Assembly: GCA_029964075.1 (NCBI GenBank)
Contig: CM057135.1
Span: 13,542,863 to 13,606,862 of the forward strand
Length of the DNA stretch: 64,000 nt
From: Patiria pectinifera
Lineage: Eukaryota > Echinodermata > Asteroidea > Valvatida > Asterinidae
Direction: 5' to 3'
Made by a program: the position numbers and the translations under genes. Positions 1 through 64,000 of the stretch are shown one piece after another. Under the pieces are notes generated by a model. The model ran no database searches. It saw only the letters and a list, made by a program, of their open reading frames with translations, and was not told the DNA's origin. The number at the start of each line of letters is the position of its first letter. Positions within the stretch are counted from its first letter, which is position 1.

Positions 1-922
1 CATATAGCTAGGAACTGCTGGAGTAATCCTAACCGAACCCCAACCAAGGTAGCAGGACTGATTGCCCAGGATGGAGATCCAACTGTGGAACAGCAAAGTA
101 CTGCAGGGAATCAGAGACAACCTGCATCACCTCCTCCTGTACCACATCAGGGCGAGTGTGAGAAGTGTGGTCATGTCACCTCATCCCCAGTAACTGAACA
201 GGTACATGTAGCATTTCTGAATGTAGCTGAATGTTGTTCACACAAGGGCTATGTCACTCTACAGTGTGGGCATAACTTACCCATCATGAGTGCAGCCTGC
301 AAGGCAGAATTTGTCAGAGGTATGCCAGTCACCAAAGGGAAAGTTGGGTCTAATACAAACTTAGTTTCAGTTTTAAGGGACACAGGCTGTTCAGGTGTTC
401 TTATTCGTAGGAATCTCGTATCAGATGATCAACTGACCGGTAAAAGCAAATATTGTGTCTTTGTTGATAACACAGTTCGCCAGTTACCAGTTGCCCATGT
501 CAGTATCAATTCACCATATTTTGTTGGTTCTGTTGAAGCAGTGTGTATGGCAGATCCGATTTATGATGTGATTATCGGTAACATCCCTCAAGCCCGTGAT
601 CCAGGTAATCCAGATCCCAAGTGGACGAGTGATGATGACAGCGTGATTCAGACAACACAGCCAGAATCCTTCTTGTATGTTCATGCCGTACAGACGCGAT
701 CACAGAGAGCAGCCGAGGAGAAACCACTTCCAGCACTTAAGGTTTCAAGCCCCCTGCCTGAAGTAACAGCAGATGAACTCCGCCAAGCCCAGGAGACTGA
801 TCCAACACTACACCGAGTGAGAGAGCTAGTCAACTCAGGAGAAAGCAAGATTGGAAAAGGTGAAAGTTCCTCCCATTTCTTTGTTAAGAAAGGCTTGATC
901 TATCGCCAGTTTTGCAGTCCTA
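1..922 (+). pseudogene. Gag C-terminus and retropepsin-like protease, plus start of integrase (Gmr1-like copy 1)
   Basis: The frame is open from the first base. It opens with the end of a CCHC zinc knuckle (HIARNC), then a linker, then the protease with active-site motif RDTGCSG near base 380 and the closing IIGN motif near 580. A spacer rich in charged residues follows, and then the beginning of the integrase N-terminal region (ELRQAQETDPTL). In the family, protease cuts the Gag-Pol polyprotein in the virus-like particle. The 5' part of Gag is outside the window. Assignment rests on motif order shared with Gmr1-type elements. Confidence 0.85.
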
Positions 923-2025
923 GTGTAACCGGGGAGAGTGGAATTAGTTAGTTTTAAAATGGGGCACTCTCCTTATGTCCGAGTGGTTCCACTAAAAAAT
1001 TATTTGGGTGGAGCGAAGTTTCTGTTTGTCTCAATAATATGAACTGGTTTATTTACAGCACAAATATGAGACAATATATATACAAATTATTAGGTATTTA
1101 CACAAGAATTATATTAGGAACTTTGTTGGGTGTATAAAAACAGAACTTTGTTGGGTATATAAAAACAGAACTTTGTTAAGTATATAAAAACGACAGTCAA
1201 ATAGGGAAAATAGGGTGGTGAACTGTCACTCCAAAGATGGTATCTGAAATGTATAAAAACGATAAATGACTAAAGAATTATGGGAATTACTGTGGCTTAA
1301 AATGACTGTTGCCCAAACCGAAGAATTATTCAAATGGCCATTTTGCAGGAATATGAAAGACCAGAATGTTGCATAAATGATGGCAAAAAAAAGGTTTTAG
1401 GCATAAACAGGTTTTAGGCATAAAAAGGTTAAATATTAGACAAGGGATTTACTCACCACTTGGGAGGATCAACGTTCATGTCTTCTCCGTGTCCGATGTT
1501 AAAATCGAAGTAGAAGCAGCAAAAATATTGCAAAATACAATGCCGGCAACGCCGGATATATAATTATTTTGCTGCTATCGGGGAGCCGCACCCAAAACTT
1601 GCAGAAAAAGTGGAGTGTGCAATGCTCGCTGTAAATGCTGGTTGCAAAGCAGGAGCAGAACCAGGTAGATAGATGTCAACCCAAAGCAGAGTTGGAACAG
1701 AATCAACAATATTTTGGACCTAGCCCTACAAGAAAACCATACGAAACGCCCGGAATGCCATCTATCTAATTTGAACAAAGCGCGTGGAATGTGAAACTCG
1801 CATGCTCGCTACGCCCATCACATAGTTGAGTAAAATTCTAGGCGGCGCGCGCTGTAAAAAAAAAAGTTTAGTTGGCCGCGAGAGGGCGCTAGGCAAAAAG
1901 CATGATCGCAATGGCTGCTCACATGTGAATCGACATAAACACGAAGTTACAAAAGTTATGAAATGAATGCTGGAGTAAGGAACCAGTCGGGTAAAAGTAA
2001 GTACTGAAACCCGACCTGGTTACAC
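923..2025. mobile_element. Non-autonomous TIR element inserted in Gmr1-like copy 1
   Basis: An 1103-bp block separates two adjoining parts of the integrase. Its ends are GTGTAACC and GGTTACAC, flanked on each side by TA (921-922 and 2026-2027). Reading the duplicated bases as CTAG is equally possible. Each end also has a subterminal hairpin: GGGGAGAGTG against CACTCTCC on the left, and CGGGT against ACCCG on the right. No transposase is encoded. TA duplication suits Tc1/mariner-like elements, but the TIR is too short to name the superfamily. A minus-strand 67-codon frame inside is probably chance. Confidence 0.6.
1119..1192. repeat. Three 25-bp tandem repeats
   Basis: The unit AACTTTGTTGGGTATATAAA plus ACAG-type ending occurs three times head to tail, each copy differing by one to three bases. 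It lies inside the TA-flanked insert and carries TATATAAAA in each copy. No function is evident. Confidence 0.8.
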
Positions 2026-2027
2026 TA

Positions 2028-4719
2028 GAGTAGAAAATGGTGATGTTGTAACTCAGCTGGTCATTCCACAACCCCAGAGAGTATTAGTTATGAAATTGGC
2101 TCATGAATCAATTCTTGGTGGTCATCAAGGTTCAAAGAAGACAGCAGACAAAGTGTTATCTAGTTTTTTCTGGCCTGGTGTCCAATCAGATGTGCAACGT
2201 TATTGCCGTTCTTGTGATATCTGCCAGCGAACCATTCCGAAGGGAAGGGTCACTAGGGTTCCACTAGGTCGCATGCCGTTAATTGATGAACCATTTCAGC
2301 GTATTGCAGTTGACATTGTAGGTCCCATTTCACCAGTTACAGACAGAGGCAATAGATACGTACTCACCATGGTCGACTACGCCACAAGATATCCTGAAGC
2401 TGTACCACTGAAGAGCATCGAGACTCACAGAGTAGCAGAGGCACTTGTCGATGTGTTTTCACGAGTTGGTGTTCCACGTGAGATACTTACCGACCAGGGA
2501 GCACAGTTTACATCGGGCATCATGAAGGAAGTCAGCCGACTTCTCTCCATCAAGCAGCTAACAACTACACCCTACCACCCAGCATGCAACGGCCTTGTAG
2601 AAAGGTTCAACGGAAGCTTGAAGCAGATGTTAAAGAGGTTGTGTGCAGAGAAGCCGAAAGACTGGGACAGGTATATTGGTCCACTCCTGTTCGCATATCG
2701 AGAGACACCACAGGCGAGTCTTGGGTTTGCTCCATTCGAGCTTTTATATGGTAGGACAGTCAGAGGTCCCATGGCTATTCTCAAGGAACTTTGGTCTGAT
2801 GATGTTGAAACACCTGAGGTCAAAACAACCTATCAATACGTGGTAGATTTGAGGTCAAGAATCGAGGACACATGTCATCTAGCGCAAGAAGAGTTGAAGA
2901 AGTCCACCGAAAGGTACGCCAAGTACTACAACCGAAAATCACGACCACGTCAACTGAAGGAAGGAGACAAAGTTCTTCTTCTACTCCCAGTAGACCACAA
3001 CAAGCTACTACTACAATGGAAAGGTCCATTTACTGTCATTCGACGAATGAATAGCTACGACTACAAAATCGATCTTGGCAACAGAATGAAGACCTTTCAC
3101 ATTAACCTTCTGAAGCAATATCTTGAACCTGTCACTACTTCTAACCAGATTTCTTTTTGTTTCCCTAGTCATTGTTTGCCAGAAGGGATATTTGACATCG
3201 TATCCACAGCCGTCATCGAGGAAGATCCTTCGGATGAAGGTCCTGCAGATTTCCAGGTGATAGACAATGATTCACTGCAAATTCCTCCCCTCAAAGCAAA
3301 GGAGTCAGTAAGCGACGTCAAGATTCATGATGGTTTGAGCACCGATCAAGTTCATGAGGTAAGACAACTACTGAAGCGACATAGTCGGGTACTTACTGAT
3401 CTACCCGGCCGATCCAGTCTAGTCAAGCACAGGATTAAGTTGACAAGCTCAGATCCAGTACGATCCAAACCCTACCCATTACCTCACGCACTCAGAGACA
3501 CAGTCAAAGATGAAGTTGAATCCATGTTGAAGATGGGAGTTATAGAAAGGTCTGAGTCACCCTATGCATCGCCCATTGTCTTGGTAAAGAAAAAAGATGG
3601 CACTCAAAGGTTTTGTATAGATTTCAGGAGACTCAACCGAATCACCATCTTTGATGCTGAACCAATGCCAGACCCAGAAGAGATCTTCTCCAAGCTGTCA
3701 ACCGATCAGTATTTCACCAAGATCGACCTCAGCAAGGGATACTGGCAGATCCTTCTAGAAGACACAGCGAAAGAGAAAACGTCTTTCATCACACCAGATG
3801 GTCTTTATCAGTTTCGCACCATGCCATTCGGGCTCGTCAACGCTCCGGCGACTTTCAGCAGAATGATGAGAATGATGTTGAGAGGTATGAGTAATGTCAA
3901 CAATTTTATTGACGATATTCTAGTTCACACCAAAACCTGGGAAGAACATCTCAACACTCTAGATGGTCTCTTTGAGAGATTGGAGCAATGTGGTGTAACG
4001 GCTCGTCCAACGAAGTGTTTTGTAGGTTTCAACAAGCTCGAGTATCTAGGCCACATCGTAGGGCAAGGTCAACTAGAACCACTACCAGATAAGCTGATCA
4101 AAATCCAGGATGCACCAAGACCGAAAACCAAGAAGCAACTGCGGTCATTTTTAGGTTTGACAGGGTATTATAGGAAATTCATTCCTAATTATGCGGCGAT
4201 TGCTACACCCTAACCGACAAGACGAAGAAGAAAGAGCCGACAAACATCCAGTGGGAACAGAGTCAAGAATATGCATTCCAGACACTCAAGGACAGACTGA
4301 CAACTGCACCTGTACTTCATCTACCTGATTGTCAGCGACCATTCTTACTCCGTACTGATGCTTCAGACATTGGTATTGGAGCGGTCCTCCTGCAGCGAGA
4401 AGATGAAACTGATTTTCCAGTAGCCTACGCCAGTAGAAAACTACTTCCACGAGAGCGTTCCTACTCGACCATAGAACGGGAGTGTTTGGCCATTGTTTGG
4501 GCTGTTCAGAAATTTCAAACATATCTCTATGGCCGTGAATTTGTTCTGGAGACGGATCATCAACCTTTGGTTTACCTTCAACGCGCCAAAGTCACCAACA
4601 GTCGTATTCTTCGTTGGGCTTTGTCCCTACAGCCGTACAGGTTTAAGATTGAGTGTATCAAGGGTAGTGAAAATGTCGGCGCAGATTATCTGAGTCGGAG
4701 TGCGCCTGAAGTTGTCTAA
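2028..4719 (+). pseudogene. Integrase, reverse transcriptase and RNase H of Gmr1-like copy 1
   Basis: The first domain is an integrase: HHCC zinc-binding region (H-x3-H near 2100, CRSCDIC near 2210), then a catalytic core with VDIVGP, LTDQGAQFTS and a downstream E (GLVERFNGSLK), the D,D-35-E triad. A C-terminal domain with LLLQWKGPF follows. Reverse transcriptase comes next: YASPIVLVKKKDGT, FCIDFRRLNRIT, KIDLSKGYWQI, the FIDDIL catalytic motif near 3905, and LGHIVG. The connection domain (FLGLTGYYRKFIP) and RNase H (TDASDIG, ETDHQPLVY, ENVGADYLSR) end it. The integrase-first order is the point of interest. The frame is largely open, with about one break. Confidence 0.92.
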
Positions 4720-5013
4720 TAATAATGATAATTTTTCTTTCTATTTCAGATTAAGACAACTATTTTCCCCTGTACATATAGGAGCGAGATGCTTTTACGA
4801 ATTTTGAGTTAATGTTTCAGAAAACGAAGACGTTTGAATGGTTTATGCTGAAGCTACCAGAAGTGCAGAAATGTAAATAATATTGTATATTTTGTTTTCA
4901 GGAATGAAACTTCATGAATTGTGAATAACGGAAAATGCTTTGCTTCTTTTCATAGACTGAAGTGGAGAATTCTGAAGTAAAAAAAAAAAAAAAAAATGAT
5001 ATTTTTTTTTTCT

Positions 5014-5171
5014 TAAGGGGGGAGACAATTGTCAGAATTCCCCTTAGATTTGAAGTGTTTTATATATTTCCAAATGTGCTTGTAAATTTGTTCATGTTTA
5101 TTCATTAACTTGTGACTTTTATTTACACAGGGCCATGGATTTCTTTGCCAACATGTAAATAACCAACTATT
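5014..5171 (+). repeat. Polypurine tract and beginning of 3' LTR of Gmr1-like copy 1
   Basis: AAGGGGGGAGA lies just after the RNase H gene and its short A/T-rich trailer, as expected for the plus-strand priming tract. The LTR begins with TGTCAGAATTCCCC at 5030. It runs only about 140-170 bp before the LINE insertion. The LTR boundary is inferred from the PPT and the TG start, because the 5' LTR is not in the window for comparison. Confidence 0.6.
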
Positions 5172-6916
5172 TTGTTTAACAATACAGGACTGACAGGAGC
5201 AGTAGAATCATCATCATCACTAATTCTCCCCTCTGACTCAACGTCTGAACTGTTAGCTGGTAACTTTGCAAACTTTTTCTCAGACAAAATCGAAGCTCTG
5301 AGAAATGAACTTGACAACTCAGATGCAGATTGTGCTCCTGTCCATGATCCTGTTCCCAGTGCATCATTTTGCCAATTCACGGCGTTGTCTGAGAATGCAG
5401 TAAGAAAACTCATCATGAGCTCAAAATCTAAATCATGCAGTCTCGATCCTGTACCTACCTGGATGCTGAAGCATTGTTTGGATGAGCTCACTCCAACTAT
5501 AACTAACATTATCAATTTGAGTTTCCAAAATGACCGCTTTCCCAACGCATTAAAGTTTGCCAACATCACACCGCTTATCAAGAAACAGAATCTTGATCCT
5601 GACAATCTGAGGAACTACCGACCAATTGCCAACCTGTCTTTCCTCGGGAAAACCATAGAGCGTGCAGCAGTTTCACAAATACAGTGTCATCTAGCTACTC
5701 ACGATCTTGCAGGTAAAATGCAATCAGCCTACCGTAAATACCGTAGTGTGGAAAAGGCTCTTCTACGTGTTTACAATGATCTGCTGCTCGCTGCTGATAA
5801 AGGTCGAGAGGCCGTTCTTGTGCTTCTTGATTATTCGGCAGCTTTTGACACGATTGATCACCATATCATGCTACAACGCTTACATCATCGCTTTGGCATC
5901 AACGACTCCGCCTTGGAATGGTTCACCTCATATTTCGCAAATCGTCAACAATCTGTACTTATTAATAAGATTTCATCTCCCTCTCATAATGTCAATACTG
6001 GAATGCCACAGGGGTCTGTCCTAGGTCCACTATGCTTCACATTGTACACATCTCCACTGGAATATCTCATTATAGCTGCATGACCTACGCTGATGAAATT
6101 CAACTTTACGTCACCATGACAGAACAGCAGCGTCGTGACGTCATTCAGCGACTGGAGTCATGCCTCACACACATACAGTCTTGGTCCACGGCCAATAAGC
6201 TCAAATTAAATGGCGACAAAACTGAAGTCATCCACATCACCTCTCAGTTTAAGCAACATACTCCAATTGAAAGTATCTGCATCTTCGACTCCTGCACCAG
6301 ACCTGTCACTAGCGCCCGTGACCTTGGAACTATTATCACGTCAAACCTTAGAATGCAAAACCAGGTCAACAACATATGCCGCTCTTCTTACCTGGCTCTC
6401 CACAAGATAGGACAAATTCGAAATTTCCTCGACCAACAAACGACGGAAAAGCTTGTCCATGTTTCTATCTCTTGCCGCCTCGATTTCTGCAATAGTCTCC
6501 TACACTGTATTCCTGATTCTCAAACCTCAAAACTTCAGCGCATTCAGAATTCCGCCGCCAGACTTGTTACACGTACATCATCCAGGCAACATATAACCCC
6601 TATTCTTCGCACCCTTCACTGGCTACCTGTCAATGAGCGAATCGCCTTCAAGATTCTACTGCTAACTCACAAATGCATCCACGGCTCAGCACCAGCATAC
6701 CTCCGTGAACTTATTCAAGTATACCAGCCACAACGCACCCTCCGTTCTAGCTCAACATTGCTGCTCAGTACACCGGTCACTCGCACTAAGACTTATGGAC
6801 ATCGTTCCTTCATACATGCATCACCATCGCTTTGGAACTCTCTCCCACACCATATTAGAACTGTCAATGCCGAAAATGAATTTAAAACACTCCTTAAAAC
6901 TTACCTGTTCCATTAA
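5172..6916 (+). pseudogene. LINE reverse transcriptase (CR1/L2-like), frameshifted
   Basis: The CR1-type RT pattern is clear: SNSFANFF-like start (AGNFANFFSDKI), NYRPIANLSFLGK, LLDYSAAFDTIDH (motif A), GMPQGSVLGP (motif B), then TYADEIQLYV (motif C). The catalytic YADD is YADE here, which should abolish polymerase activity. The frame shifts between the GMPQGS block and the YADE block (about 6030-6085). The C-terminal part is present (RLDFCNSLL, LQRIQNSAARLV, HWLPVNERIAFKI, SLWNSLPHHIR). Two lesions plus 5' truncation make this a dead copy. Confidence 0.9.
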
Positions 6917-6998
6917 TTGCTTTTAATTGTTGTTTCCTGTGAAGCGCATTGAGACCTTGGTGTGATGCGCTACATAAAAACTGTGCTATTATTAATTC
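5172..6998 (+). mobile_element. CR1/L2-like non-LTR retrotransposon, 5'-truncated, copy 1
   Basis: A reverse-transcriptase ORF is followed by a short 3' UTR. The UTR carries the stem-loop pair AAGCGCATTGAG and ATGCGCTACATAAA, typical of CR1/L2-type 3' ends, and a short TATTATT tail near 6990. The 5' endonuclease part is absent, the usual result of incomplete target-primed reverse transcription. The exact 5' junction with the LTR is not resolved (about 5150-5200). The LINE at 43.1-44.2 kb has the same 3' end design. Confidence 0.85.
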
Positions 6999-8160
6999 TC
7001 TTCCTTTGTGTTACCCATACCAATAGCATGTAATGCCTTTTGTGTTTAATTGAATAAGCTTATCCAAGCCTTCCTCAATCTTTGTGTTTGAATTTCTTGA
7101 GGTTGTAAATGATTGAAGTGGAATGTTAGGTATCAGGTTTGGTTTGCAGTGATTGCTGGTATAAGGGAGATTTTTGGGTGTGCCATGGCAGAGCACATTT
7201 GATTTTTGATAGACATAGATGTCTTGCAATTGATCCTCTGAGCCGCGCGCTTTTTACAAGCCGGTGTCGCTGCCGCATTTGCTGCAACTTGCAGAAGCAG
7301 AAGCAAATATTACAGACTGCTTATAAAGGCAAATAGTAGTGTGGAGCTGAGACCAAGAGTGGCTGGATCAGCGAATCTAAGATCGAAAACGACAAGGAAA
7401 CCATGGCCCTTGGCCCTAGCTAGCCTATGCCTGAGGTGCATGCCAAATTGAGGTAGATGGTCGATGAGCCGGGATGCTTAATACGTTGATTTATGTAGTA
7501 GCAACCGTCGAGTTTGACGTACTAACGTGAGAGTCGCAGAGACGACAGAGGACGCCGAAAGGGCTGTCATCACTAGTGTTACACCACTGAGAGGCTATAA
7601 TCAGCAGGAGAACACCTAATTTTTAAAATACGGTGAACTGTATCATTTCTTGTTTTTGCAATAACATTCAATTGTTATTGAGATCTATTAAGATAAATAT
7701 GTTTGATCATCTTGATTTACAAGACATTCTTTTTTGTGATTTATAAATCGAAGAGGTTCTTTTTTTTTTGGCCAATTTGACTGGAAATTGAATTTTGGAA
7801 GTAGTTAATTGGTCATTGTTGTTGTTCTTTTATAAAACCTTTGGGAATATCTAAAGTAAGTGTACTTTGTTTTTTTTTATGACTTAATGGACAAACTTAG
7901 AAGTGGTTTCGAATGTATCCACACCTAGCGTTCTTTTTTTAGTTTAATTTGTTCAGAAAGTAAAAACAGATATTCCTTTTATTAGTATTTTTTGGGTTGA
8001 GTTGTGTTTCAAGTTAAGAGTTTGAAACTGAGAAGAAAGAATACTTATAGTTTATTTTGTGAGATACTTTTGTTGTTTTCCGCATTAATCATCCATTTTA
8101 TGACTTAAGAGAAATTAATAATATGAGTTAAGGAGAAATATTGTAAATACTGCAAGAAGT
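6999..8160. other. Gene-free stretch, probably rest of a long 3' LTR
   Basis: No coding region is supported. It follows the LINE directly, so at least its first part should be the remainder of the Gmr1-like LTR. It includes a possible TATA box (cttataaag near 7320), then becomes T-rich. I could not fix where the LTR ends, because no second LTR of this copy is in the window. Confidence 0.4.
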
Positions 8161-8164
8161 GGAC

Positions 8165-8587
8165 TTATAAATTAGATTGTGAATAATAATTGTGTAAATA
8201 GAACTGATCTTGTCCATTGTTGTGATTATTCGGTGTTTGCAATCTAATCATTTTATCTTTCCAGCCACAGTCCCTAAAACAAAAGGGTAACTGTGACAGT
8301 GGCCTACGCGATAGCGCATCTGCATCCACCTTGGTCCTTCCTGGTTTGTAATGGATGGAGAAGTCAAACGAGGAGAATGCTGCAAGCCATCGGTGGCCTG
8401 TTGCATCCAGCTTTGCTGAGGTCAATACATAGATGAGTGGATTTTTTTCCGTCATAACCTTAGTCCCTTTCGCCGTGTACAGGTAGTCTTTGAACTTATC
8501 GGTAATCGCCCATTTTAGGGCTAGGAACTCCAACTTGTGTGCGGGGTAGTTCTTCTCACTTGGGGATAATTCCCGACTACCATACAC
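8165..8587 (-). pseudogene. RNase H of minus-strand gypsy element
   Basis: A 140-codon open stretch reads YGSRELSPSEKNYPAHKLEF (the usual SRxLxxxExNYxxxExExLA motif), a D/E-site region ending NPLIYVLTSAKLDATGHRW, and HYKPGRTKVDADALSRRP, the tail of gypsy RNase H. This is where the recognisable element ends; no integrase follows. Confidence 0.85.
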
Positions 8588-8599
8588 AACTGGACGGAG

Positions 8600-9540
8600 T
8601 TACCACCTTGATGCTGGTACAATACTCCACCTAAGCCGTCTCGACTCGCGTCAATGTGGAGCGCGAATGGTTTTGAGAGGTCTGCAAAAGCAAGTACTGG
8701 TGCTGTTACAAGCCGTTCCTTTAGAGTGAGGAAAGCCTGTTCACATTCTGCAGTCCACAGATCTCCAAACGGCTCATCAGCCTTACGAGTGACAGAATCG
8801 CAATTGCGCCTAAGTAAAGGACGGCCTCGCTTCTTGGGATAGACCTCTCCCGTCGTCAGGTCATTTAGGGGACGGGAAATATTTCAGTAGTTTTCGACGA
8901 ACCGCCTATAGTAGCCAGAAAAGCCAAGAAAAGATCTTAATTGTTTAACATTGGCAGGCCGAGGCCATTCTTCCAGGGCAGACATCTTTTCAGGGTCTGT
9001 TTGAACACCTTCTTCAGAAACCACATGCCCAAAGTATTTAACAGATAGACAACAGAGCTGGCATTTTTCAGGGGATACTTTTCAACCCGAATCTGCCAGC
9101 CTGTCAAGGACCTTCATGAGACGCGTCTCCATTTGTTCTAAGTCGCTAGCAAAGATGATTAGGTCGTCCATATATACAACAGTCTAGACCATGTTCAGTC
9201 CGGACATTCCCTGAGGCATGCGCTCAAATTGGTAGAAGCCAAAAGGACAAATAATTGCTTTCTTCTCTTTGTCTTCTTTGCACATCGGAATCTGGTAAAA
9301 CCCAGAATTCAAGTCAATGACAGAAAACCACAGCTGCCATTGAGACAGTCGATAGCTTCCTGAACAAGAGGAACTGCATACTGGTTAGGAATCGTTCGGG
9401 AGTTCAGGGTCCTATAGTCCACGCACATCCTCAAAGAACCATTCTTTTTCCTTACCAACACGATAGGTGATGCGTAAGGACTGCGCGATTCTTGGATAAT
9501 GTTATGGTCGAGAAGCTGCTGGAGGTGTTTCCGCAAATCT
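8600..9540 (-). pseudogene. Reverse transcriptase of minus-strand gypsy element
   Basis: Clear Ty3/gypsy RT motifs on the minus strand: MRKHLQQLLDHNIIQESRSP, YASPIVLVRKKNGSLRMCVD and YRTLNSRTIPNQYAVPLVQE (9309-9536). After that come decayed segments toward 8600 in which FSGYYRRF-like and WTAECEQAF-like connection motifs can be read. Broken in several places. Confidence 0.8.
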
Positions 9541-9556
9541 TGGAAATCGGATGGAG

Positions 9557-10600
9557 CTACCCTCCTAGATCTTTTCCGAAAAGGTTGCTATCATTAACCT
9601 TAATTTGGTGCCCAGCCTCTTTGGTTACACCCAGATCCCAATCATGCCAGGAAAACACCTGGGAACGCAACTTTGCTTTGTCTATGATCCTTTGTTTCCA
9701 TTCTGGCGAGATTGGGCCCCATTTGAATGGTAGGTCCTCCAAATCATCGCCAACAAAGGGTGTCGGGCCTTTTCCGACAGATGCCGACGAAGAGAAAGCC
9801 GTGGACTTCACGCCTTCAGTTTGGGCCTTAACAAACCATTCAGGTAGGAAAACATCCCCAAGGGGCAGTTCCCTGGGATGGTGATGGGCTGATTGGACTG
9901 GTTGTTAACCATCACCTCGACTGTACAGGTGGAATTACAAGAGATTTGGGTGATAAAAGGCATCACCTCCAACCCTGATGGATGGAACCAGAGGCCTCAT
10001 ACGGGCTTCCACGAGAGCAGGCGCGGGCTTCCGTAATGTGCACCTGAAGGTACCAGATACACTTTTTTGCTCGCCTGGTCTGAGACAGACAGTGCGCTTG
10101 GCCCTGGTCCTCACAACACCCAGTTTGCCATCCTTGGAGATTGTTCCTTTCATCTGCATGTCCCTGTAAATCTGCTGGCAGGTAGCACTGATATTAAGAT
10201 GGTTTACAAAACCCTTGCCAGCTTGCTGCCGACATGAGTCAAAACAACTCCGAAATAAGCCAGAGTTTGTCCCCACTACCACCGGCTGGGCAGGTGACTG
10301 CGGACTATCTGAAACAACAGGAACATATGTTTCGAACTGATTCGCTGTTCCCGCAAATGAGTCGTCCAAGCCCATTGACACATAACTCCATCCCAGATAT
10401 GGAATTTGACCACCACCCCCATGAAAAACCACAAGATCCTTCAAAGGGTGAAGCTCACGATTTAAGCCAGCGAACAACCTCTTGCAAATCAAAGTGACCC
10501 GTGACCCACTGTCTAGCAGACAATGAGTCTCAGTGCCATCGACCCAACACCGCGTTGTTATAACATTGCCGACTAGTCCATGAGGGATGTCGGTTCCTAG
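9557..10600 (-). pseudogene. Protease region and pol linker of minus-strand gypsy element
   Basis: The minus strand encodes an aspartyl-protease-like start (CWVDGTETHCLLDSGS near 10510-10560, from the bases upstream of the long open stretch), then GLDDSFAG and a PVVVGTN segment (9935-10492). A linker follows (CLRPGEQKSVSGTFRC, a beta-rich spacer common before gypsy RT). The 9557-9811 stretch (PFKWGPISPEWKQRIIDKAK) leads into the RT. Broken; assignment by position and the DSGS motif. Confidence 0.55.
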
Positions 10601-10767
10601 CTCATAATTTGGGTTGGGGCTTACAGGTTGTTAGACCCCTGGTTCCCCGATGGCAGCCGTCCCGAAACGTTTCCCGACTGACGCTCTCCAAGGATAAACG
10701 TAATCAACTTCTGATTGACGACTTCAGCGTTGGGTGGGTTTGGACACCTTCGATGGATGTGTCCCTG

Positions 10768-11437
10768 TTAACCGCAGCCAAAGCAGAAATTGACAAGAGT
10801 GCCCCTGTCTTCAGCACCCGCGTTATAACTCCTCTGGCCAGACCCACGTCGTTCACCCTGTGGTCTACGATGCGCCACTGAGTGACGGGGAGCGGGCACT
10901 GGGGAAGCCGAGTGCTGGCAGAAATGAGGGGCAGAGGGAAAAAATGATGGCACATGTGGTGAAAGATGCTGCAGATGATGAGCTCCTTGATGTTCAGCCG
11001 GCTGGCTCCGATGTGCCAGCTTGGTCTTTGCTTCGTCCTCCTGTTTCCTCACCAGGGACAAAAGGGTGAGAAAATTGGGAGGGGAAAATAAGGTGATTCC
11101 CCTTATGAACTGCGTGAGGCGGACCCTATTGGACTGGTCCTAAGGGATTATACCCCTCCTAAGGGCGTTCCGTAGGGTTCCCTGTAGCCTTGTTAAGAAC
11201 TAAGAGGGCTTCTCCTCTCTCCTCTGATTCATACTATGGAATTTGACAAAGAGCTCATCATTGATGATGATAAGGGCTGGTGCCCTCAATGCCTCTTGTA
11301 CCCTCTTCCTTCTCTCCGCATCGTCGAGGTCTTGCCATTCATCCATTTGGCCCTCGACGTGGTCTATCCATGCTGTGTATCCATCTTCGTCCTTTGATGG
11401 TACGGCCAGTACCGAAAAACACCTCAGTTTCCGGTAA
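10768..11437 (-). pseudogene. Gag (PNMA-like capsid and CCHC knuckle) of minus-strand gypsy element
   Basis: Minus-strand translation shows FSVLAVPSKDEDGYTAWIDH followed by a WQDLDDAERRKRVQEAL helix. This matches the LRxFSG...P..E..YxxW...A..RRRxxxSLxGPA pattern of PNMA-type Gag capsids. Further on, an HRSQ- and H-rich linker leads to a zinc knuckle (CFGCG) near 10770-10790. Capsid shells package the element RNA in this family. The frame is not continuous. Confidence 0.65.
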
Positions 11438-12021
11438 TTGGCTGCGAGAGTGCAGCGAGATGAAACAAAGCAAAACTCTCAACTTGCAAGATTTAAATAT
11501 ATATCCTGCTTCCAACAAGATGAAGAGAGGCACAGTCCAACCTGCTCGGCACTGGCTTATAATAGAAGTGGTGATGTGGCAAGGAGAGAACTGGCCAATA
11601 TGCATGTAAATGCAGTCACTCTGACCATCCAAATTTCGTTTGGTCCAGCGTGGCACTCCCCAGAGAAAACCAGGCCAGCAAGCTTATGGCAAGGTCATAA
11701 TTGGTGTTTGAAGGGATTTTCTGCTGAGGCAGTCAATTGCCCCTCAGAACACAAACCAACAACAGAAAAATAAACCATCGGTATAAATTCAAGTACTGTA
11801 CTAACAATAAAAATGGAGAATGTTTATACAAATAATTATAAAGAAAAGAAAAGGAACTGCAAAGAAAGGAGCAGGAAAAATTACACTAGGCTATTAAATG
11901 GAACACAATGAAAACTGAAATAGTAAGTGTACGTGAAGTCAAATATATGTTCAGTAACCTCAGACCTAATTGAGGTCAGGGTTACAATTGTAATTAGTTA
12001 TCAGTTAAAATTGGTACGTAC
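11438..12021. other. No gene seen
   Basis: Upstream flank of the minus-strand gypsy Gag; could hold its decayed 5' LTR and leader, but no PBS or LTR terminus is recognisable. A/T-rich toward 12 kb. Confidence 0.4.
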
Positions 12022-12153
12022 CCTTGTTTTATGAGTCACCTTCAGGGCATTCTCGTTTGTTGACTTGACGACAAATGAGTTGCATCCTACAAGCCTGTAA
12101 TGCATGCCGTATTCGAACTTCGGAATAAGCTCTTTTGGCAAGAACATCTCCAT
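12022..12153 (-). CDS. Possible first coding exon, 44 codons, unidentified
   Basis: On the minus strand an in-frame stop is followed by ATG and a 44-codon open frame (MEMFLPKELIPKFEYGMHYR and onward, with SFVVKSTNENALKVTHKT). It ends at an excellent splice donor, GTACGT. The composition looks protein-like rather than repeat-derived. I do not recognise the family and see no partner exon. It could be host sequence, a transposon exon, or chance. Confidence 0.3.
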
Positions 12154-12310
12154 GAGTTAGTCAGTTTCCGACACTGTCCGTTATAATCATTAATATGTAG
12201 TCAAATTTCTTTAAAGTACGCCTCCTTCGATAGCACTTTGACATGTACTGTAGACATCTGTAGAGTGGAAAGGTAACGTGTTTGAAAATACTAGCATTTC
12301 TATTGTACAG

Positions 12311-12596
12311 TCAAAAAAATGAAATGTTGAATCCAACACTTAGGCCTACTTAATTAAGTTCAGTCAGTAACGACACTTTGGACGTGTTAAATCCAGCATT
12401 TTCAATGTTCCATCCATCTTTAAGTGTTAATTCAACACTTGTCAAAGTGTTAACAGTGTTGAATGAACATTTGATTTTGAAATGTTGAATTAATAGTTAA
12501 GTGTTGGATGTAACACAATGCTTGATTAAAGACTTTAAAGTGTGGTCACTGACCGAACTCATGTAAGTGTAATTGGATTCAACACTTCACTTTTCA
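12311..12596. repeat. MITE-like element with GTGTTGAATCC-type inverted ends
   Basis: The left end reads aaaaatgaaatgttgaatcc and the right end is its near reverse complement (ggattcaacacttcactttt), about 17 of 20 matching. The interior holds several more copies of the AGTGTTGAATTCAACACT-type palindromic word. About 285 bp, no coding capacity. A target duplication is not evident. Confidence 0.6.
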
Positions 12597-12599
12597 GAA

Positions 12600-15500
12600 T
12601 CAGAGGGTAGCAATATTGCCAGTTCGGTATTTCAATTGCGCATGTGGGTTACAGGTGCGGGTCTAGTTGCTGGCGTGCGAACACGCAGGGAGACAGGTGC
12701 ACTTTTACTAGCATCATGTATCACGTCGGCGATTTTATTGCGAATGACCTTTGAAATGGACTAGCTCATCGAGATACCAAACTGACTTATTGGAAATGAA
12801 ATTTAGGAAAGATCTACAACGTAGCTTAGTATACCCAGGTCGAGTCAAGGCTAATGGCCTTATGGCAAAAGTGAGACGTGGTACGGGAGAATTAAGTGAC
12901 TGGTGTGAGTGAGTGACTTAAATCTGAATTAGGCATATAGTTTATTCAATTTAATTCCAGCCGTGTGGTTGTGAATGCGAAAGCGTGCCGGTTGTCAAGC
13001 AAAGCTAATCCCATTATGTACTTTAAGACGCTGTAACAGAGCAGTGAAATTTGTGAACCCCAAAAAACATAGCCTGTTGAATGTTGTGTTTCTCAGAAAA
13101 TATGCTCAGGCCAAAAAAAAAAGAGTTACTTCTGCTTCCGATTAGGGTTTACATGGCATTTGAAAATAGGAAAGGTAGGTAGGGATTTTTTTCCCCAAAT
13201 TGTTTTTGTGAACGATCATATGGAGGTGTTTGCGTGTAATCAAGGGAAACAGTAACAATTTATGGTGTTGGGTGTTTTTTTCTCATTTTTGCAATACAAA
13301 ATAGGGTTGGGGCTGTCAGAATAGAGTTAGAAGGGAAAACTGAAGCAGAACTATTTTTGTGTGTGGCCTCAGTATGAATTATGATTGAAAATGTTCAATT
13401 ATAAATGAAGAAGAAATTCTAAACTTCATGTCAGTGAAAAAAATCGCCGCCATCGATGCCGAAACGTCAATGTACTGGTTACTGCACTGGTAAAGCTGAC
13501 CCTCATGACCTTCGTTCAACTTCAAGTTCAACTTCAATTCAAGTCTGGAAGAAATTGTTCGAAAATTTACCCAAATCTAGGCCTATTTATATCCATTTCT
13601 AGATTTTTTTCCCAAGTTGTTATTTCACGTGTAGTTGGACACCTATAATATTATCTGTTATCATCTATGTATATTCATAATGTGATCTTAATCTGTTGTT
13701 GCAAATGCTAGTGTTACTGTTTCTTAGTTAGCCTAGACGCGCGCACCCCAGTTGGAGAATGGGAGGTCGCAACATGAACTGTTGATGATGCATTGTGAAT
13801 CAACCTCGTTCCCATGGGTACGAGATCTTGCTGCTGTTGTTTCCCATCATGCCTTACGCGATGTCAACCCCTGGAATTGTGTAATTTAAATGTGTCAAAA
13901 TATAGCACATTATAATTAGGCAGCAGTTTATCCGTTATACGTTCCGACGCCATCTTTAAAATGTTTAAAGTTGTAATTTTAAAGAATCAATCATTCTAAA
14001 CATAAGGTTTGGACGTTGCTTTATTTAGCAAAGATTTGTATTAAATGTACGTACCCCTTACAACCGAAGATACCGGGGGTTTTTTTAGCGAAAAACGAGG
14101 CTGCCATAATCCATATCGTACAGGCCTCGCGAGTTTTGAATAACAAATATTTTTCGTACGTGACGTAACATGCAAAGCCCTCGAACGCATTTTCGGCGCG
14201 CCCGGTGTGCAATCTTCGAAATGCGCGCGCATTACGCTCTCAATAGCCAGTCAGCATCGTTTACGTGTTCATCACGGCCAGGGGTTAGTAAAGGAACGCG
14301 CACGCGCCCACGGAGTCGAGGCTGATGGTGAATGTACCATCAAAATGCTTACAGAAATAGCCGTCAAGTAAGTCACATGAAGTTTTAGTAAGTTAGTAAC
14401 TTGTTGCCAAAGTTTGTGAAAATATAGACCAGTCTGATAATGGATTGAAATAATATAAAAGTAGTGTACAATTGAGGTGACATAAGGTGCGGTAAGGATA
14501 TGGCATTATGACGTTTGTTAAGTTACCTTTGATTTGTTGAGTGGGCGTGACGTGAAAGCCAGACCTCGACGTCGTCGATTGACCGCTTCGTGCTCCGATG
14601 TGAGATCTATAATATTAAGAGACGCGACGCGACGCGGCCGACCGCCTAGCTGGCGGTGACATATGAAAATCGTACTCGTATGAAAATCGGACTCTTTTTC
14701 CCTTTTTTTTGTTAAACCCTCTCACGTGACCGGTCCCTCTCCTAATTATCTATGAATGAGCATGCGCAATACCACCAATGAGTCTATATTTCCTAAAACC
14801 TAAATTCATGCTACACTGGCGCCCGACGCCACGGCTGTTCCAGCGCAAATAAAGGCGCCCCCTGTCGTTCTAATCGCGCCAGTCGAAAATCGCTGTATAA
14901 TGACGTCATCGACACTCTTTGTGGGTCGGGCCAAGCGAGTTTTGTGTCATGAATATTTATATCTGGGAATCTTTGGAAATGTGATTGGTAGATGAATCGG
15001 TCAAAGTTCAAAATGTTTCTTTTTTAAAAGTTTGTTATTTTCCTCTCATTTCCATATATGAATATCAGCTCATGAATATTGAATTCTAAAAACACGCTGG
15101 GCAAACCTGGTGTTCGTTCGAGCTGATTTCCGCGGTGTGCGGGTATGTGACAAATTGGTCACATTAAAAGGTGTTCTTCTCCAAACAAGAGGTTTTCTCC
15201 GATGTTAGGCCCACATCAACTTTGTTTTGGAGATACTGTGGCATATGTGTTCGGTTTGAAGGTAAGGACAGCGGTAGATTTGTTCATATTTAGATGCAAA
15301 AAGTGACATTTTCGTGTGTCTGCAGAATGCCAAACGGTCGAGTTTGTAACGCGTACATTGTACACGCGTGCACAGCACGCATAGCCCTAGCGCATGACGG
15401 TTTAGAGACAACTCGACCGTTTGCGTGTACATGTACGTGTACGGGCACGCGTGCGGACCTAACCCGTGGTTCGTACATGTGTGGCCGTGGACGAAGATCT

Positions 15501-15810
15501 TCTGTTGGCGTAATGTACATGTACATGACATGTCGTGTATTGTGCTACAAGTTAGTTATACATGGGAAAGATTTACATACATTTACATCAACTAGGCGTA
15601 AAAGTGGATGGTAAAACAAATTGCATGATTCAATTAAAAAACAATATGAATAGGCTATGACTGTGATGTAGTTCTTAAACTGAACACCGCCCTCTGTTGG
15701 TTACATTAAAGTTGACCTCTCGGGGTTCACCAGCTTGTTCTGAAATGATCGTGTCTTGTGTGAAGTTACTCTAGTTTAACTATACATTTTGTGGCTGCTC
15801 GTCAGCGAAT
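12600..15810. other. Gene-free stretch with a CpG-rich patch
   Basis: No coding region is supported. The part 14150-14650 is rich in CpG and GCGCGC words and includes ATG CTT ACA GAA ATA GCC GTC AA followed by GTAAGT (about 14346-14370). That is at best a hint of a host promoter and first exon. The part 15340-15540 is full of acatgtac and cacgcgtg palindromic words. Otherwise nothing is seen. Confidence 0.4.
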
Positions 15811-15818
15811 AACTTTAC

Positions 15819-16463
15819 ATGGTGGCGGGCCCAGCGACACAGCGTGTATATGCGACACTGACGTTCGCGTACGATGAGAAGGACAAACTGCAAGTACTTA
15901 AAGCCAAGTTCAAACAATACTGTGAACCCAAGAGAAACCTGTCAGTACTGCGATACATGTTCAACTCGAGAAACCAGAAAGTGGATGAGCCGTTCGACAC
16001 ATACTTGACAAACGTGAAATGCCTGGTGAGGGAATGTGAATTTGGTGACATTGAGAATTCCCTCCTTCGAGATAGAGTTGTGTGTGGTGTAAAGGACACC
16101 AAAACACGAGTAAAACTGCTTCAGGAAGAAAATTTTACCCTCAAAAAGTGCATCAATATCTGCCAGGTCAATGAAATGAGCGTCACACATTTGGAAGCCC
16201 TACACGCTGAACTGGATTTGACCCAGCAAAAACAGGAGGTTAACCGGGTGACGTCCACTAAAACCAGACCTCCGACCAGAGCTGCAAGTCGCAAGGAAAT
16301 GTCAAATAACAACGCAGAAAATGGAGCAAAGTCACGGTGTGACTTCTGTACTTACGTACACTTCGAAAACCGCTGTCCTGCAAAGTATGAGCAGTGCAAC
16401 TCGTGCCATAAAGTTGGACATTTCAGCAAATCTAGAATATGCAAAGCCCAACACAAGACGTGA
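15819..16463 (+). pseudogene. Gag, C-terminal part, of Mag-type element
   Basis: The translation carries the Mag-type capsid pattern: LKAKFKQYCEPKRN, RYMFNSRNQ, RDRVVCGVKD, LLQEENFTLKKCINICQ. A basic linker and a nucleocapsid end with CDFCTYVHFENRCPA and CNSCHKVGHFSKSRIC follow. Gag builds the particle and binds element RNA. The copy starts inside the capsid domain. Confidence 0.85.
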
Positions 16464-16469
16464 CCAAAG

Positions 16470-18590
16470 ATGGTCAGGGAAGTCAACGAAAGCAGTGATG
16501 ACGATGAGGACAACATGCAGTATGATGTCGCCGTTGTCAACCTACAGGAACCAAGAAAACAACTCGAGGACCTGATGATAGACTACATCGCTGGACAAGA
16601 ATCAGGCAACTGGACTGAAACCTGTCAAATTGGGAGAAACAAGGTGGACTTCAAGCTTGATTCAGGATCTCAAGCGGACATTCTACCAGAAGACTGTTTC
16701 AAAAACACTGGACTGGCATTGCTTCCCAGTAATGCATCCCTCAAATCCTATTAAGGGCACGAGATTAAGGCATTAGGAAATACCATAGCCAATTTGAAGG
16801 TTGGTACAGGTACCGGTTGCACCACACAACAAGTTGTTTTTCAAGTGGTAAGCGGAAATGTAAAACCTATCTTAGGTCTGAAAACATGTCAAAGGCTAGG
16901 ATTGATTAAGAGAGTAAGAGTAGATGAAGTGGTTAGTTGTAGTGCGCAAAATGTGCCAGTGCATAGCAAAATCACGTTCACAGAACACAATGATTTGTAT
17001 GAAAGGCTAGGGAAACTGCAAAACCACGAATATGAGATTGAATTGAATGTAGATGCCGCACCAGTTCAAAACCCTCCACGCACTATTCCTTACACATTGC
17101 GCGACAAAATGAGGGCTGAATTAGAGCGTATGGAAAAACTTGGGGTCATTGCGCGTGTGGAAGAGCCCACAGACTGGGTCAGTTCCATGTCAATAGTTGA
17201 TAAACCGGATGGCAGTGTGCGCATTTGTCTTGACCCGCGAGAGCTCAATAATGCCATAAAGAGAGCCCATTACCCTATGCCCACCCTCCGAGATGTTGCA
17301 GCGCATGCCACAGGCTAGGGTGTTTTCAAAGTTTGACGCTACAAGTGGTTATTGGCAACTTCCTCTCACACAAAGAAGCTCGTACTTGACAACATTTAAC
17401 ACACCCTTTGGAAGATTTCGATATATGGTTCTACCATTCGGCATCTCGTCGGCAAGTGAAATTTGGCAGCGCGCCATGGTCACTGAATTTGGGGCACTTG
17501 AAGGGGTTGAAATTGTTGTCGATGATATCCTAGTTTGGGGTGAAAACACAACTGAGCATGATGAGCGAGTAGCTAATTTCCTGGAAAAAAAGTCAGAGAA
17601 TCAGGACTTAAACTCAATAGGGAAAAGTCTGTCATTGGCACAGACAAACTTGAATATGTGGGTCATGTGATTTCTGCAGAAGGACTCTCACCAAGTCCAG
17701 CGCGTATCCAGTCTGTATTGGAAATGCCACTCCCAACTAACAGGCATGAGCTTGAAACCTTTCTCGGCATGATCACATACGTAAGTAAGTTCATTCCCAA
17801 TCTTTCTGAAATCACTGCGCCGTTGCGACAGCTTACCGAAAAGCAAATAGCTTGGCACTGGGATGAAAAACACACAAAAGCCGTGGAAACACTCAAGCAT
17901 ATTATAACATCAGCACCAGTACTGATGTTATATAATGTGAATAAGCCAGTCACTTGCTTGGCCACTGATGCATCCAACCATGGGTTTGGATCAGTATTGA
18001 TGCAAGATAATAACAGACCAGTGGCATATGCATCGCGTAGTACTAGTTCTGTTAAAAAAAATTACGCGACTATTGAAAAGGAGATGTGCGCCATTCTCTT
18101 TGCGTGCCACAAATTCCATGACTATATCTTTGGAAAACAGACAACAGTGATCACAGATCATAAGCCATTGGTAGGAGTGCTCCAAAAGCCATTGCATAAG
18201 TTGAGCCCACGATTGCAGCGTATGCGCGCATGCACCTACTGAGATATGACCTTAGTGTACAATGGCAACCAGGTAATACAATGTTTGTGCCAGATGCGTT
18301 AAGCCGCATAATAAATAGCAGAGGCGACAACATCTCAGAGTTTGATGACTCGCGGAAAATCAACATGATTTTAAGACAACTCCCAATTACTGAGTTACGA
18401 TTGCAGCAATTCCGTGAAGAAACAGCCGCGGACCCCACACTTGCGAAGGTCAAAGGTCACATTATGAATGGCTGGCCTGTTGATAAACACCACTTGACAA
18501 GTGATGTTGGCCCATACTATGCAGTCCACAATGAATGAGTGTTCTGTGATGGCATTATTTTTCTTGGCAACCGGGTTGTAGTTCCGTGAA
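16470..18590 (+). pseudogene. Protease, reverse transcriptase, RNase H and start of integrase (Mag-type)
   Basis: Protease has KLDSGSQADILP (near 16650) and a PILGLKTC end. RT has the PVQNPPRTIPYTLR entry, WVSSMSIVDKPDGSVRICLD, FDATSGYWQLPL, FRYMVLPFGISSASEIWQR and the catalytic VVDDILVWG near 17510. Connection (FLGMITYVSKFIPN) and RNase H (ATDASNHGFGSVLMQ, YATIEKEMCAILFACHKF, ITDHKPLVG, FVPDALSR) follow. The integrase N-terminal region appears only as EETAADPTLAKVK and GPYYAVHNE. Several breaks. Confidence 0.85.
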
Positions 18591-18605
18591 GCATGTAGTC
18601 TTGGG

Positions 18606-18711
18606 TCCAAGACCTTCCTGTTGTTTATTCCTCGATCACATCACTCTCACAAACGATCGCTGATAGAGGGCGCTATCTCGAGACGAACCGCTATCACAGG
18701 AAGGTCTTGGA
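18606..18711. repeat. 16-bp perfect inverted repeat, 74-bp spacer
   Basis: TCCAAGACCTTCCTGT at 18606-18621 is matched exactly by ACAGGAAGGTCTTGGA at 18696-18711. It sits at the point where the Mag-type integrase stops, so it may mark a small foldback element or the junction of a deletion. Confidence 0.7.
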
Positions 18712-19004
18712 TATCTCGTTCGGCGGTGCTTATGAATTTCATAGTTTTTCCCCCGACTTTCCGGGGGAGCCAATGAACAATCAAGTTGGAAAGTGGTATG
18801 AATTATTCATGATCGTCGATGTACTAGTATATTTATATGCACAAACGTAAGCAGCAAGTAACACTATGTAGTCGATTATATAATAGTGCTAGCTGCACGC
18901 GCACGCAAGCGAAGACAAGTATTGTTTTCGTGATATTTTAAGGTCAAAATTATACAGCACATGTGTTAAACATACCGAGTGCACTGGGTGGTGGTTGTAA
19001 CATC
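18712..19004. other. No gene seen; possible upstream region of the 19.0-kb exon
   Basis: About 290 bp of mixed sequence with A/T-rich words (tatatttatatg, gattatataatag) that could serve as a TATA element for the exon starting at 19005. No other feature. Confidence 0.3.
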
Positions 19005-19213
19005 ATGGCTTCGCCGGCGCGCTGGTGTCTCATTTGTGGCAAGATATTGGTAACTTGCAAACATTATGTTGGGCAAAATATTTCGTCTGCAACCACAATG
19101 TCAAGGAGTGTTTTGATCAAAGAAATTGTAAACATCACGAATATGGACACCGAGGAACTGAAATATAAATGTGTATGCGATCACTGTCAAAGACAAATAA
19201 TGAAAAAAAAAAG
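19005..19213 (+). CDS. Candidate first exon of a Cys-paired (zinc-binding) protein
   Basis: ATG in good context (ATCATGGCT) starts MASPARWCLICGKILVTC, with one CxxC pair (CLIC), a helical middle (SRSVLIKEIVNITNM) and a second pair (CDHC) before a basic KKKR end. The frame runs into a splice donor, AAG|GTATGA, at 19214. The paired CxxC layout over about 60 residues is that of N-terminal zinc-binding exons in several invertebrate families (ZAD-like). I cannot name it, and no second exon is visible. It could be host or transposon. Confidence 0.4.
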
Positions 19214-19585
19214 GTATGATTTTTGGACTGATACTTTAGTCCCTCCATGAAAACGCCGAAAATCTTTTGCAATTTGATTCAAAAATTTCAAAACTATTTT
19301 TTAAAGACTTTACATGCTTACTGCTTACTTACTTTGATTCGATTGTTAAAGAACGAGTTTTTGACTATGTATAAGCCTGGGGGAGATGATAACCTGGATT
19401 GTTTGTCTTGCGTCTGTTCTTTGACGACTCTTCGGAATTGCCCCCATGATCTACCCCTTTCGTGAAGTTGGCATCAAGTGTATTTCCTTTTTATTTTTCA
19501 TGCCTTTGTTGTTATAACTTCTCGACATTATTGACAAGTGGTGAACATTCATATTCGTATTTTGATTAGTCATCTTAGTTAAAAA
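19214..19585. other. No gene seen
   Basis: A/T-rich sequence after the candidate exon; would be intron if that exon is real. Confidence 0.4.
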
Positions 19586-19870
19586 CAATCTCAAAATTAT
19601 CTCAGTGATAAATTTGGAGAAGAAAATTAGCTGATGAAAATGAGCAGCGACGACGTGGAATCGTACCAGGGATCTGTGTATCCATAGCTCATCCACTAGG
19701 CTACTGTGTGGTAGCTCAACGACAACTGTTCTTTAAAATGCGTTAATGTATTGTAACTAGTTGAGTTACTAACAACAATGCTGTTGATGTCATTGTCCGT
19801 TCTCATGGATAAACATGAATTATTCATGACATTGCCCCTAACCCTCCTAGGAATACAAATTACGCGTCCC
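19586..19870 (-). repeat. tRNA-like composite repeat, copy A (inverted relative to copy B)
   Basis: The reverse complement of this block aligns over almost its whole length with 30462-30770. It contains the same pol III-type boxes and ends in the same ACGCGTAATTTTT-type terminus. In this copy the B-box region reads cgtggaatcgtaccaggga in plus sense, slightly decayed. The far terminal repeat seen in copy B is not present here. Confidence 0.75.
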
Positions 19871-19951
19871 GGGCTAGCACTATGACAATGAAATATTACA
19901 ACTGTTCTTTAAAAACCATGTTAATGTATGTACCTCTGTCATTTCTGTTTT

Positions 19952-19991
19952 AGCCTCTGAAGAAGAACTTGCTAAGTTCGCAACGTCAGGC
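19952..19991 (+). ncRNA. Hammerhead-ribozyme-like motif (Penelope type), probably decayed
   Basis: In order: a short stem I arm (GCCT), the core CTGAAGA, a perfect 6-bp stem II (GAACTT with GCT loop and AAGTTC), then GCAAC where the core needs GAAAC, then GTC, then the other stem I arm (AGGC). The minimal stem III with ACGT is the form described for hammerheads of Penelope-like retroelements. One core A is C here, so activity is doubtful. No Penelope reverse transcriptase is nearby. Confidence 0.4.
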
Positions 19992-20989
19992 CACATTAAT
20001 TTTTAGAATGAAATATTACTTTAAAAATATGCCGGGGAAAAAAGGATAAAAAACTTTTAAAATGATTTTTTTTTCCATCGTCGTAAAAATCACAGGTGCA
20101 GATTTTTAAAAGTTATTAAACTTAAATAAGGTTATTTTGTACTGTGTTTTCCAATGGCTAATTCACAACAAATGATGTAGGAATCTATACGGTATTTCAT
20201 ATTTGTACTATTATGTAACTTTGAATATACATGTAATCCCATTGCATTTTGGTCAAAAATAAAATGAAGCAAACTTCGAGTCGAACTCCGATTTGAAAAA
20301 AATGACTTGAAGCTCGCTGATCCCCTGGATCATCCAATACATGTACATACACGTATACGCATTTGTATGCAGCATGTATGCATAGTGCCTGGCCGTGGCA
20401 GATTACATATCGGCCGACCGCAATATCGATAGGTTCAAAAAAAGATGGTCCGCGCGGGAATTGACCTAGATTGACCCGCAAAATGTTCGGGTTGTCTGTG
20501 ACGTAAGCAAGTCACCGACATATTTTTTTCTAAAAATGACTGCAAGTGCGCAGGCGTGCACATTCCCGAACGATGCATAGGGCAAGCTAGTTCGTGCACC
20601 CAAGAAAAACACGCTGATGAAGAAGCCATGTTGATCTGAAACGTTTATGATAATGATCTGACGATCGACGCGACGCGTGCGACCCTTAACCCTAAATGAC
20701 GTCACTCAGTCACGTGCTATGAATAATTCGGCGAATACCACATTAACCAACCTCGTCCCCAGGGTGTCGAGCAGTACGCGCCCACCACTACCTGCTCTCT
20801 CACCCTGGTATTGGATCATTTGCATGTGCAAGTTTTTTTGAACACGTATGCAAATGAGAAACAGTCTGGTGCCTGGATATGCGTTACACATTAGCGTTTG
20901 TTTTTGTATGCGGTGTCTGGGGTAAAAACAGAGTCAATTTGTAGCAGCGCGAGCACTATCGGCGGCCAAAAGGGCCAAAACTAAAAAAA
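19992..20989. other. No gene seen; one more weak hammerhead-like core
   Basis: Short reading frames here lack coding character. At about 20612-20645, CTGATGA and, 16 bases later, GAAACGTT echo the hammerhead core, but stem II is only three base pairs and stem I does not pair. The stretch is otherwise unique sequence with acatgtacatac words. Confidence 0.35.
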
Positions 20990-21330
20990 GAAAAAAAAAA
21001 ACGAAAAAAAAAACACTGTGAACAGAAACTAACAAAAACAAAATAAAAATAAAAAATTAAACCAAACAAAGAAATATAAACAAAGAACAAAAAGAAATAT
21101 CAAAATTTAAATAAAATAAAATCAAAACAAATAAAAGGTTAAAATAAAAGAAACAAAGAACAGAAAGAAACAAAGAAAAAAATAAACATAGAACAGAAAG
21201 GAACAAAGGCAAAAAAATAACCAGAAAACAGAAATAATTAAGTAACAAAATAAAAATAAAAATAAAACAATCAAATGAAAACTAACAACGGAGCAGAAAC
21301 AATTAACAAAAGACAGAGAATCTTAAAAAG
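20985..21330. repeat. A-rich simple-sequence tract (aacaaagaacagaaagaaa type)
   Basis: About 340 bp almost without C or T clusters, built from aaacaaagaacagaaag and aaaataaaa variants. It marks the left edge of the palindrome-rich repeat field. The minus-strand open frame through it is low-complexity and not coding. Confidence 0.8.
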
Positions 21331-21395
21331 TTCAACAACTTTAAACAAACTCAAAAGTAACAAGATATAGTGACTTAAACTATGCAGTTTTAGGA

Positions 21396-22070
21396 TGACG
21401 TCAAGTGACACATTATGACGTCATGATGACGTCATGATTCGACCTGAATCTTCAGATGGTGGTCTAAGTGTGTGCCAGGTTTCAAGTCGATCAGACCATA
21501 TTTTATATAATTTTTGCAAAATTTGAAGAAGATATTAAAATTTGAAAAATTCATAAAAAATCAGACGATAACGTCATCATGATGTAACTTCAGATTTTGA
21601 ATGCTGTTATCAATACCTACGTACCCACAAAGTTTCATAACGATCGGACATACCCTTATATGTGAATCAAAAAAATCACGTTTTTGATGACGTCATGATG
21701 ACGTCACACATTTAAGGAAATTTTGTGCATCTTTCTATGACCTAACAAACCTGTTACAAAAAGAATTTCGAATTTACCACATTCCGTGTATTAGATATGA
21801 GTAAAAGGTCCAAAAATTGAATAATTCATATAAAATCACACGATGACGTCATCATGACGTCACTGCAAGTTTCGTCTATAACACGTCCCGGAATACTTGT
21901 ATACTAAGTTTAAACCAAATCGGACTTCCGGTTCTGTAGATATAGGGCTTTAAAGTGTGCTCTTTTAGGATGACGTCACGTGATGACGTCATGATGACGT
22001 CATGATTTGGCATACATCTTCAGATGGTGGTCTAAGTGTGTGCCAGGTTTGAAGTCGATCGGATTTGAAA
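21396..22070. repeat. Two diverged copies of a CRE-doublet plus gatggtggtctaagtg block
   Basis: The segment with TGACGTCA doublet, cttcagatggtggtctaag and gtgtgccaggttt occurs at 21416-21500 and again at 21980-22065. Each is preceded by a further TGACGTCA. The intervening part has two more doublets (about 21688 and 21843). This is the left, differently organised end of the field. Confidence 0.75.
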
Positions 22071-22190
22071 AAAGTCCAAAAGTGCCTTGTAGAACGAAAA
22101 CACGTGTTATCCTATGGGGAAAAAAGTGGAAGAAAAAAAAAAAGAGAGAAAAAAAAAACTAGAGGTTGTGGTTGTGAACAACCACAGAGC
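22058..22190 (-). repeat. Hairpin 1 with CTAG and A-tract (Helitron-like terminus on minus strand)
   Basis: Plus strand: A/G-rich tract, CTAG (22158-22161), five bases, then stem GTGGTT (22167-22172) with AACCAC (22179-22184). Read on the minus strand this is hairpin, short gap, CTAG, T-run, the layout of a Helitron 3' end (hairpin, CTRR, T target). Confidence 0.45.
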
Positions 22191-22264
22191 TGTTCCCAGT
22201 TTTGATTCTCTATTGGACCGTTAACAAAATGATTTAATGATTAACAAAAAATTATAAGTGTCAC

Positions 22265-22310
22265 TATTCAATTGCCTATAAATAAACACCGGATGACGTC
22301 ATCATGACGT
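22265..22310. promoter_or_regulatory. Representative CRE doublet, starts 11 bp apart
   Basis: TGACGTCA-TCA-TGACGTCA is the type form. Similar doublets with the same 11-bp step lie near 21416, 21688, 21843, 21985, 23640, 24871, 25434, 25746, 26567, 27518 and 27709. TGACGTCA is the full palindromic binding site of CREB/ATF bZIP proteins. An 11-bp step puts both sites on one face of the helix. Regulatory use is inference; the repeats could keep the words for other reasons. Confidence 0.55.
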
Positions 22311-22661
22311 CATCATTACACAATGTTGTTTGAATTAGGGTCTTTGCTTGGACAAAGATTGGTGTAAATGAATTACTGGCAAAGAGTTGAAAATGCCCTC
22401 TGAATATCGACATTTTTTTAGAAATTTCTGTGTACAAAGTCTATGGGAAAAATTAAATATTAAAAAATCTATAATAAATCACTTGATGACGTCAGCATGA
22501 CGAAAAGTTTCGGCATACATCCTCAGATGATGGTTAATAACTATGCTGAGTTTAAAGTTGATCGGATTTAAAATAATTGCCAAAGTGGCTTGTAGAATAA
22601 AAACGTGTACAAAACCTATGGGGAAAAGTGGAGAAGAAAAAAAACCCAAAAAACAAACAAA

Positions 22662-22769
22662 CTAGAAATTGTGGTTGTGAACAACCACAGAGCTGTTCCC
22701 AATATTGATTATCTGTTGGACCCATAGACATATAAGTAGAGATCTATGTCTGTTTGCAACAGAAGATAG
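22662..22769 (-). repeat. Hairpins 2 and 3 in tandem
   Basis: Hairpin 2 repeats the GTGGTT/AACCAC stem (22671-22688), with CTAG at 22662-22665. Hairpin 3 (22744-22769) has the different stem CTATGT-CTGTT with loop TGC. The 28 bases after each stem resemble the left arm of another hairpin type (gagctgttccc, gggctttctgc), so the ends look like chained hairpins. Confidence 0.5.
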
Positions 22770-23991
22770 GGCTTTCTGCATTATGATTTGTTTTATCAAC
22801 GTCTCTGACTATCACTATGCAAGAACATAAAATCTGTCAAAGTTTGCTTGAAATCGGCTAAAACGGTCACTGTGGACAGGATTTGACATCAGCAACACGT
22901 GCGCTGTGCGCGGGCTGACTGACATACGATATGTACAACGTACGTGCATGTACATGTACCGGTACATTGTGGACATCCTGTGCATGTTTTAAAGCAGAGG
23001 TATTGTCAACCTGAAGTTTTAAGCTTGCGAAGGGCATGTCCGAGTTTGTTCATTGCCTCGAAGCTTTGAAATGTTTAAGACCTACCCTTAAACAGACAAC
23101 TAAAGCAAAAACTAATATAAAAACTGCCATGGTTGATTTTTCAGGAATTTTCTAAGGAAAAACGGTCTTTTCATTATAAATTCCGGTCTGATGACGTCAT
23201 ACACCTTAAACTTTGCACACGTCTTAAGTGGGTCAAGGTCATCATATACACCAATATTTAGGAGATTCCGACAAACTTCGCCACAGACATCTATTCAAAA
23301 TACATTTTTGAAAAAGTTCAACCTGTCGCTAGAGGGCGCTCGAAGATTGCATGACGTCATCGGTAGATGATTTGAAGAATACTATCGGCCAAGAGACTAA
23401 CACCGTTAAAAGCAAGTTCATATCTATTACCACTTTCAAATAATAAGCCACTTCCGGTTTTGGCCTTTTTCGACCGGAAGCAAGGGTCACGTGATTTCAC
23501 GCACACTGAATGAAATGAAGACCTCAATCTACTCTACCACTTGCCGGCAACAGAATGCTGCGGACGCGTACGGTTGATTTTTTATACATTTTTAAATATT
23601 AAAATTGTCACAAATTAATTGCATATAAATAAACACCGGATGACGTCATCATGACGTCATCATTACACAATGTTGTTTGATTTAGGGTCTTTGCTTGGAC
23701 AAAGATTGGTGTAAATGAATTACTGGCAAAGAGTTGAAAATGCCCTCTAAAAATTGACATTTTAAAAAAAATTATGTGTACAAAGTCTATGGGAAAAATT
23801 AAATATTCAAAATTCTATAATTAATCACGTGATGACGTCAGCATGACGAAAAGTTTCGGCACACATCCTCAGATGATGATTAATAACTATGTTGAGTTTA
23901 AAGTTGATCAGATTTAAAATAATTGGCAAAGTGGCTTGTAGAATAAAAACGTGTACAAAACCTATGGGGAAAGTGGAAAAAGAAAAAAAAA

Positions 23992-24025
23992 CTAGAGATC
24001 TATGTCTGTTTGCAACAGAACATAG
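23992..24025 (-). repeat. Hairpin 4 with CTAG, end of a higher-order unit
   Basis: CTAG at 23992-23995, then ctatgtctgtt-tgc-aacagaacatag (24000-24025), an imperfect 11-bp stem. It closes one 1.25-kb unit and opens the next, whose block D follows directly. Confidence 0.55.
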
Positions 24026-25038
24026 GGCTTTCCGCATTATGATTTTTTTTATCAATAATACGTCCCTGACTATGCATGAACATAAAATCTGTCAAAGTTA
24101 GCCGAAAATCGGCTAAAACGGTCACTGTGGACAGGATTTGACCTCGGCAACATGTGCGCCGCGGGCTGACTGACATACGAGATGTACTTTCAAAAGAAAA
24201 AGGGTCTTTTCATTATAACTTCCGGTTTGATGACGTCATCTGCCTAAAACTTCGCACACGTCTTAAGTGGGTCAAGGTCATCATATACACCAATATTTAG
24301 GCGATTCCGACAAACTTCGCCACAGACATCTATTCAAAATACATGTTTGAAAATGTTCAACCTGTCGCTAGAGGGCGCTCGAAGATTGCATGACGTCATC
24401 GGTAGATGATTTGAAAAATACTATCGGCCAAGAGACTAACACCGTTAAAAGCAAGTTCATATCTATTACCACTTTCAAATAATAAGCCACTTCTGCATTT
24501 GGCCGTTTTCGACTGGAAGCAAGGGTCACGTGATTTCACACACACGAGATGAAATAAAGACCTCAACCTACTCTACCACTTGCCGGCAACAGAATGCTGC
24601 GGACGCGTATGGTTGATTTCTTATGCATTTTTAAATATTAAAAGTGCCACAATTTAATTGCCTATAAATAAACACGGGATGATGTCATCATGACGTCATC
24701 ATTCCACAATGTTGTTTGAATTAGGGTCTTTGCTTGGATAAAGAGTGGTGTAAATGAATTATTGGCAAAGAGTCGAAAATGCCCTTTGAAAAGCGACAAT
24801 TTTTTTTTAATATTTGTGTACAAAGTCTATGGGAAAAATTAATTATTCAAAAATCTATAATAAATTAGTCGATGACGTCACCATGACGTCAATCTTCGGG
24901 ACACATCTTTGCTATAGGGACTATGCCTATGCCAACTTTGAATGATATCTGACAAAGATTAATGCCAAAAGTGGCGTGTAGAAAAAACGTGTACAAAGTC
25001 TATGGGATTAAGGCGACAAAAAGAAGAAGAAAGAAAAA

Positions 25039-25072
25039 CTAGAGGTCTATGTCTGTTTGCAACAGAACATAG
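25039..25072 (-). repeat. Hairpin 5 with CTAG, end of a higher-order unit
   Basis: Same stem as hairpin 4 (25047-25072), CTAG at 25039-25042 after aagaagaagaaagaaaaa. The 1047-bp distance to hairpin 4 gives the length of this unit. Confidence 0.55.
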
Positions 25073-25744
25073 GGCTTTTCCGTATTGTGATTGTTTTTAA
25101 TCAATAATATGCCCTGAATATGTATGAACATAAAATCTGTCAAAGTTAGCCAAAAATCGGCTAAAACGGTCACTGTGGACAGGATTTGACCTCGGCAATA
25201 TGATGTATGTGCGTGTGTATATGGTCTTTGCTTGGACAAAGAGTGATCTAAATGAATTACTGGCAAAGAGTCGAAAATGCACTTTGAAAATCGACCATTT
25301 TTTTAAAATTTTTGATGAAATCATCGTGACGTCTTTTCGGACTTTGCAAACTAGTACGATTATCTACCTACCCACCAAGTGTCATGACAATTGGACCTTT
25401 CCTTATATGAGTTTTGAAAAATCGCATTTTGATGACGTCATAATGACGTCACACATTTTTCAAGTTTTGTGCGAATACCTATTACCTAACAGACCAAATT
25501 CAAAAAAGAATTTTGCATTTTGCACGTTGCGTTCGGGAGATATGGCTAAAAGGTCCAAAAAATCAAATATTCATATAAAATCTCAAGATGACGTCATCAT
25601 GATGTCACCTCATTTTTAATCTATAACACATCCTGGTATAGCCACATACATGTACCAAGTTTCAACCCAATCGGACTTACATTTCTGTAGATATAAGACT
25701 TCACAATATGCACGTAAATTTTCAAAAATCAATAAAAAATTAGG

Positions 25745-26570
25745 TGATGACGTCATCGTGACGTCATAGTCTTGGCAAAATTTTTGTATGAGGGTCTTCC
25801 TTGGCTGTAACTTTGATGACGATTTCAGATCGCCATAGTCAATGAGTTAAAAATCCCACAGCAGAATAACTGCACCTTTAAATACGTGATTTGCCTTTAA
25901 ACTGAATTATTTTTATAAAATATTACTTGATATTCTGACTCTTGGGAATATTTTCAAGGAAATGGCAAACGTAAAAAAATACGATTTCTTTTTCCTTCTC
26001 ACAGTAATTCTCGGCCGAAGTTCAGAAACACTCAGTAAGATATATCAGTGTTGTATAGGGAAAGACTTGTGGAGAAAGCTGTGCACAAAGTCCATGAGAA
26101 AAAATAATTATTCATGAATCCATAATAAATCATTTGATGATGACGTCATCATGATGTCATAGTCTTCGCATAATTTTTGTATGAGGGTCCTCCTTGGCTG
26201 CAACTTTGATGACGATTCCAGATCGCCAAGTTATAAAAATGGTGGCTTGAAAACGTGTACAAGTCAATAAGTTAAAAAAAAACCCACAGCAGGAAAACTG
26301 CACCTTTAAATACGTGATTTGCCTTTAAACTGAAACATTTTTATAAAATGTTACTTGCTATTCTAACTCTTGGGAATATTTTCAATGAAATGACAGGCAT
26401 AAAAAAAAATACGATTTCTTTTTCCTTCTCATAGTAATTCTCGGAAGAAGTTCAGAACTACTCAGTAAGATATATCAGTGTTGTATAGGGAAAGACTATT
26501 GGAGAAAGCTGTGTACAAAGTCTATGAGAAAAATTAAATATTCATAAATCCATAATAAATCACTTGATGA
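25745..26570. repeat. Two tandem copies of a roughly 400-bp sub-repeat
   Basis: The stretch beginning at the CRE doublet and gtcatagtcttggcaaaatt (about 25760) recurs at about 26150. It includes gagggtcttccttggctg, cacctttaaatacgtgattt and gttgtatagggaaagac, and a third CRE doublet begins at 26567. It replaces blocks C, B and A in the third higher-order unit, so the units are modular. Confidence 0.75.
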
Positions 26571-27857
26571 CGTCACCATGACGTCACTCTTCGAGACACA
26601 TCTTGGCTATAGGGACTATGCTTATGCCAACTGTCAGATGTCTGACAAAGATTAATGCCAAAAGTGCTATAATACGTCCCTGTCTATGCGCATGCATGAA
26701 CATAAAATCTGTCAAAGTTAGCCGAAAATCTGCTAAAACGGTCACTGTGGACAGGATTTAACCTCAGCAACACGTGCGCTGCAGGCTGACTGACATACGA
26801 TGTATGTGCCTATCTACAACGTACGTGCATGTACATGTACACATTGTGGACGTCCTGTGCATGTTTTAAAGCAGAGGTATTGTCAACCTGAAGTTTTAAG
26901 CGTGCGCAGGGCATGTCCGAGTTTGCTCATTGCCTCGAAGCTTTGAAATGTTTTAGACCGACCCTTAAATAGACAATTTAAGTAAAAACTAATTTAAAAA
27001 CTGCCATGGTTGATTTTTCAGGAATTTTCAAAAGAAAAAGGGTCTTTTCATTATAACTTCTGGTTTGATGACGTCATCTTTCTAAAACTTCGCACACGTC
27101 TTAAAGGGGTTAAGGTCATCATATACACCAATATTTAGGCGATTCCGACAAACTTCGCCACAGACATCTATTCAAAATACATTTTTGAAAATTTTCAACC
27201 TGTCGCTAGAGGGCGCTCGAAGATTGCATGACGTCATTGGTAGATGATTTGAAGAATACTATCGGCCAAGAGACTAACACCGTTAAAAGCAAGTTCATAT
27301 CTATTACCACTTTTAAATAATAAGCCACTTCCGGTTTTGGCCTTTTTCGACCGGAAGCAACGGTCACGTGATTTCACGCACACTGAATGAAATAAAGACC
27401 TCAACCTACTCTACCACTTGCCGGCAACAGAATGCTGCGGACGCGTACGGTTGATTTCTTATGCATTTTTAAATATTAAAAGTGCCACAATTTAATTGCC
27501 TATAAATTAACACAGGATGACGTCATCATGACGTCATCATTCCACAATGGTGTTTGAATTACGGTCTTTGCTTGGATAAAGAGTGGTGTAAATGAATTAT
27601 TGGCAAAGAGTCGAAAATGCCCTTTGAAAAGCGACAATTTTTTTTAAATTTCTGTGTACAAAATCTATGGGAAAAATTAAATATTCAAAAATCTATAATA
27701 AATTAGTCGATGACGTCACCATGACGTCAATCTTCGGGACACATCTTTGCTATAGGGACTATGCTTATGCCAACTTTGAATGATGTCTGACAAAGATTAA
27801 TGCCAAAAGTGGCGTGTAGAAAAAACGTGTACAAAGTCTATGGGCTTTTGGGGAAAA

Positions 27858-27891
<34 letters not shown>

Positions 27892-27905
27892 AGAAGAAGA
27901 AAGAA
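27858..27905. repeat. GAA/AGAAG simple repeat
   Basis: About 45 bp of nearly pure (GAA)n just ahead of the hairpin cluster. Confidence 0.9.
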
Positions 27906-27929
27906 AAAAAATCAGAACAAAAAGAAAGA

Positions 27930-28192
27930 CTTTTCCGCAACAATGCGGAAAAGCCAAAAAAATGAGAACAAAAACAAAGGCTTTTCCGCAACTTTGCGGA
28001 AAAGCCAACCAAAAAAAAAGGAAAAAAAAAAACTTTAACGAAAACAAGAGCTGTTCCCAATTGAAATTGGGAACAGCTAAAAAAAAAAAGGAAAAAAACA
28101 ACTTTAACGAAAACAAGAGCTGTTCCCAATTGAAATTGGGAACAGCTAATAACAAAAACAAGAGCTGTTTCGGTGTGTACACCGAAACAGCT
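27930..28192. repeat. Cluster of five perfect hairpins with variable stems
   Basis: Five inverted repeats in 263 bp: 27930-27953 (cttttccgca stem), 27979-28006 (same stem, loop changed), 28049-28078 and 28118-28147 (identical, agctgttcccaatt stem), and 28163-28192 (agctgttTCGGTG stem). The last three share the outer AGCTGTT/AACAGCT arms. The inner arms of the fifth are quite different, yet both sides changed so that pairing is kept. Spacers are A/G-rich with taacgaaaacaag before the stem; hairpins three and four are 69 bp apart. Confidence 0.85.
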
Positions 28193-28195
28193 AAT

Positions 28196-28405
28196 AAGTA
28201 TTCTTGAACACTGAGGGCGTTGCGTATACAGACAAAAATAAGTACAGAAACTTCAACAACTATGAACAAACTCAAAGGGACTAAGTATTCTTGAACACTG
28301 AGAGCGTTGCGTATACAGACAAAAATAAGTACAGAAACTTCAACAACTATGAACAAACTTAAAAGGACTAAGTATTCTTGAACACTGAGGACGTTGCACA
28401 TCAGA
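28196..28405. repeat. Minisatellite, about 86-bp unit, 2.4 copies
   Basis: The unit begins taagtattcttgaacactga and recurs at about 28196, 28283 and 28369 with a few differences. Open minus-strand frames through it are a by-product of the repetition. Confidence 0.85.
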
Positions 28406-28650
28406 CAAAAACTTGTACAAGATACCGATGTATTGCGCATGCTTGTGTACGATAATAGGCCTATACAGTACGTGCGTCTAGCTGTGGACTTGACATGCTA
28501 GTTCCCCATGTATGCTGTGGTCCCACTTTTTTACGTGTTTTTGTAAGGCACCACCACCAGAAACCTCCTCTTTTTTGGTGGACCACATCTTTGGGGTACT
28601 GAGGTCCATATAAATAAGCAAGCACACGACCGCTTGGCTGCTTGGTGTAA
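28406..28650. other. No gene seen; upstream of the 28.65-kb exon
   Basis: About 245 bp with a TAGGCCTATA word and the repeated ggtccat region. Possible promoter (atataaataagc near 28610 is TATA-like, about 40 bp ahead of the ATG). Confidence 0.35.
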
Positions 28651-28966
28651 ATGGATCACACCGTTGTCAGAAATAGTGCAGCAAGGGTTGGACGACTTCA
28701 GACCGCTATCTAAGCGGCCGAAAGTTTGTATGACAATATCCATTACATGTTGGATAGCCTTTGTAGAGATGTACTGCAATACCGGGAATATATTCCTGAT
28801 AATGAGACTGTTGCTGCACATTTGGTGTCTGCCGTCCAAATTATCAACACACCCGTGGCATCCATGAGAGAAGAGCAGCATCAGCATGTTGGTCAACCGA
28901 TAGCAATCTCAAGTGGCGGGCGTCCGAAATATGTCGTAACAGCGGAGCAACTGAGGTTTTTTGTTG
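28651..28966 (+). pseudogene. First exon of an integrase-core/HTH transposase-like gene (IS3EU-like family?), stop-containing
   Basis: From ATG at 28651 the translation gives RVGRLQTAI, a TAA stop at 28711-28713, then YDNIHYMLDSLCRDVL, an acidic stretch and ISSGGRPKYVVTAEQLRFFV. It ends at a donor (G|GTAGGT, 28967) in phase 1. The GRPKY-x4-EQL-x2-F ending is typical of a widespread invertebrate and fish gene family in which the next exon supplies a helix-turn-helix and later exons an integrase core. The family name is from memory. One stop codon makes this copy a pseudogene. Confidence 0.5.
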
Positions 28967-30207
28967 GTAGGTTTTCCTCCTGCTATTTTCGATGCTGTGT
29001 TTTGTTATTGTATTGCATGTTTACCAGACATACCATGTAAGTTTTATAACAGTTCATTATTGTCTTTGTAGGCCCTATGTCATCTCATCTGTCATACAGT
29101 ACAGGTTTTCAGTATCCATAAATAAACCTAGACCCGTGAACGTGGCTTGTAAACTATGCCACGCTCTTGTACATGTTCGAACCCAGCGAAATCGTCCTTC
29201 CGTGACAAAGACTGAACATTGCCTTACCATGTGATAAGTATTCACACATCAAACTTTCTAGAACATGTTGAAAACTGCTTTTACGCCAAATCTGGCATTT
29301 GAACGATAATCGAGGTAAAATGTGGCAAGATCTTCAACCTCCTCCTGATGCATGTGATTTACCACGTGATAAATGCTGCAGATATTGCACTGACGCTCTG
29401 GGCAATCCTGGATGTCCGGATCGTAAGTGCGATTCCCAATTATTAGCTGCGTTTATCCATGGTCACGTTATTGGCCAATCAGACGCCGCATATCATATGC
29501 GCCACATGAATCAAACTGGTAGCTTGGAGGGCTCCGATAATTTTGCACGCCCTCCGTGTGCACTGGGGGAGGGGGTCCTCCTGCCTTATGTTTTGTGTCT
29601 AATTCTAGAAGTAAGGCAAAACATGAGTCTGGGGCTGTATACAGCCATACTTATGGGGCTAGGCCTAACCCAAACTCCTGCAGTCGACTCGACAATAATA
29701 TCTTGCATAAAATGGCAACATGCAGTGTCATACATGTCATAAAGATGGCATTGAGAGCATTGGCACATACTTTTACATTTTACAGTTATTTTTTAACATG
29801 CAGGGTTTATTTTAGACCCGTGAACGTGGCGTTGTATACAACGCCACGCTGTTGTGTATTTTCGAACCTAGCGAAATCGATCCTCCATGCAGAAGTTCGT
29901 TTGGATGTTAAGTACTCACCTAGAAATAATTTGCCTGTCCGCGTGTTCAGGATGTGTTTTTTTCGACGAAATTTGCCATCAATGAAGACCCATACGAACG
30001 TGTAGAAATTAGATTTTAACCTGACAAGTGACCCTGACAAATGACCCTGGATGAGTATTGCCTGTGCGAGGAAGGTTCCCGTTGCTGGCCCCCAAACGTT
30101 AAGTTCAGTCGGTCAAGACCATACTTTCACCTGAAAATCAGGCACATGGTAGATGGAATACCCATTAGCAAAAAATGTTAAATTCTGCTCCTTTAGCGTC
30201 CTCGTTA
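28967..30207. other. No supported gene; contains a pair of short hairpin repeats
   Basis: Open frames here (for example 29299-29742) show a CCRYC and PDRKC pair but no recognisable family and no splice-site support. The repeat pair at 29129 and 29815 is listed separately. Confidence 0.35.
29129..29880. repeat. Two copies of a hairpin-bearing repeat (29129-29197 and 29813-29880)
   Basis: Both copies read agacccgtgaacgtggc, then gccacgct, then ttcgaacc(c/t)agcgaaatcg, then a cctcc/ccttcc end. In the second copy the arms ACGTGGCGTTGT and ACAACGCCACG form a perfect stem around TATAC. The two copies are 685 bp apart in the same orientation. Confidence 0.7.
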
Positions 30208-30461
30208 TCCTGTAAAATCCAAACTTTTGGGCTGACTTTTTCAGCTGCTAGCGCAAACAATGGAAGCTCCGGTGTCTTAATGAAAATGCATGAGCTGTAA
30301 TCTGCTTGCAGTCGGAGGTCATTGCGCCGTCAACACAAGAGGGATTTACGTCAACGTGTGGAGTACGCAATTTCATGACCTCCGATTAGAGCTCATGCAT
30401 TTCCAGTGTTCGCGCCAGCAGCAAAAAAAAAAGTCAGCCTAAAATTTTGGATTTAACAGGA
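30208..30461. repeat. Foldback MITE with long imperfect inverted repeats
   Basis: The left end tcctgtaaaatccaaac and the right end ttttggatttaacagga are complementary. Complementarity continues inward through ggctgacttttt, gctgctagcgc, ggaagctc, atgcatgagct and cggaggtcat on both arms, about 100 bp each side. The element abuts copy B of the tRNA-like repeat exactly. Confidence 0.75.
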
Positions 30462-30850
30462 CGCGTAATTTTTATTCCTAGGAGGGTTAGGGGCAATGTC
30501 ATGAATAATTCATGTTTATCCATGAGAACGGACAATGACATCAACAGCATTGTTGTTAGTTACTCAACTAGTTACAATACATTAAAGCATTTTAAAGAAC
30601 GGTTGTCGTCGAGCTACCACACAGTAGCCTAGTGGATAGTGAGATGAGCTATGGATACAAAGATCCCTGGTTCGAATCCACGTCGTCGCTGCTCATTTTT
30701 ATCACCTATTTTTCTTCTCCAAATTTATCTCTGAGATAATTCTAAATTAAGGGGAAAACAGAACGAGAACCTAAGTCTTGCAATGATTCAAAGGAAAAAC
30801 TGAATTATTCATGACATTGCCCCTAACCCACCTAGAAAAAAAAATTACGC
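30462..30850 (+). repeat. tRNA-like composite repeat, copy B, with about 50-bp terminal inverted repeats
   Basis: The ends gcgtaatttttattcctagg and ccacctagaaaaaaaaatta are inverted repeats that also share ggggcaatgtcatgaataat, about 50 bp with few mismatches. The interior holds TAGCCTAGTGGATAG (A box, about 30626) and, 42 bp on, the perfect B box GGTTCGAATCC (about 30668), the spacing of a tRNA gene. The acceptor stem does not pair, so this is not a working tRNA. It combines SINE-type promoter boxes with TIR ends. Confidence 0.7.
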
Positions 30851-31440
30851 TAACAGGCATATGAGGACGAATAAGGTACAGGATTGAAAGTTTTCTTGCT
30901 GTTGGGCTTCCAACTATGCATGTACATGATTTTCGGGTGAAAATATGTTATGGTAGCAACGGGGACCTTCGTTGCACAGGCAATACGTCAGTTCAGCACT
31001 GGGTTAGGCCTTTCTTTTGTAAAGAACTGAATCTTAGACTCCTTGTGAAATGCGATGGCCATCCTTATGGGAAAAAAACAAAACAAAAAACAATCATTAA
31101 ATAGGTATTGAACTGCACTTACACATGTACATGTCAGGCAAAATATTTGTTCTAGAACAAATATTTTGGGGGGGCTAGCACGGTGGATCCAAACAATTTT
31201 CAGGGAGGCGTGCTGAAATGTAGACCGGTTCTTTTTTCCTGACACTTAGGCCTCCGAAAATCAATAGGGGGGGGGGGGGACTAATGCACCCGCAGAATGT
31301 GTAAAGGGTTAGGATTTATTATTTAAATAAGCATGATACCTTGTGCCCAGCAAGTTTATTGAGAACTCCAAATTGTTATAGCACTAAAAACATGATTATT
31401 ATTTAGTTTTTGTTGGTATACATCAAAGTTAAAAGTCTAC
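30851..31440. other. No gene seen; contains a palindrome and a G-run
   Basis: Holds the perfect palindrome at 31139-31168, followed by TTTGGGGGGGC and a run of 13 Gs near 31267-31279. No coding support. Confidence 0.4.
31139..31168. repeat. 30-bp perfect palindrome
   Basis: Every base pairs with its mirror position; the centre is TTCTAGAA and the arms are caaaatatttg. Could be a protein-binding palindrome or a young foldback. Confidence 0.9.
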
Positions 31441-31614
31441 CTGCTTTCGGCATATGAACCAATACAAACTGGACCCGCTCATCCAGTTCATCATCTTCAA
31501 TCTCACTGTATAGTCTTTGATTTGAAATGTTAAATTCTTGAAGACGCCGCTTTATTGTCCTTTCACTGACACTAAAACAAGTTGCGGTGGCTTTAACGGT
31601 GCAATTCAAATCTC
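31441..31614 (-). CDS. Helix-turn-helix exon of the integrase-core/HTH transposase-like family
   Basis: On the minus strand an acceptor (TTTTCAG) opens a 58-codon exon: GDLNCTVKATATCFSVSERT, IKRRLQEFNIS, then IEDDELDERVQFVLVHMPKAG, ending at a donor (GTAGAC). The VSERTIKRRLQEF core is a classic HTH. The phase-1 entry matches the phase-1 exit of the exon at 28651-28966, and together they are consecutive exons of one family, yet they lie on opposite strands 2.5 kb apart. No further exon is seen. Confidence 0.5.
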
Positions 31615-31710
31615 CTGAAAATAGAAGCAAAATCAAGTACCCTCATCAGAACAAACGTGATAATTAATTAGAAAGACAGTAAGACTGGCGAGTCCCCACT
31701 CCGTCTTTAT

Positions 31711-34011
31711 TTATACTTTCGGGACGTAGACTTGGGTATACTCTCCGGGAAAAACACTTGTTTTAAGTCTTATTTCTTCCGACGTTTCCGGCTTGAGATC
31801 CATTAAGAGATAACCGTACGGAGGGGTGGTGGCATCGCGATATGATTCGACCATGAACTTACTTTTAGTAGGATACATTTGTTTGGCCAGGTGAGTTATC
31901 TGCGAGGCATCACGAGGGTTTTTAAATAGCACCATTTAGTGAGAATTCAAACTTATCGTGCGCATTTCCTTACCCTGGTAAAACAAATTTTGTAATATAG
32001 AATTTTCCAGCCAATTTCACCACGTTTTCATTCAATTTAACGCCTGGCTCATTCGATTTAGATTGAAGTTGAAAGATCACGCAGATAGGCATTTGACAAT
32101 CAAAAAGAATCATTCTATTTCACTATCCGAGCATTCTATCGCCTTTTAGCTTCACTCGGCCCTATCAAAGTTGCATTCATGTTAAAAGTATCGCGTTGTT
32201 CATTCAATTTCGTCTAAACCATTAGTAAGGGGTTGATCGGGCATTCGTTTGCATTAATTGGCAAACATATTTTACATTTTGTCAAACATCTTTTAAGACT
32301 TCATACGTGTCCATATTCCTTAGCGTAAATCATATTTGATGACTTCAAACCGTAGATTGACTTTCTTTCTTAATTAAAGGGTATGCGCAATAAATTATTC
32401 TCAGGAATTCTTTTTGCGCATCTCTGTCAAATGTAAGAAAACTACACATGTGCACTTCTTTAAACATTTAAAAGTTTCCATGCCTTTCCAGACAAACACT
32501 GTTACTGTGATGTCATTTGAGGAAGACACTGTTCAGTTAAGGTTTTTTTTCTTTCAAATTATTTATACAAATTTTGCTAATTGAAAACTTGAAAACATTT
32601 GTGGGAAAGGGTTGGTCATTGGCTTACTGCCATGTACTGACACATCATATAATCACCAAATAAAAGAAATTTTGGACAGCAAAATATCCAAAATTCTAGC
32701 AACCTTTATTTTTGCTGAAATAGCCGTAACATTAATCATGCTCGGAATGCCATCGCAGGTTTTCTAATGAATATATGAAACTTTGCATTAGCATAAAAAC
32801 GGAGAAGGCACCAAAAACACCACTGAAAATGAAAAAAAAAAACCTTGCAAATAAGGTTAAATGTTACACAAAGATGTATTTTCAAGGTTTGCATTGCAAA
32901 CTTTGCATGGGCCCTGTGAATACGGTAAGTGTTCGGTCAGACATACGCAAGAAAACATTTAAGAAATAACGCAAGGGAAGTGTTCCCGACGGTACAACCA
33001 TTGCCAAACATACGTGTCCCGATGTCTTGCATGTCAGAAAATCGTCAACGTAAAAAAGCCCCCTGGTCAAACGTTTACACAAGTATATATAAAAGATCAA
33101 CAGTGAAAAAGAAATTATCTTAGTCCCTTTCAATTCATTATTTCGTTGCATCTTGTTTCTCTAATGATTATCAGTTGATTTGTAACATTGTAAATTTTAC
33201 AGTCATCAAGATTTTTTTTTTGGGGGGGGGGAATGAACCTCGGAGAAAATTAGGAAAAAAATATCGATTAAAAAATCTTACTAATTTAAATGACCAAACG
33301 TCGAAAGCGATTGCCCATAAACGAATAAGAAACGAAAAGCATTGTTATACGCTATAAGCGCACAGATGTTAGCTAATTTGAATGCGTCAACCGTCGAAAG
33401 GTTGCAAAGACTTAATTTCAGACTGCTTACAAGTCAAGTCTTGAATGCACCAAAACGAAATAGGCTGCCCCAAAACGAAAACGAACATTCACAGCACAAT
33501 CTTGGATGCCTAAAAATTAAATTGAATGAACCCCAAGTGAAAAAGAAACCCCAATTGGACCACATGTGCAAAGCTCACGCGAAATTGAATGGCTGATAAT
33601 GAAACTGATTAGAAAAAGTCGGAAATTCGCCGGGAAAACCTATATTAGAATGACGGACAGGTTTCTATGGTGACTGCCTTTGGTAAAAAGCTCCGTCACA
33701 CATTTGTTATTTCCCGATTCGGACATCAAATCGTCAATTACAACCAGGTTTCTGTTGGACCGGTCGAGCGTTTCTAGACACTCTTTCGAAAAACCTTCCA
33801 CAAAATGTATATCTGGCACCACACTCGATAAATGGTCATACACATCTTGGCATTCTCCATACAACCAGACTATATTTTCAGGAGGGGGTTCTATGGCGCG
33901 ATGTGTTAACAGTCGTTTTACAAACTGTGTTTTCCCTGACGATGTGGGGCCAGCAATGACGCAAGTAAATGGATGTTTCAACGACCCGTCCATAACCTCA
34001 AATTGAAACAC
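31711..34011 (-). pseudogene. Packaging ATPase (A32/FtsK-HerA type) of the Polinton remnant, split by an insert
   Basis: The N-terminal part (34011-33645) has Walker A GPTSSGKT and Walker B LVVIDDLMSES. The C-terminal part (31996-31711) has LFKNPRDASQITHLAKQMYP and ends FPGEYTQVYVPKV. Both match the inner Polinton ATPase closely. In the family this motor pumps DNA into the capsid. Confidence 0.85.
32000..33640. mobile_element. 1.64-kb non-autonomous element inserted in the Polinton ATPase gene
   Basis: The block is flanked by TATA on both sides (31996-31999 and 33641-33644; a TA duplication fits equally). Its ends GAATTTTCCAGCCAATTTC and GAAATTCGCCGGGAAAACC are imperfect inverted repeats of about 22 bp. 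The interior is A/T-rich with cattcaatttaa-type words repeated near both ends. It has no transposase and no convincing gene. A poly-T/poly-G run (33211-33230) is inside. Confidence 0.6.
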
Positions 34012-34517
34012 TTTGCCGATGGCAAGCTATTTTAAAGTATTACAAAAGCTTAATTTAAAAAAAAAAAGAAGGAAAACAGCACTGAAATAAAACAAGTCCA
34101 AACAATTCTGATCTTTTTTTTTTTCCTTCTACTTATACAAAGCACACATTTATTATTTTCTCGGAAACAATTCAAACAATTCCAATTCCAATTAACTTAC
34201 ATTTACATGTACATCAGGTTTTCGATAACAAATTTGAGTATGGTTTGGTTAGAGGGGAAAAATGATGGAAAAAATAGTTCTCGGAATATTTAGTCATAAC
34301 GTTGTACGTATAAGTTCAAGACACAGCAAACATTAAGCAAATTAATCAAAACACCTCGAAATTAAATACACACTTTGTACTTCGTTATACATTATACTTC
34401 AAATCAGTTAATGAACGATCCAACTATATTACATACTATTAACACATGTAGTCATTCATATTTACAATCGAGTATTTCTGAAACGATGGAGTGGAAGGAG
34501 CTTTCATATAATTTCCC

Positions 34518-34706
34518 TTATAAATCCAGATAAGTTGTGGAAATTCCATCGGCGGCTACTTTGCGTTTTGGGTAGAGATATGTAAAGGCACTTTTCACTT
34601 CCTCGTACGTGTATATTTCACATCCTTTCATCCTGAAGCCCCGATTTACCCCTCGACCCACCCGCTGAGTTTCTAGCTCTTCGAGATGGTGATTTGGTGA
34701 TGTCAT
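34518..34706 (-). pseudogene. polB C-terminus in the Polinton remnant
   Basis: The 62-codon stretch with GVNRGFRMKGCEIYTYEEVK, FTYLYPKRKV and STTYLDL at the end matches the last 58 residues of the inner Polinton polymerase almost position by position. Flanks (34010-34517 and 34707-35001) are A/T-rich and hold nothing else I can identify. Confidence 0.85.
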
Positions 34707-35001
34707 CGTTTCTTTTATTTAAACCCTTGCAACTGAATTTGTTCGATGGGCCAAAACAAAAGTAAGTCTTACAAGCAAAAAAGGAGAAACAAATACAACC
34801 ATGAGTATATGTTACCAGATGATGTAAATAACATTAAAATAATGATAATAATGAAATAAAAAAAAATTAAATAAAGATTAACAAACAATATCACAAAAAA
34901 TTTATACTTTTTCCATCTGAATATATGTACAGCGAAATATGTACACAAAGTAAGAGAATACATAACAAACGCTTATATTTAAAGAGAAGCAAATCATTTA
35001 C

Positions 35002-35649
35002 CTGTTTGATGTCTTGTTGATCTTCCATTTCTTCTGAACATCTGACAAACTCCGGGCTTGGAGATGTCGTTGTTTTTGACAGAGAACGGCTTTTCTTCCC
35101 TTGCAGTTGAGGAGGGGTATCAGGTATGATGGGAATGTCCAAGTCGCCGGTGGGAGATGCGACCCTCGCTCCTTGGTCTCCCTCTCCCTGCAAATGTGGA
35201 GGGGTATCGGGACGAACACGGTCGAAGGGCTGGGTGAAGACATTGCGTGTCCTCGTTGCTGGTGAGGAGGGGGCATGGATAAGAACCGTCCAACTGCGGC
35301 ATGAATCTGACATATAATCATAAAACACAAATCAGTCTTGAAATTTACGATTCATTAGATTGTTCAACACAGCTATGTTTAATAAATCATGCTCGGAAAA
35401 ATGTGTTATTTCGATGCGTGTAAACAATTAGACAAAACCATTACAATGACTGTTTCACTTGACTTAAATTGCATATGTACTTACCGGTTGGTTAGCTTCG
35501 TTTTCAATGCGTTCAATCTCACGCAACTGATTTTCGTCAGGATCGGGGGAACTCCAGAAAGAGCAGCCGGGTTGATCGTCAAAATACTCATCGGCCGTAC
35601 GCTGCAGAGACTCCAGATCGCTGTCTGTCAGACTGGTGTCCTTAGACAT
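35002..35649 (-). pseudogene. N-terminal exons of polB in the Polinton remnant
   Basis: Exon 1 (35649-35485) begins MSKDTSLTDSDLESLQRTAD and ends at a GTAAGT donor. It parallels exon 1 of the inner element (YTDSELDEIQRIADEM). Exon 2 (35306-35002) lies between an AG acceptor and a GTAAAT donor and contains two PDTPP(H/Q)LQG motifs in one frame. This shows the family uses short leading exons before the zinc-finger part of polB. Confidence 0.6.
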
Positions 35650-36888
35650 ATTTACAGCAAGGTCACGACAAGATTAGACTATTAACTATATCGGATAACG
35701 GTCTACGGTGATACACGTGATTATATCGATCGTGTCTTCAAGGCTGTACGGTGAATGCTCTCGCAAAGTATAACGGTGCACAGTGATGGGTCGCAGTCGA
35801 CTTTCATCGATTGGTCTTCCAGAGGTTCGGTGTGGTGGTCAGCTCAAGCGCCTGTATGCCTAAAACCCTCCACCCCTTCGCCTTATAAAGCTTCTCAACA
35901 AAAGAAAAAGTTTTGTTTGTTTTGTTGTCTCGGGAACAAAACAAACATTGCGGCACTATGGCTACCAACTTTGCGATGTTGTTACGACTACCAACACAAA
36001 CTACATCATATTGTTTAGGTTTGGTCCAATGCGCGTAAACGCCTCGCTGCATTCGATGGTCAACTGTCAGACAGTCAACTTCGCAGTCTTAACTTAATGT
36101 ATTTCTGTTTCTCGCATTACTTAATTTACTTAATTTGTTTCTTTCCCTTTCATGATTGTTCCGTCTAGATTTGCATTATACCTCCGTTACAACAGTATAA
36201 TTAAGATCTTTGCACCGCATCTCTTGAATGAACCCTAAGAGAGAGATAAACACCAATAAATACCAAATGAAATGATACAGACATTGTAGACTTTCATGTC
36301 CCAAGAACAAGCTAAAACGCAAACAACAAACAAACAAACAAAATAATCACGACACATAATGGTAGTTATTCATGTTCAAAGACCAAACACAGTGCAAACA
36401 ACATACATTCAAACAACATTGCAAACTTATGCAGGAGGGTGGTCCCCGTCTAGCCCTTTCCACTGCACAGTAGCTCTCCGCTTACTAACGGCAGATGGTG
36501 TAAGAGGATTACATCGATTTTCTCTTAAGCCGCACACAATGACCGGTCCCGCTACTCCACGAGCCATTATTGATTTTTTTCACCGTGCATATCACTTCCG
36601 AGTCAAGTTTTTTGGCACCCCAAATTTACTCCGCCACAAATTCCTCCCATTTCACTCATTTTACCTCTCGCCACCGCCACATTCGCCACAAAAATGAGGC
36701 GAAAAGGGGCGGATTAGGCTCCTCCTATACTACTCTCTGGTCTCTTCACCACCATCCGTCTGTGCCCGCTCTCTCTCAGTCTCTGTGAGAACTCAGTCAG
36801 TAAACAGACTCGGCTAGTCAAGTGTCAAATTAATCTATACAAATTTTCACTATTTCTTCATTTACGATTCTCTTCAATATTAAAATCA
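35650..36888. other. No gene seen
   Basis: Upstream flank of the Polinton remnant. It includes a short hairpin (gtcaactgtcagacagtcaac near 36059) and a caaacaaacaaac run near 36322. It may contain decayed Polinton end sequence, but no TIR is recognisable. Confidence 0.35.
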
Positions 36889-37030
36889 ATTTACGCCACC
36901 AAGGCAGATTACGCCACTTAGGCAACAAAATTACGTCACTAAGGCCACAAATTACGCCACTAAGGCAACAGATTATGCCACCAAGGCAAAACACGCCACG
37001 AAGGCAAAACACGCCACTACGGCAACAGAT
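36889..37030. repeat. Minisatellite with TACGCCACTAAGGCAA unit
   Basis: About seven to eight imperfect copies of a 17-22-bp unit (tacgccaccaaggcagat and variants) head to tail. Confidence 0.85.
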
Positions 37031-37849
37031 TACTCAATATTTAATGCAAGAAAATGTCCCCCAAAAAATAAACTTAACCCTCCACCAAATGTTCAATTAA
37101 TTATCTTGCGTTGGCTCCTGTGTCCACACCGGATGTGCAGATCCACCGTAGCTGTTGAATTTAAGCACACAGGGTAGCCATGTCCGGCAGCGAAGTACTA
37201 GGTAGCCACGCCTGCATCAATCCTCAGCCACGCACACCAGATCACAGAGCATCTCCACACTGGACGAGACACATCTAGCGGCAAAACCATCTGGCCATAA
37301 ACCACCACTCACTAGGGCCCTCTGCAAAATTGATAAACCCAATTCAAAATAGTTGTGCTTTTCAATACACACTTACAATAATGCTAATCCCTTAAAAAAT
37401 ACAGAATCAATTTAATCGGTCACCTAATAAAAATGCACTGTTCCAATAGCAGTAGGGACAATTAATCTATAAGGCAAAATCTTCAACAAAATAATTTCTG
37501 ATACTAATCATCCAGCTCGGTACATCATTGGAGTTGAATATTTCATAGATGTGGAAGGCACACTTATATACACATATCTACACACACCACTGCCTCACAC
37601 TCGGATGCACATAACTAAAAGGCCCCACCCAATTGTTTAAATACCAGTCCAATTGTGAATACTTACGAATACCCTCTGGAGTCTAAGATGCATGGTCAAA
37701 ATTCTAGAGCCATACACATGTTACTTCAAATGCGAATCATTGACAATCACAGCATAAAATGAATAGTCAACACTTGCAAATCCAGCAAAACAAAAAGTGC
37801 AACAAACTTTTGTGACAGCAAACAAAACTGGGGAAATATACTACACAAT
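37031..37849. other. No gene seen
   Basis: Mixed sequence with CA-rich parts; nothing recognisable. Confidence 0.4.
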
Positions 37850-38092
37850 TTAATTTATATACGATTCAATCTGGTTCAACTCTGACATTTTCCAAGGGGA
37901 GAAGATCCACCTCATGGATGTGGGCCTCGTGATTCTGACGGTAGTGTTATCCTTTCTCCTACTCTTGAAGGGACACCGCACACAACAAGCGAAGATCTGA
38001 GACGGGCCATGACCCACCTGTCTATGTCGGGCCAGGCTGGTCCTGTGCTGGAACGTTAATGAGCACTCTTCACATTGAGGAATAATGACCAT
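37850..38092 (-). pseudogene. Two C2H2 zinc fingers, fragment
   Basis: Minus-strand translation: CEECSLTFQHRTSLARHRQV followed by a GH that completes finger one (C-x2-C-x12-H-x4-H), then CVRCPFKSRRKDN, the start of finger two. The rest of finger two is not in the same open frame. The two-finger layout resembles the start of Polinton polB proteins (compare 49.9 kb), but a host C2H2 gene is equally possible. No neighbours help. Confidence 0.45.
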
Positions 38093-39972
38093 TTATCCCT
38101 TATCATTTATCGTTTATCGTTTGTAAAGCGCCCCCCCCCCCCCGGTACCTCGGCCTGTCTATAGCTCGTCCGGTCTTCAGTCCAGTCAAGTCCGGTATGT
38201 AGGTCTGTGTCACAATAAAACCACCCTTTTCTTGTATCTGTGACTATTTAATAGGTAGTGTGAATAATTCTGGGTTTTTTTAACCCTTGTTTAACTATGC
38301 ATGAGTGGGTCAGAGCCCAAACCTAGCCAGCCGTGGTTGACTGATCAAGGTAACAATAAGAACACATTCCACACACAATACCTCTAGGAGCATCTTCCAT
38401 GTACCCATAAGCACACAATACACATCCCTGGTATCTCCACTCTGGTAAGGTAGATATTGTGCATATTCATGAGCTTTGGTTTAAATAAGAATGGGAATGA
38501 AGTTAAGTTTGAATGAGTGTGAGGAAATGAGATGGTAATTAGTGGAAGGTTGCTGGAATTTGAAGGGAAAGTAAGGTAGTTGTCTCCATGATTCTCAGCT
38601 GTGTACATGTGCATGTATTTGCGCCATCAGTCTGCTCTGCTGCAGCGATTTTTGATACTTTAGGGTAATTCAGGCCCTAAGATCTTTCTTCCAAGCAATC
38701 TGGCTTGTGACAATCGCAGTGCAGCCAACATTGAAGATCTTCAGAGTGCTTTTCAAGCAAATTTGTGCTTGAATGTGTTTTTAACTGTGGCGTGAGGGAG
38801 ACAAGTCCGCAACATCGACCAGCAACCGTAAGTTGAAGATTTAATTGTTTTCATGATTAATTAAAAGAAAAGAAAATATTGTTTTCCCTTCATTATATTT
38901 ATTGTTGTGAGATTCACCAGGATTAAGGATTGAATCTAGAATCTGTGAATTGTTTGAGATAAAAATGATTGGCTATATATTATGAGGATTGTTGCATACC
39001 TGATGTATATATCAGAAGTTGATTTAATTGTGTTAATTTACGAATGAGAAAAGTCTAAGTGACATGAGATCGAAGTATAGAGTAGTATTCATTTTTAGGA
39101 TTAGCTTTGAAGAACATTTGATTGGTGATTCGGCCTGTATTTTGTATAGTGACTCAAAATTATTGTGAGAGTTTATTGAAATTATAAATTTACAGACGGC
39201 CTAATCTGACCTATAATTGACGAGGATAGACGCACGAAGGCGACGCCACAGGCACTGAAGTCAAGCCAGAGGGCTGAAGGCAGCTTACAGCAGCAGCATT
39301 TCCAGTGTTTTTAACCGTGGAGTGGGTGGCGAGAACTAACAGGAAGAAGTCAGTTGTTTTTTATGCCTGCATTTATGTAATTGTTTTTTGATAGTATTGT
39401 AATAGTGTATTTTGAATTTGCAGTAACGTGAGGACGTGAAACGTCATCAAAAGTAGGATAAAATATTCAATTTTATATTTGTGACTTCGTTCACACAGAC
39501 CCTGCGGGGAGTGGAGTTACAGAGAACCTAATAATTTGGTAGTATTTGCGGAGAGAAGTTTGAAATTTGATTCCACTTATACAGTAAAGATTAAGGAGTT
39601 TTGTTTTCATATATTTTGGAGAAGTTTAAATTAATAATGTGCAGAAGGTTGTGAATCTTGGGTAGATTCAACCGTTCGTAATAGTGTAATTTTTTATTTT
39701 TTTTGGATATTTGACCAGTGTGATTAATCCCGTATTCATTCGTAATTTGGACGTGATAGCCCAACACAGCTGTGATATTTTCTGTTTATATATTTGATTA
39801 CAATTTACAAGTGGTGCATTTGAGAGTAATTAACTCAAGCTTGAGGTATTGTTGTAAGTAGGGGTGATTTTTAAATTAATAAATTATTTCGGAGAACAGA
39901 ATAATTTGTGGACATTGTTTTATTTACCATTGTCTTTGAACATTTTAAGAGGAAGGTTAACTGGATCTGACA
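38093..39972 (+). other. Probable 5' LTR of Gmr1-like copy 2; left limit not resolved
   Basis: The right edge ...GATCTGACA lies four bases before a primer-binding site, so an LTR must end at about 39972. No second LTR is in the window, so its start cannot be set. Related Gmr1-like LTRs can exceed 1 kb. There is no coding region. A run of 15 Cs lies near 38130. Confidence 0.5.
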
Positions 39973-39976
39973 TTTT

Positions 39977-39993
39977 TGGGGGCTTGTCCGGGA
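39977..39993 (+). promoter_or_regulatory. Primer-binding site (tRNA-Pro type) of Gmr1-like copy 2
   Basis: TGGGGGCTTGTCCGGGA differs by one base from the proline-tRNA primer site of murine leukaemia virus (TGGGGGCTCGTCCGGGA), and sits directly after the LTR end. Minus-strand DNA synthesis starts here in this class of element. Confidence 0.8.
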
Positions 39994-40257
39994 AATAAAA
40001 GAAACGGAGCCGATCAGTAACCTAGTCTATGTGTTCAACCCAATGGCAAATAATGTGATACCTCTGTGATGTATATATTAATGTAGTAATTTATTCTTGC
40101 ACTGATCGTTTTCTGAGATTGTTCTCATCTCTGCAGATCGATGTTCCTGACAAGTCTCACCTCACAGCCAAAGTGCAATAATACACCGCTTGCTGCTTGG
40201 ACTTCTTCTAGTAACTTTTTTTTGCGCGTAGGCGAGCAGAGTGTACGAGCATCTACC

Positions 40258-40984
40258 ATGGATAAGTGGTTGGAGTTAGGTAAGGAGATTGGACTGAGTG
40301 GTGAAGATTTGATTGATTTTGTTAGAGAGAGAGAGAGAGACAGCTGCAAGAGATGAAAGAGCTGAGAAGTTAGAATTAAAGAGGCAAGAGAGAGAGAGAT
40401 AATGGCAATGACTTTAAAGGTTGAAGAATTGAAGGCAGAAACACAGGACAAACAGAATAGTAGTCAGAACATAACTGATCACAAAGAATCTATAAGTGCG
40501 AAGAACATAAGGTCCCCAAAGTTGTCTCCTTTTCAGGAAAATAGAGATGACCTTGATGCTTACATTCAAAGGTTTGAGAGATATGCTTTATCCGTAGGAT
40601 GGCCACGAGAGAACTGGGCAATCAACTTGAGTACCCTACTGACAGGTAAGGCATTAGACACATATACCAGGGTAGCTGTAGAGGTAGCAAATGATTATGA
40701 CATCGTGAAAACTGCCCTCTTTAAGCAGTATAACCTCACTGAAGATGGATTTCGGGGTAAGTTTCGTGCGGCAAAACCAGACAGAATGGAATCTGCAATC
40801 CAATTTGCCGCACGCATAGAGAATTACTTTGATAGATGGATACACTTGGCTGAACTTAACCAAACCTATGATGATCTTAAGAATTTATTTCTAAAAGAGC
40901 AGTTTATTAAGAGTTGTGGTCAAGATCTTGCAGTATTTTTGAAGGAGAGAACTCCCAATAAGCTGGCTGAGCAGTTACTGAGCA
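40258..40984 (+). pseudogene. Gag of Gmr1-like copy 2, SCAN-like capsid
   Basis: The start MDKWLELGKEIGLSGEDLID, with a charged FVRERERE helix, is typical for Gmr1-type Gag. The main open part (40402 on) has LDAYIQRFERYALSVGWPRE, LTGKALDTYTRVAVE, and KNLFLKEQFIKSCGQDLAVF with LKERTPN. This last block corresponds to the region from which the vertebrate SCAN domain is thought to derive. Broken. Confidence 0.75.
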
Positions 40985-41460
40985 GTACTGACACGTCAGT
41001 ACTGACGTGTCCATACGTACGTACGTCGTACGGCCTGCTGGCCCAGGGTGTATACGCATGAGGGCGCGCTTTACATGAAGGATTGACAGACGGCAGGTAA
41101 CAGCCACCGGGCCTGCGCCGCCCCTCCGGCTAGGCTCCTGATATTGCGCGACGCCATTGTTCAGTTGGACCACGGACAATGAAGGAGGTAGAATCCAAGT
41201 TGCCAAAAAGGCTCCAGAAAAGGACGTAAATTAGGCAGCAGCTGGACAACTGACACTGGCCGCAGGTTCTCATTTTGTTATTAAGAGGGTAAGTGTACTT
41301 TTAAAGCTTAAATAAACTGGGTCTGAAGTCGCAATGTGGACAAATGGTGGAAATCACTTTCAACATTTTTTCAACATGTTCAACATTTCGCCGAGTACGT
41401 TTCCCATACGGTCGGTGTGTGGCCTATGTTTACGGAGGCAGTCCAGTAAACTGGCCACAT
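40985..41460. other. Unrelated filler between Gag and integrase C-terminus
   Basis: Begins at a 22-bp perfect palindrome (40990-41011), then a tacgtacgtacgt run. The rest is C/G-richer than its flanks and includes GAGGGTAAGTGTAC, which looks like a splice donor. It does not match any other part of the window. It replaces Gag end, protease and most of the integrase. Confidence 0.5.
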
Positions 41461-43107
41461 TTATGGGGCTACGTGGTCCTATGTCCAACCTGAAAGAATT
41501 ATGGACAGGTCAACAGGAAGAGACAGAGGTAAGATCAACATACCAGTATGTAATTGACCTCAAAGAACGTCTTGAAGACACATGCAAACTTGCACAGGAA
41601 AACCTCAGAAAGTCCAAGGTAAAACAAAAACACTACTATGACAGGAGTAGGGAACGCAATTTCAAGGTTGGAGATGATGTCCTCTTGCTACTTCCCACTG
41701 ACAATAACAAGCTTCTTTTGCAGTGGAAGGGACCCTTTCCAGTGGTCACCAAAGTAGGCAAGGTAGACTACCAGATAGATCTTGTAGGTAAGGTTAAAAC
41801 ATTCCATGCTAACCTCCTTAAGCTTTATATCCACCGCGAGAAACAGGTCAAGGATAAAAAGGAGATGGAACAGGTTGAGAGTGAACCTCTCGTCGTTAGT
41901 GTAGCCCTAGTTGACTCTGAACAACTTGATGACAACAACCAGATAGAAGATAAAGAACTGCTTCTTTCTCCGACGTTGAAGGCGACAGAAACAATAGAAG
42001 ATGTGAAGGTAAGTGATAGTCTAACCACTGAACAGAAAAGACAAGTTAATACACTTTTACTTCAGTTTACAGATATCCTGACCGACATGCCTGGAAGAAC
42101 AACCGTGGCCGAACAGGAAATCAAACTAACTACAGACGAACCGGTAAGACTAAAACAATACCCCCTACCTTTTGCACTTAAGGACAAGGTGAAGGAGGAA
42201 ATTGCCCTGATGCAGAAGTTAGGAGTAATTGAACCATCCGAATCACCTTACTCATCCCCAATAGTGTTGGTTGCAAAGAAAGACAAGACTGTCAGATTCT
42301 GTATTGATTTTCGAGGGCTTAACCGCATAACTGTCTTTGATGCGGAACCCATACCTAACCCAGAACAGATTTTTGCATCACTTTCACAGGATAAATACTT
42401 CAGCAAACTTGACCTAACTAAAGGTTATTGGCAGGTACCTCTTCACAGAGATTCAAGAGCAGCAACAGCTTTCGTCACACCACAAGGTTTGTATCAATTC
42501 TGCATGATGCCCTTTGGACTAGTTAATGCCCCTGCCACGTTCAGTTGAATCATGAGAAGGATGTTGAAGGGTCTGAAGAACACCGACAACTTCATCGACG
42601 ACATACTAGAAAACACCCCAACATGGGAAGAACACCTTACCATCCTGGAGGAATTCTTCTTCAGATTGAGAGCCACAAGACTGACAGCCTAACCCAGTAA
42701 GTGTGATGTAGGATATCATTCCCTTGAGTTGTTGGGTCATGTTGTTGGTAATGGAAAGATGAGTCCACAACCTGACAAGCTACAACACATCAAGGAGGCC
42801 AAACGACAAGACACGAAGAAACAGTTGCGTTCGTTCTTAGGATTGGCGGGATACTATAGACGCTTCATTCCAAATTTCGCAGCCATTGCAGTCCCTCTGA
42901 CTGATCTCACCAAGAAGAAAGAACCAACACACATCCAATGGGGTCCTAGTCAAGAGGAGGCTTTCACCACCCTCAAGAATAAACTCACCACTTCACCAAT
43001 TCTCCAGTTACCAGATTGCACAAAGCCATTTGTACTACGCACTGATGCGTCCAACACTGGAGTTGGTGCAGTTCTCCTTCAAGAGCAAGATGAAGAAGAA
43101 GATTTTG
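41461..43107 (+). pseudogene. Integrase C-terminus, reverse transcriptase and connection domain, Gmr1-like copy 2
   Basis: Integrase tail: GPMSNLKELWTGQQEE and LLLQWKGPFPVVTKVGKVDY. RT: YSSPIVLVAKKDKTVRFCID, GLNRITVFDAEPIPNPEQIF, KLDLTKGYWQVPL, MMPFGLVNAPATFS, and LGHVVGNGKMSPQPDK. Connection: FLGLAGYYRRFIPNF and TDASNTGVGAVLLQE. Frame broken in a few places. Confidence 0.88.
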
Positions 43108-44215
43108 TTCACATTATACCTTGCACCGTTAGACGATATTCTAAAGAAACATGACATCAATTTTATGTTGTATGCTGATGACACCCAGCTGTACGTATCC
43201 TGTAAGAATGGTAATAATTCAAAGACTCATCTTGAAGCATGTGTTAAGGAAATTAGACAATGGATGTTTTTGAACAAGCTTAGTTTCAATGATTCGAAGA
43301 CTAAGGTGATTCATTTTCATTCCTCGTTTCGTAAATGTGACCTTTTGTCAGGTTTGCACGTTGGAAATAATGATATTACTCCTAGCACAGTCATTAGGAA
43401 TCTCGGTGTGTATTTTGATAATTACTGTAATATGGCTACTCATGTCTCTAAAATGTGCCAATCAGGATATTTTGCTTTGCACCGCATTAGCAAAATTCGC
43501 AATGTTTTAGATCGCACCACTACTGAACGACTTATTCATGCCTTCATTACGTCACGATTGGATTATTACAATAGCCTGCTTTATGGCCTTCCTGACTATT
43601 TAATCCATAGGCTACAATTAGTTCAAAACTCAGCCGCTCGTCTTATTACCCATACTAAGAAATATCAGCACATTACCCCTGTTCTCCAAAGTCTTCACTG
43701 GATTCCGGTGGCACAGCGTATTGAGTTCAAGATCCTTATCTTGGTCCATAAAATCTTACATAAACACGCACCTGGTTATTTGTTGGATTTGTTGACAGTT
43801 CGGGAAAGTTCTATAGCCACTCGATCCTCCAATGAAACACGCTTAGTCCAGCCCCGTTTCAATCAAAATCATTATGGCATGCGTGCCTTTTCAGTAGCAG
43901 CACCCAGTATATGGAATAAGCTTCCTCATATTATTCGGAACGCACCTTCTTTTTATCTTTTAAGTCAGCACTAAAAACGTATTACTTCCGTCAGGTTTTT
44001 AAATAACATTCATGATGATTGACTGATTGTGGTTTTAATGTATTTTTTAATGAGTTTTACTTGGTATTTAAATCAATAGATTGGTGATGAATTAGTATTT
44101 TTAATGAGCTTTTTAGTGTATTTAATGACATTTGTTTTATTTACTTTGTAAAGCGCATGAGATTGTGTCAATGATGTAATGCGCTATATAAGAATTAATT
44201 ATTATTATTATTATT
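43108..44215 (+). mobile_element. CR1/L2-like LINE, 3' part, copy 2
   Basis: 5'-truncated just before RT motif C (NFMLYADDTQLYV, intact YADD). It continues with KVIHFHSSFRK, LGVYFD, HRISKIRNVLDRTTTERLIH, SRLDYYNSLLYGLPD, LQLVQNSAARLITHTKKYQH and SLHWIPVAQRIEFK to a stop near 43972. A frame change near 43950 separates the stop from a better C-terminus (SALKTYYFR). The 3' UTR has AAGCGCATGAG and ATGCGCTATATAAG arms and an (ATT)n tail. It sits in the Gmr1-like RNase H region. Confidence 0.88.
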
Positions 44216-44409
44216 AAGGTAAGTTCCCAGTAGCTTTTGCAAGCCGCAAACTTCTCCCACGAGAGAGAGCGTATGCTACCATAGAGAAGGAGTGCCTTGC
44301 TGTAGTCTGGGGTATCCAGAAGTTTGAAATTTATCTGTATGGTCGTGAATTCATCTTGCAAACAGACCACCAGTCTCTCATCCATATGCAACGGGCCAAG
44401 ATGGCAAAT
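44216..44409 (+). pseudogene. RNase H part of Gmr1-like copy 2, cut by the outer Polinton
   Basis: FPVAFASRKLLPRERAYATI, EKECLAVVWGIQKFEIYLYG and QTDHQSLIHMQRAKMANS correspond closely to copy 1 (4400-4600). The match ends exactly where AGTAGTAGGGG begins. Confidence 0.88.
44404..44409. repeat. Presumed left target-site copy (GCAAAT) of the outer Polinton
   Basis: Six bases before the AGTAGTA terminus; Polintons duplicate 6 bp. The right copy would be outside the window, so it is unconfirmed. Confidence 0.45.
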
Positions 44410-44692
44410 AGTAGTAGGGGAGGTGGGGGTATGGGACCAAAATGGAAAATCTGCGGCCAGTCTGGACACGCCGCTCTCAATTCTAAAAATAGTTGGAGAA
44501 AAAATAAAGGGGAATCCCCCGCGGCAAATGTTTTAGAAATCTGACGTCAGGTTTGGGAGCAAAAAAGAAAAATGTGTGTCAAGTCAGGGCCTGTCGCTCT
44601 GGAGTTAAAAAAATTAATCTGTCGTCGCTAAAATGAGGTGATGTCACCACCACGTGACTTTGAAAAAAAATCAGCCGGTGAGTCTGATTGCT

Positions 44693-44698
44693 TATAAA
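44693..44698 (+). promoter_or_regulatory. TATA box of the outer Polinton first gene
   Basis: CTTATAAATC lies 60 bp ahead of the ATG at 44757, a fitting distance for a core promoter with a short leader. Confidence 0.5.
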
Positions 44699-44756
44699 TC
44701 CAAAGTCTGCCTTCCAAAAAAAATGAGGAAAACAATATTATATTTCCTATAATAAA

Positions 44757-45110
44757 ATGGAGAGTAATATGTTCAGACCGACCGTCAAAGGATATTCTAA
44801 ATGGAACAAAGCCACGCTGCGTGATTACGTGCAGCGATATAATATACCGCACAATGAAAATGTTTCTCTTACTCGTAAAGTCTACATCGAGGGGATAAAA
44901 AATTGTGAAAGTCAATTTAAAAACTTGAGGAAAAAGAAACTACATGAGCTCAAACAGATTGTAGACGAACAAAATCTAAAATACGTACCGACGGGTTATA
45001 AAAGACGGTTTTTGAAAAAAGATTTAATCTCGGCGATTAAAATATACAGACAACCCGAAGACTTTACAGAGTCAGCTTTTAGAGAAACGAGAAGGTTTAA
45101 AAATTACTAG
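44757..45110 (+). CDS. Small basic protein with two SAP-like helix-extended-helix repeats (outer Polinton)
   Basis: 117 residues. Two similar blocks can be seen: WNKATLRDYVQRYNIPHNEN with SLTRKVYIEGI, and KKLHELKQIVDEQNLKYVPT with RRFLKKDLISAI. The pattern L-x2-hydrophobic-x2-N-hydrophobic...K-x2-hydrophobic-I is that of SAP/Rho-N-type DNA-binding folds. It lies just upstream of polB, so a role in DNA replication or genome organisation is plausible. That is inference. Start chosen as the first ATG after the TATA box. Confidence 0.55.
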   Translation: MESNMFRPTVKGYSKWNKATLRDYVQRYNIPHNENVSLTRKVYIEGIKNCESQFKNLRKKKLHELKQIVDEQNLKYVPTGYKRRFLKKDLISAIKIYRQPEDFTESAFRETRRFKNY

Positions 45111-45223
45111 AGAAACTGGGAATTAAACCCCAGACTTTATAACCACGATTTAATCATGGTTTTTGATTCGCACAAGGAACAAATAGTCAATAAAATCAAG
45201 TCAGAGAGCTGAAAGGTTTAAAA

Positions 45224-46664
45224 ATGGAGCTCACAATCAAAATAAAATACGAAAAAACCAAACCGGATGGTACGATCGAAACGATCGAAGCTATTCATTA
45301 TAGCAAGCCGAAAGCCGTTTTAAATCAAAGTCAAATAAAACAGGTTTTAAAAGAAGAGATCGAAGAGCTATTTAAAAAGAATGAAAGGTATACGAATCAA
45401 GGATCGGGTTGGGTTTTAAAAAAGATAATGGCGTTATACATCAACATCAACAGATATAATTCAGCGAGAGGTAGTTCTTACATAAACCTACCCGAACATC
45501 TTAAAATTAAACAGGCGATGATAAACATCAAAAACAAAGACGACGAGTGTTTGAGATGGTGTTTGAGAGCTGCTCTTGGGTTGTATACAGATAAAGTAAA
45601 AAATCAAATAAGAAATAATCCTAAATATAAAATTCATAAAGAAAAACCTGTTGTATACACCAAAGACGACGGACTCAGTTTTAAAGGCGTTGACTTTCCG
45701 ACACCGGTCGATCAGATACCCAATATAGGAAGACAAAATAATTTATCGATAAACGTATACGGTTATGAGGGTGAGATATATCCATTATACGTGTCTAAAA
45801 ACTACGGGGCAAAAGAGATCTATCTGCTTTTGATTTCTAAAGGTGACAAGCATCACTATTGTTGGATAAAATATTTTACGAGGTTGATGTACGACGTTAC
45901 CAAACATAAATGTAAGAAATATTTTTGTCGAAGATGTCTGTCATTTTACCAATCAAAATAAATTAGACAGACATATCGCCGATTGTAAGGGTATAGATGC
46001 ACATCCATCAAAGATTGTATTTCCGACGGGTAAACCAAAATACATAGACGGGCAACCAGGCGAAAGAGACGTACCGATATTAGAATTTAAAAACTATAGG
46101 CACAAACAAAAAGCACCATTTGTCATTTATGCTGACTTTGAATCCATACTACAAACAACAACAACACCCACACAGACACTAACATCTAAACCTACTCACT
46201 CAGACAAAGAGACAAACACAAAAAAGATTAACGTTCACAAAGCTAGCGGTTATTTGCTAGTTGTCTTGCGATGCGACGGTAAAAATGTGTATCAAGAGAC
46301 TTATAGAGGCAAAGACGCTTCAACTAGATTTATAACAACGCTGTTACAATTACAAAGCGATATTAATTGCATATTTGAAAAACCCCAACCCATGACATTT
46401 AACGAGCGAGCTAAAGACCATCACGATACAACAAACGCGTGTTGGATTTGCGAGAAACCAATTTATCCCAATTACTCGAGCAACTGTCAGTGCCAGAAAC
46501 CCAGAGAACCCAAGACGATAAAACAAAAGAAAGAACATCAGTACAAAAATAGTAAGGGATTTATCGAGTCTAAATGTCCAGACTGCAAAAAGAGCATTAA
46601 TAAATTTAGAAAGGTCAGAGATCACTGCCACGTCACTGGTAAATATAGGGGTGCCGCACACGCT
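45224..46664 (+). pseudogene. DNA polymerase B, N-terminal part (outer Polinton)
   Basis: Starts MELTIKIKYEKTKPDG. An early region with CLRWCLRAALG and HHYCWIKYFTRLMYDV resembles a cysteine-protease-like Cys/His pair. Zinc-type CKKYFCRRC and the LDRHIADC finger follow. The exonuclease I motif is VIYADFESIL near 46130. CWIC/CQCQ and CPDC zinc ribbons and RDHCHVTGKYRGAAH (an HNH-like Cys/His cluster) come next, directly before the inner Polinton. Polymerase of the protein-primed type in this family. Frame broken. Confidence 0.85.
46659..46664. repeat. Target-site duplication CACGCT, left copy (inner Polinton)
   Basis: CACGCT precedes the AGTAGTATATAC terminus and is repeated exactly at 63243-63248 after the mirrored terminus. 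Confidence 0.95.
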
Positions 46665-47325
46665 AGTAGTATATACTGAGCATTTCGACCCCCAATGAGG
46701 TGGCATCGAGGTGAGGCGTGAGGCGGGATGGTGAGGCGGGTGAGGCGGGATGAGGCGGGTGAGGCGGGATGATGAGGCGGGTGAGGCGGAGGTGAGGTGG
46801 TAGTGAGGTGGAGGTGGTAGTAGTGAGGTGGAGGTGGTAGTGAGGTGGAGGTGGTAGTGAGGTGGAAGTGGTAGTAGTGAGGTGGAGGTGGTAGTGAGGT
46901 GGAGTGAGGTGAGGTGGAATTTTTTTATTTTTTTTATTTTTTTATTTTTTTTTTATTATTTAATTGTAATTTTTTTTTCTTCTATTTTTTTGTTTATTTC
47001 TTAATTTATTGGGGTTTATTTTCTTTAAATTTGACTGTAATATTATTTAGATTTTAAGATGTCTTAGCTTACGGCGCCACTTTAGTGGCGACAGTGAGCT
47101 CACGCTAGTGAACCCGAACGGAGTGGGTAGAGGCGTAAGCCTCTAGACTTGTGTACGAGCGACGAAGTCGCGAGCAGGCCTCCATTACGGAGCCACGTTA
47201 GTGGCGACATTGGCTTTACGCTAGTAACCCGAACGGAGTGGAACTGTAACGTAAGTCTCGAGACTTGTCTCGAGACTCGTGTGAGAGCGATGAAGTCGCG
47301 AGCACGGCTCTAAGGCCCTGGTTTC
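46665..47325. repeat. Left terminal inverted repeat of the inner Polinton
   Basis: Begins AGTAGTATATACTGAGCATT, then a GAGGCGGGATG and GAGGTGGTAGT minisatellite (46690-46920), a T-rich stretch, and two related modules, each with GCCAC-TAGTGGCGACA, CCCGAACGGAGTGG and GCGA-GAAGTCGCGAGCA parts (47073-47178 and 47179-47312). The right TIR has the same parts. Confidence 0.9.
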
Positions 47326-47490
47326 CTGAATCCCCTATGACTATCTGCTTTTTTTTTCCTTTCCTTTTTTTAATTTTTAAGACCAGTTGTAAAAGATGTT
47401 AAATTTAATTCGTTATGTAGTATTAAATTAAAACGTTATGTAGTATATACATGTAGATAGGCCTACACTACCAATACGCGAGCCATTCTT
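47326..47490. other. A/T-rich spacer next to the left TIR
   Basis: No feature; T-rich and with a TAGGCCTACAC word. Confidence 0.4.
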
Positions 47491-47492
47491 AT

Positions 47493-48030
47493 TTCTAAAG
47501 ATGAGCTTTCTTAATGTACAAGATGAGCTGTCCATCACATTGGCCTTTGTTCTAATTCTAAGACTAGTGCCGATGTTCTGTGGCACGGCCCCGTGGTTGC
47601 CGGAGCAACTTCCACAACAAACATCACAAGGGCTTTTCTAATTTCTAAGATGAGCTTTCTTAATGTACAAGATGAGCTGTCCATCACATTGGCCTCTGTT
47701 CTAATTCCAAGACTGGTACAAGTGGTTGCTGGAGCAACTTCCACAACAAACATCAAACGGGCTTTCCTAATTTCTAAGATGTGCTTTCTTAATGTACAAG
47801 ATGAGCTGTCCATCACATTGGCCTCTGTTCTAATTCTAAGACTGGTACAAGTGGTTGCTGGAGCAACTTCCACAACAAACATCAAACGGGCTTTCCTAAT
47901 TTCTAATATGAGCTTTCTTAATGTACGAGATGAGCTGTCCATCACTGTTTTAATTCTAAGACTGGCACCGATGTTCTGTGGCAAGGCCCCGTGGTTGCCG
48001 TAGAGACTTCCACAACAAACATCACTTCAT
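47493..48030. repeat. Tandem repeat, 129-bp unit, about four copies (inner Polinton)
   Basis: The unit starting atttctaagatgagctttct recurs near 47493, 47640, 47769 and 47898. 129 is a multiple of three, so open frames of about 140 codons persist on both strands through the array. These have no homology I recognise and are probably by-products. Confidence 0.9.
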
Positions 48031-48235
48031 TAATGTGGATCTAAAAAGTAACCGTGACAAACATTGTCATGTAAAAAATTTTCAATGGTCGTTGCCAAGG
48101 TGTCTTTGAAAATACGGGTGTTCTTTGGGAGGGTATAACTAGGATGCGGCACAAGGCCCGCTCATATCTGAGTGATCGACCGATCTTAGATAGTCAGCTT
48201 CACTTCCCCGTCGAACTTCAACCATCATCGTCAAT

Positions 48236-48322
48236 ATGTCTCAGCAGCCTTGGGAGAGCCCTGACTACACGGACAGCGAACTGGACGAAATTCAAAGAAT
48301 CGCCGATGAGATGTATAAAAAC
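48236..48322 (+). CDS. polB exon 1 (inner Polinton)
   Basis: ATG in an AATATG context opens MSQQPWESPDYTDSELDEIQ with RIADEMYKN, ending at a strong donor (GTAAGT at 48323). It is similar to the first exon of the 35.6-kb remnant, so the two-exon leader is conserved. An acidic leader of this kind has no known catalytic role; it may be a docking segment. Confidence 0.6.
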
Positions 48323-48329
48323 GTAAGTG

Positions 48330-49230
48330 CATGATTTTATTCCAAAATGTTTGCATTTAACGCACCAACCGTTTGCGTATTTCATCCTTGTATTTGTAAC
48401 CTATTTTACGAGATGTAGACCTGAAAATATAAAATTACATGCTTTAATTTCTTCACAATGTTTGCATTTAACACACCAACCGTTTGCGTATTTCATCCTT
48501 GTATTTGTAACCTATTTTACGAGATGTAGCCCTGAAAATATAAAATTACATGCTTTGATTTCTTCACAATGTTTGCCTTTTAAGACGTCGACCAATTCCG
48601 TATCAGTACCGTTCTTAAAATGTATTTCATTTTTGTACATGGCCAACTACAATAACTGCATTTTGTTAAAACTCTTTATCCTTTTCACATGTTTTACGCG
48701 ATGTACGAACGCCTACAATTGCATAATTTGTTTTTCTTCAAAATGTTTGCATTTAATACATCGGTCTTTTTCGTATCAGTACCATCTCCTAGAATATATT
48801 TTAGTTTGGTACTTGGCCAACTACAATTAGTGCATTTTGTTAGAACTCTTTATCCTTTTCACATGTTTTACGCGATGTACAAACGCATAAAATTGCATGA
48901 TTTGTTTTTCTTCACAATGTTTGCATTTAATACGTCGGTCATTTCCGTATCAGTACCATCTCTTAGAATATATTTAATTTTTGTACCCGGCCAACTACAA
49001 TTACTGCATTTTGTTAGAACTCTTTATCCTTTTCACATGTTTTACGCGATGTACGAACGCTTAAAACTATAATACATATTTTTTCCCCAAACTTTTTGCC
49101 TTTTAAGACGTCGACCAATTCCGTATCAGTACCGTTCTTAAAATGTATTTCATTTTTGTACATGGCCAACTACAATAACTGCATTTTGTTAAAACTCTTT
49201 ATCCTTGTAACCTGTTTTACGACGGTCCTG
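48330..49230. repeat. Tandem repeats filling polB intron 1
   Basis: Two unit types alternate. One of about 117 bp (tttgcatttaacacaccaac, tttacgagatgtag) occurs in two copies. One of about 185 bp (gtatcagtaccgttcttaaa, ggccaactacaataactgca, ttttacgcgatgtac) occurs in about four copies. The intron (48323-49417) is almost wholly repeat. Confidence 0.85.
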
Positions 49231-49417
49231 TTTTAAGTCGATACGAATGATGTATAAGTTAATTTAAACTATCGTTTGAAGTTGTATTTCTTGCTATTTT
49301 TTCTTGCATAAAACTGAGTAGCATCCGATGTGCGCAAAAAACCAAAACAAAACTAAACACAAAACACAAAAAAAAAGTAGGATATTTATTATTATTATTT
49401 ATTTGTGTATTTAACAG

Positions 49418-49504
49418 GATGGAGGCTTTGTTTACAATCCTGTCGATTTCCCTCCTCTAAGACCACTTGACCAGGCGCCTGCATCAGAAAATGGAGGAGA
49501 TGAG
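49418..49504 (+). CDS. polB exon 2 (inner Polinton)
   Basis: Between TTAACAG and GTACGTG: DGGFVYNPVDFPPLRPLDQA and a short acidic end, in phase with exon 1. It lies between tandem-repeat intron 1 and the CRE-bearing intron 2 (49505-49848). Confidence 0.55.
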
Positions 49505-49627
49505 GTACGTGAAAATATCTTCTTCTTTTTCTTCTTTTTTTGTCCCTTCTTCTTCTTTTTCTCATGTATCTTACCGATATCTACAGGATGAACCATTTTC
49601 AAGTTGAGACCTGTCCATATCTATCCA

Positions 49628-49700
49628 TGACGTCACGCTTTGTATTATTCCGTTGTCGTCCATGAGAGTGATTGCCTGTTAAGACTTGTCGTTGACGTCA
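49628..49700. promoter_or_regulatory. Two TGACGTCA (CRE) sites in polB intron 2
   Basis: Perfect palindromes at 49628-49635 and 49693-49700. Chance expectation in a 345-bp intron is far below one. They may drive an internal promoter for the large polB exon. Confidence 0.5.
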
Positions 49701-49848
49701 CGGGGGTTCATAAACACACGGATAAATTTCGCATAAAACAGTCGCATAAATTTCTCCCGGTAATCACTGTCGCTATCGACGGTATCACACAGTGTTTGTT
49801 ATACATTTGTTCTAAACGACATTTTATATTTATTTGTCTTTTAACAAG

Positions 49849-52800
49849 GAACCTTTAGAGATGCGTGCTCCAAAGAAGCTGAAGAAGACACCTGGTCTTC
49901 ACGTATGTTTTACGTGCGACAAAACCTTTGCCCGCAGAGATACTTGCGACGGCATAAGGCTATCCACGCCGGCAAGAGAAGCTTCCCATGCCCAACCTGC
50001 GGTGCTACTTTTCGGCGAATTGACAACATGAAACGTCACGTCCGTACCAACCATACTGCCAAACGAGTCAGCACCACTCCACCCCAGGATGGATCCGCTG
50101 CCAGCAACGACCTTCCCGCCACTCCACCCGTGGATGGACCCGCTGCCAGCACTAACGGTCGTAATGTTGCGACATCCGATGATCGCCCCGGCTGTAGCAA
50201 TTGGCCATCTACATCAGAAGAAGGTGAAAATGAAACCGGCAACGACCATTCAGCCGATGGTGATTCTGATTCCTGCCGATGCCCAAAGTGTGGTAAATCG
50301 TTTGCTCGTTGGAACCTTCTCATCAAGCATTTCCGGAGATGTCATCGCAACGCTGATATTAACAACGATCATGATGATGATGATGACGCACTTCAAGAGG
50401 ATCCCGCCCAGTTTCCTGAAGAAAGAAACGAAAACGAAGACGACCTGTCCCGCGTCTACAGGGAGAACTGGGGGACCATTAGATCTAGGCAAATCACCGG
50501 AAGGCCCATACAAGACATTTACAATATTAGAATGACGCGACCTAATGTCAACATGAGAAACATTTTGGAAGCAATTTTCAAGCGATTGACTTGTCGTTCG
50601 AAAATTAGTCTATCGTTCGGATTTGTTTTGCGCAATACCGAAACTGGTGAACTTAAGTATTTTCACCCAAGTGACAATAATGCCAGCTTCACACCTACCC
50701 CATTCACCGTTGGTTCTCGCCAAGATCTGGAACAACTGATCGCTAATTTTGAGGATGTTGACATTTTAGAAATCGTGCGACAACAACGCCCCGACACGAA
50801 ATGGACTGTAGTTTCAATTATGAACGTGGCAGTGTACGTAAACAAAATGCCCCAGTTTTACATTGGTGCGCATGTTGACCTACCTGACTACATTGCTAAC
50901 AATCGTGGCGTTATGGGGCTTACCCACAATGCCCACAATGGCCGAGCCTATGACGATAACCTTTGTTTCTTCAGGTGCCTCGCACTTCACCAAGGAGGAG
51001 ATCTAGACGCACTCGAGAGACGGACGCGATACTTGGCGACTACATTTGCAGAGGCCACCGGCAAGAAGGTAGAGAAGGGGATCACCGTGGAGGACTTGGC
51101 AAAAGCGGAGACTCTGTTTGAAGTGAATGTCCAGTTTTACAGCCTCAGCGCCCCAAACACTGATCCCACCGACGATACGGATGCCCCCCAAACAAAAGTA
51201 CACCTGGTCCGTCGACCCGTGTGCAATCACCCCAGTACCCTCTTCGTAAACTTGTACGAGAATCACTTTTCGTATATTTCCAATTTACAGAAATACAGCA
51301 GAAGTTACGAATGTACGAAGTGTAGAACAGTTTTCCCCAGATCGTTCAACCTACAACGTCACATCCCCACGTGCAATGTAAACGTTAAGCACAAATTTGC
51401 AGGTGGAGCGTACCACTTACCCCCCGACATTTTCGAACGTCTGGACGAGGAGGGAATTCGCGTGAGTGAAGACTTGAAATATTTCCCTTATCGCGTTACT
51501 TACGATTTTGAGTGTTACTTCGAACAAGCTCCACAAAACAATGACGAGGCAGCAAAACTTCAATGGGAGAACCGCCACGAACTTCTCAGTGTGAGTATGG
51601 CGAGCAACGTGCCGAATTTCGAAAGCGCGACATGTTTCGTGTCCGATGGTAACCCTGCTGGCCTCGTGAGTCAGATGGTGGAGCACCTTCACCACATTAG
51701 TGATGCAGCTTACGCGTTACTGAAAGACAAATACGAACGCGTGTTTGAAAATTTAGACAAACTAATCAATCGTCAGTATCAAGAACTAGCTCAAAACAAC
51801 AACCCCCAAAACAATCGCGCGAAAACTCCGAACGCTGCCAAACTGAAGCAGGATTTGGAAGACTATTTACGGGAACTTCCAGTCATTGGGTTCAATTCAG
51901 GCAGATACGATTTGAATGTCATCAAAAAACATTTGTACACTAAACTACAGCAAACAGACGTGATCAAATTCATCATAAAGCGCGGCGCGTCTTACATGGT
52001 GATCAAAACTGAAAAACTGAAATTCTTGGACATCTGCAATTATCTTGCCCCCGGGTATTCGTACGATAAATTTTTGAAGGCATATGATTGTCCACAGACA
52101 AAAGGTTATTTCCCGTATGAGTGGATGGACAGTTTAGAAAAATTACAAGATAACGAGCTTCCACCGCATGAAGCTTTTTACAGCAGGCTAAAAGGTGAAA
52201 ACATTTCTGCTGACGATTACGCATACTGTCGCACGGTTTGGGCGGACAACAACATGACACAATTTCGGGATTTTTTGCAATGGTACAATAACCTCGATGT
52301 TGTACCCTTCCTCAATGCATTAGAGAAGATGGTGACATTTTATAAGGAGCGCAACATTGATATGTTTAAGTGCGGTATTTCCGTTCCTGGACTTTCACTT
52401 CACTACCTCTTCAAAAACTTACCTCAAGACGTCTTCGTTAGTCTTATCGACGAGGCTAACAAAGACTTGTACTACCTAATGAAGGAAAACATCGTTGGCG
52501 GACCATCGATTGTCTTCCACCGCTATCACGAAAAAGACAAGACCTACATCCGCGGAGGTCAAAAGCTGTGCGACAATGTCGTTGGGTTCGACGCGAATGC
52601 CCTGTATTTATGGTCGCTTATGCAGCCGATGCCGGTGGGGACATTTATTAGAAGAAATGAAACCGACAATTTTAAACCCGTGAGAAGTCATAAGTTTGGG
52701 ATGAAAGCCGCTGAGTGGTTAAATTGGATTGCGCATTCGGAGGGCGTGTTTATCCGACATCAATTCAATCATGGGGAAAAATGCATCGGTCAGCAAAGAA

Positions 52801-54266
52801 TTCCAGTGGATGGATATTGCCACGACACCCAAACCGTGTACCAGTTTCACGGGTGTTTCTGGCACGGACACATTTGCCATCTCAATCCGCACGAATTCAA
52901 TACAGTCAGAAACCTCTCACGCGCCGAATTAAGACGTAAAACGGAACAAATTTCTAGCTACATCCGCCAGCAGGGTTATCGTTTAGTAGAAATGTACGAG
53001 TGCGAATGGAACCGTCTCAAGTCCTCCGATCATATCATCTCTGACTTTGTCAAATCAAAAAGAATGTCTCACGAGAACCGCATGGCAATGACCCAGCAGG
53101 CGATATTGGATGGTGTGCTTGATGGATCCATCTTTGGCATGGTGGAATGTGATCTCAGGGTACCCGACGGACTGAAAGATTTTTTCGCTGAGATGCCTCC
53201 AATTTTTAAGAACACAGACATCAGCAGACAAGACATCGGCGAACACATGCAAAGATACGCAGAAGAAGAAGGTGTCATGAAAACACCACGCCGGAGCCTA
53301 ATTGGTAGCATGCACGCATCTCGACTTTTGTTTGCAACACCGCTTCTGAAATGGTACCTGACCCATGGACTTGAGGTAACTCGCATCTATCAGGTGGTAC
53401 AGTACACCGATTCACCTTGCTTTAAACCTTTTGGAGATGCTGTCAGTAATGCGCGGAGGGACGGTGACGTGGATCCAGCCAAGGCCATTATCGCCGATAC
53501 GATGAAGTTGCTCGGCAACTCGGCATATGGCAAAACCGTGACCAACCAGGAGAAACATCTTGACGTTAAGATTTGCACTACCACCGAAGAAGCATCCCAA
53601 ATGATCAACAACCCCCATTTCCGCGCCTTACATACACTAGAGGACAATCAGCTATACGAGGTTGAACTCAATAAAAAATCTGTACGCCTGAACCTGCCTC
53701 TACAGATTGGGTATTTTGTATACCAATATGCTAAAATGCGGATGTTGCAATTTTACTATGATTTTCTTCTTAGATTCATCGATCCATCGGACTTCCAGCT
53801 CTGTGAGATGGACACAGATTCCGCATACATGGCAATCTCTGCACCACATCTGGATGACATTATCAAGCCTCATCTGCGGGACGAGTACCAGCGGGGGAAA
53901 TCATCCTGGTTTCCGCGTGACGACACCCCCGACCACCGTGCGTATGACAAACGAACACCCGGCCTCTTTAAGGTTGAGTGGGAGGGGGACGGCATCGTTG
54001 CTCTTTGTAGTAAAACATATTACTGCTTTGGAGAAAAAGACAAAGCTGTCTGCAAAGGACTGAACAAAAAGACCAACGACATAACAAAAATGAACTATCT
54101 GGACGCGCTAGAAAATCAACGAGCCGGTGTAGGAGTCAACAGAGGGTTTCGCATGCGTTCCGATGGGATGTACACCTACGAACAGGTCAAGACTGCTTTT
54201 ACTTACTTCTACCCAAAAAGGAAAGTCGCCGATGATGGAGTGTCCACCACCTACCTGGACTTGTGA
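49849..54266 (+). pseudogene. Protein-primed DNA polymerase B, main exon (inner Polinton)
   Basis: About 1450 residues. N-terminus: C2H2 fingers (CPTCGATFRRIDNMKRHVRT near 49995, CPKCGKSFARWNLLIKHFRR near 50280). Then an OTU-like Cys/His region (YDDNLCFFRCLALHQG near 50950, YENHFSYIS near 51260), and a third finger (CTKCRTVFPRSFNLQRHIPTC). Exonuclease: TYDFECYFEQ, GFNSGRYDLN, YNNLDVVPF. Polymerase: FDANALYLWSLMQP (motif A), VDGYCHDTQTVYQFHGCFWH (Vsr/restriction-like insert), KLLGNSAYGKT (motif B), EMDTDSAYM (motif C). All catalytic carboxylates are visible. The product copies the element from a protein primer. Confidence 0.93.
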
Positions 54267-55084
54267 TCAAAGAAAACTGTTAGGCTCGTCAAAACATCAA
54301 GCAAATTTCTTTAAACTGGTGGTGGTGGGTAAATTGGTGGTGGTTTAAACAGTACGCTAATGTTTTTTTTATTTTTATTTTTATATTTGTTTAATTGAAA
54401 AAAAGTTACAATCTGCCGTTGAAAAATAACTTGGAAATGCTCCTACTTCATTTTAATTTCACCAACTGCTATTTAAAAAAATAATCCCAAATGTTTCCAC
54501 TTCGTTTGAAATTTCACCAACTACTATTAAAAAATATTTCAGAAATGATCCAAATTTATTTGAAATTACACCAATTCTACACCAATTTTTTTTTTTTTAA
54601 TTTTTTTTTAGAATGGTTCCCACTTCATTTTAAATTGTGGTTAATGAATATTGGTATTTTGAAAAGAAATCATAAATTTCCCATTTTTTTAAATTTTGGA
54701 TGGTTTACTAAATTGATCACTGCTCTTAAGAAAGAATTCGTACATTTTCTAATTATTTTTAATGTTGATATTACTTATGTTCATCTTTATTTATTTATTT
54801 TTCCCTCCATGGTTAAATCAAAGAGTTATGTATGTCTTTTTGTTTACTTGGTTAAATAAAGAAGAAAGAAAGAAAGAAAGAAAAAAAAAAAAAAGATTGA
54901 AAGAAATAAGAAAAAAATAAACTGTTGTCTGTCACTTTCAATTTTATAATGCTTATTGTTAAACAAAACTTTCTTTTTAATAAATTGAAGGGGGAGTAAT
55001 AAACTAAAGGGGGGAGGGAGGGTAGGAGTTAAAACTTTAGCTATTAAAACGAACTACATTACAAAAATAGATTCATTTGATCAA
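54267..55084. other. A/T-rich spacer, no gene seen
   Basis: Dominated by T- and A-runs and aaagaaagaaag repeats; an open frame at 54491-54859 is low-complexity and F/L/I-rich, not credible as protein. Ends with a GGGGGAGGGAGGGT run before the ATPase. Confidence 0.5.
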
Positions 55085-55726
55085 ATGGATTCGAGACTTA
55101 AACATCCTTTTACTGGCGTAATCGCTGGTCCAACTGGAAGCGGGAAAACACAGTTTGTAAAGGGTCTTATTCTAGCTGAGGGAAATACACTGATTGAACC
55201 TGCTATTGATATCATTTGGTGTTACGGGGAATATCAAGATGCTTACGACCATCTGGCTAGTCTGGTCCCTAAGATACGATTTGTGGAGGGCTACCCCGAT
55301 GATTTATTGCAGTCCCTGGACCGAAGTCAAAGAAACCTGGTTGTGATAGACGATCTCATGTCAGAAAGCGGGAATAATGTAAAGGTCACTGAACTATTTA
55401 CCAAGGGTAGTCATCACAGAAACCTATCCGTTATTCTCATACTACAGAATTTATTTTACAAGGGGAAGGAAATACGGACCATTAGTTTGAACGCTCATTA
55501 CATGGTTCTTTTTAAAAACCCAAGAGACGCTTCGCAAATTACACATTTAGCGCGCCAAATGTACCCCACTAAGTCCAAGTATATGATGGAGGCCTACCGC
55601 GATGCGACATCCGCCCCCTACGGCTATCTCTTCGTAGATTTAAAGCCTGAAACCCCCGAAATTGTACGTCTGAGGACCAGAATTTTTCCCGGTGAATATC
55701 CCATCGTTTACACTCCAAAGGTATAA
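55085..55726 (+). CDS. Genome-packaging ATPase (A32-like, FtsK/HerA superfamily)
   Basis: 213 residues, fully open. Walker A GPTGSGKT at residues 15-22, Walker B LVVIDD near residue 90, a sensor-like QNLFYKGKEIRTIS near 120, and the conserved Polinton C-terminus LFKNPRDASQITHLARQMYP and FPGEYPIVYTPKV. In the family it drives DNA into the icosahedral shell. It follows polB as in the 31.7-35.6 kb remnant, whose ATPase is very similar. ATG chosen because MDSRLKHPFTGVIAGP is the usual start. Confidence 0.93.
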   Translation: MDSRLKHPFTGVIAGPTGSGKTQFVKGLILAEGNTLIEPAIDIIWCYGEYQDAYDHLASLVPKIRFVEGYPDDLLQSLDRSQRNLVVIDDLMSESGNNVKVTELFTKGSHHRNLSVILILQNLFYKGKEIRTISLNAHYMVLFKNPRDASQITHLARQMYPTKSKYMMEAYRDATSAPYGYLFVDLKPETPEIVRLRTRIFPGEYPIVYTPKV

Positions 55727-55762
55727 AGGATTGTGTTTAGAGCGGACGGCAATCATTTGAAG

Positions 55763-56089
55763 ATGTCGAAGCGTGTGCATCACAACACTCCCTACCTGCA
55801 TGTGCTGGCTAAGGGAAGCGACAAGCAACGACAGGGTGTGATACAAGGAGCCAACAAGGAACTGATACATTGTTTGTGCGAGTGCGCCCTCAACGTTCTC
55901 AACGGTAATATTTCCCTCACACCATCCCAGATGAAAAAGCTAATCAAATACAAGCGTCAAATGCGAGTTCTCAGCAATAAGAAACTCAGCGTTCAAAAGA
56001 AAAAGAAAGTATTACGTCAGAAAGGAGGTTTTCTCGGTGCTTTACTCACTCCAATATTGGGCGCTCTTGGTGGATTATTGTTTAAATAA
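55763..56089 (+). CDS. Small basic Polinton structural protein with hydrophobic tail
   Basis: 108 residues from ATG at 55763 (context AAGATGTCG). A helical middle (IHCLCECALNVLNGNISLTP) precedes a KKLIKYKRQMR basic part and a C-terminal RQKGGFLGALLTPILGALGG membrane-like segment. The GG before the hydrophobic tail recalls cleavage sites of adenovirus-type proteases, so this may be a pVI-like membrane-active capsid component. Common in Polintons; function unproven. Confidence 0.7.
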   Translation: MSKRVHHNTPYLHVLAKGSDKQRQGVIQGANKELIHCLCECALNVLNGNISLTPSQMKKLIKYKRQMRVLSNKKLSVQKKKKVLRQKGGFLGALLTPILGALGGLLFK

Positions 56090-56091
56090 AT

Positions 56092-56595
56092 ATGGAGCAC
56101 ACCAAGAAAATGGTTCTGGTACCTCAGGAAACGTTGACAAAACTTCAATCGACCAGACGATTGGAACAAACACCGACCACGCGCGTGGTACACAGTTTAG
56201 ATGGTGAGATGAGAGAGCTACTGGAGAGGAAAAACCTTTCAGACGAGGATAAAATTAAACTGTACCACCAGACGCTGCACAGATACATTAACTTAAATAA
56301 ACAGAGAATGGCACCGCTGACTATGACTTTAGAAACCAAGAAGACGGACGATCAACCGCCCAAACTGGAGCCGATGCCGCACGGTCCACCGAAGTTGGAG
56401 CGTGAACTTAGCTTTGGTGATTCCTCTAAACTAAAAGTACACTTGAAGGAAGAACCAGAGGAAGAAGAGTCTTTCCACTTACCCCGACTGTTTGCCGAAG
56501 CGTCCCATCTGAAAACTACATCCAAAGCGAGGAAAAAGAAAACAATGGCGAGTACAAGCACACCGCGTTCGAAACCCAAATGGACTCCCTATTAA
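56092..56595 (+). CDS. Conserved Polinton protein with MVLVPQETL start
   Basis: 167 residues, ATG two bases after the previous stop. Order: MVLVPQETLTKLQSTRRLEQ, a helix (LSDEDKIKLYHQTLHRYINL), a Pro/Glu-rich acidic middle and a basic KARKKK end. Proteins beginning KMVLVP and carrying the LSDEDK-x3-Y motif are regular Polinton neighbours of the ATPase and capsid genes. The role is unknown; probably virion-associated. Confidence 0.65.
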   Translation: MEHTKKMVLVPQETLTKLQSTRRLEQTPTTRVVHSLDGEMRELLERKNLSDEDKIKLYHQTLHRYINLNKQRMAPLTMTLETKKTDDQPPKLEPMPHGPPKLERELSFGDSSKLKVHLKEEPEEEESFHLPRLFAEASHLKTTSKARKKKTMASTSTPRSKPKWTPY

Positions 56596-56639
56596 TACGC
56601 ACGCACTACCCCGACTTAATCATTTGAGACTACCTCATC

Positions 56640-56762
56640 ATGGAGTGCTGTCCACCGAAACCGGGTTGTGGATTTAAACAACTCGCGAAAAAAATTCGTT
56701 GTTGGTGTATCTGCTGTCGCAGTAGTGTCATTATACAAAACACAGATTTAAGTGATGGCGCA
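56640..56762 (+). CDS. Short Cys-rich reading frame ahead of integrase, uncertain
   Basis: MECCPPKPGCGFKQLAKKIR followed by CWCICCRSS: seven cysteines in 30 residues. The frame runs on across the integrase start (to 56885) with an Arg-rich end. ATG in fair context (ATCATGGAG). It may be a small membrane-anchored or palmitoylated peptide, or simply part of the integrase leader. Confidence 0.3.
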
Positions 56763-57823
56763 GAACGAAACGTACCTGAAACGAGTGTACTACAACCCCC
56801 AACATCCGGCCGGTTTTGGTGGTGTGGAGGCTGTCTACCGTGCTGCCCAAAAAGACGGCGTCGACATCAACCGGAGTCAAATTAGAACCTGGTTAAGTCA
56901 GCAACCGACTTACATGCTACACAAACCCATACGCAGGCATTTTCAATAGAACAGAGTCATCGTTGGTGGTATTGACCAGCAGTGGCAGGCGGATCTGGTG
57001 GACATGAGATCACTCAGTCGGTTCAATGGGAACTACAAATATTTGTTGACGTGTATCGATATATTGTCGAAATACGCCTGGGCGATTCCAATCAAGAATA
57101 AGACCGGTTCTTCTCTCATTGACGGCTTCAAGACAATCTTGGAAAGTGGACGGAAACCCACAGTTCTACAGACCGATAAAGGCACCGAGTTCACCAATCA
57201 TCCATTCCAGTCATTTCTCAAAAAAAAAAAAATTGGTTTCTTCACGACTCAGAATGAAACAAAAGCCAGCGTGGTGGAGAGATTCAACAGAACGCTCAAG
57301 ACAAAAATGTACAAATATTTCACGGCCACCAACAGCCACGTGTACATTAAAGCTTTGCCGAAATTAATGACGGCGTACAATCACGCTTACCACCGAAGCA
57401 TAAAGACCACCCCGACCTCGGTAAATAGCGAAAACTGTATGGAGAAACCTGTACGACGAGACCAGTAACGCGGCCAAACCCATTTCTTACAAGTTCAATG
57501 TTGGGGACACAGTGCGCATCAGTATGGCTGCACGACCATTTCGGAAAGGTTACCTTCCAAACTGGACCACTGAACTATTCACCGTCAGTGCTCGTATTCC
57601 GCGCCATCCTCCCGTGTACAAGTTGAAAGATTACGATTCCGAGGAGTTGGACGGGACATTCTACGAACACGAAATACAACCAGCGGTTCAATTGGGCGAC
57701 CTGTACCAAGTGGAAAAAGTACTGCAGACGCGGAAAAGGCGAGGAAAATTGGAGTATTTTGTCAAGTGGTTGGGCTACCCAGGCAAGTTTAACAGTTGGG
57801 TGACAAGTGTGCGCAAGTTATAA
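56755..57823 (+). pseudogene. Retroviral-type integrase with C-terminal chromodomain
   Basis: Start MAQNETYLKRVYYNPQHPAG and an HTH-like RSQIRTWLSQQPTYMLHKPI lead to the catalytic core: WQADLVDM, LQTDKGTEFTN, and KASVVERFNRTLK (D, D, E). A beta-rich DNA-binding part (GDTVRISMAARPFRKGYLPN) follows, then a chromodomain (YQVEKVLQTRKRRGKLEYFV with KWLGYP). The enzyme inserts element DNA with 6-bp duplications, and the chromodomain probably guides it to chromatin. The frame is not open throughout. Confidence 0.9.
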
Positions 57824-57873
57824 AACGTCCGTGACGCGAGTATTTACCTACACAGTTAAAGCTAAGCTTCGTC

Positions 57874-58618
57874 ATGGCGGACTCATTTTACGTCACGCTC
57901 CCTAGCAACAGTTCTATGGATACTCACCCTAACAACACCTTGAGTCATTTTTTTTGTAAATTTACCCTCACCCCTGTCTTTCGAGGGAGACTGGAAAGTG
58001 GCATTGGCCGAAGTAACTTACCCTCACCGTTGGTTGAACGTGACCGAAGGTAACCTGGTGGCGTGCTCGGGTGGAGAAACAGATTCCAGATTTCACTTTC
58101 ATCGCGTACCGGAGGGGTACTACCCAACACCTGCAGAACTATTCGACAGCTTTGAACCTCCCATCGAGCACGACGGACAAGTCCGATTCAAGTATAACAA
58201 ATTCATTCAAAATGTCATCATAAAGACAAACGACAGCGTGGTGCTTAAATTACTGGGTCGTCTAGCGAACCTACTCGGTTTTGACGATGGTGCAACTGTG
58301 TCGGGTACCAAAAAGAGTACGAGGGTGGTGGACCTGCAGCCATTCTATGCGTTATTTATCTACTCTAATATTGTGGAGTACCACACCGTAGGAGACACGC
58401 GGGCCCCCTTATTACGCATCGTGAATGTGGACGGGAAGTATGGGGAAACCGTTACAAAAGTCTACGACAGTCCTCATTACATGCCCCTGAAGCACAAGTT
58501 TTTGGACATGATCGAAATCGATATAAGGGACGGGACGGGTGAACTTATTCCATTTGTTACCGGGAGAGTCATCGTGAAACTTCACTTTCGAAAGAAGCGC
58601 TCGTCTTTCTTCTATTAA
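57874..58618 (+). pseudogene. Minor capsid (penton-type, single jelly roll) protein
   Basis: ATG at 57874 gives MADSFYVTLPSNSSMDTHPN, the standard start of Polinton pentons. The remainder (LAEVTYPHRWLNV, FDSFEPPIEHDGQVRFKYNK, VVDLQPFYALFIYSNIVEYH, HYMPLKHKFLDMIEIDIRDG, VIVKLHFRKK) is the conserved jelly-roll part. It would form the vertices of the capsid. Frame not open throughout. Confidence 0.85.
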
Positions 58619-58623
58619 TCATC

Positions 58624-59049
58624 ATGAAGAGTCATTACCTACCCAATAGTAAACACTACGAAGATTATTACGTCGGCCAGGTGGGGCGCGGTCTCCCCGT
58701 GTTCACTGGCCCGCGAAGTCAGAGAGGGTACGGACTTGGAGGGATTTTAAGCGGACTTTTCCGGTCGGCCATGCCTCTGATCAAACAAGGCGCTAAAACG
58801 TTGGGTCGCGAAGCGCTTCGTACCGGTGTAGGAATCGCGCAGGATGCGATGGAGGGAAAAAGTATCAAATCATCTGCCAAAAACCGACTTCGACACGCTG
58901 GACGTAATCTGGCCCACTCGGCTCTCCAAGGTGTGGATGCCCGACTCTCACGAGGTAAACGACGTGGTATAAAAAGGAAAGCAAACGGCAGACGCGCCAC
59001 TTCCTCTTCTAGCAGGAGAGTGAAAAGATCACAAGACATATTTGATTAA
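58624..59049 (+). CDS. Basic core-like minor virion protein (pVII/pX-like)
   Basis: 141 residues, fully open, starting five bases after the penton stop. Tyr-rich start (HYEDYYVGQVGRGLPVFTGP), then RGYGLGGILSGLFRSAMPLI, an amphipathic Ala/Lys helix, and an Arg/Lys-rich tail (RGKRRGIKRKANGRR, SSRRVKRSQD). The GYGLGG site looks like a substrate of the element protease, as in adenovirus core proteins. The gene lies between the penton and major capsid genes as in most Polintons. It probably binds DNA in the particle. Confidence 0.8.
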   Translation: MKSHYLPNSKHYEDYYVGQVGRGLPVFTGPRSQRGYGLGGILSGLFRSAMPLIKQGAKTLGREALRTGVGIAQDAMEGKSIKSSAKNRLRHAGRNLAHSALQGVDARLSRGKRRGIKRKANGRRATSSSSRRVKRSQDIFD

Positions 59050-59081
59050 GCGTTTTACACGCTAACCCACAGTCAGTCATT

Positions 59082-60325
59082 ATGTCGTTGTTACACAATA
59101 ACTCGTGCGAATGCGCTAAATCTGAACTTGACATTTTTTCTTTACCACCCACACAAACGAGCATAGAACGTGGTCAGTGGCAGGAATTTCACCCGATTTC
59201 TACCATTTCTGATGGAGGACCGTTAGAATTTTTCGTACCGGGATCCGGAGAAGAATACATGGATCTCAACCAAACCCAGTTGTACGTCAGAGCGAAAATC
59301 ACCAAAGCGGACGGTTCCAACCTGACAGACGCCGACCACGTGGGTCCCGTCAACTTATTACTACAGTCCCTATTCAGCCAGATTGATGTGAGTCTGAACG
59401 AACGTCTGATCTCCCCCTCCACACCTACCTACCCCTATCGCGCCGTACTCGAAACACTGCTCAGCTACGGCAGCGATGCTCAAATCTCTCAGCTGACTGC
59501 CGCTTTGTTCTATAAAGACACCGCCGGCAAAATGGACAGCGCAAACCCTACAGCGGCAGACGATGCGGTCAACCATGGGCTGAAGAAGAGATACCAGTTT
59601 ACAAAGGGAAGCAGCGAGGTGGACATGATTGGCCCGATTCACAGCGACATTTTCTTTCAAGACAAACACATGCTGAATGGCGTGGACTTGAAATTGAAAC
59701 TGATTCGCAGCAGCAACGCGTTCTGCCTCATGGCCGCTGGGGGGAACCCCACCTACAAAGTGGTCATCCTAAACGCGTCCGTTTTTGTCAGGAAAGTCAA
59801 AGTCAGTTCGGGCGTTATGCTGAGACACATGAAAGCTCTGGAGAAAGGCACCGTCAACTTCCAAACCGTATCGTAGTTGGATGTGTGACCAACGAAGCGT
59901 TCAACGGACGGTATGGGAAAAACCCCTTTAATTTCCAACACATGAATATCAACTTTTTGACAGTTCACTTTGACGGGGAACAAATTCCCTATTCACCTCT
60001 AAAACCGAACTTTAAAGAACCGGGTAAAAATTACATCAGAGCCTACCAGACCCTCTTCTCCGGTACGGATAAAATGTACCAAGACGAAGGCGTCGCCATC
60101 ACTCGTGACGGCTATCCCGCGGGGTACACACTGTTTGCGTTTGATCTGAGCCCCGACCTGTCTGTGGGAGGTCACTTCAATCTCGTGAGGCGTGGCAACC
60201 TGAGACTGGACGTCCACTTTGCCAATCCGCTGGAGGCAACCATCAACGTCATCATCTACGCCGAGTTCAACAACATCATAGAAATTGACCAGGCTCGCAT
60301 CGTCATCTTTGACTACAGCAGTTAA
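59082..60325 (+). pseudogene. Major capsid protein (double jelly roll)
   Basis: Conserved features: SLPPTQTSIERGQWQEFHPI, PLEFFVPGSGEEYMDLNQTQ, LLLQSLFSQIDVSLNERLIS, YPYRAVLETLLSYG, DMIGPIHSDIFFQDKHMLNG, then FNGRYGKNPFNFQHMNINFL, GEQIPYSPLKPNF, YRAYQTLFSG-like IRAYQTLFSGT, and the C-terminal NVIIYAEFNNIIEID with QARIVIFDYSS. Trimers of this fold make the icosahedral faces. Frame not open throughout. Confidence 0.92.
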
Positions 60326-60341
60326 ATTGCGCGTCGTCAAC

Positions 60342-60863
60342 ATGGACAGTTATCAAATCAGCAGCATTTTGAAAAATGATCGTTTTACCAAGCATTACTT
60401 CAGAGGAGTTTTTGCCTGCGATCAACTGCCTAAGCACTACGTGCCCCGACCGAGCGCACTTATTTTCAATAAGGACCCATCCACGAAGCCCGGTCAGCAC
60501 TGCGTGGCCATTTACATCACACGGGATGGGGAGGGAGAGTATTTCGATTCCTACGGACAACCAATGAATATACCCCGGGTCAAGAAATTCCTCAAGAAAA
60601 ATGTGACGTGTACCCGCTACAACCACCGACCCCTGCAGGGACCACTGTCAGCAGTGTGTGGACAGTACTCCATCTTTTTCCTGTTACAGCGTTGTCGGGG
60701 ACTAACCATGTACAAAATCACGCTCCTGTTTTCTTCAGATAAACGAGACAATGATATACTCGTTAACGATTTTATACGAAAACATTTTCCTCGCGTAAAT
60801 ACATCGGTGTATGACGAAGAGTTTCTTGTAAGGCAAATAGCCAGAGCTTTGTTAGAGGACTAG
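60342..60863 (+). CDS. Adenain-like cysteine protease (C48/Ulp1-type fold)
   Basis: 173 residues from ATG at 60342, fully open. The catalytic His is in GQHCVAIYITR, the acidic residue in EYFDSYGQP, and the oxyanion Gln and Cys in LQGPLSAVCGQYSIFFLL. The order H, D, Q, C is that of adenovirus maturation protease. It should cleave the small basic virion proteins after Gly-Gly sites. It is the last plus-strand gene, 16 bp after the capsid stop. Confidence 0.92.
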   Translation: MDSYQISSILKNDRFTKHYFRGVFACDQLPKHYVPRPSALIFNKDPSTKPGQHCVAIYITRDGEGEYFDSYGQPMNIPRVKKFLKKNVTCTRYNHRPLQGPLSAVCGQYSIFFLLQRCRGLTMYKITLLFSSDKRDNDILVNDFIRKHFPRVNTSVYDEEFLVRQIARALLED

Positions 60864-61418
60864 ACATCTACTAATGTTTATTATTATTATTGTTGGTATT
60901 ACTATTATTATTATTATCCAGTAGTAGTAGCTAGATTTATTTAACTGTTTTGTTTATTTTTTATTTATTTTTTTTACTTTTTTGTTACATGTACATTGTA
61001 TTTAGCATTGATCTGTTGTGAAATAAAATACTTGAAAACTGTATATCGCCCGTTGACCACCTAAGGAATGTTCTGGTGAGTTCCGGTTGGTTTTAGGCAC
61101 CCCGTGTTGACTTTTATTTTTGTGTATGTTTCCTCTTACCCCTATCACCCAACGTAGCATTAAAACCAATATCTATATATATATATATACATATATTTTC
61201 AAAAAATAAAATAAAATAAAACACGCGAGACAAATACAAACACACACAAGAGACAGGTTCTTCTTTTGTGATTACAACATATCAGAATTGTTTTATTCAA
61301 GCAATCTTTTATTAACCCTCCACCATAAATTTAACACGTAAATAAAAAATAAAAATTTAAAAAGGGAAATAATGCAAAAAAATAATGATTAAAAGGTAAG
61401 CAAACATTCTCGGGTCAT
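60864..61418. other. Convergent 3' region, simple repeats, no gene
   Basis: Between plus-strand protease and minus-strand genes. It contains (TTA)n-type runs (60890-60935), (TA)n near 61170-61190 and AATAAA words on both strands (for example 61023), consistent with poly(A) signals for the facing transcripts. Confidence 0.55.
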
Positions 61419-61907
61419 TTACTCTATGATATCTACTGTGTTCTGAATGAGTTCGGTAGTTTTGTCGAACAAAGACGAGTAGAAGGAGTAACCGATTTCT
61501 TCTAAATCATCCTTCCAATCATTTAAAATGTCTTCGATCAAATCACTCAATTCAGTGTCCAAGTTCATTCCTTCTCCGATGAATAAACCAGCCCCCAGCA
61601 GGCTAGCGACCGCTAGAAATATTGGTCGTACTCGTTTCTTGTCCAGCGAAGCCAGCACCTCCTCAAAGTACAAAGGTATATAGTCGTCGATGTGATTTTG
61701 GGGATTCCTACCAAAAAATGTGCAAGCGTGCTCAAAAAGACTCGGCCAGTCCTTTTTACATCCCTCGCAGCCCAGTCGTTTTTGCGTATGGTACACTAGC
61801 TGGAGTATCTCGTCCGTGATGAGTTTGGTCAGGATGCGTTTGGTGAGTGTTCTCACCCGTACCCGTCGGTCGATGATGTCCTGATTTGATGAGTCTGCGA
61901 GATTCAT
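61419..61907 (-). CDS. Uncharacterised Polinton protein with CxxC...H motif
   Basis: 162 residues, open. N-terminal helix (RTLTKRILTKLITDEILQLV), then CEGCKKDWPSLFEHACTFF, a Cys/His cluster like that of several Polinton and adintovirus proteins of unknown function. A short hydrophobic part (RPIFLAVASLLGAGLFIG) and an acidic helical end follow. It lies 41 bp downstream of the WW-PC4 gene on the same strand, so one transcript may serve both. Confidence 0.6.
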   Translation of the reverse strand: MNLADSSNQDIIDRRVRVRTLTKRILTKLITDEILQLVYHTQKRLGCEGCKKDWPSLFEHACTFFGRNPQNHIDDYIPLYFEEVLASLDKKRVRPIFLAVASLLGAGLFIGEGMNLDTELSDLIEDILNDWKDDLEEIGYSFYSSLFDKTTELIQNTVDIIE

Positions 61908-61948
61908 TTTAAAATGAATAAAAAATAAGCGTGTGACACTGTGAAGAT

Positions 61949-62464
61949 CTAGATCATGTCTATGGCTTCAGCAAGTAGTTTAGTCTTGTCCTCGTTGAAG
62001 TAGTACTCTCTGATATTAACGTAGACACGGTTCTTGAAACGTTTGACACAGGCATAACGCTCACCTCCAATTTCGAATCTGACGGCGTTCTTCTCGTTCT
62101 CCTGCTCGTCGGGATCGGGGCTGAACTTTCTCTTGGTCGGCTTTCCCTTGATGAAAGGGGGCTTGGAGAGGTCCGTGGGTGGGTTACCCGTCAGCTCTGT
62201 CATGGCAGCCGCCAACAGGTCATCTGCCGGCCCGGAGTCCACCTCGCTTTCTTCCTGTTGAGGTAGGATGGTAGGTATGGACCACACACTCTCTCTTGTG
62301 AATATATTGTAATAGTAGGATCTTTTTTCGGTGGTGCTGAAACCTTCGCGCCATCCTCTCTTGACTTGGGCATGGGTTAACTTCTTCACGCAGTCAAACG
62401 GTCCTTTCACCGACTCACTAGTTGGGGAAGACGGAGGTGCGTTGTTGCCTGATACTGCAGCCAT
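61949..62464 (-). CDS. WW-domain and PC4-like protein (Polinton accessory)
   Basis: 171 residues from the ATG at 62464. That start is chosen over an upstream ATG at 62545, which lies only about 13-20 bp from the TATA box and probably precedes the cap site. A WW domain is clear: RGWREGFSTTEKRSYYYNIF with TRESVWSIP (W, YYYN, T, W, P). The C-terminal FEIGGERYACVKRFKNRVYV with NIREYYF fits the PC4/SUB1 single-strand DNA-binding domain. A basic KGKPTKRKFSP linker looks like a nuclear signal. It may link host transcription factors to element DNA. Confidence 0.75.
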   Translation of the reverse strand: MAAVSGNNAPPSSPTSESVKGPFDCVKKLTHAQVKRGWREGFSTTEKRSYYYNIFTRESVWSIPTILPQQEESEVDSGPADDLLAAAMTELTGNPPTDLSKPPFIKGKPTKRKFSPDPDEQENEKNAVRFEIGGERYACVKRFKNRVYVNIREYYFNEDKTKLLAEAIDMI

Positions 62465-62557
62465 AATTGGTTTGGTGCGATGATGGTGATATTGAGCAGA
62501 ATTTTGATGTCTTCGGTTGTTGGTAGGTGAATGATTTCCAAACACAGCAGTGTCCGA

Positions 62558-62565
62558 CTTTTATA
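62558..62565 (-). promoter_or_regulatory. TATA box for the minus-strand Polinton genes
   Basis: TATAAAAG on the minus strand (GGGTGTATAAAAGTCGG). Initiation about 25-30 bp downstream would lie near 62530, before the ATG at 62464. Confidence 0.65.
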
Positions 62566-62720
62566 CACCCGATGTACCCGTATCCACAACACGCCATGAC
62601 TGTTTACAGCTCCACCAATCAGAAAGCAACAAACGTTTCGTGTTCTAACTCGTCCAAAGATCTCTAACTCATCGCGCTCTGCGTCCCATTGTTCGAAGTG
62701 CTCTTGTCATGACCTGTCCG

Positions 62721-62742
62721 TGACGTCACAACCGTGACGTCA
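62721..62742. promoter_or_regulatory. CRE doublet upstream of the minus-strand promoter
   Basis: TGACGTCA at 62721-62728 and 62735-62742, starts 14 bp apart, about 160 bp from the TATA box. CCAAT words lie near 62616 and 62743. Adenovirus early promoters use ATF/CREB sites in a similar way. Confidence 0.55.
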
Positions 62743-62769
62743 CCAATCGCCGTGTGACTCCGGACTTGT

Positions 62770-63242
62770 TGGAGCATGTCTAGGATCGAGGCTTGCGCCT
62801 CTGACCACTCCTTTCGGGGTCACTGGCGTGAGCCCACTGTCGCCACTACCGTGGCTCCGTAGGGAAGGGGGGAGCCCAGAGCACTAGAGCCGTGCTCGCG
62901 ACTTCATCGCTCACACGCTAGCCTCGAGACAAGTCTCGAGACTTACGCTACAGTCCCACTCCGTTCGGGTTACTAGCGTAAGGCCAATGTCGCCACTACC
63001 GTGGCTCCGTTAATAAAAATAAATAAAAAATAAGAAAATAAATAAAAAATCAAAAAAAAAAAATCCACCTCACTACTACCACCTCCACCTCACTACTACC
63101 ACCTCCACCTCACTACCACCTCACCTCCGCCTCACCCGCCTCATCATCCCGCCTCACCCGCCTCATCCCGCCTCACCATCCCGCCTCACGCCTCACCTTG
63201 ATGCCACCTCATTGGGGGTCGAAATGCTCAGTATATACTACT
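62770..63242. repeat. Right terminal inverted repeat of the inner Polinton
   Basis: The reverse complement of the left TIR with a shorter minisatellite (63064-63200). The two inner modules are present in swapped order: from the tip, the module with GACATTGGCCTTACGC comes first (63009-62880) and the one with GACAGTGGGCTCACGC second (62860-62775). Confidence 0.88.
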
Positions 63243-63248
63243 CACGCT
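63243..63248. repeat. Target-site duplication CACGCT, right copy (inner Polinton)
   Basis: Directly follows ...GTATATACTACT at 63242. A 6-bp duplication is the Polinton standard. Confidence 0.95.
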
Positions 63249-64000
63249 TATTGTAACCTCAAACTACAAATTAAACCCGGTTGTACACCGATAGCGGTCT
63301 TTTTTCACAATTTACAAAATTACGACGCGCATTTAATCATGCAGGGAATGACAGAATACGATAGCCAAACAGAAATACAAGTGATCGCTAAAAATTCAGA
63401 AAAGTATATTTCTTTTTCGATAGGAAATCTACGATTTTTAGACTCGTTTAGTTTTATGGCATCATCGTTGGATAAATTAGTGAAAGGTTGTCCAAAAGAG
63501 TCGTTTCATTTACTCAAAAAGCTTTTTAAACATTCTGACTTGCTATTACAAAAAGGAATTTATCCCTACGAATATATGAACTCGTTTGATAAGTTTCAAG
63601 AGACCAGCCTACCACCCATCGACAAGTTTTACAGCAGACTAAAAGACGAACATATATCGCAACAAGACTATGACAGAGCTCAACGCGTGTGGAACGAGTT
63701 TAATATACAAAATCTAGGAGAATATCACGACTTGTACGTGACTACCGATACGTTATTACTTGCAGGCGTATTTGAAAACTTTAGACAAACGTGTATTACA
63801 AACTACAGGCTAGATCCAGCCAATTATTTTACCGCACCCGGATTGTCCTGGGATGCTCTATTGAAACACTCGGAAGCTAAACTCGAGCTGTTGCAAGACG
63901 TCGACAAACACTTAATTTTTGAAAAAGCAAAACGAGGAGGCATATCTAGCGTGGGTGGAATGAGACATCACAAAGCCAATAATCAATATCTCGATGACTA
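63249..64000 (+). pseudogene. DNA polymerase B, continuation (outer Polinton), runs off the window
   Basis: Open to the end of the window. Exonuclease II motif AVFFHNLQNYDAHLIMQ near 63300, then SFSIGNLRFLDSFSFMASSL, DKFYSRLKDEHISQQDYDRA, and exonuclease III region YHDLYVTTDTLLLAGVFENF. The YFTAPGLSWDALL and KRGGISSVGGMRHHKANN blocks lead toward polymerase motif A. Same lineage as the 45.2-46.7 kb part. Confidence 0.88.

Follow-up and report, generated by a model that had tools for sequence, protein, structure and literature searches.

Putative CREB/ATF-type octamers in a dispersed, satellite-like repeat superfamily of Patiria pectinifera

Results

The locus raises the question of why some 6.3 kb of sea star DNA should hold dozens of exact copies of one palindromic octamer, many of them paired at a fixed step of 11 bp. 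In the window (the whole 64-kb stretch that was analysed), TGACGTCA was found in 45 exact copies, compared to a mean of 1.08 (sd 0.97, largest 4) in 100 shuffles, and 37 of these 45 were located between positions 21,396 and 27,730. The palindromic octamer expected of a CRE is thus present 37 times in this block, bearing out the original prediction of about 37 perfect palindromes. Likewise, the predicted dozen or more exact 11-bp doublets with five kinds of spacer were recovered as 12 pairs, which account for 24 of the 37 octamers (spacers TCA 4, TGA 3, CCA 3, TAA 1 and TCG 1) and of which TGACGTCA-TCA-TGACGTCA at 22,294..22,312 is a typical example. The remaining 13 octamers were either single or had a mutated partner. 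Only six one-mismatch words accompanied the 37 exact octamers between 21,300 and 28,000, and the one at 22,884, which lacks a doublet context, looks like a chance occurrence. Much of the block consists of duplicated segments (with identities of, for example, 95, 93, 87, 82, 78 and 70%), and because these copies arose by segment duplication, the 37 sites exceed the true number of independent cases. The genome-wide count of spacing that had been proposed as a check was run for pairs over 613.5 Mb, and yielded 7,853 exact doublets with a gap of exactly 3 bp versus 0 for the reversed control pattern, and 10,952 octamer pairs with any gap of 0 to 30 versus 39 for the reversed control.

Octamer scanning and alignments resolved the block (21,396..27,730) into nested tandem repeats, largely of a 1.34-kb monomer with five octamers (referred to as W) and a monomer of about 575 bp with nine octamers (referred to as V). 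A V-type monomer on the plus strand (block A, 21,515..22,063; aligned to the L241 V reference at 88% across 558 columns) carries doublets at 21,688, 21,844 and 21,984, a decayed doublet at 21,569 and a single octamer at 21,971. Another plus-strand V-type copy (block B, 25,263..25,800), of which 25,314-25,696 matched the same reference, carries doublets at 25,433 and 25,748, a half-decayed one at 25,589 and a decayed one at 25,316; its flanks diverge by 0.32 from block A and by 0.05 from locus L177. The complete W monomer of 1,348 bp (22,247..23,594, plus strand; 95.3% to the reference monomer of L233) displays a doublet at 22,294/22,305 and singles at 22,487, 23,192 and 23,352, and is followed by a partial monomer (23,594..23,991, plus strand, monomer positions 1-399) with a doublet at 23,641/23,652 and a single at 23,833. 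Alignment to W revealed further partial plus-strand copies at 24,188..25,043 (24,188-24,633 and 24,633-25,043), with singles at 24,231 and 24,391 and doublets at 24,680/24,691 (the former being TGATGTCA) and 24,873/24,884, and at 26,674..27,844 (26,674-27,471 and 27,471-27,844), with singles at 27,069 and 27,229 and doublets at 27,518/27,529 and 27,711/27,722. Two other related plus-strand copies, 82% alike (25,715..26,593, composed of 25,715-26,168 and 26,105-26,593), contain doublets at 25,748/25,759 and 26,568/26,579 and a half-decayed one at 26,141/26,152. A word that we take to be CTCF-like, CGCTAGAGGGCGC, lies on the plus strand at 23,327..23,339, 12 bp to the left of a single octamer, and recurs at 24,366 and 27,204. 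At its right end the array runs into A-rich cassettes with palindromes (27,905..28,192, plus strand), and similar cassettes occur in L234, L235 and L236. Searches against Rfam (at gathering thresholds) and for tRNAs each returned 0 matches.

The same monomers were not confined to this locus. Arrays of W were present on contigs C7, C21, C16 and C11, and head-to-tail monomers were observed at several places for W (L233-L236), V (L241 and L244) and a third kind of repeat from sister loci, U, of about 172 bp (L240 and L177), as is the case for satellite-like DNA. Because the monomers recur on other contigs, the suggestion that the block is a local enhancer array did not hold up. For the bait for CREB/ATF that had been suggested alongside it, the data speak neither in favour nor against. 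On balance, the block is more readily seen as a local pile of tandem monomers belonging to a dispersed repeat superfamily that is satellite-like and shows no evident genes. Within these repeat families the 11-bp step is inherited, and it recurs with differing spacers in W, V and a further family (D) that is centred on contig C1 and has a TATA box 3 bp past its doublet. Doublets with CAGC 12 bp downstream were found at 46 places, 32 of which are D1 (23 on C1 and nine on unplaced contigs), while inspection by eye of the other 14 showed 11 with a window-like TTCGG, CTCGG or CTCGA flank and three without. A promoter composed of doublet and TATA box was rejected as the explanation of most doublets, as doublet+NNN+TATAAA occurred only 15 times genome-wide, with 11 of these on C1.

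The original prediction had further held that the pair is the copied or the selected unit. Its copied part agrees with the inheritance of the 11-bp step described above, and its selected part was addressed by comparing octamers with all other 8-mers of the aligned copies, at loci picked for their octamers or for their resemblance to the window. With the reference rows excluded, 82 of 85 octamers were intact in W (26 pieces; mean 0.965 vs 0.747 for all 8-mers, P 0.0005), 50 of 70 in V (10 rows; 0.713 vs 0.384, P 0.001) and eight of 10 in U (P 0.06), although these random-8-mer tests assume independent sites and rows, so that linkage between 11-bp neighbours and between rows of the same array makes the P values optimistic. 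Leaving out the window and L177 rows left 60 of 62 intact in W (P 0.004) and 36 of 49 in V (P 0.002). All three altered W octamers were TGATGTCA, the CpG-to-TpG form, and none of the 30 non-CpG octamer columns of W was variable, compared to 357 of 1208 columns elsewhere. This slower change of the octamers relative to the remaining 8-mers of W and V is suggestive of constraint in addition to recent copying. The single W octamers (monomer positions 240, 938 and 1098), although standing in unlike contexts, were as well kept as the doublet, so that the unit under selection is more plausibly the octamer than the pair.

Other sets spoke against the selected part. Among the youngest W copies there was no significant protection (0.956 vs 0.886 intact, P 0.16; variable columns 5/24 vs 96/374, P 0.81), although fewer cells had changed in octamers (5/912 vs 256/14183). 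Nor was protection significant in a second set of W copies (38 of 41 octamers intact; 0.882 vs 0.768, P 0.17; variable columns 1/24 vs 72/412, P 0.15), and none was seen in family D, where 10 of 672 non-ascertained octamer cells were changed versus 441 of 27265. In the recent V pair B-C the octamers even changed faster than the remainder (6/64 vs 24/459 cells).

The ends of the repeats were compared with those of known mobile elements. On the minus strand, 22,159..22,186 comprises a 20-nt hairpin (9-bp stem), 4 nt, CTAG and then T, and the same layout recurs on this strand at 22,662-22,689. A Helitron-type 3′ end (palindrome, CTRR, then T) is thereby found on the minus strand at 22,162 and 22,665; a loose scan for such ends gave 16 matches in the window, several of which are octamer doublets or probably due to chance. 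In the W alignment, the hairpin-CTAG element also makes up the longest stretch without variation (43 bp). Canonical Helitrons start with TC, end in CTRR, have a palindrome of 16-20 nt that stops about 11 bp short of this end, and insert between A and T (PMC4067079). The minus-strand order of 20-nt hairpin, CTAG and T conforms to this, whereas in the block only 4 nt, and not some 11, separate the hairpin from CTAG. Satellite-like central repeats are described for Helentron-associated elements such as Cg_HINE of the Pacific oyster (PMC7492417) and HINE/DINE-1 (PMC4067079), their central tandem units mostly measuring 140-180 bp according to the excerpts of both papers. Like HINE as portrayed there, the present repeats are dispersed, lack evident genes and form short arrays of tandem units (about 172 bp for U), and they possess a microsatellite-like A-rich stretch and palindromes at one end of the array. 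Unlike HINE, their monomers reach 1.34 kb and all three monomer types carry exact CREB-type octamers, which those excerpts do not mention. Both ends of a HINE further carry subterminal inverted repeats, about 11-15 bp long; no inverted words of 10 bp or more (low-complexity excluded) were common to 20,801-21,450 and 27,841-28,520, which are ends of the array and perhaps not of an element. A palindrome near the 3′ end is another HINE trait; here palindromes occur within W as well as at the array's right end, although the element itself may end elsewhere. Judged by these sequence features, the carrier resembles Helitron/Helentron-type elements.

Discussion

TGACGTCA is the canonical CREB site and TGATGTCA a lower-affinity yet functional form of the CRE (PMC1796609). 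The octamers therefore share with the cAMP-response element both the exact 8-mer and its decay form, but differ in residing in tandem repeats and in forming 11-bp-step doublets far above the reversed control. A pKID profile had one match in the genome, at 30.4 bits (cut-off 25), in a frame reading ...ILSRRPSYR...; since the genome encodes such a CREB-type segment, it probably has a trans-factor that suits these sites. Fission-yeast Atf1/Pcr1 sites of the M26/mat type are ATGACGT-type bZIP words acting on recombination or chromatin, and offer a parallel in the word itself, although they belong to another kingdom and the present block gave no indication of heterochromatin or recombination.

We lean towards the view that these putative CREB/ATF-type sites have been retained because they help the repeat lineage to spread. 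Tandem arrays of W are spread over several contigs, and the octamers of W and V outlast other 8-mers. CREB/ATF-type bZIP proteins might bind these octamers and make the repeat accessible or drive its transcription, probably in germ-line cells. Doublets 11 bp apart, which make up part of the sites in W and V, would place two bZIP dimers on the same helix face. Repeat lineages keeping their sites would then spread better, so that selection would target the lineage as it propagates far more than individual resident copies, and the end structure suggests that spreading might proceed by a rolling-circle (Helitron/Helentron-like) mechanism. A more far-reaching version, which we consider possible yet doubtful, is a genome-wide system: satellite-like repeats would maintain perfect CRE doublets by the thousand and rely on a host CREB/ATF factor, either to spread or to set the chromatin state of their arrays, with cAMP or stress signalling acting on the whole repeat class at once and the 11-bp step providing the unit at which two dimers dock on the same helix face.

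Neutral hitch-hiking is an unlikely alternative account, in which the sites were present in the founding units and their apparent constraint stems from recent amplification, local homogenisation and the choice of loci. It accords with the young copies lacking significant protection, with the faster octamers of the recent V pair and with the locus selection and row linkage noted above, but it has to accommodate a deficit of octamer changes in both W and V that persists without the window and L177 rows, and that in W includes positions 938 and 1098, outside the 398-bp query by which the loci were found. The octamer might alternatively bind a mobilising protein of the repeat itself, be it a transposase or a Rep, instead of a bZIP factor. 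Plant CACTA elements have many short protein-binding sites in their ends, and here too there are many short sites per element, with Helitron-like ends nearby; nevertheless, the W octamers are spread from position 47 to position 1098 along the 1,340-bp monomer without clustering at one end, their only change is the CpG-to-TpG form, and the word coincides with the canonical CREB site, making this explanation improbable as well.

That the arrays serve the host as enhancers, insulators or chromatin anchors, with selection on each copy, appears very unlikely, given doublets numbering in the thousands, the lack of significant protection among the youngest W copies and its complete absence from D. 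Nevertheless, W combines its octamers with the CTCF-like CGCTAGAGGGCGC, intact in 15 of 16 rows, and at ~2 kb from a W copy of L177 there is an open frame of 108 aa for which Pfam returned no family and which presumably resembles an NCKX-type exchanger exon. Retention of the doublet for a hairpin or cruciform (an inverted repeat with a 3-nt loop) might be prompted by the perfect 10-11-bp arms of several doublets, but was rejected because single W octamers are kept as well as paired ones. Moreover, broken doublets retain one perfect octamer (TGACGTCA with TGACGAAA at 22,487 and 23,833) and compensating changes are absent from the seven listed doublets with a mutated octamer, so that this idea is hardly credible.

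If the octamers are indeed bound by CREB/ATF-type proteins, a single signalling pathway would have thousands of ready-made paired landing places supplied by repeats. This would constitute a testable case of a satellite-like repeat keeping a host transcription-factor site that aids its own spread, as well as a natural supply of novel CREB-responsive elements in the neighbourhood of genes.

Among the literature matches listed, CRE-bearing repeats were not found in titles or abstract openings. Beyond this genome, the doublet pattern occurred in 37 stretches of the viral_contigs set, where three more specific patterns had 0 matches, and in at least 118 of the genome_contigs set. Blastn of the array region against the 155 listed doublet loci gave three matches and no visible relative of the repeat: L113 matched only in its A-rich flank, and L116 and L059 over only 48 and 42 columns at octamers. 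Another of the listed loci, L050, comes from a Bathymodiolus symbiont bin; this contig of 3.2 kb, in which no frame reaches 300 nt, has two doublets at the 11-bp step, one with TGATGTCA, and is probably mussel DNA.

Octamer and doublet counts

The window holds 45 copies of TGACGTCA, the consensus cAMP-response element (CRE), against a mean of 1.08 and a maximum of 4 in 100 shuffles. As originally predicted, 37 exact octamers lie in the array at 21396-27730, where 12 exact pairs (doublets) keep an 11-bp step, with spacers TCA (4), TGA (3), CCA (3), TAA (1) and TCG (1). Because the array is internally duplicated (example identities 95, 93, 87, 82, 78 and 70%), these sites are not independent. 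Its CpG observed/expected ratio of 1.02, or 0.92 without the octamers, indicates little depletion.

The genome-wide count of octamer spacing that had been proposed, covering the 613.5-Mb assembly of 1020 contigs (window at C7:13542863-13606862), bore out the step: 10,952 octamer pairs had a gap of 0-30 bp (reversed control pattern, 39), and 7,853 a gap of exactly 3 (reversed control, 0). Among 208 octamers in the window and twelve loci (L233-L244) picked by likeness to a piece of repeat W and not by octamer, neighbour distances of up to 40 bp were 11 bp (52 times), 20 bp (7 times), 13 bp and 14 bp (once each). Dispersed satellite-like repeats with CRE octamers are a real genome-wide feature, and these octamers show signs of conservation; no description of CRE-bearing dispersed repeats of this kind was found among the matches listed from the open-licence literature.

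Repeat kinds carrying the doublets

Repeat W is a tandem monomer of ~1.34 kb at four fetched places (contigs C7, C21, C16 and C11), with octamers at monomer positions 47, 58, 240, 938 and 1098. A 398-bp piece used as query gave 3,139 first-look candidates, and all 40 that were scored matched. In the window, W is represented by a single full monomer (22247-23594) and by five partial pieces. Repeat V, a ~575-bp monomer with nine octamers, is tandem in comparison loci L241 and L244 and matches the window at 21515-22063 and 25314-25696, while repeat U (~172 bp, one octamer) was found in L240, L242 and L177. Judged by eye, V and U have GGTGGTCTAAGTGTGT after the octamer in common.

Repeat kind D is centred on contig C1. 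Among the C1 matches listed, 31 of 35 loci (L159-L193) aligned to D, two places being contained twice (L160/L175 and L162/L174); the other four (L176, L177, L178 and L193) did not match L174 or L175, save for 43 bp in L177. D is local, since 11 of the 15 genome-wide occurrences of doublet+NNN+TATAAA lie on C1 and 32 of the 46 places with doublet+12N+CAGC belong to D1 copies on C1 or on unplaced contigs. The D repeats (L159-L175, L179-L192) are large, without long frames, and centre on one end of G000:C1 (about 0-4.5 Mb) and on unplaced contigs. Subfamily D2 has a TATA box 3 bp past the doublet. W and D have 43 bp at the doublet in common (86%). We infer that all the repeat kinds belong to one superfamily.

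Retention of the octamer

The W alignment comprised 27 rows, namely a reference and 26 pieces (six from the window, two from L177). Variable columns numbered 3/40 in octamers and 409/1302 elsewhere, and changed cells 3/723 versus 875/22461. All three octamer changes yielded TGATGTCA, and non-CpG columns varied in 0/30 octamer versus 357/1208 other cases (Fisher 4.7e-5; this and all other P values are optimistic, since neither the rows of an array, which are related, nor adjacent sites count as independent cases). When the reference row was left out, 82 of 85 octamers were intact (mean 0.965 versus 0.747 for all 8-mers, P 0.0005), as were 60 of 62 without the window and L177 rows (P 0.004). For V (11 rows, L241 reference), changed cells were 25/627 in octamers versus 458/4067, with 50 of 70 octamers intact without the reference row (0.713 versus 0.384, P 0.001) and 36 of 49 without the window and L177 rows (P 0.002). 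The 11 rows of U gave 2/88 versus 173/1788 changed cells, and 8/10 octamers intact without the reference (0.8 versus 0.324, P 0.06). Within the window, 15 pairwise comparisons pointed in the same direction with uneven significance (P below 0.05 in 4). In nine doublet groups of the window, octamer identity was 0.89 and that of the ungapped flanks 0.44 and 0.32; with gaps allowed, the flanks did not exceed a shuffled control. Because the groups were picked for having doublets, this test is the weakest.

The comparison of doublet and flank change suggested with the original prediction favours the octamers in W and V, but not significantly in the youngest W copies or a second W set, and not in D or in the recent V pair. 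In 38 distinct rows of the 398-bp piece from the youngest W copies, changed cells were 5/912 in octamers versus 256/14183, with no significant protection by variable columns (5/24 versus 96/374, P 0.81) or intactness (0.956 versus 0.886, P 0.16). A second W set of 12 rows, overlapping the 38-row set in the first parts of its rows, was likewise not significant (variable columns 1/24 versus 72/412, P 0.15; 38/41 octamers intact, 0.882 versus 0.768, P 0.17), and position 1098 was intact in only 2/4 rows. No protection was seen in D, where non-ascertained octamer cells had changed in 2/432 and 8/240 versus 219/17470 and 222/9795 cases, some of the octamer cells coming from octamers that the subfamily already had in broken form. 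V block A (window 21515-22063) differs in its flanks by 0.32-0.34 from block B (window 25263-25800) and block C (the V copy of L177); of eight common octamers, 6 are intact in A, 5 in B and 7 in C. The recent pair B-C had a larger share of changed cells in octamers (6/64) than elsewhere (24/459).

Kept between arrays and in older units and near-neutral in the youngest copies, the octamers follow a pattern that lineage-level selection on a propagating repeat would give. The original prediction took the pair as the selected or copied unit: the step is indeed copied, being inherited with the unit, but the thing kept is the octamer, single or paired. On its sequence, the octamer would most simply be read as a bZIP site, because, according to PMC1796609, this is the canonical CRE, strong binding depends critically on its CpG, and TGATGTCA still functions at lower affinity. 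Binding of the octamer and transcription of the repeats would go with this reading.

A CREB-type pKID segment is encoded in the genome; from this and the Polinton-like element of the window we infer that the DNA comes from an animal. The exon of this pKID segment is 20-22 kb away from two doublets whose flanks are window-like (G000:C11:13605502 and 13626098, 13627218), a nearness that may be due to chance. The word CGCTAGAGGGCGC, which we take to resemble a CTCF word, occurs at window 23327, 24366 and 27204, each time 12 bp to the left of an unpaired octamer; adding one more T gives a 14-mer that 15/16 W rows keep intact.

Repeat ends and neighbouring elements

On the W minus strand, a 20-nt hairpin is followed by 4 nt, CTAG and then T (16 window matches in a loose scan), and it is here that the W alignment has its longest invariant run, 43 bp. 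A-rich cassettes of ~69 bp with the palindrome AGCTGTTCCCAATTGAAATTGGGAACAGCT are piled directly before the W CTAG in L235 (2890-2995) and L236 (2850-3165), and stand at the right array end in L234 (2941-3175) and the window (27905-28192). The cassette palindromes are perfect, with several sequences in one layout. Hairpin-CTAG and cassettes resemble the ends of Helitrons or Helentrons/HINEs, as described in PMC4067079 and PMC7492417; the likeness is one of ends, and the repeat is not classed with either because the two ends of the window array yielded no subterminal inverted repeat.

Frames at window 2090-4213, 17658-18242 and 41334-42548 match reverse transcriptase, RNase H and integrase, as LTR-type retrotransposon gene fragments. 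Window 46700-63200 is a Polinton/adintovirus-like element with matches to viral-type DNA polymerase B, A32/IVa2-type and rve integrase sequences; GGTGAGGCG-rich repeats stand at both its ends in opposite orientation. Octamers at 49628 and 49693 precede the polymerase frame starting at 49905, and those at 62721/62735 (14-bp step) a leftward frame starting at 62545. A hairpin, CGTGGCGTTGTATACAACGCCACG, at 29825-29848 has a similar counterpart by eye at about 29133-29200, with flanks otherwise alike, and the two appear to be another repeat with varying hairpin sequence.

The contig L050, which comes from a Bathymodiolus symbiont bin, lacks long frames and is probably host mussel DNA. It carries two 11-bp-step doublets (2396-2414 and 2977-2995), one with TGATGTCA, and blastn matched none of it to the window array. 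L176 and L178, ~290 kb apart on C1, are 99% identical in opposite orientation; their octamer units lie ~3 kb from a frame for reverse transcriptase that has a GIY-YIG match after it, a combination we take to be Penelope-like.
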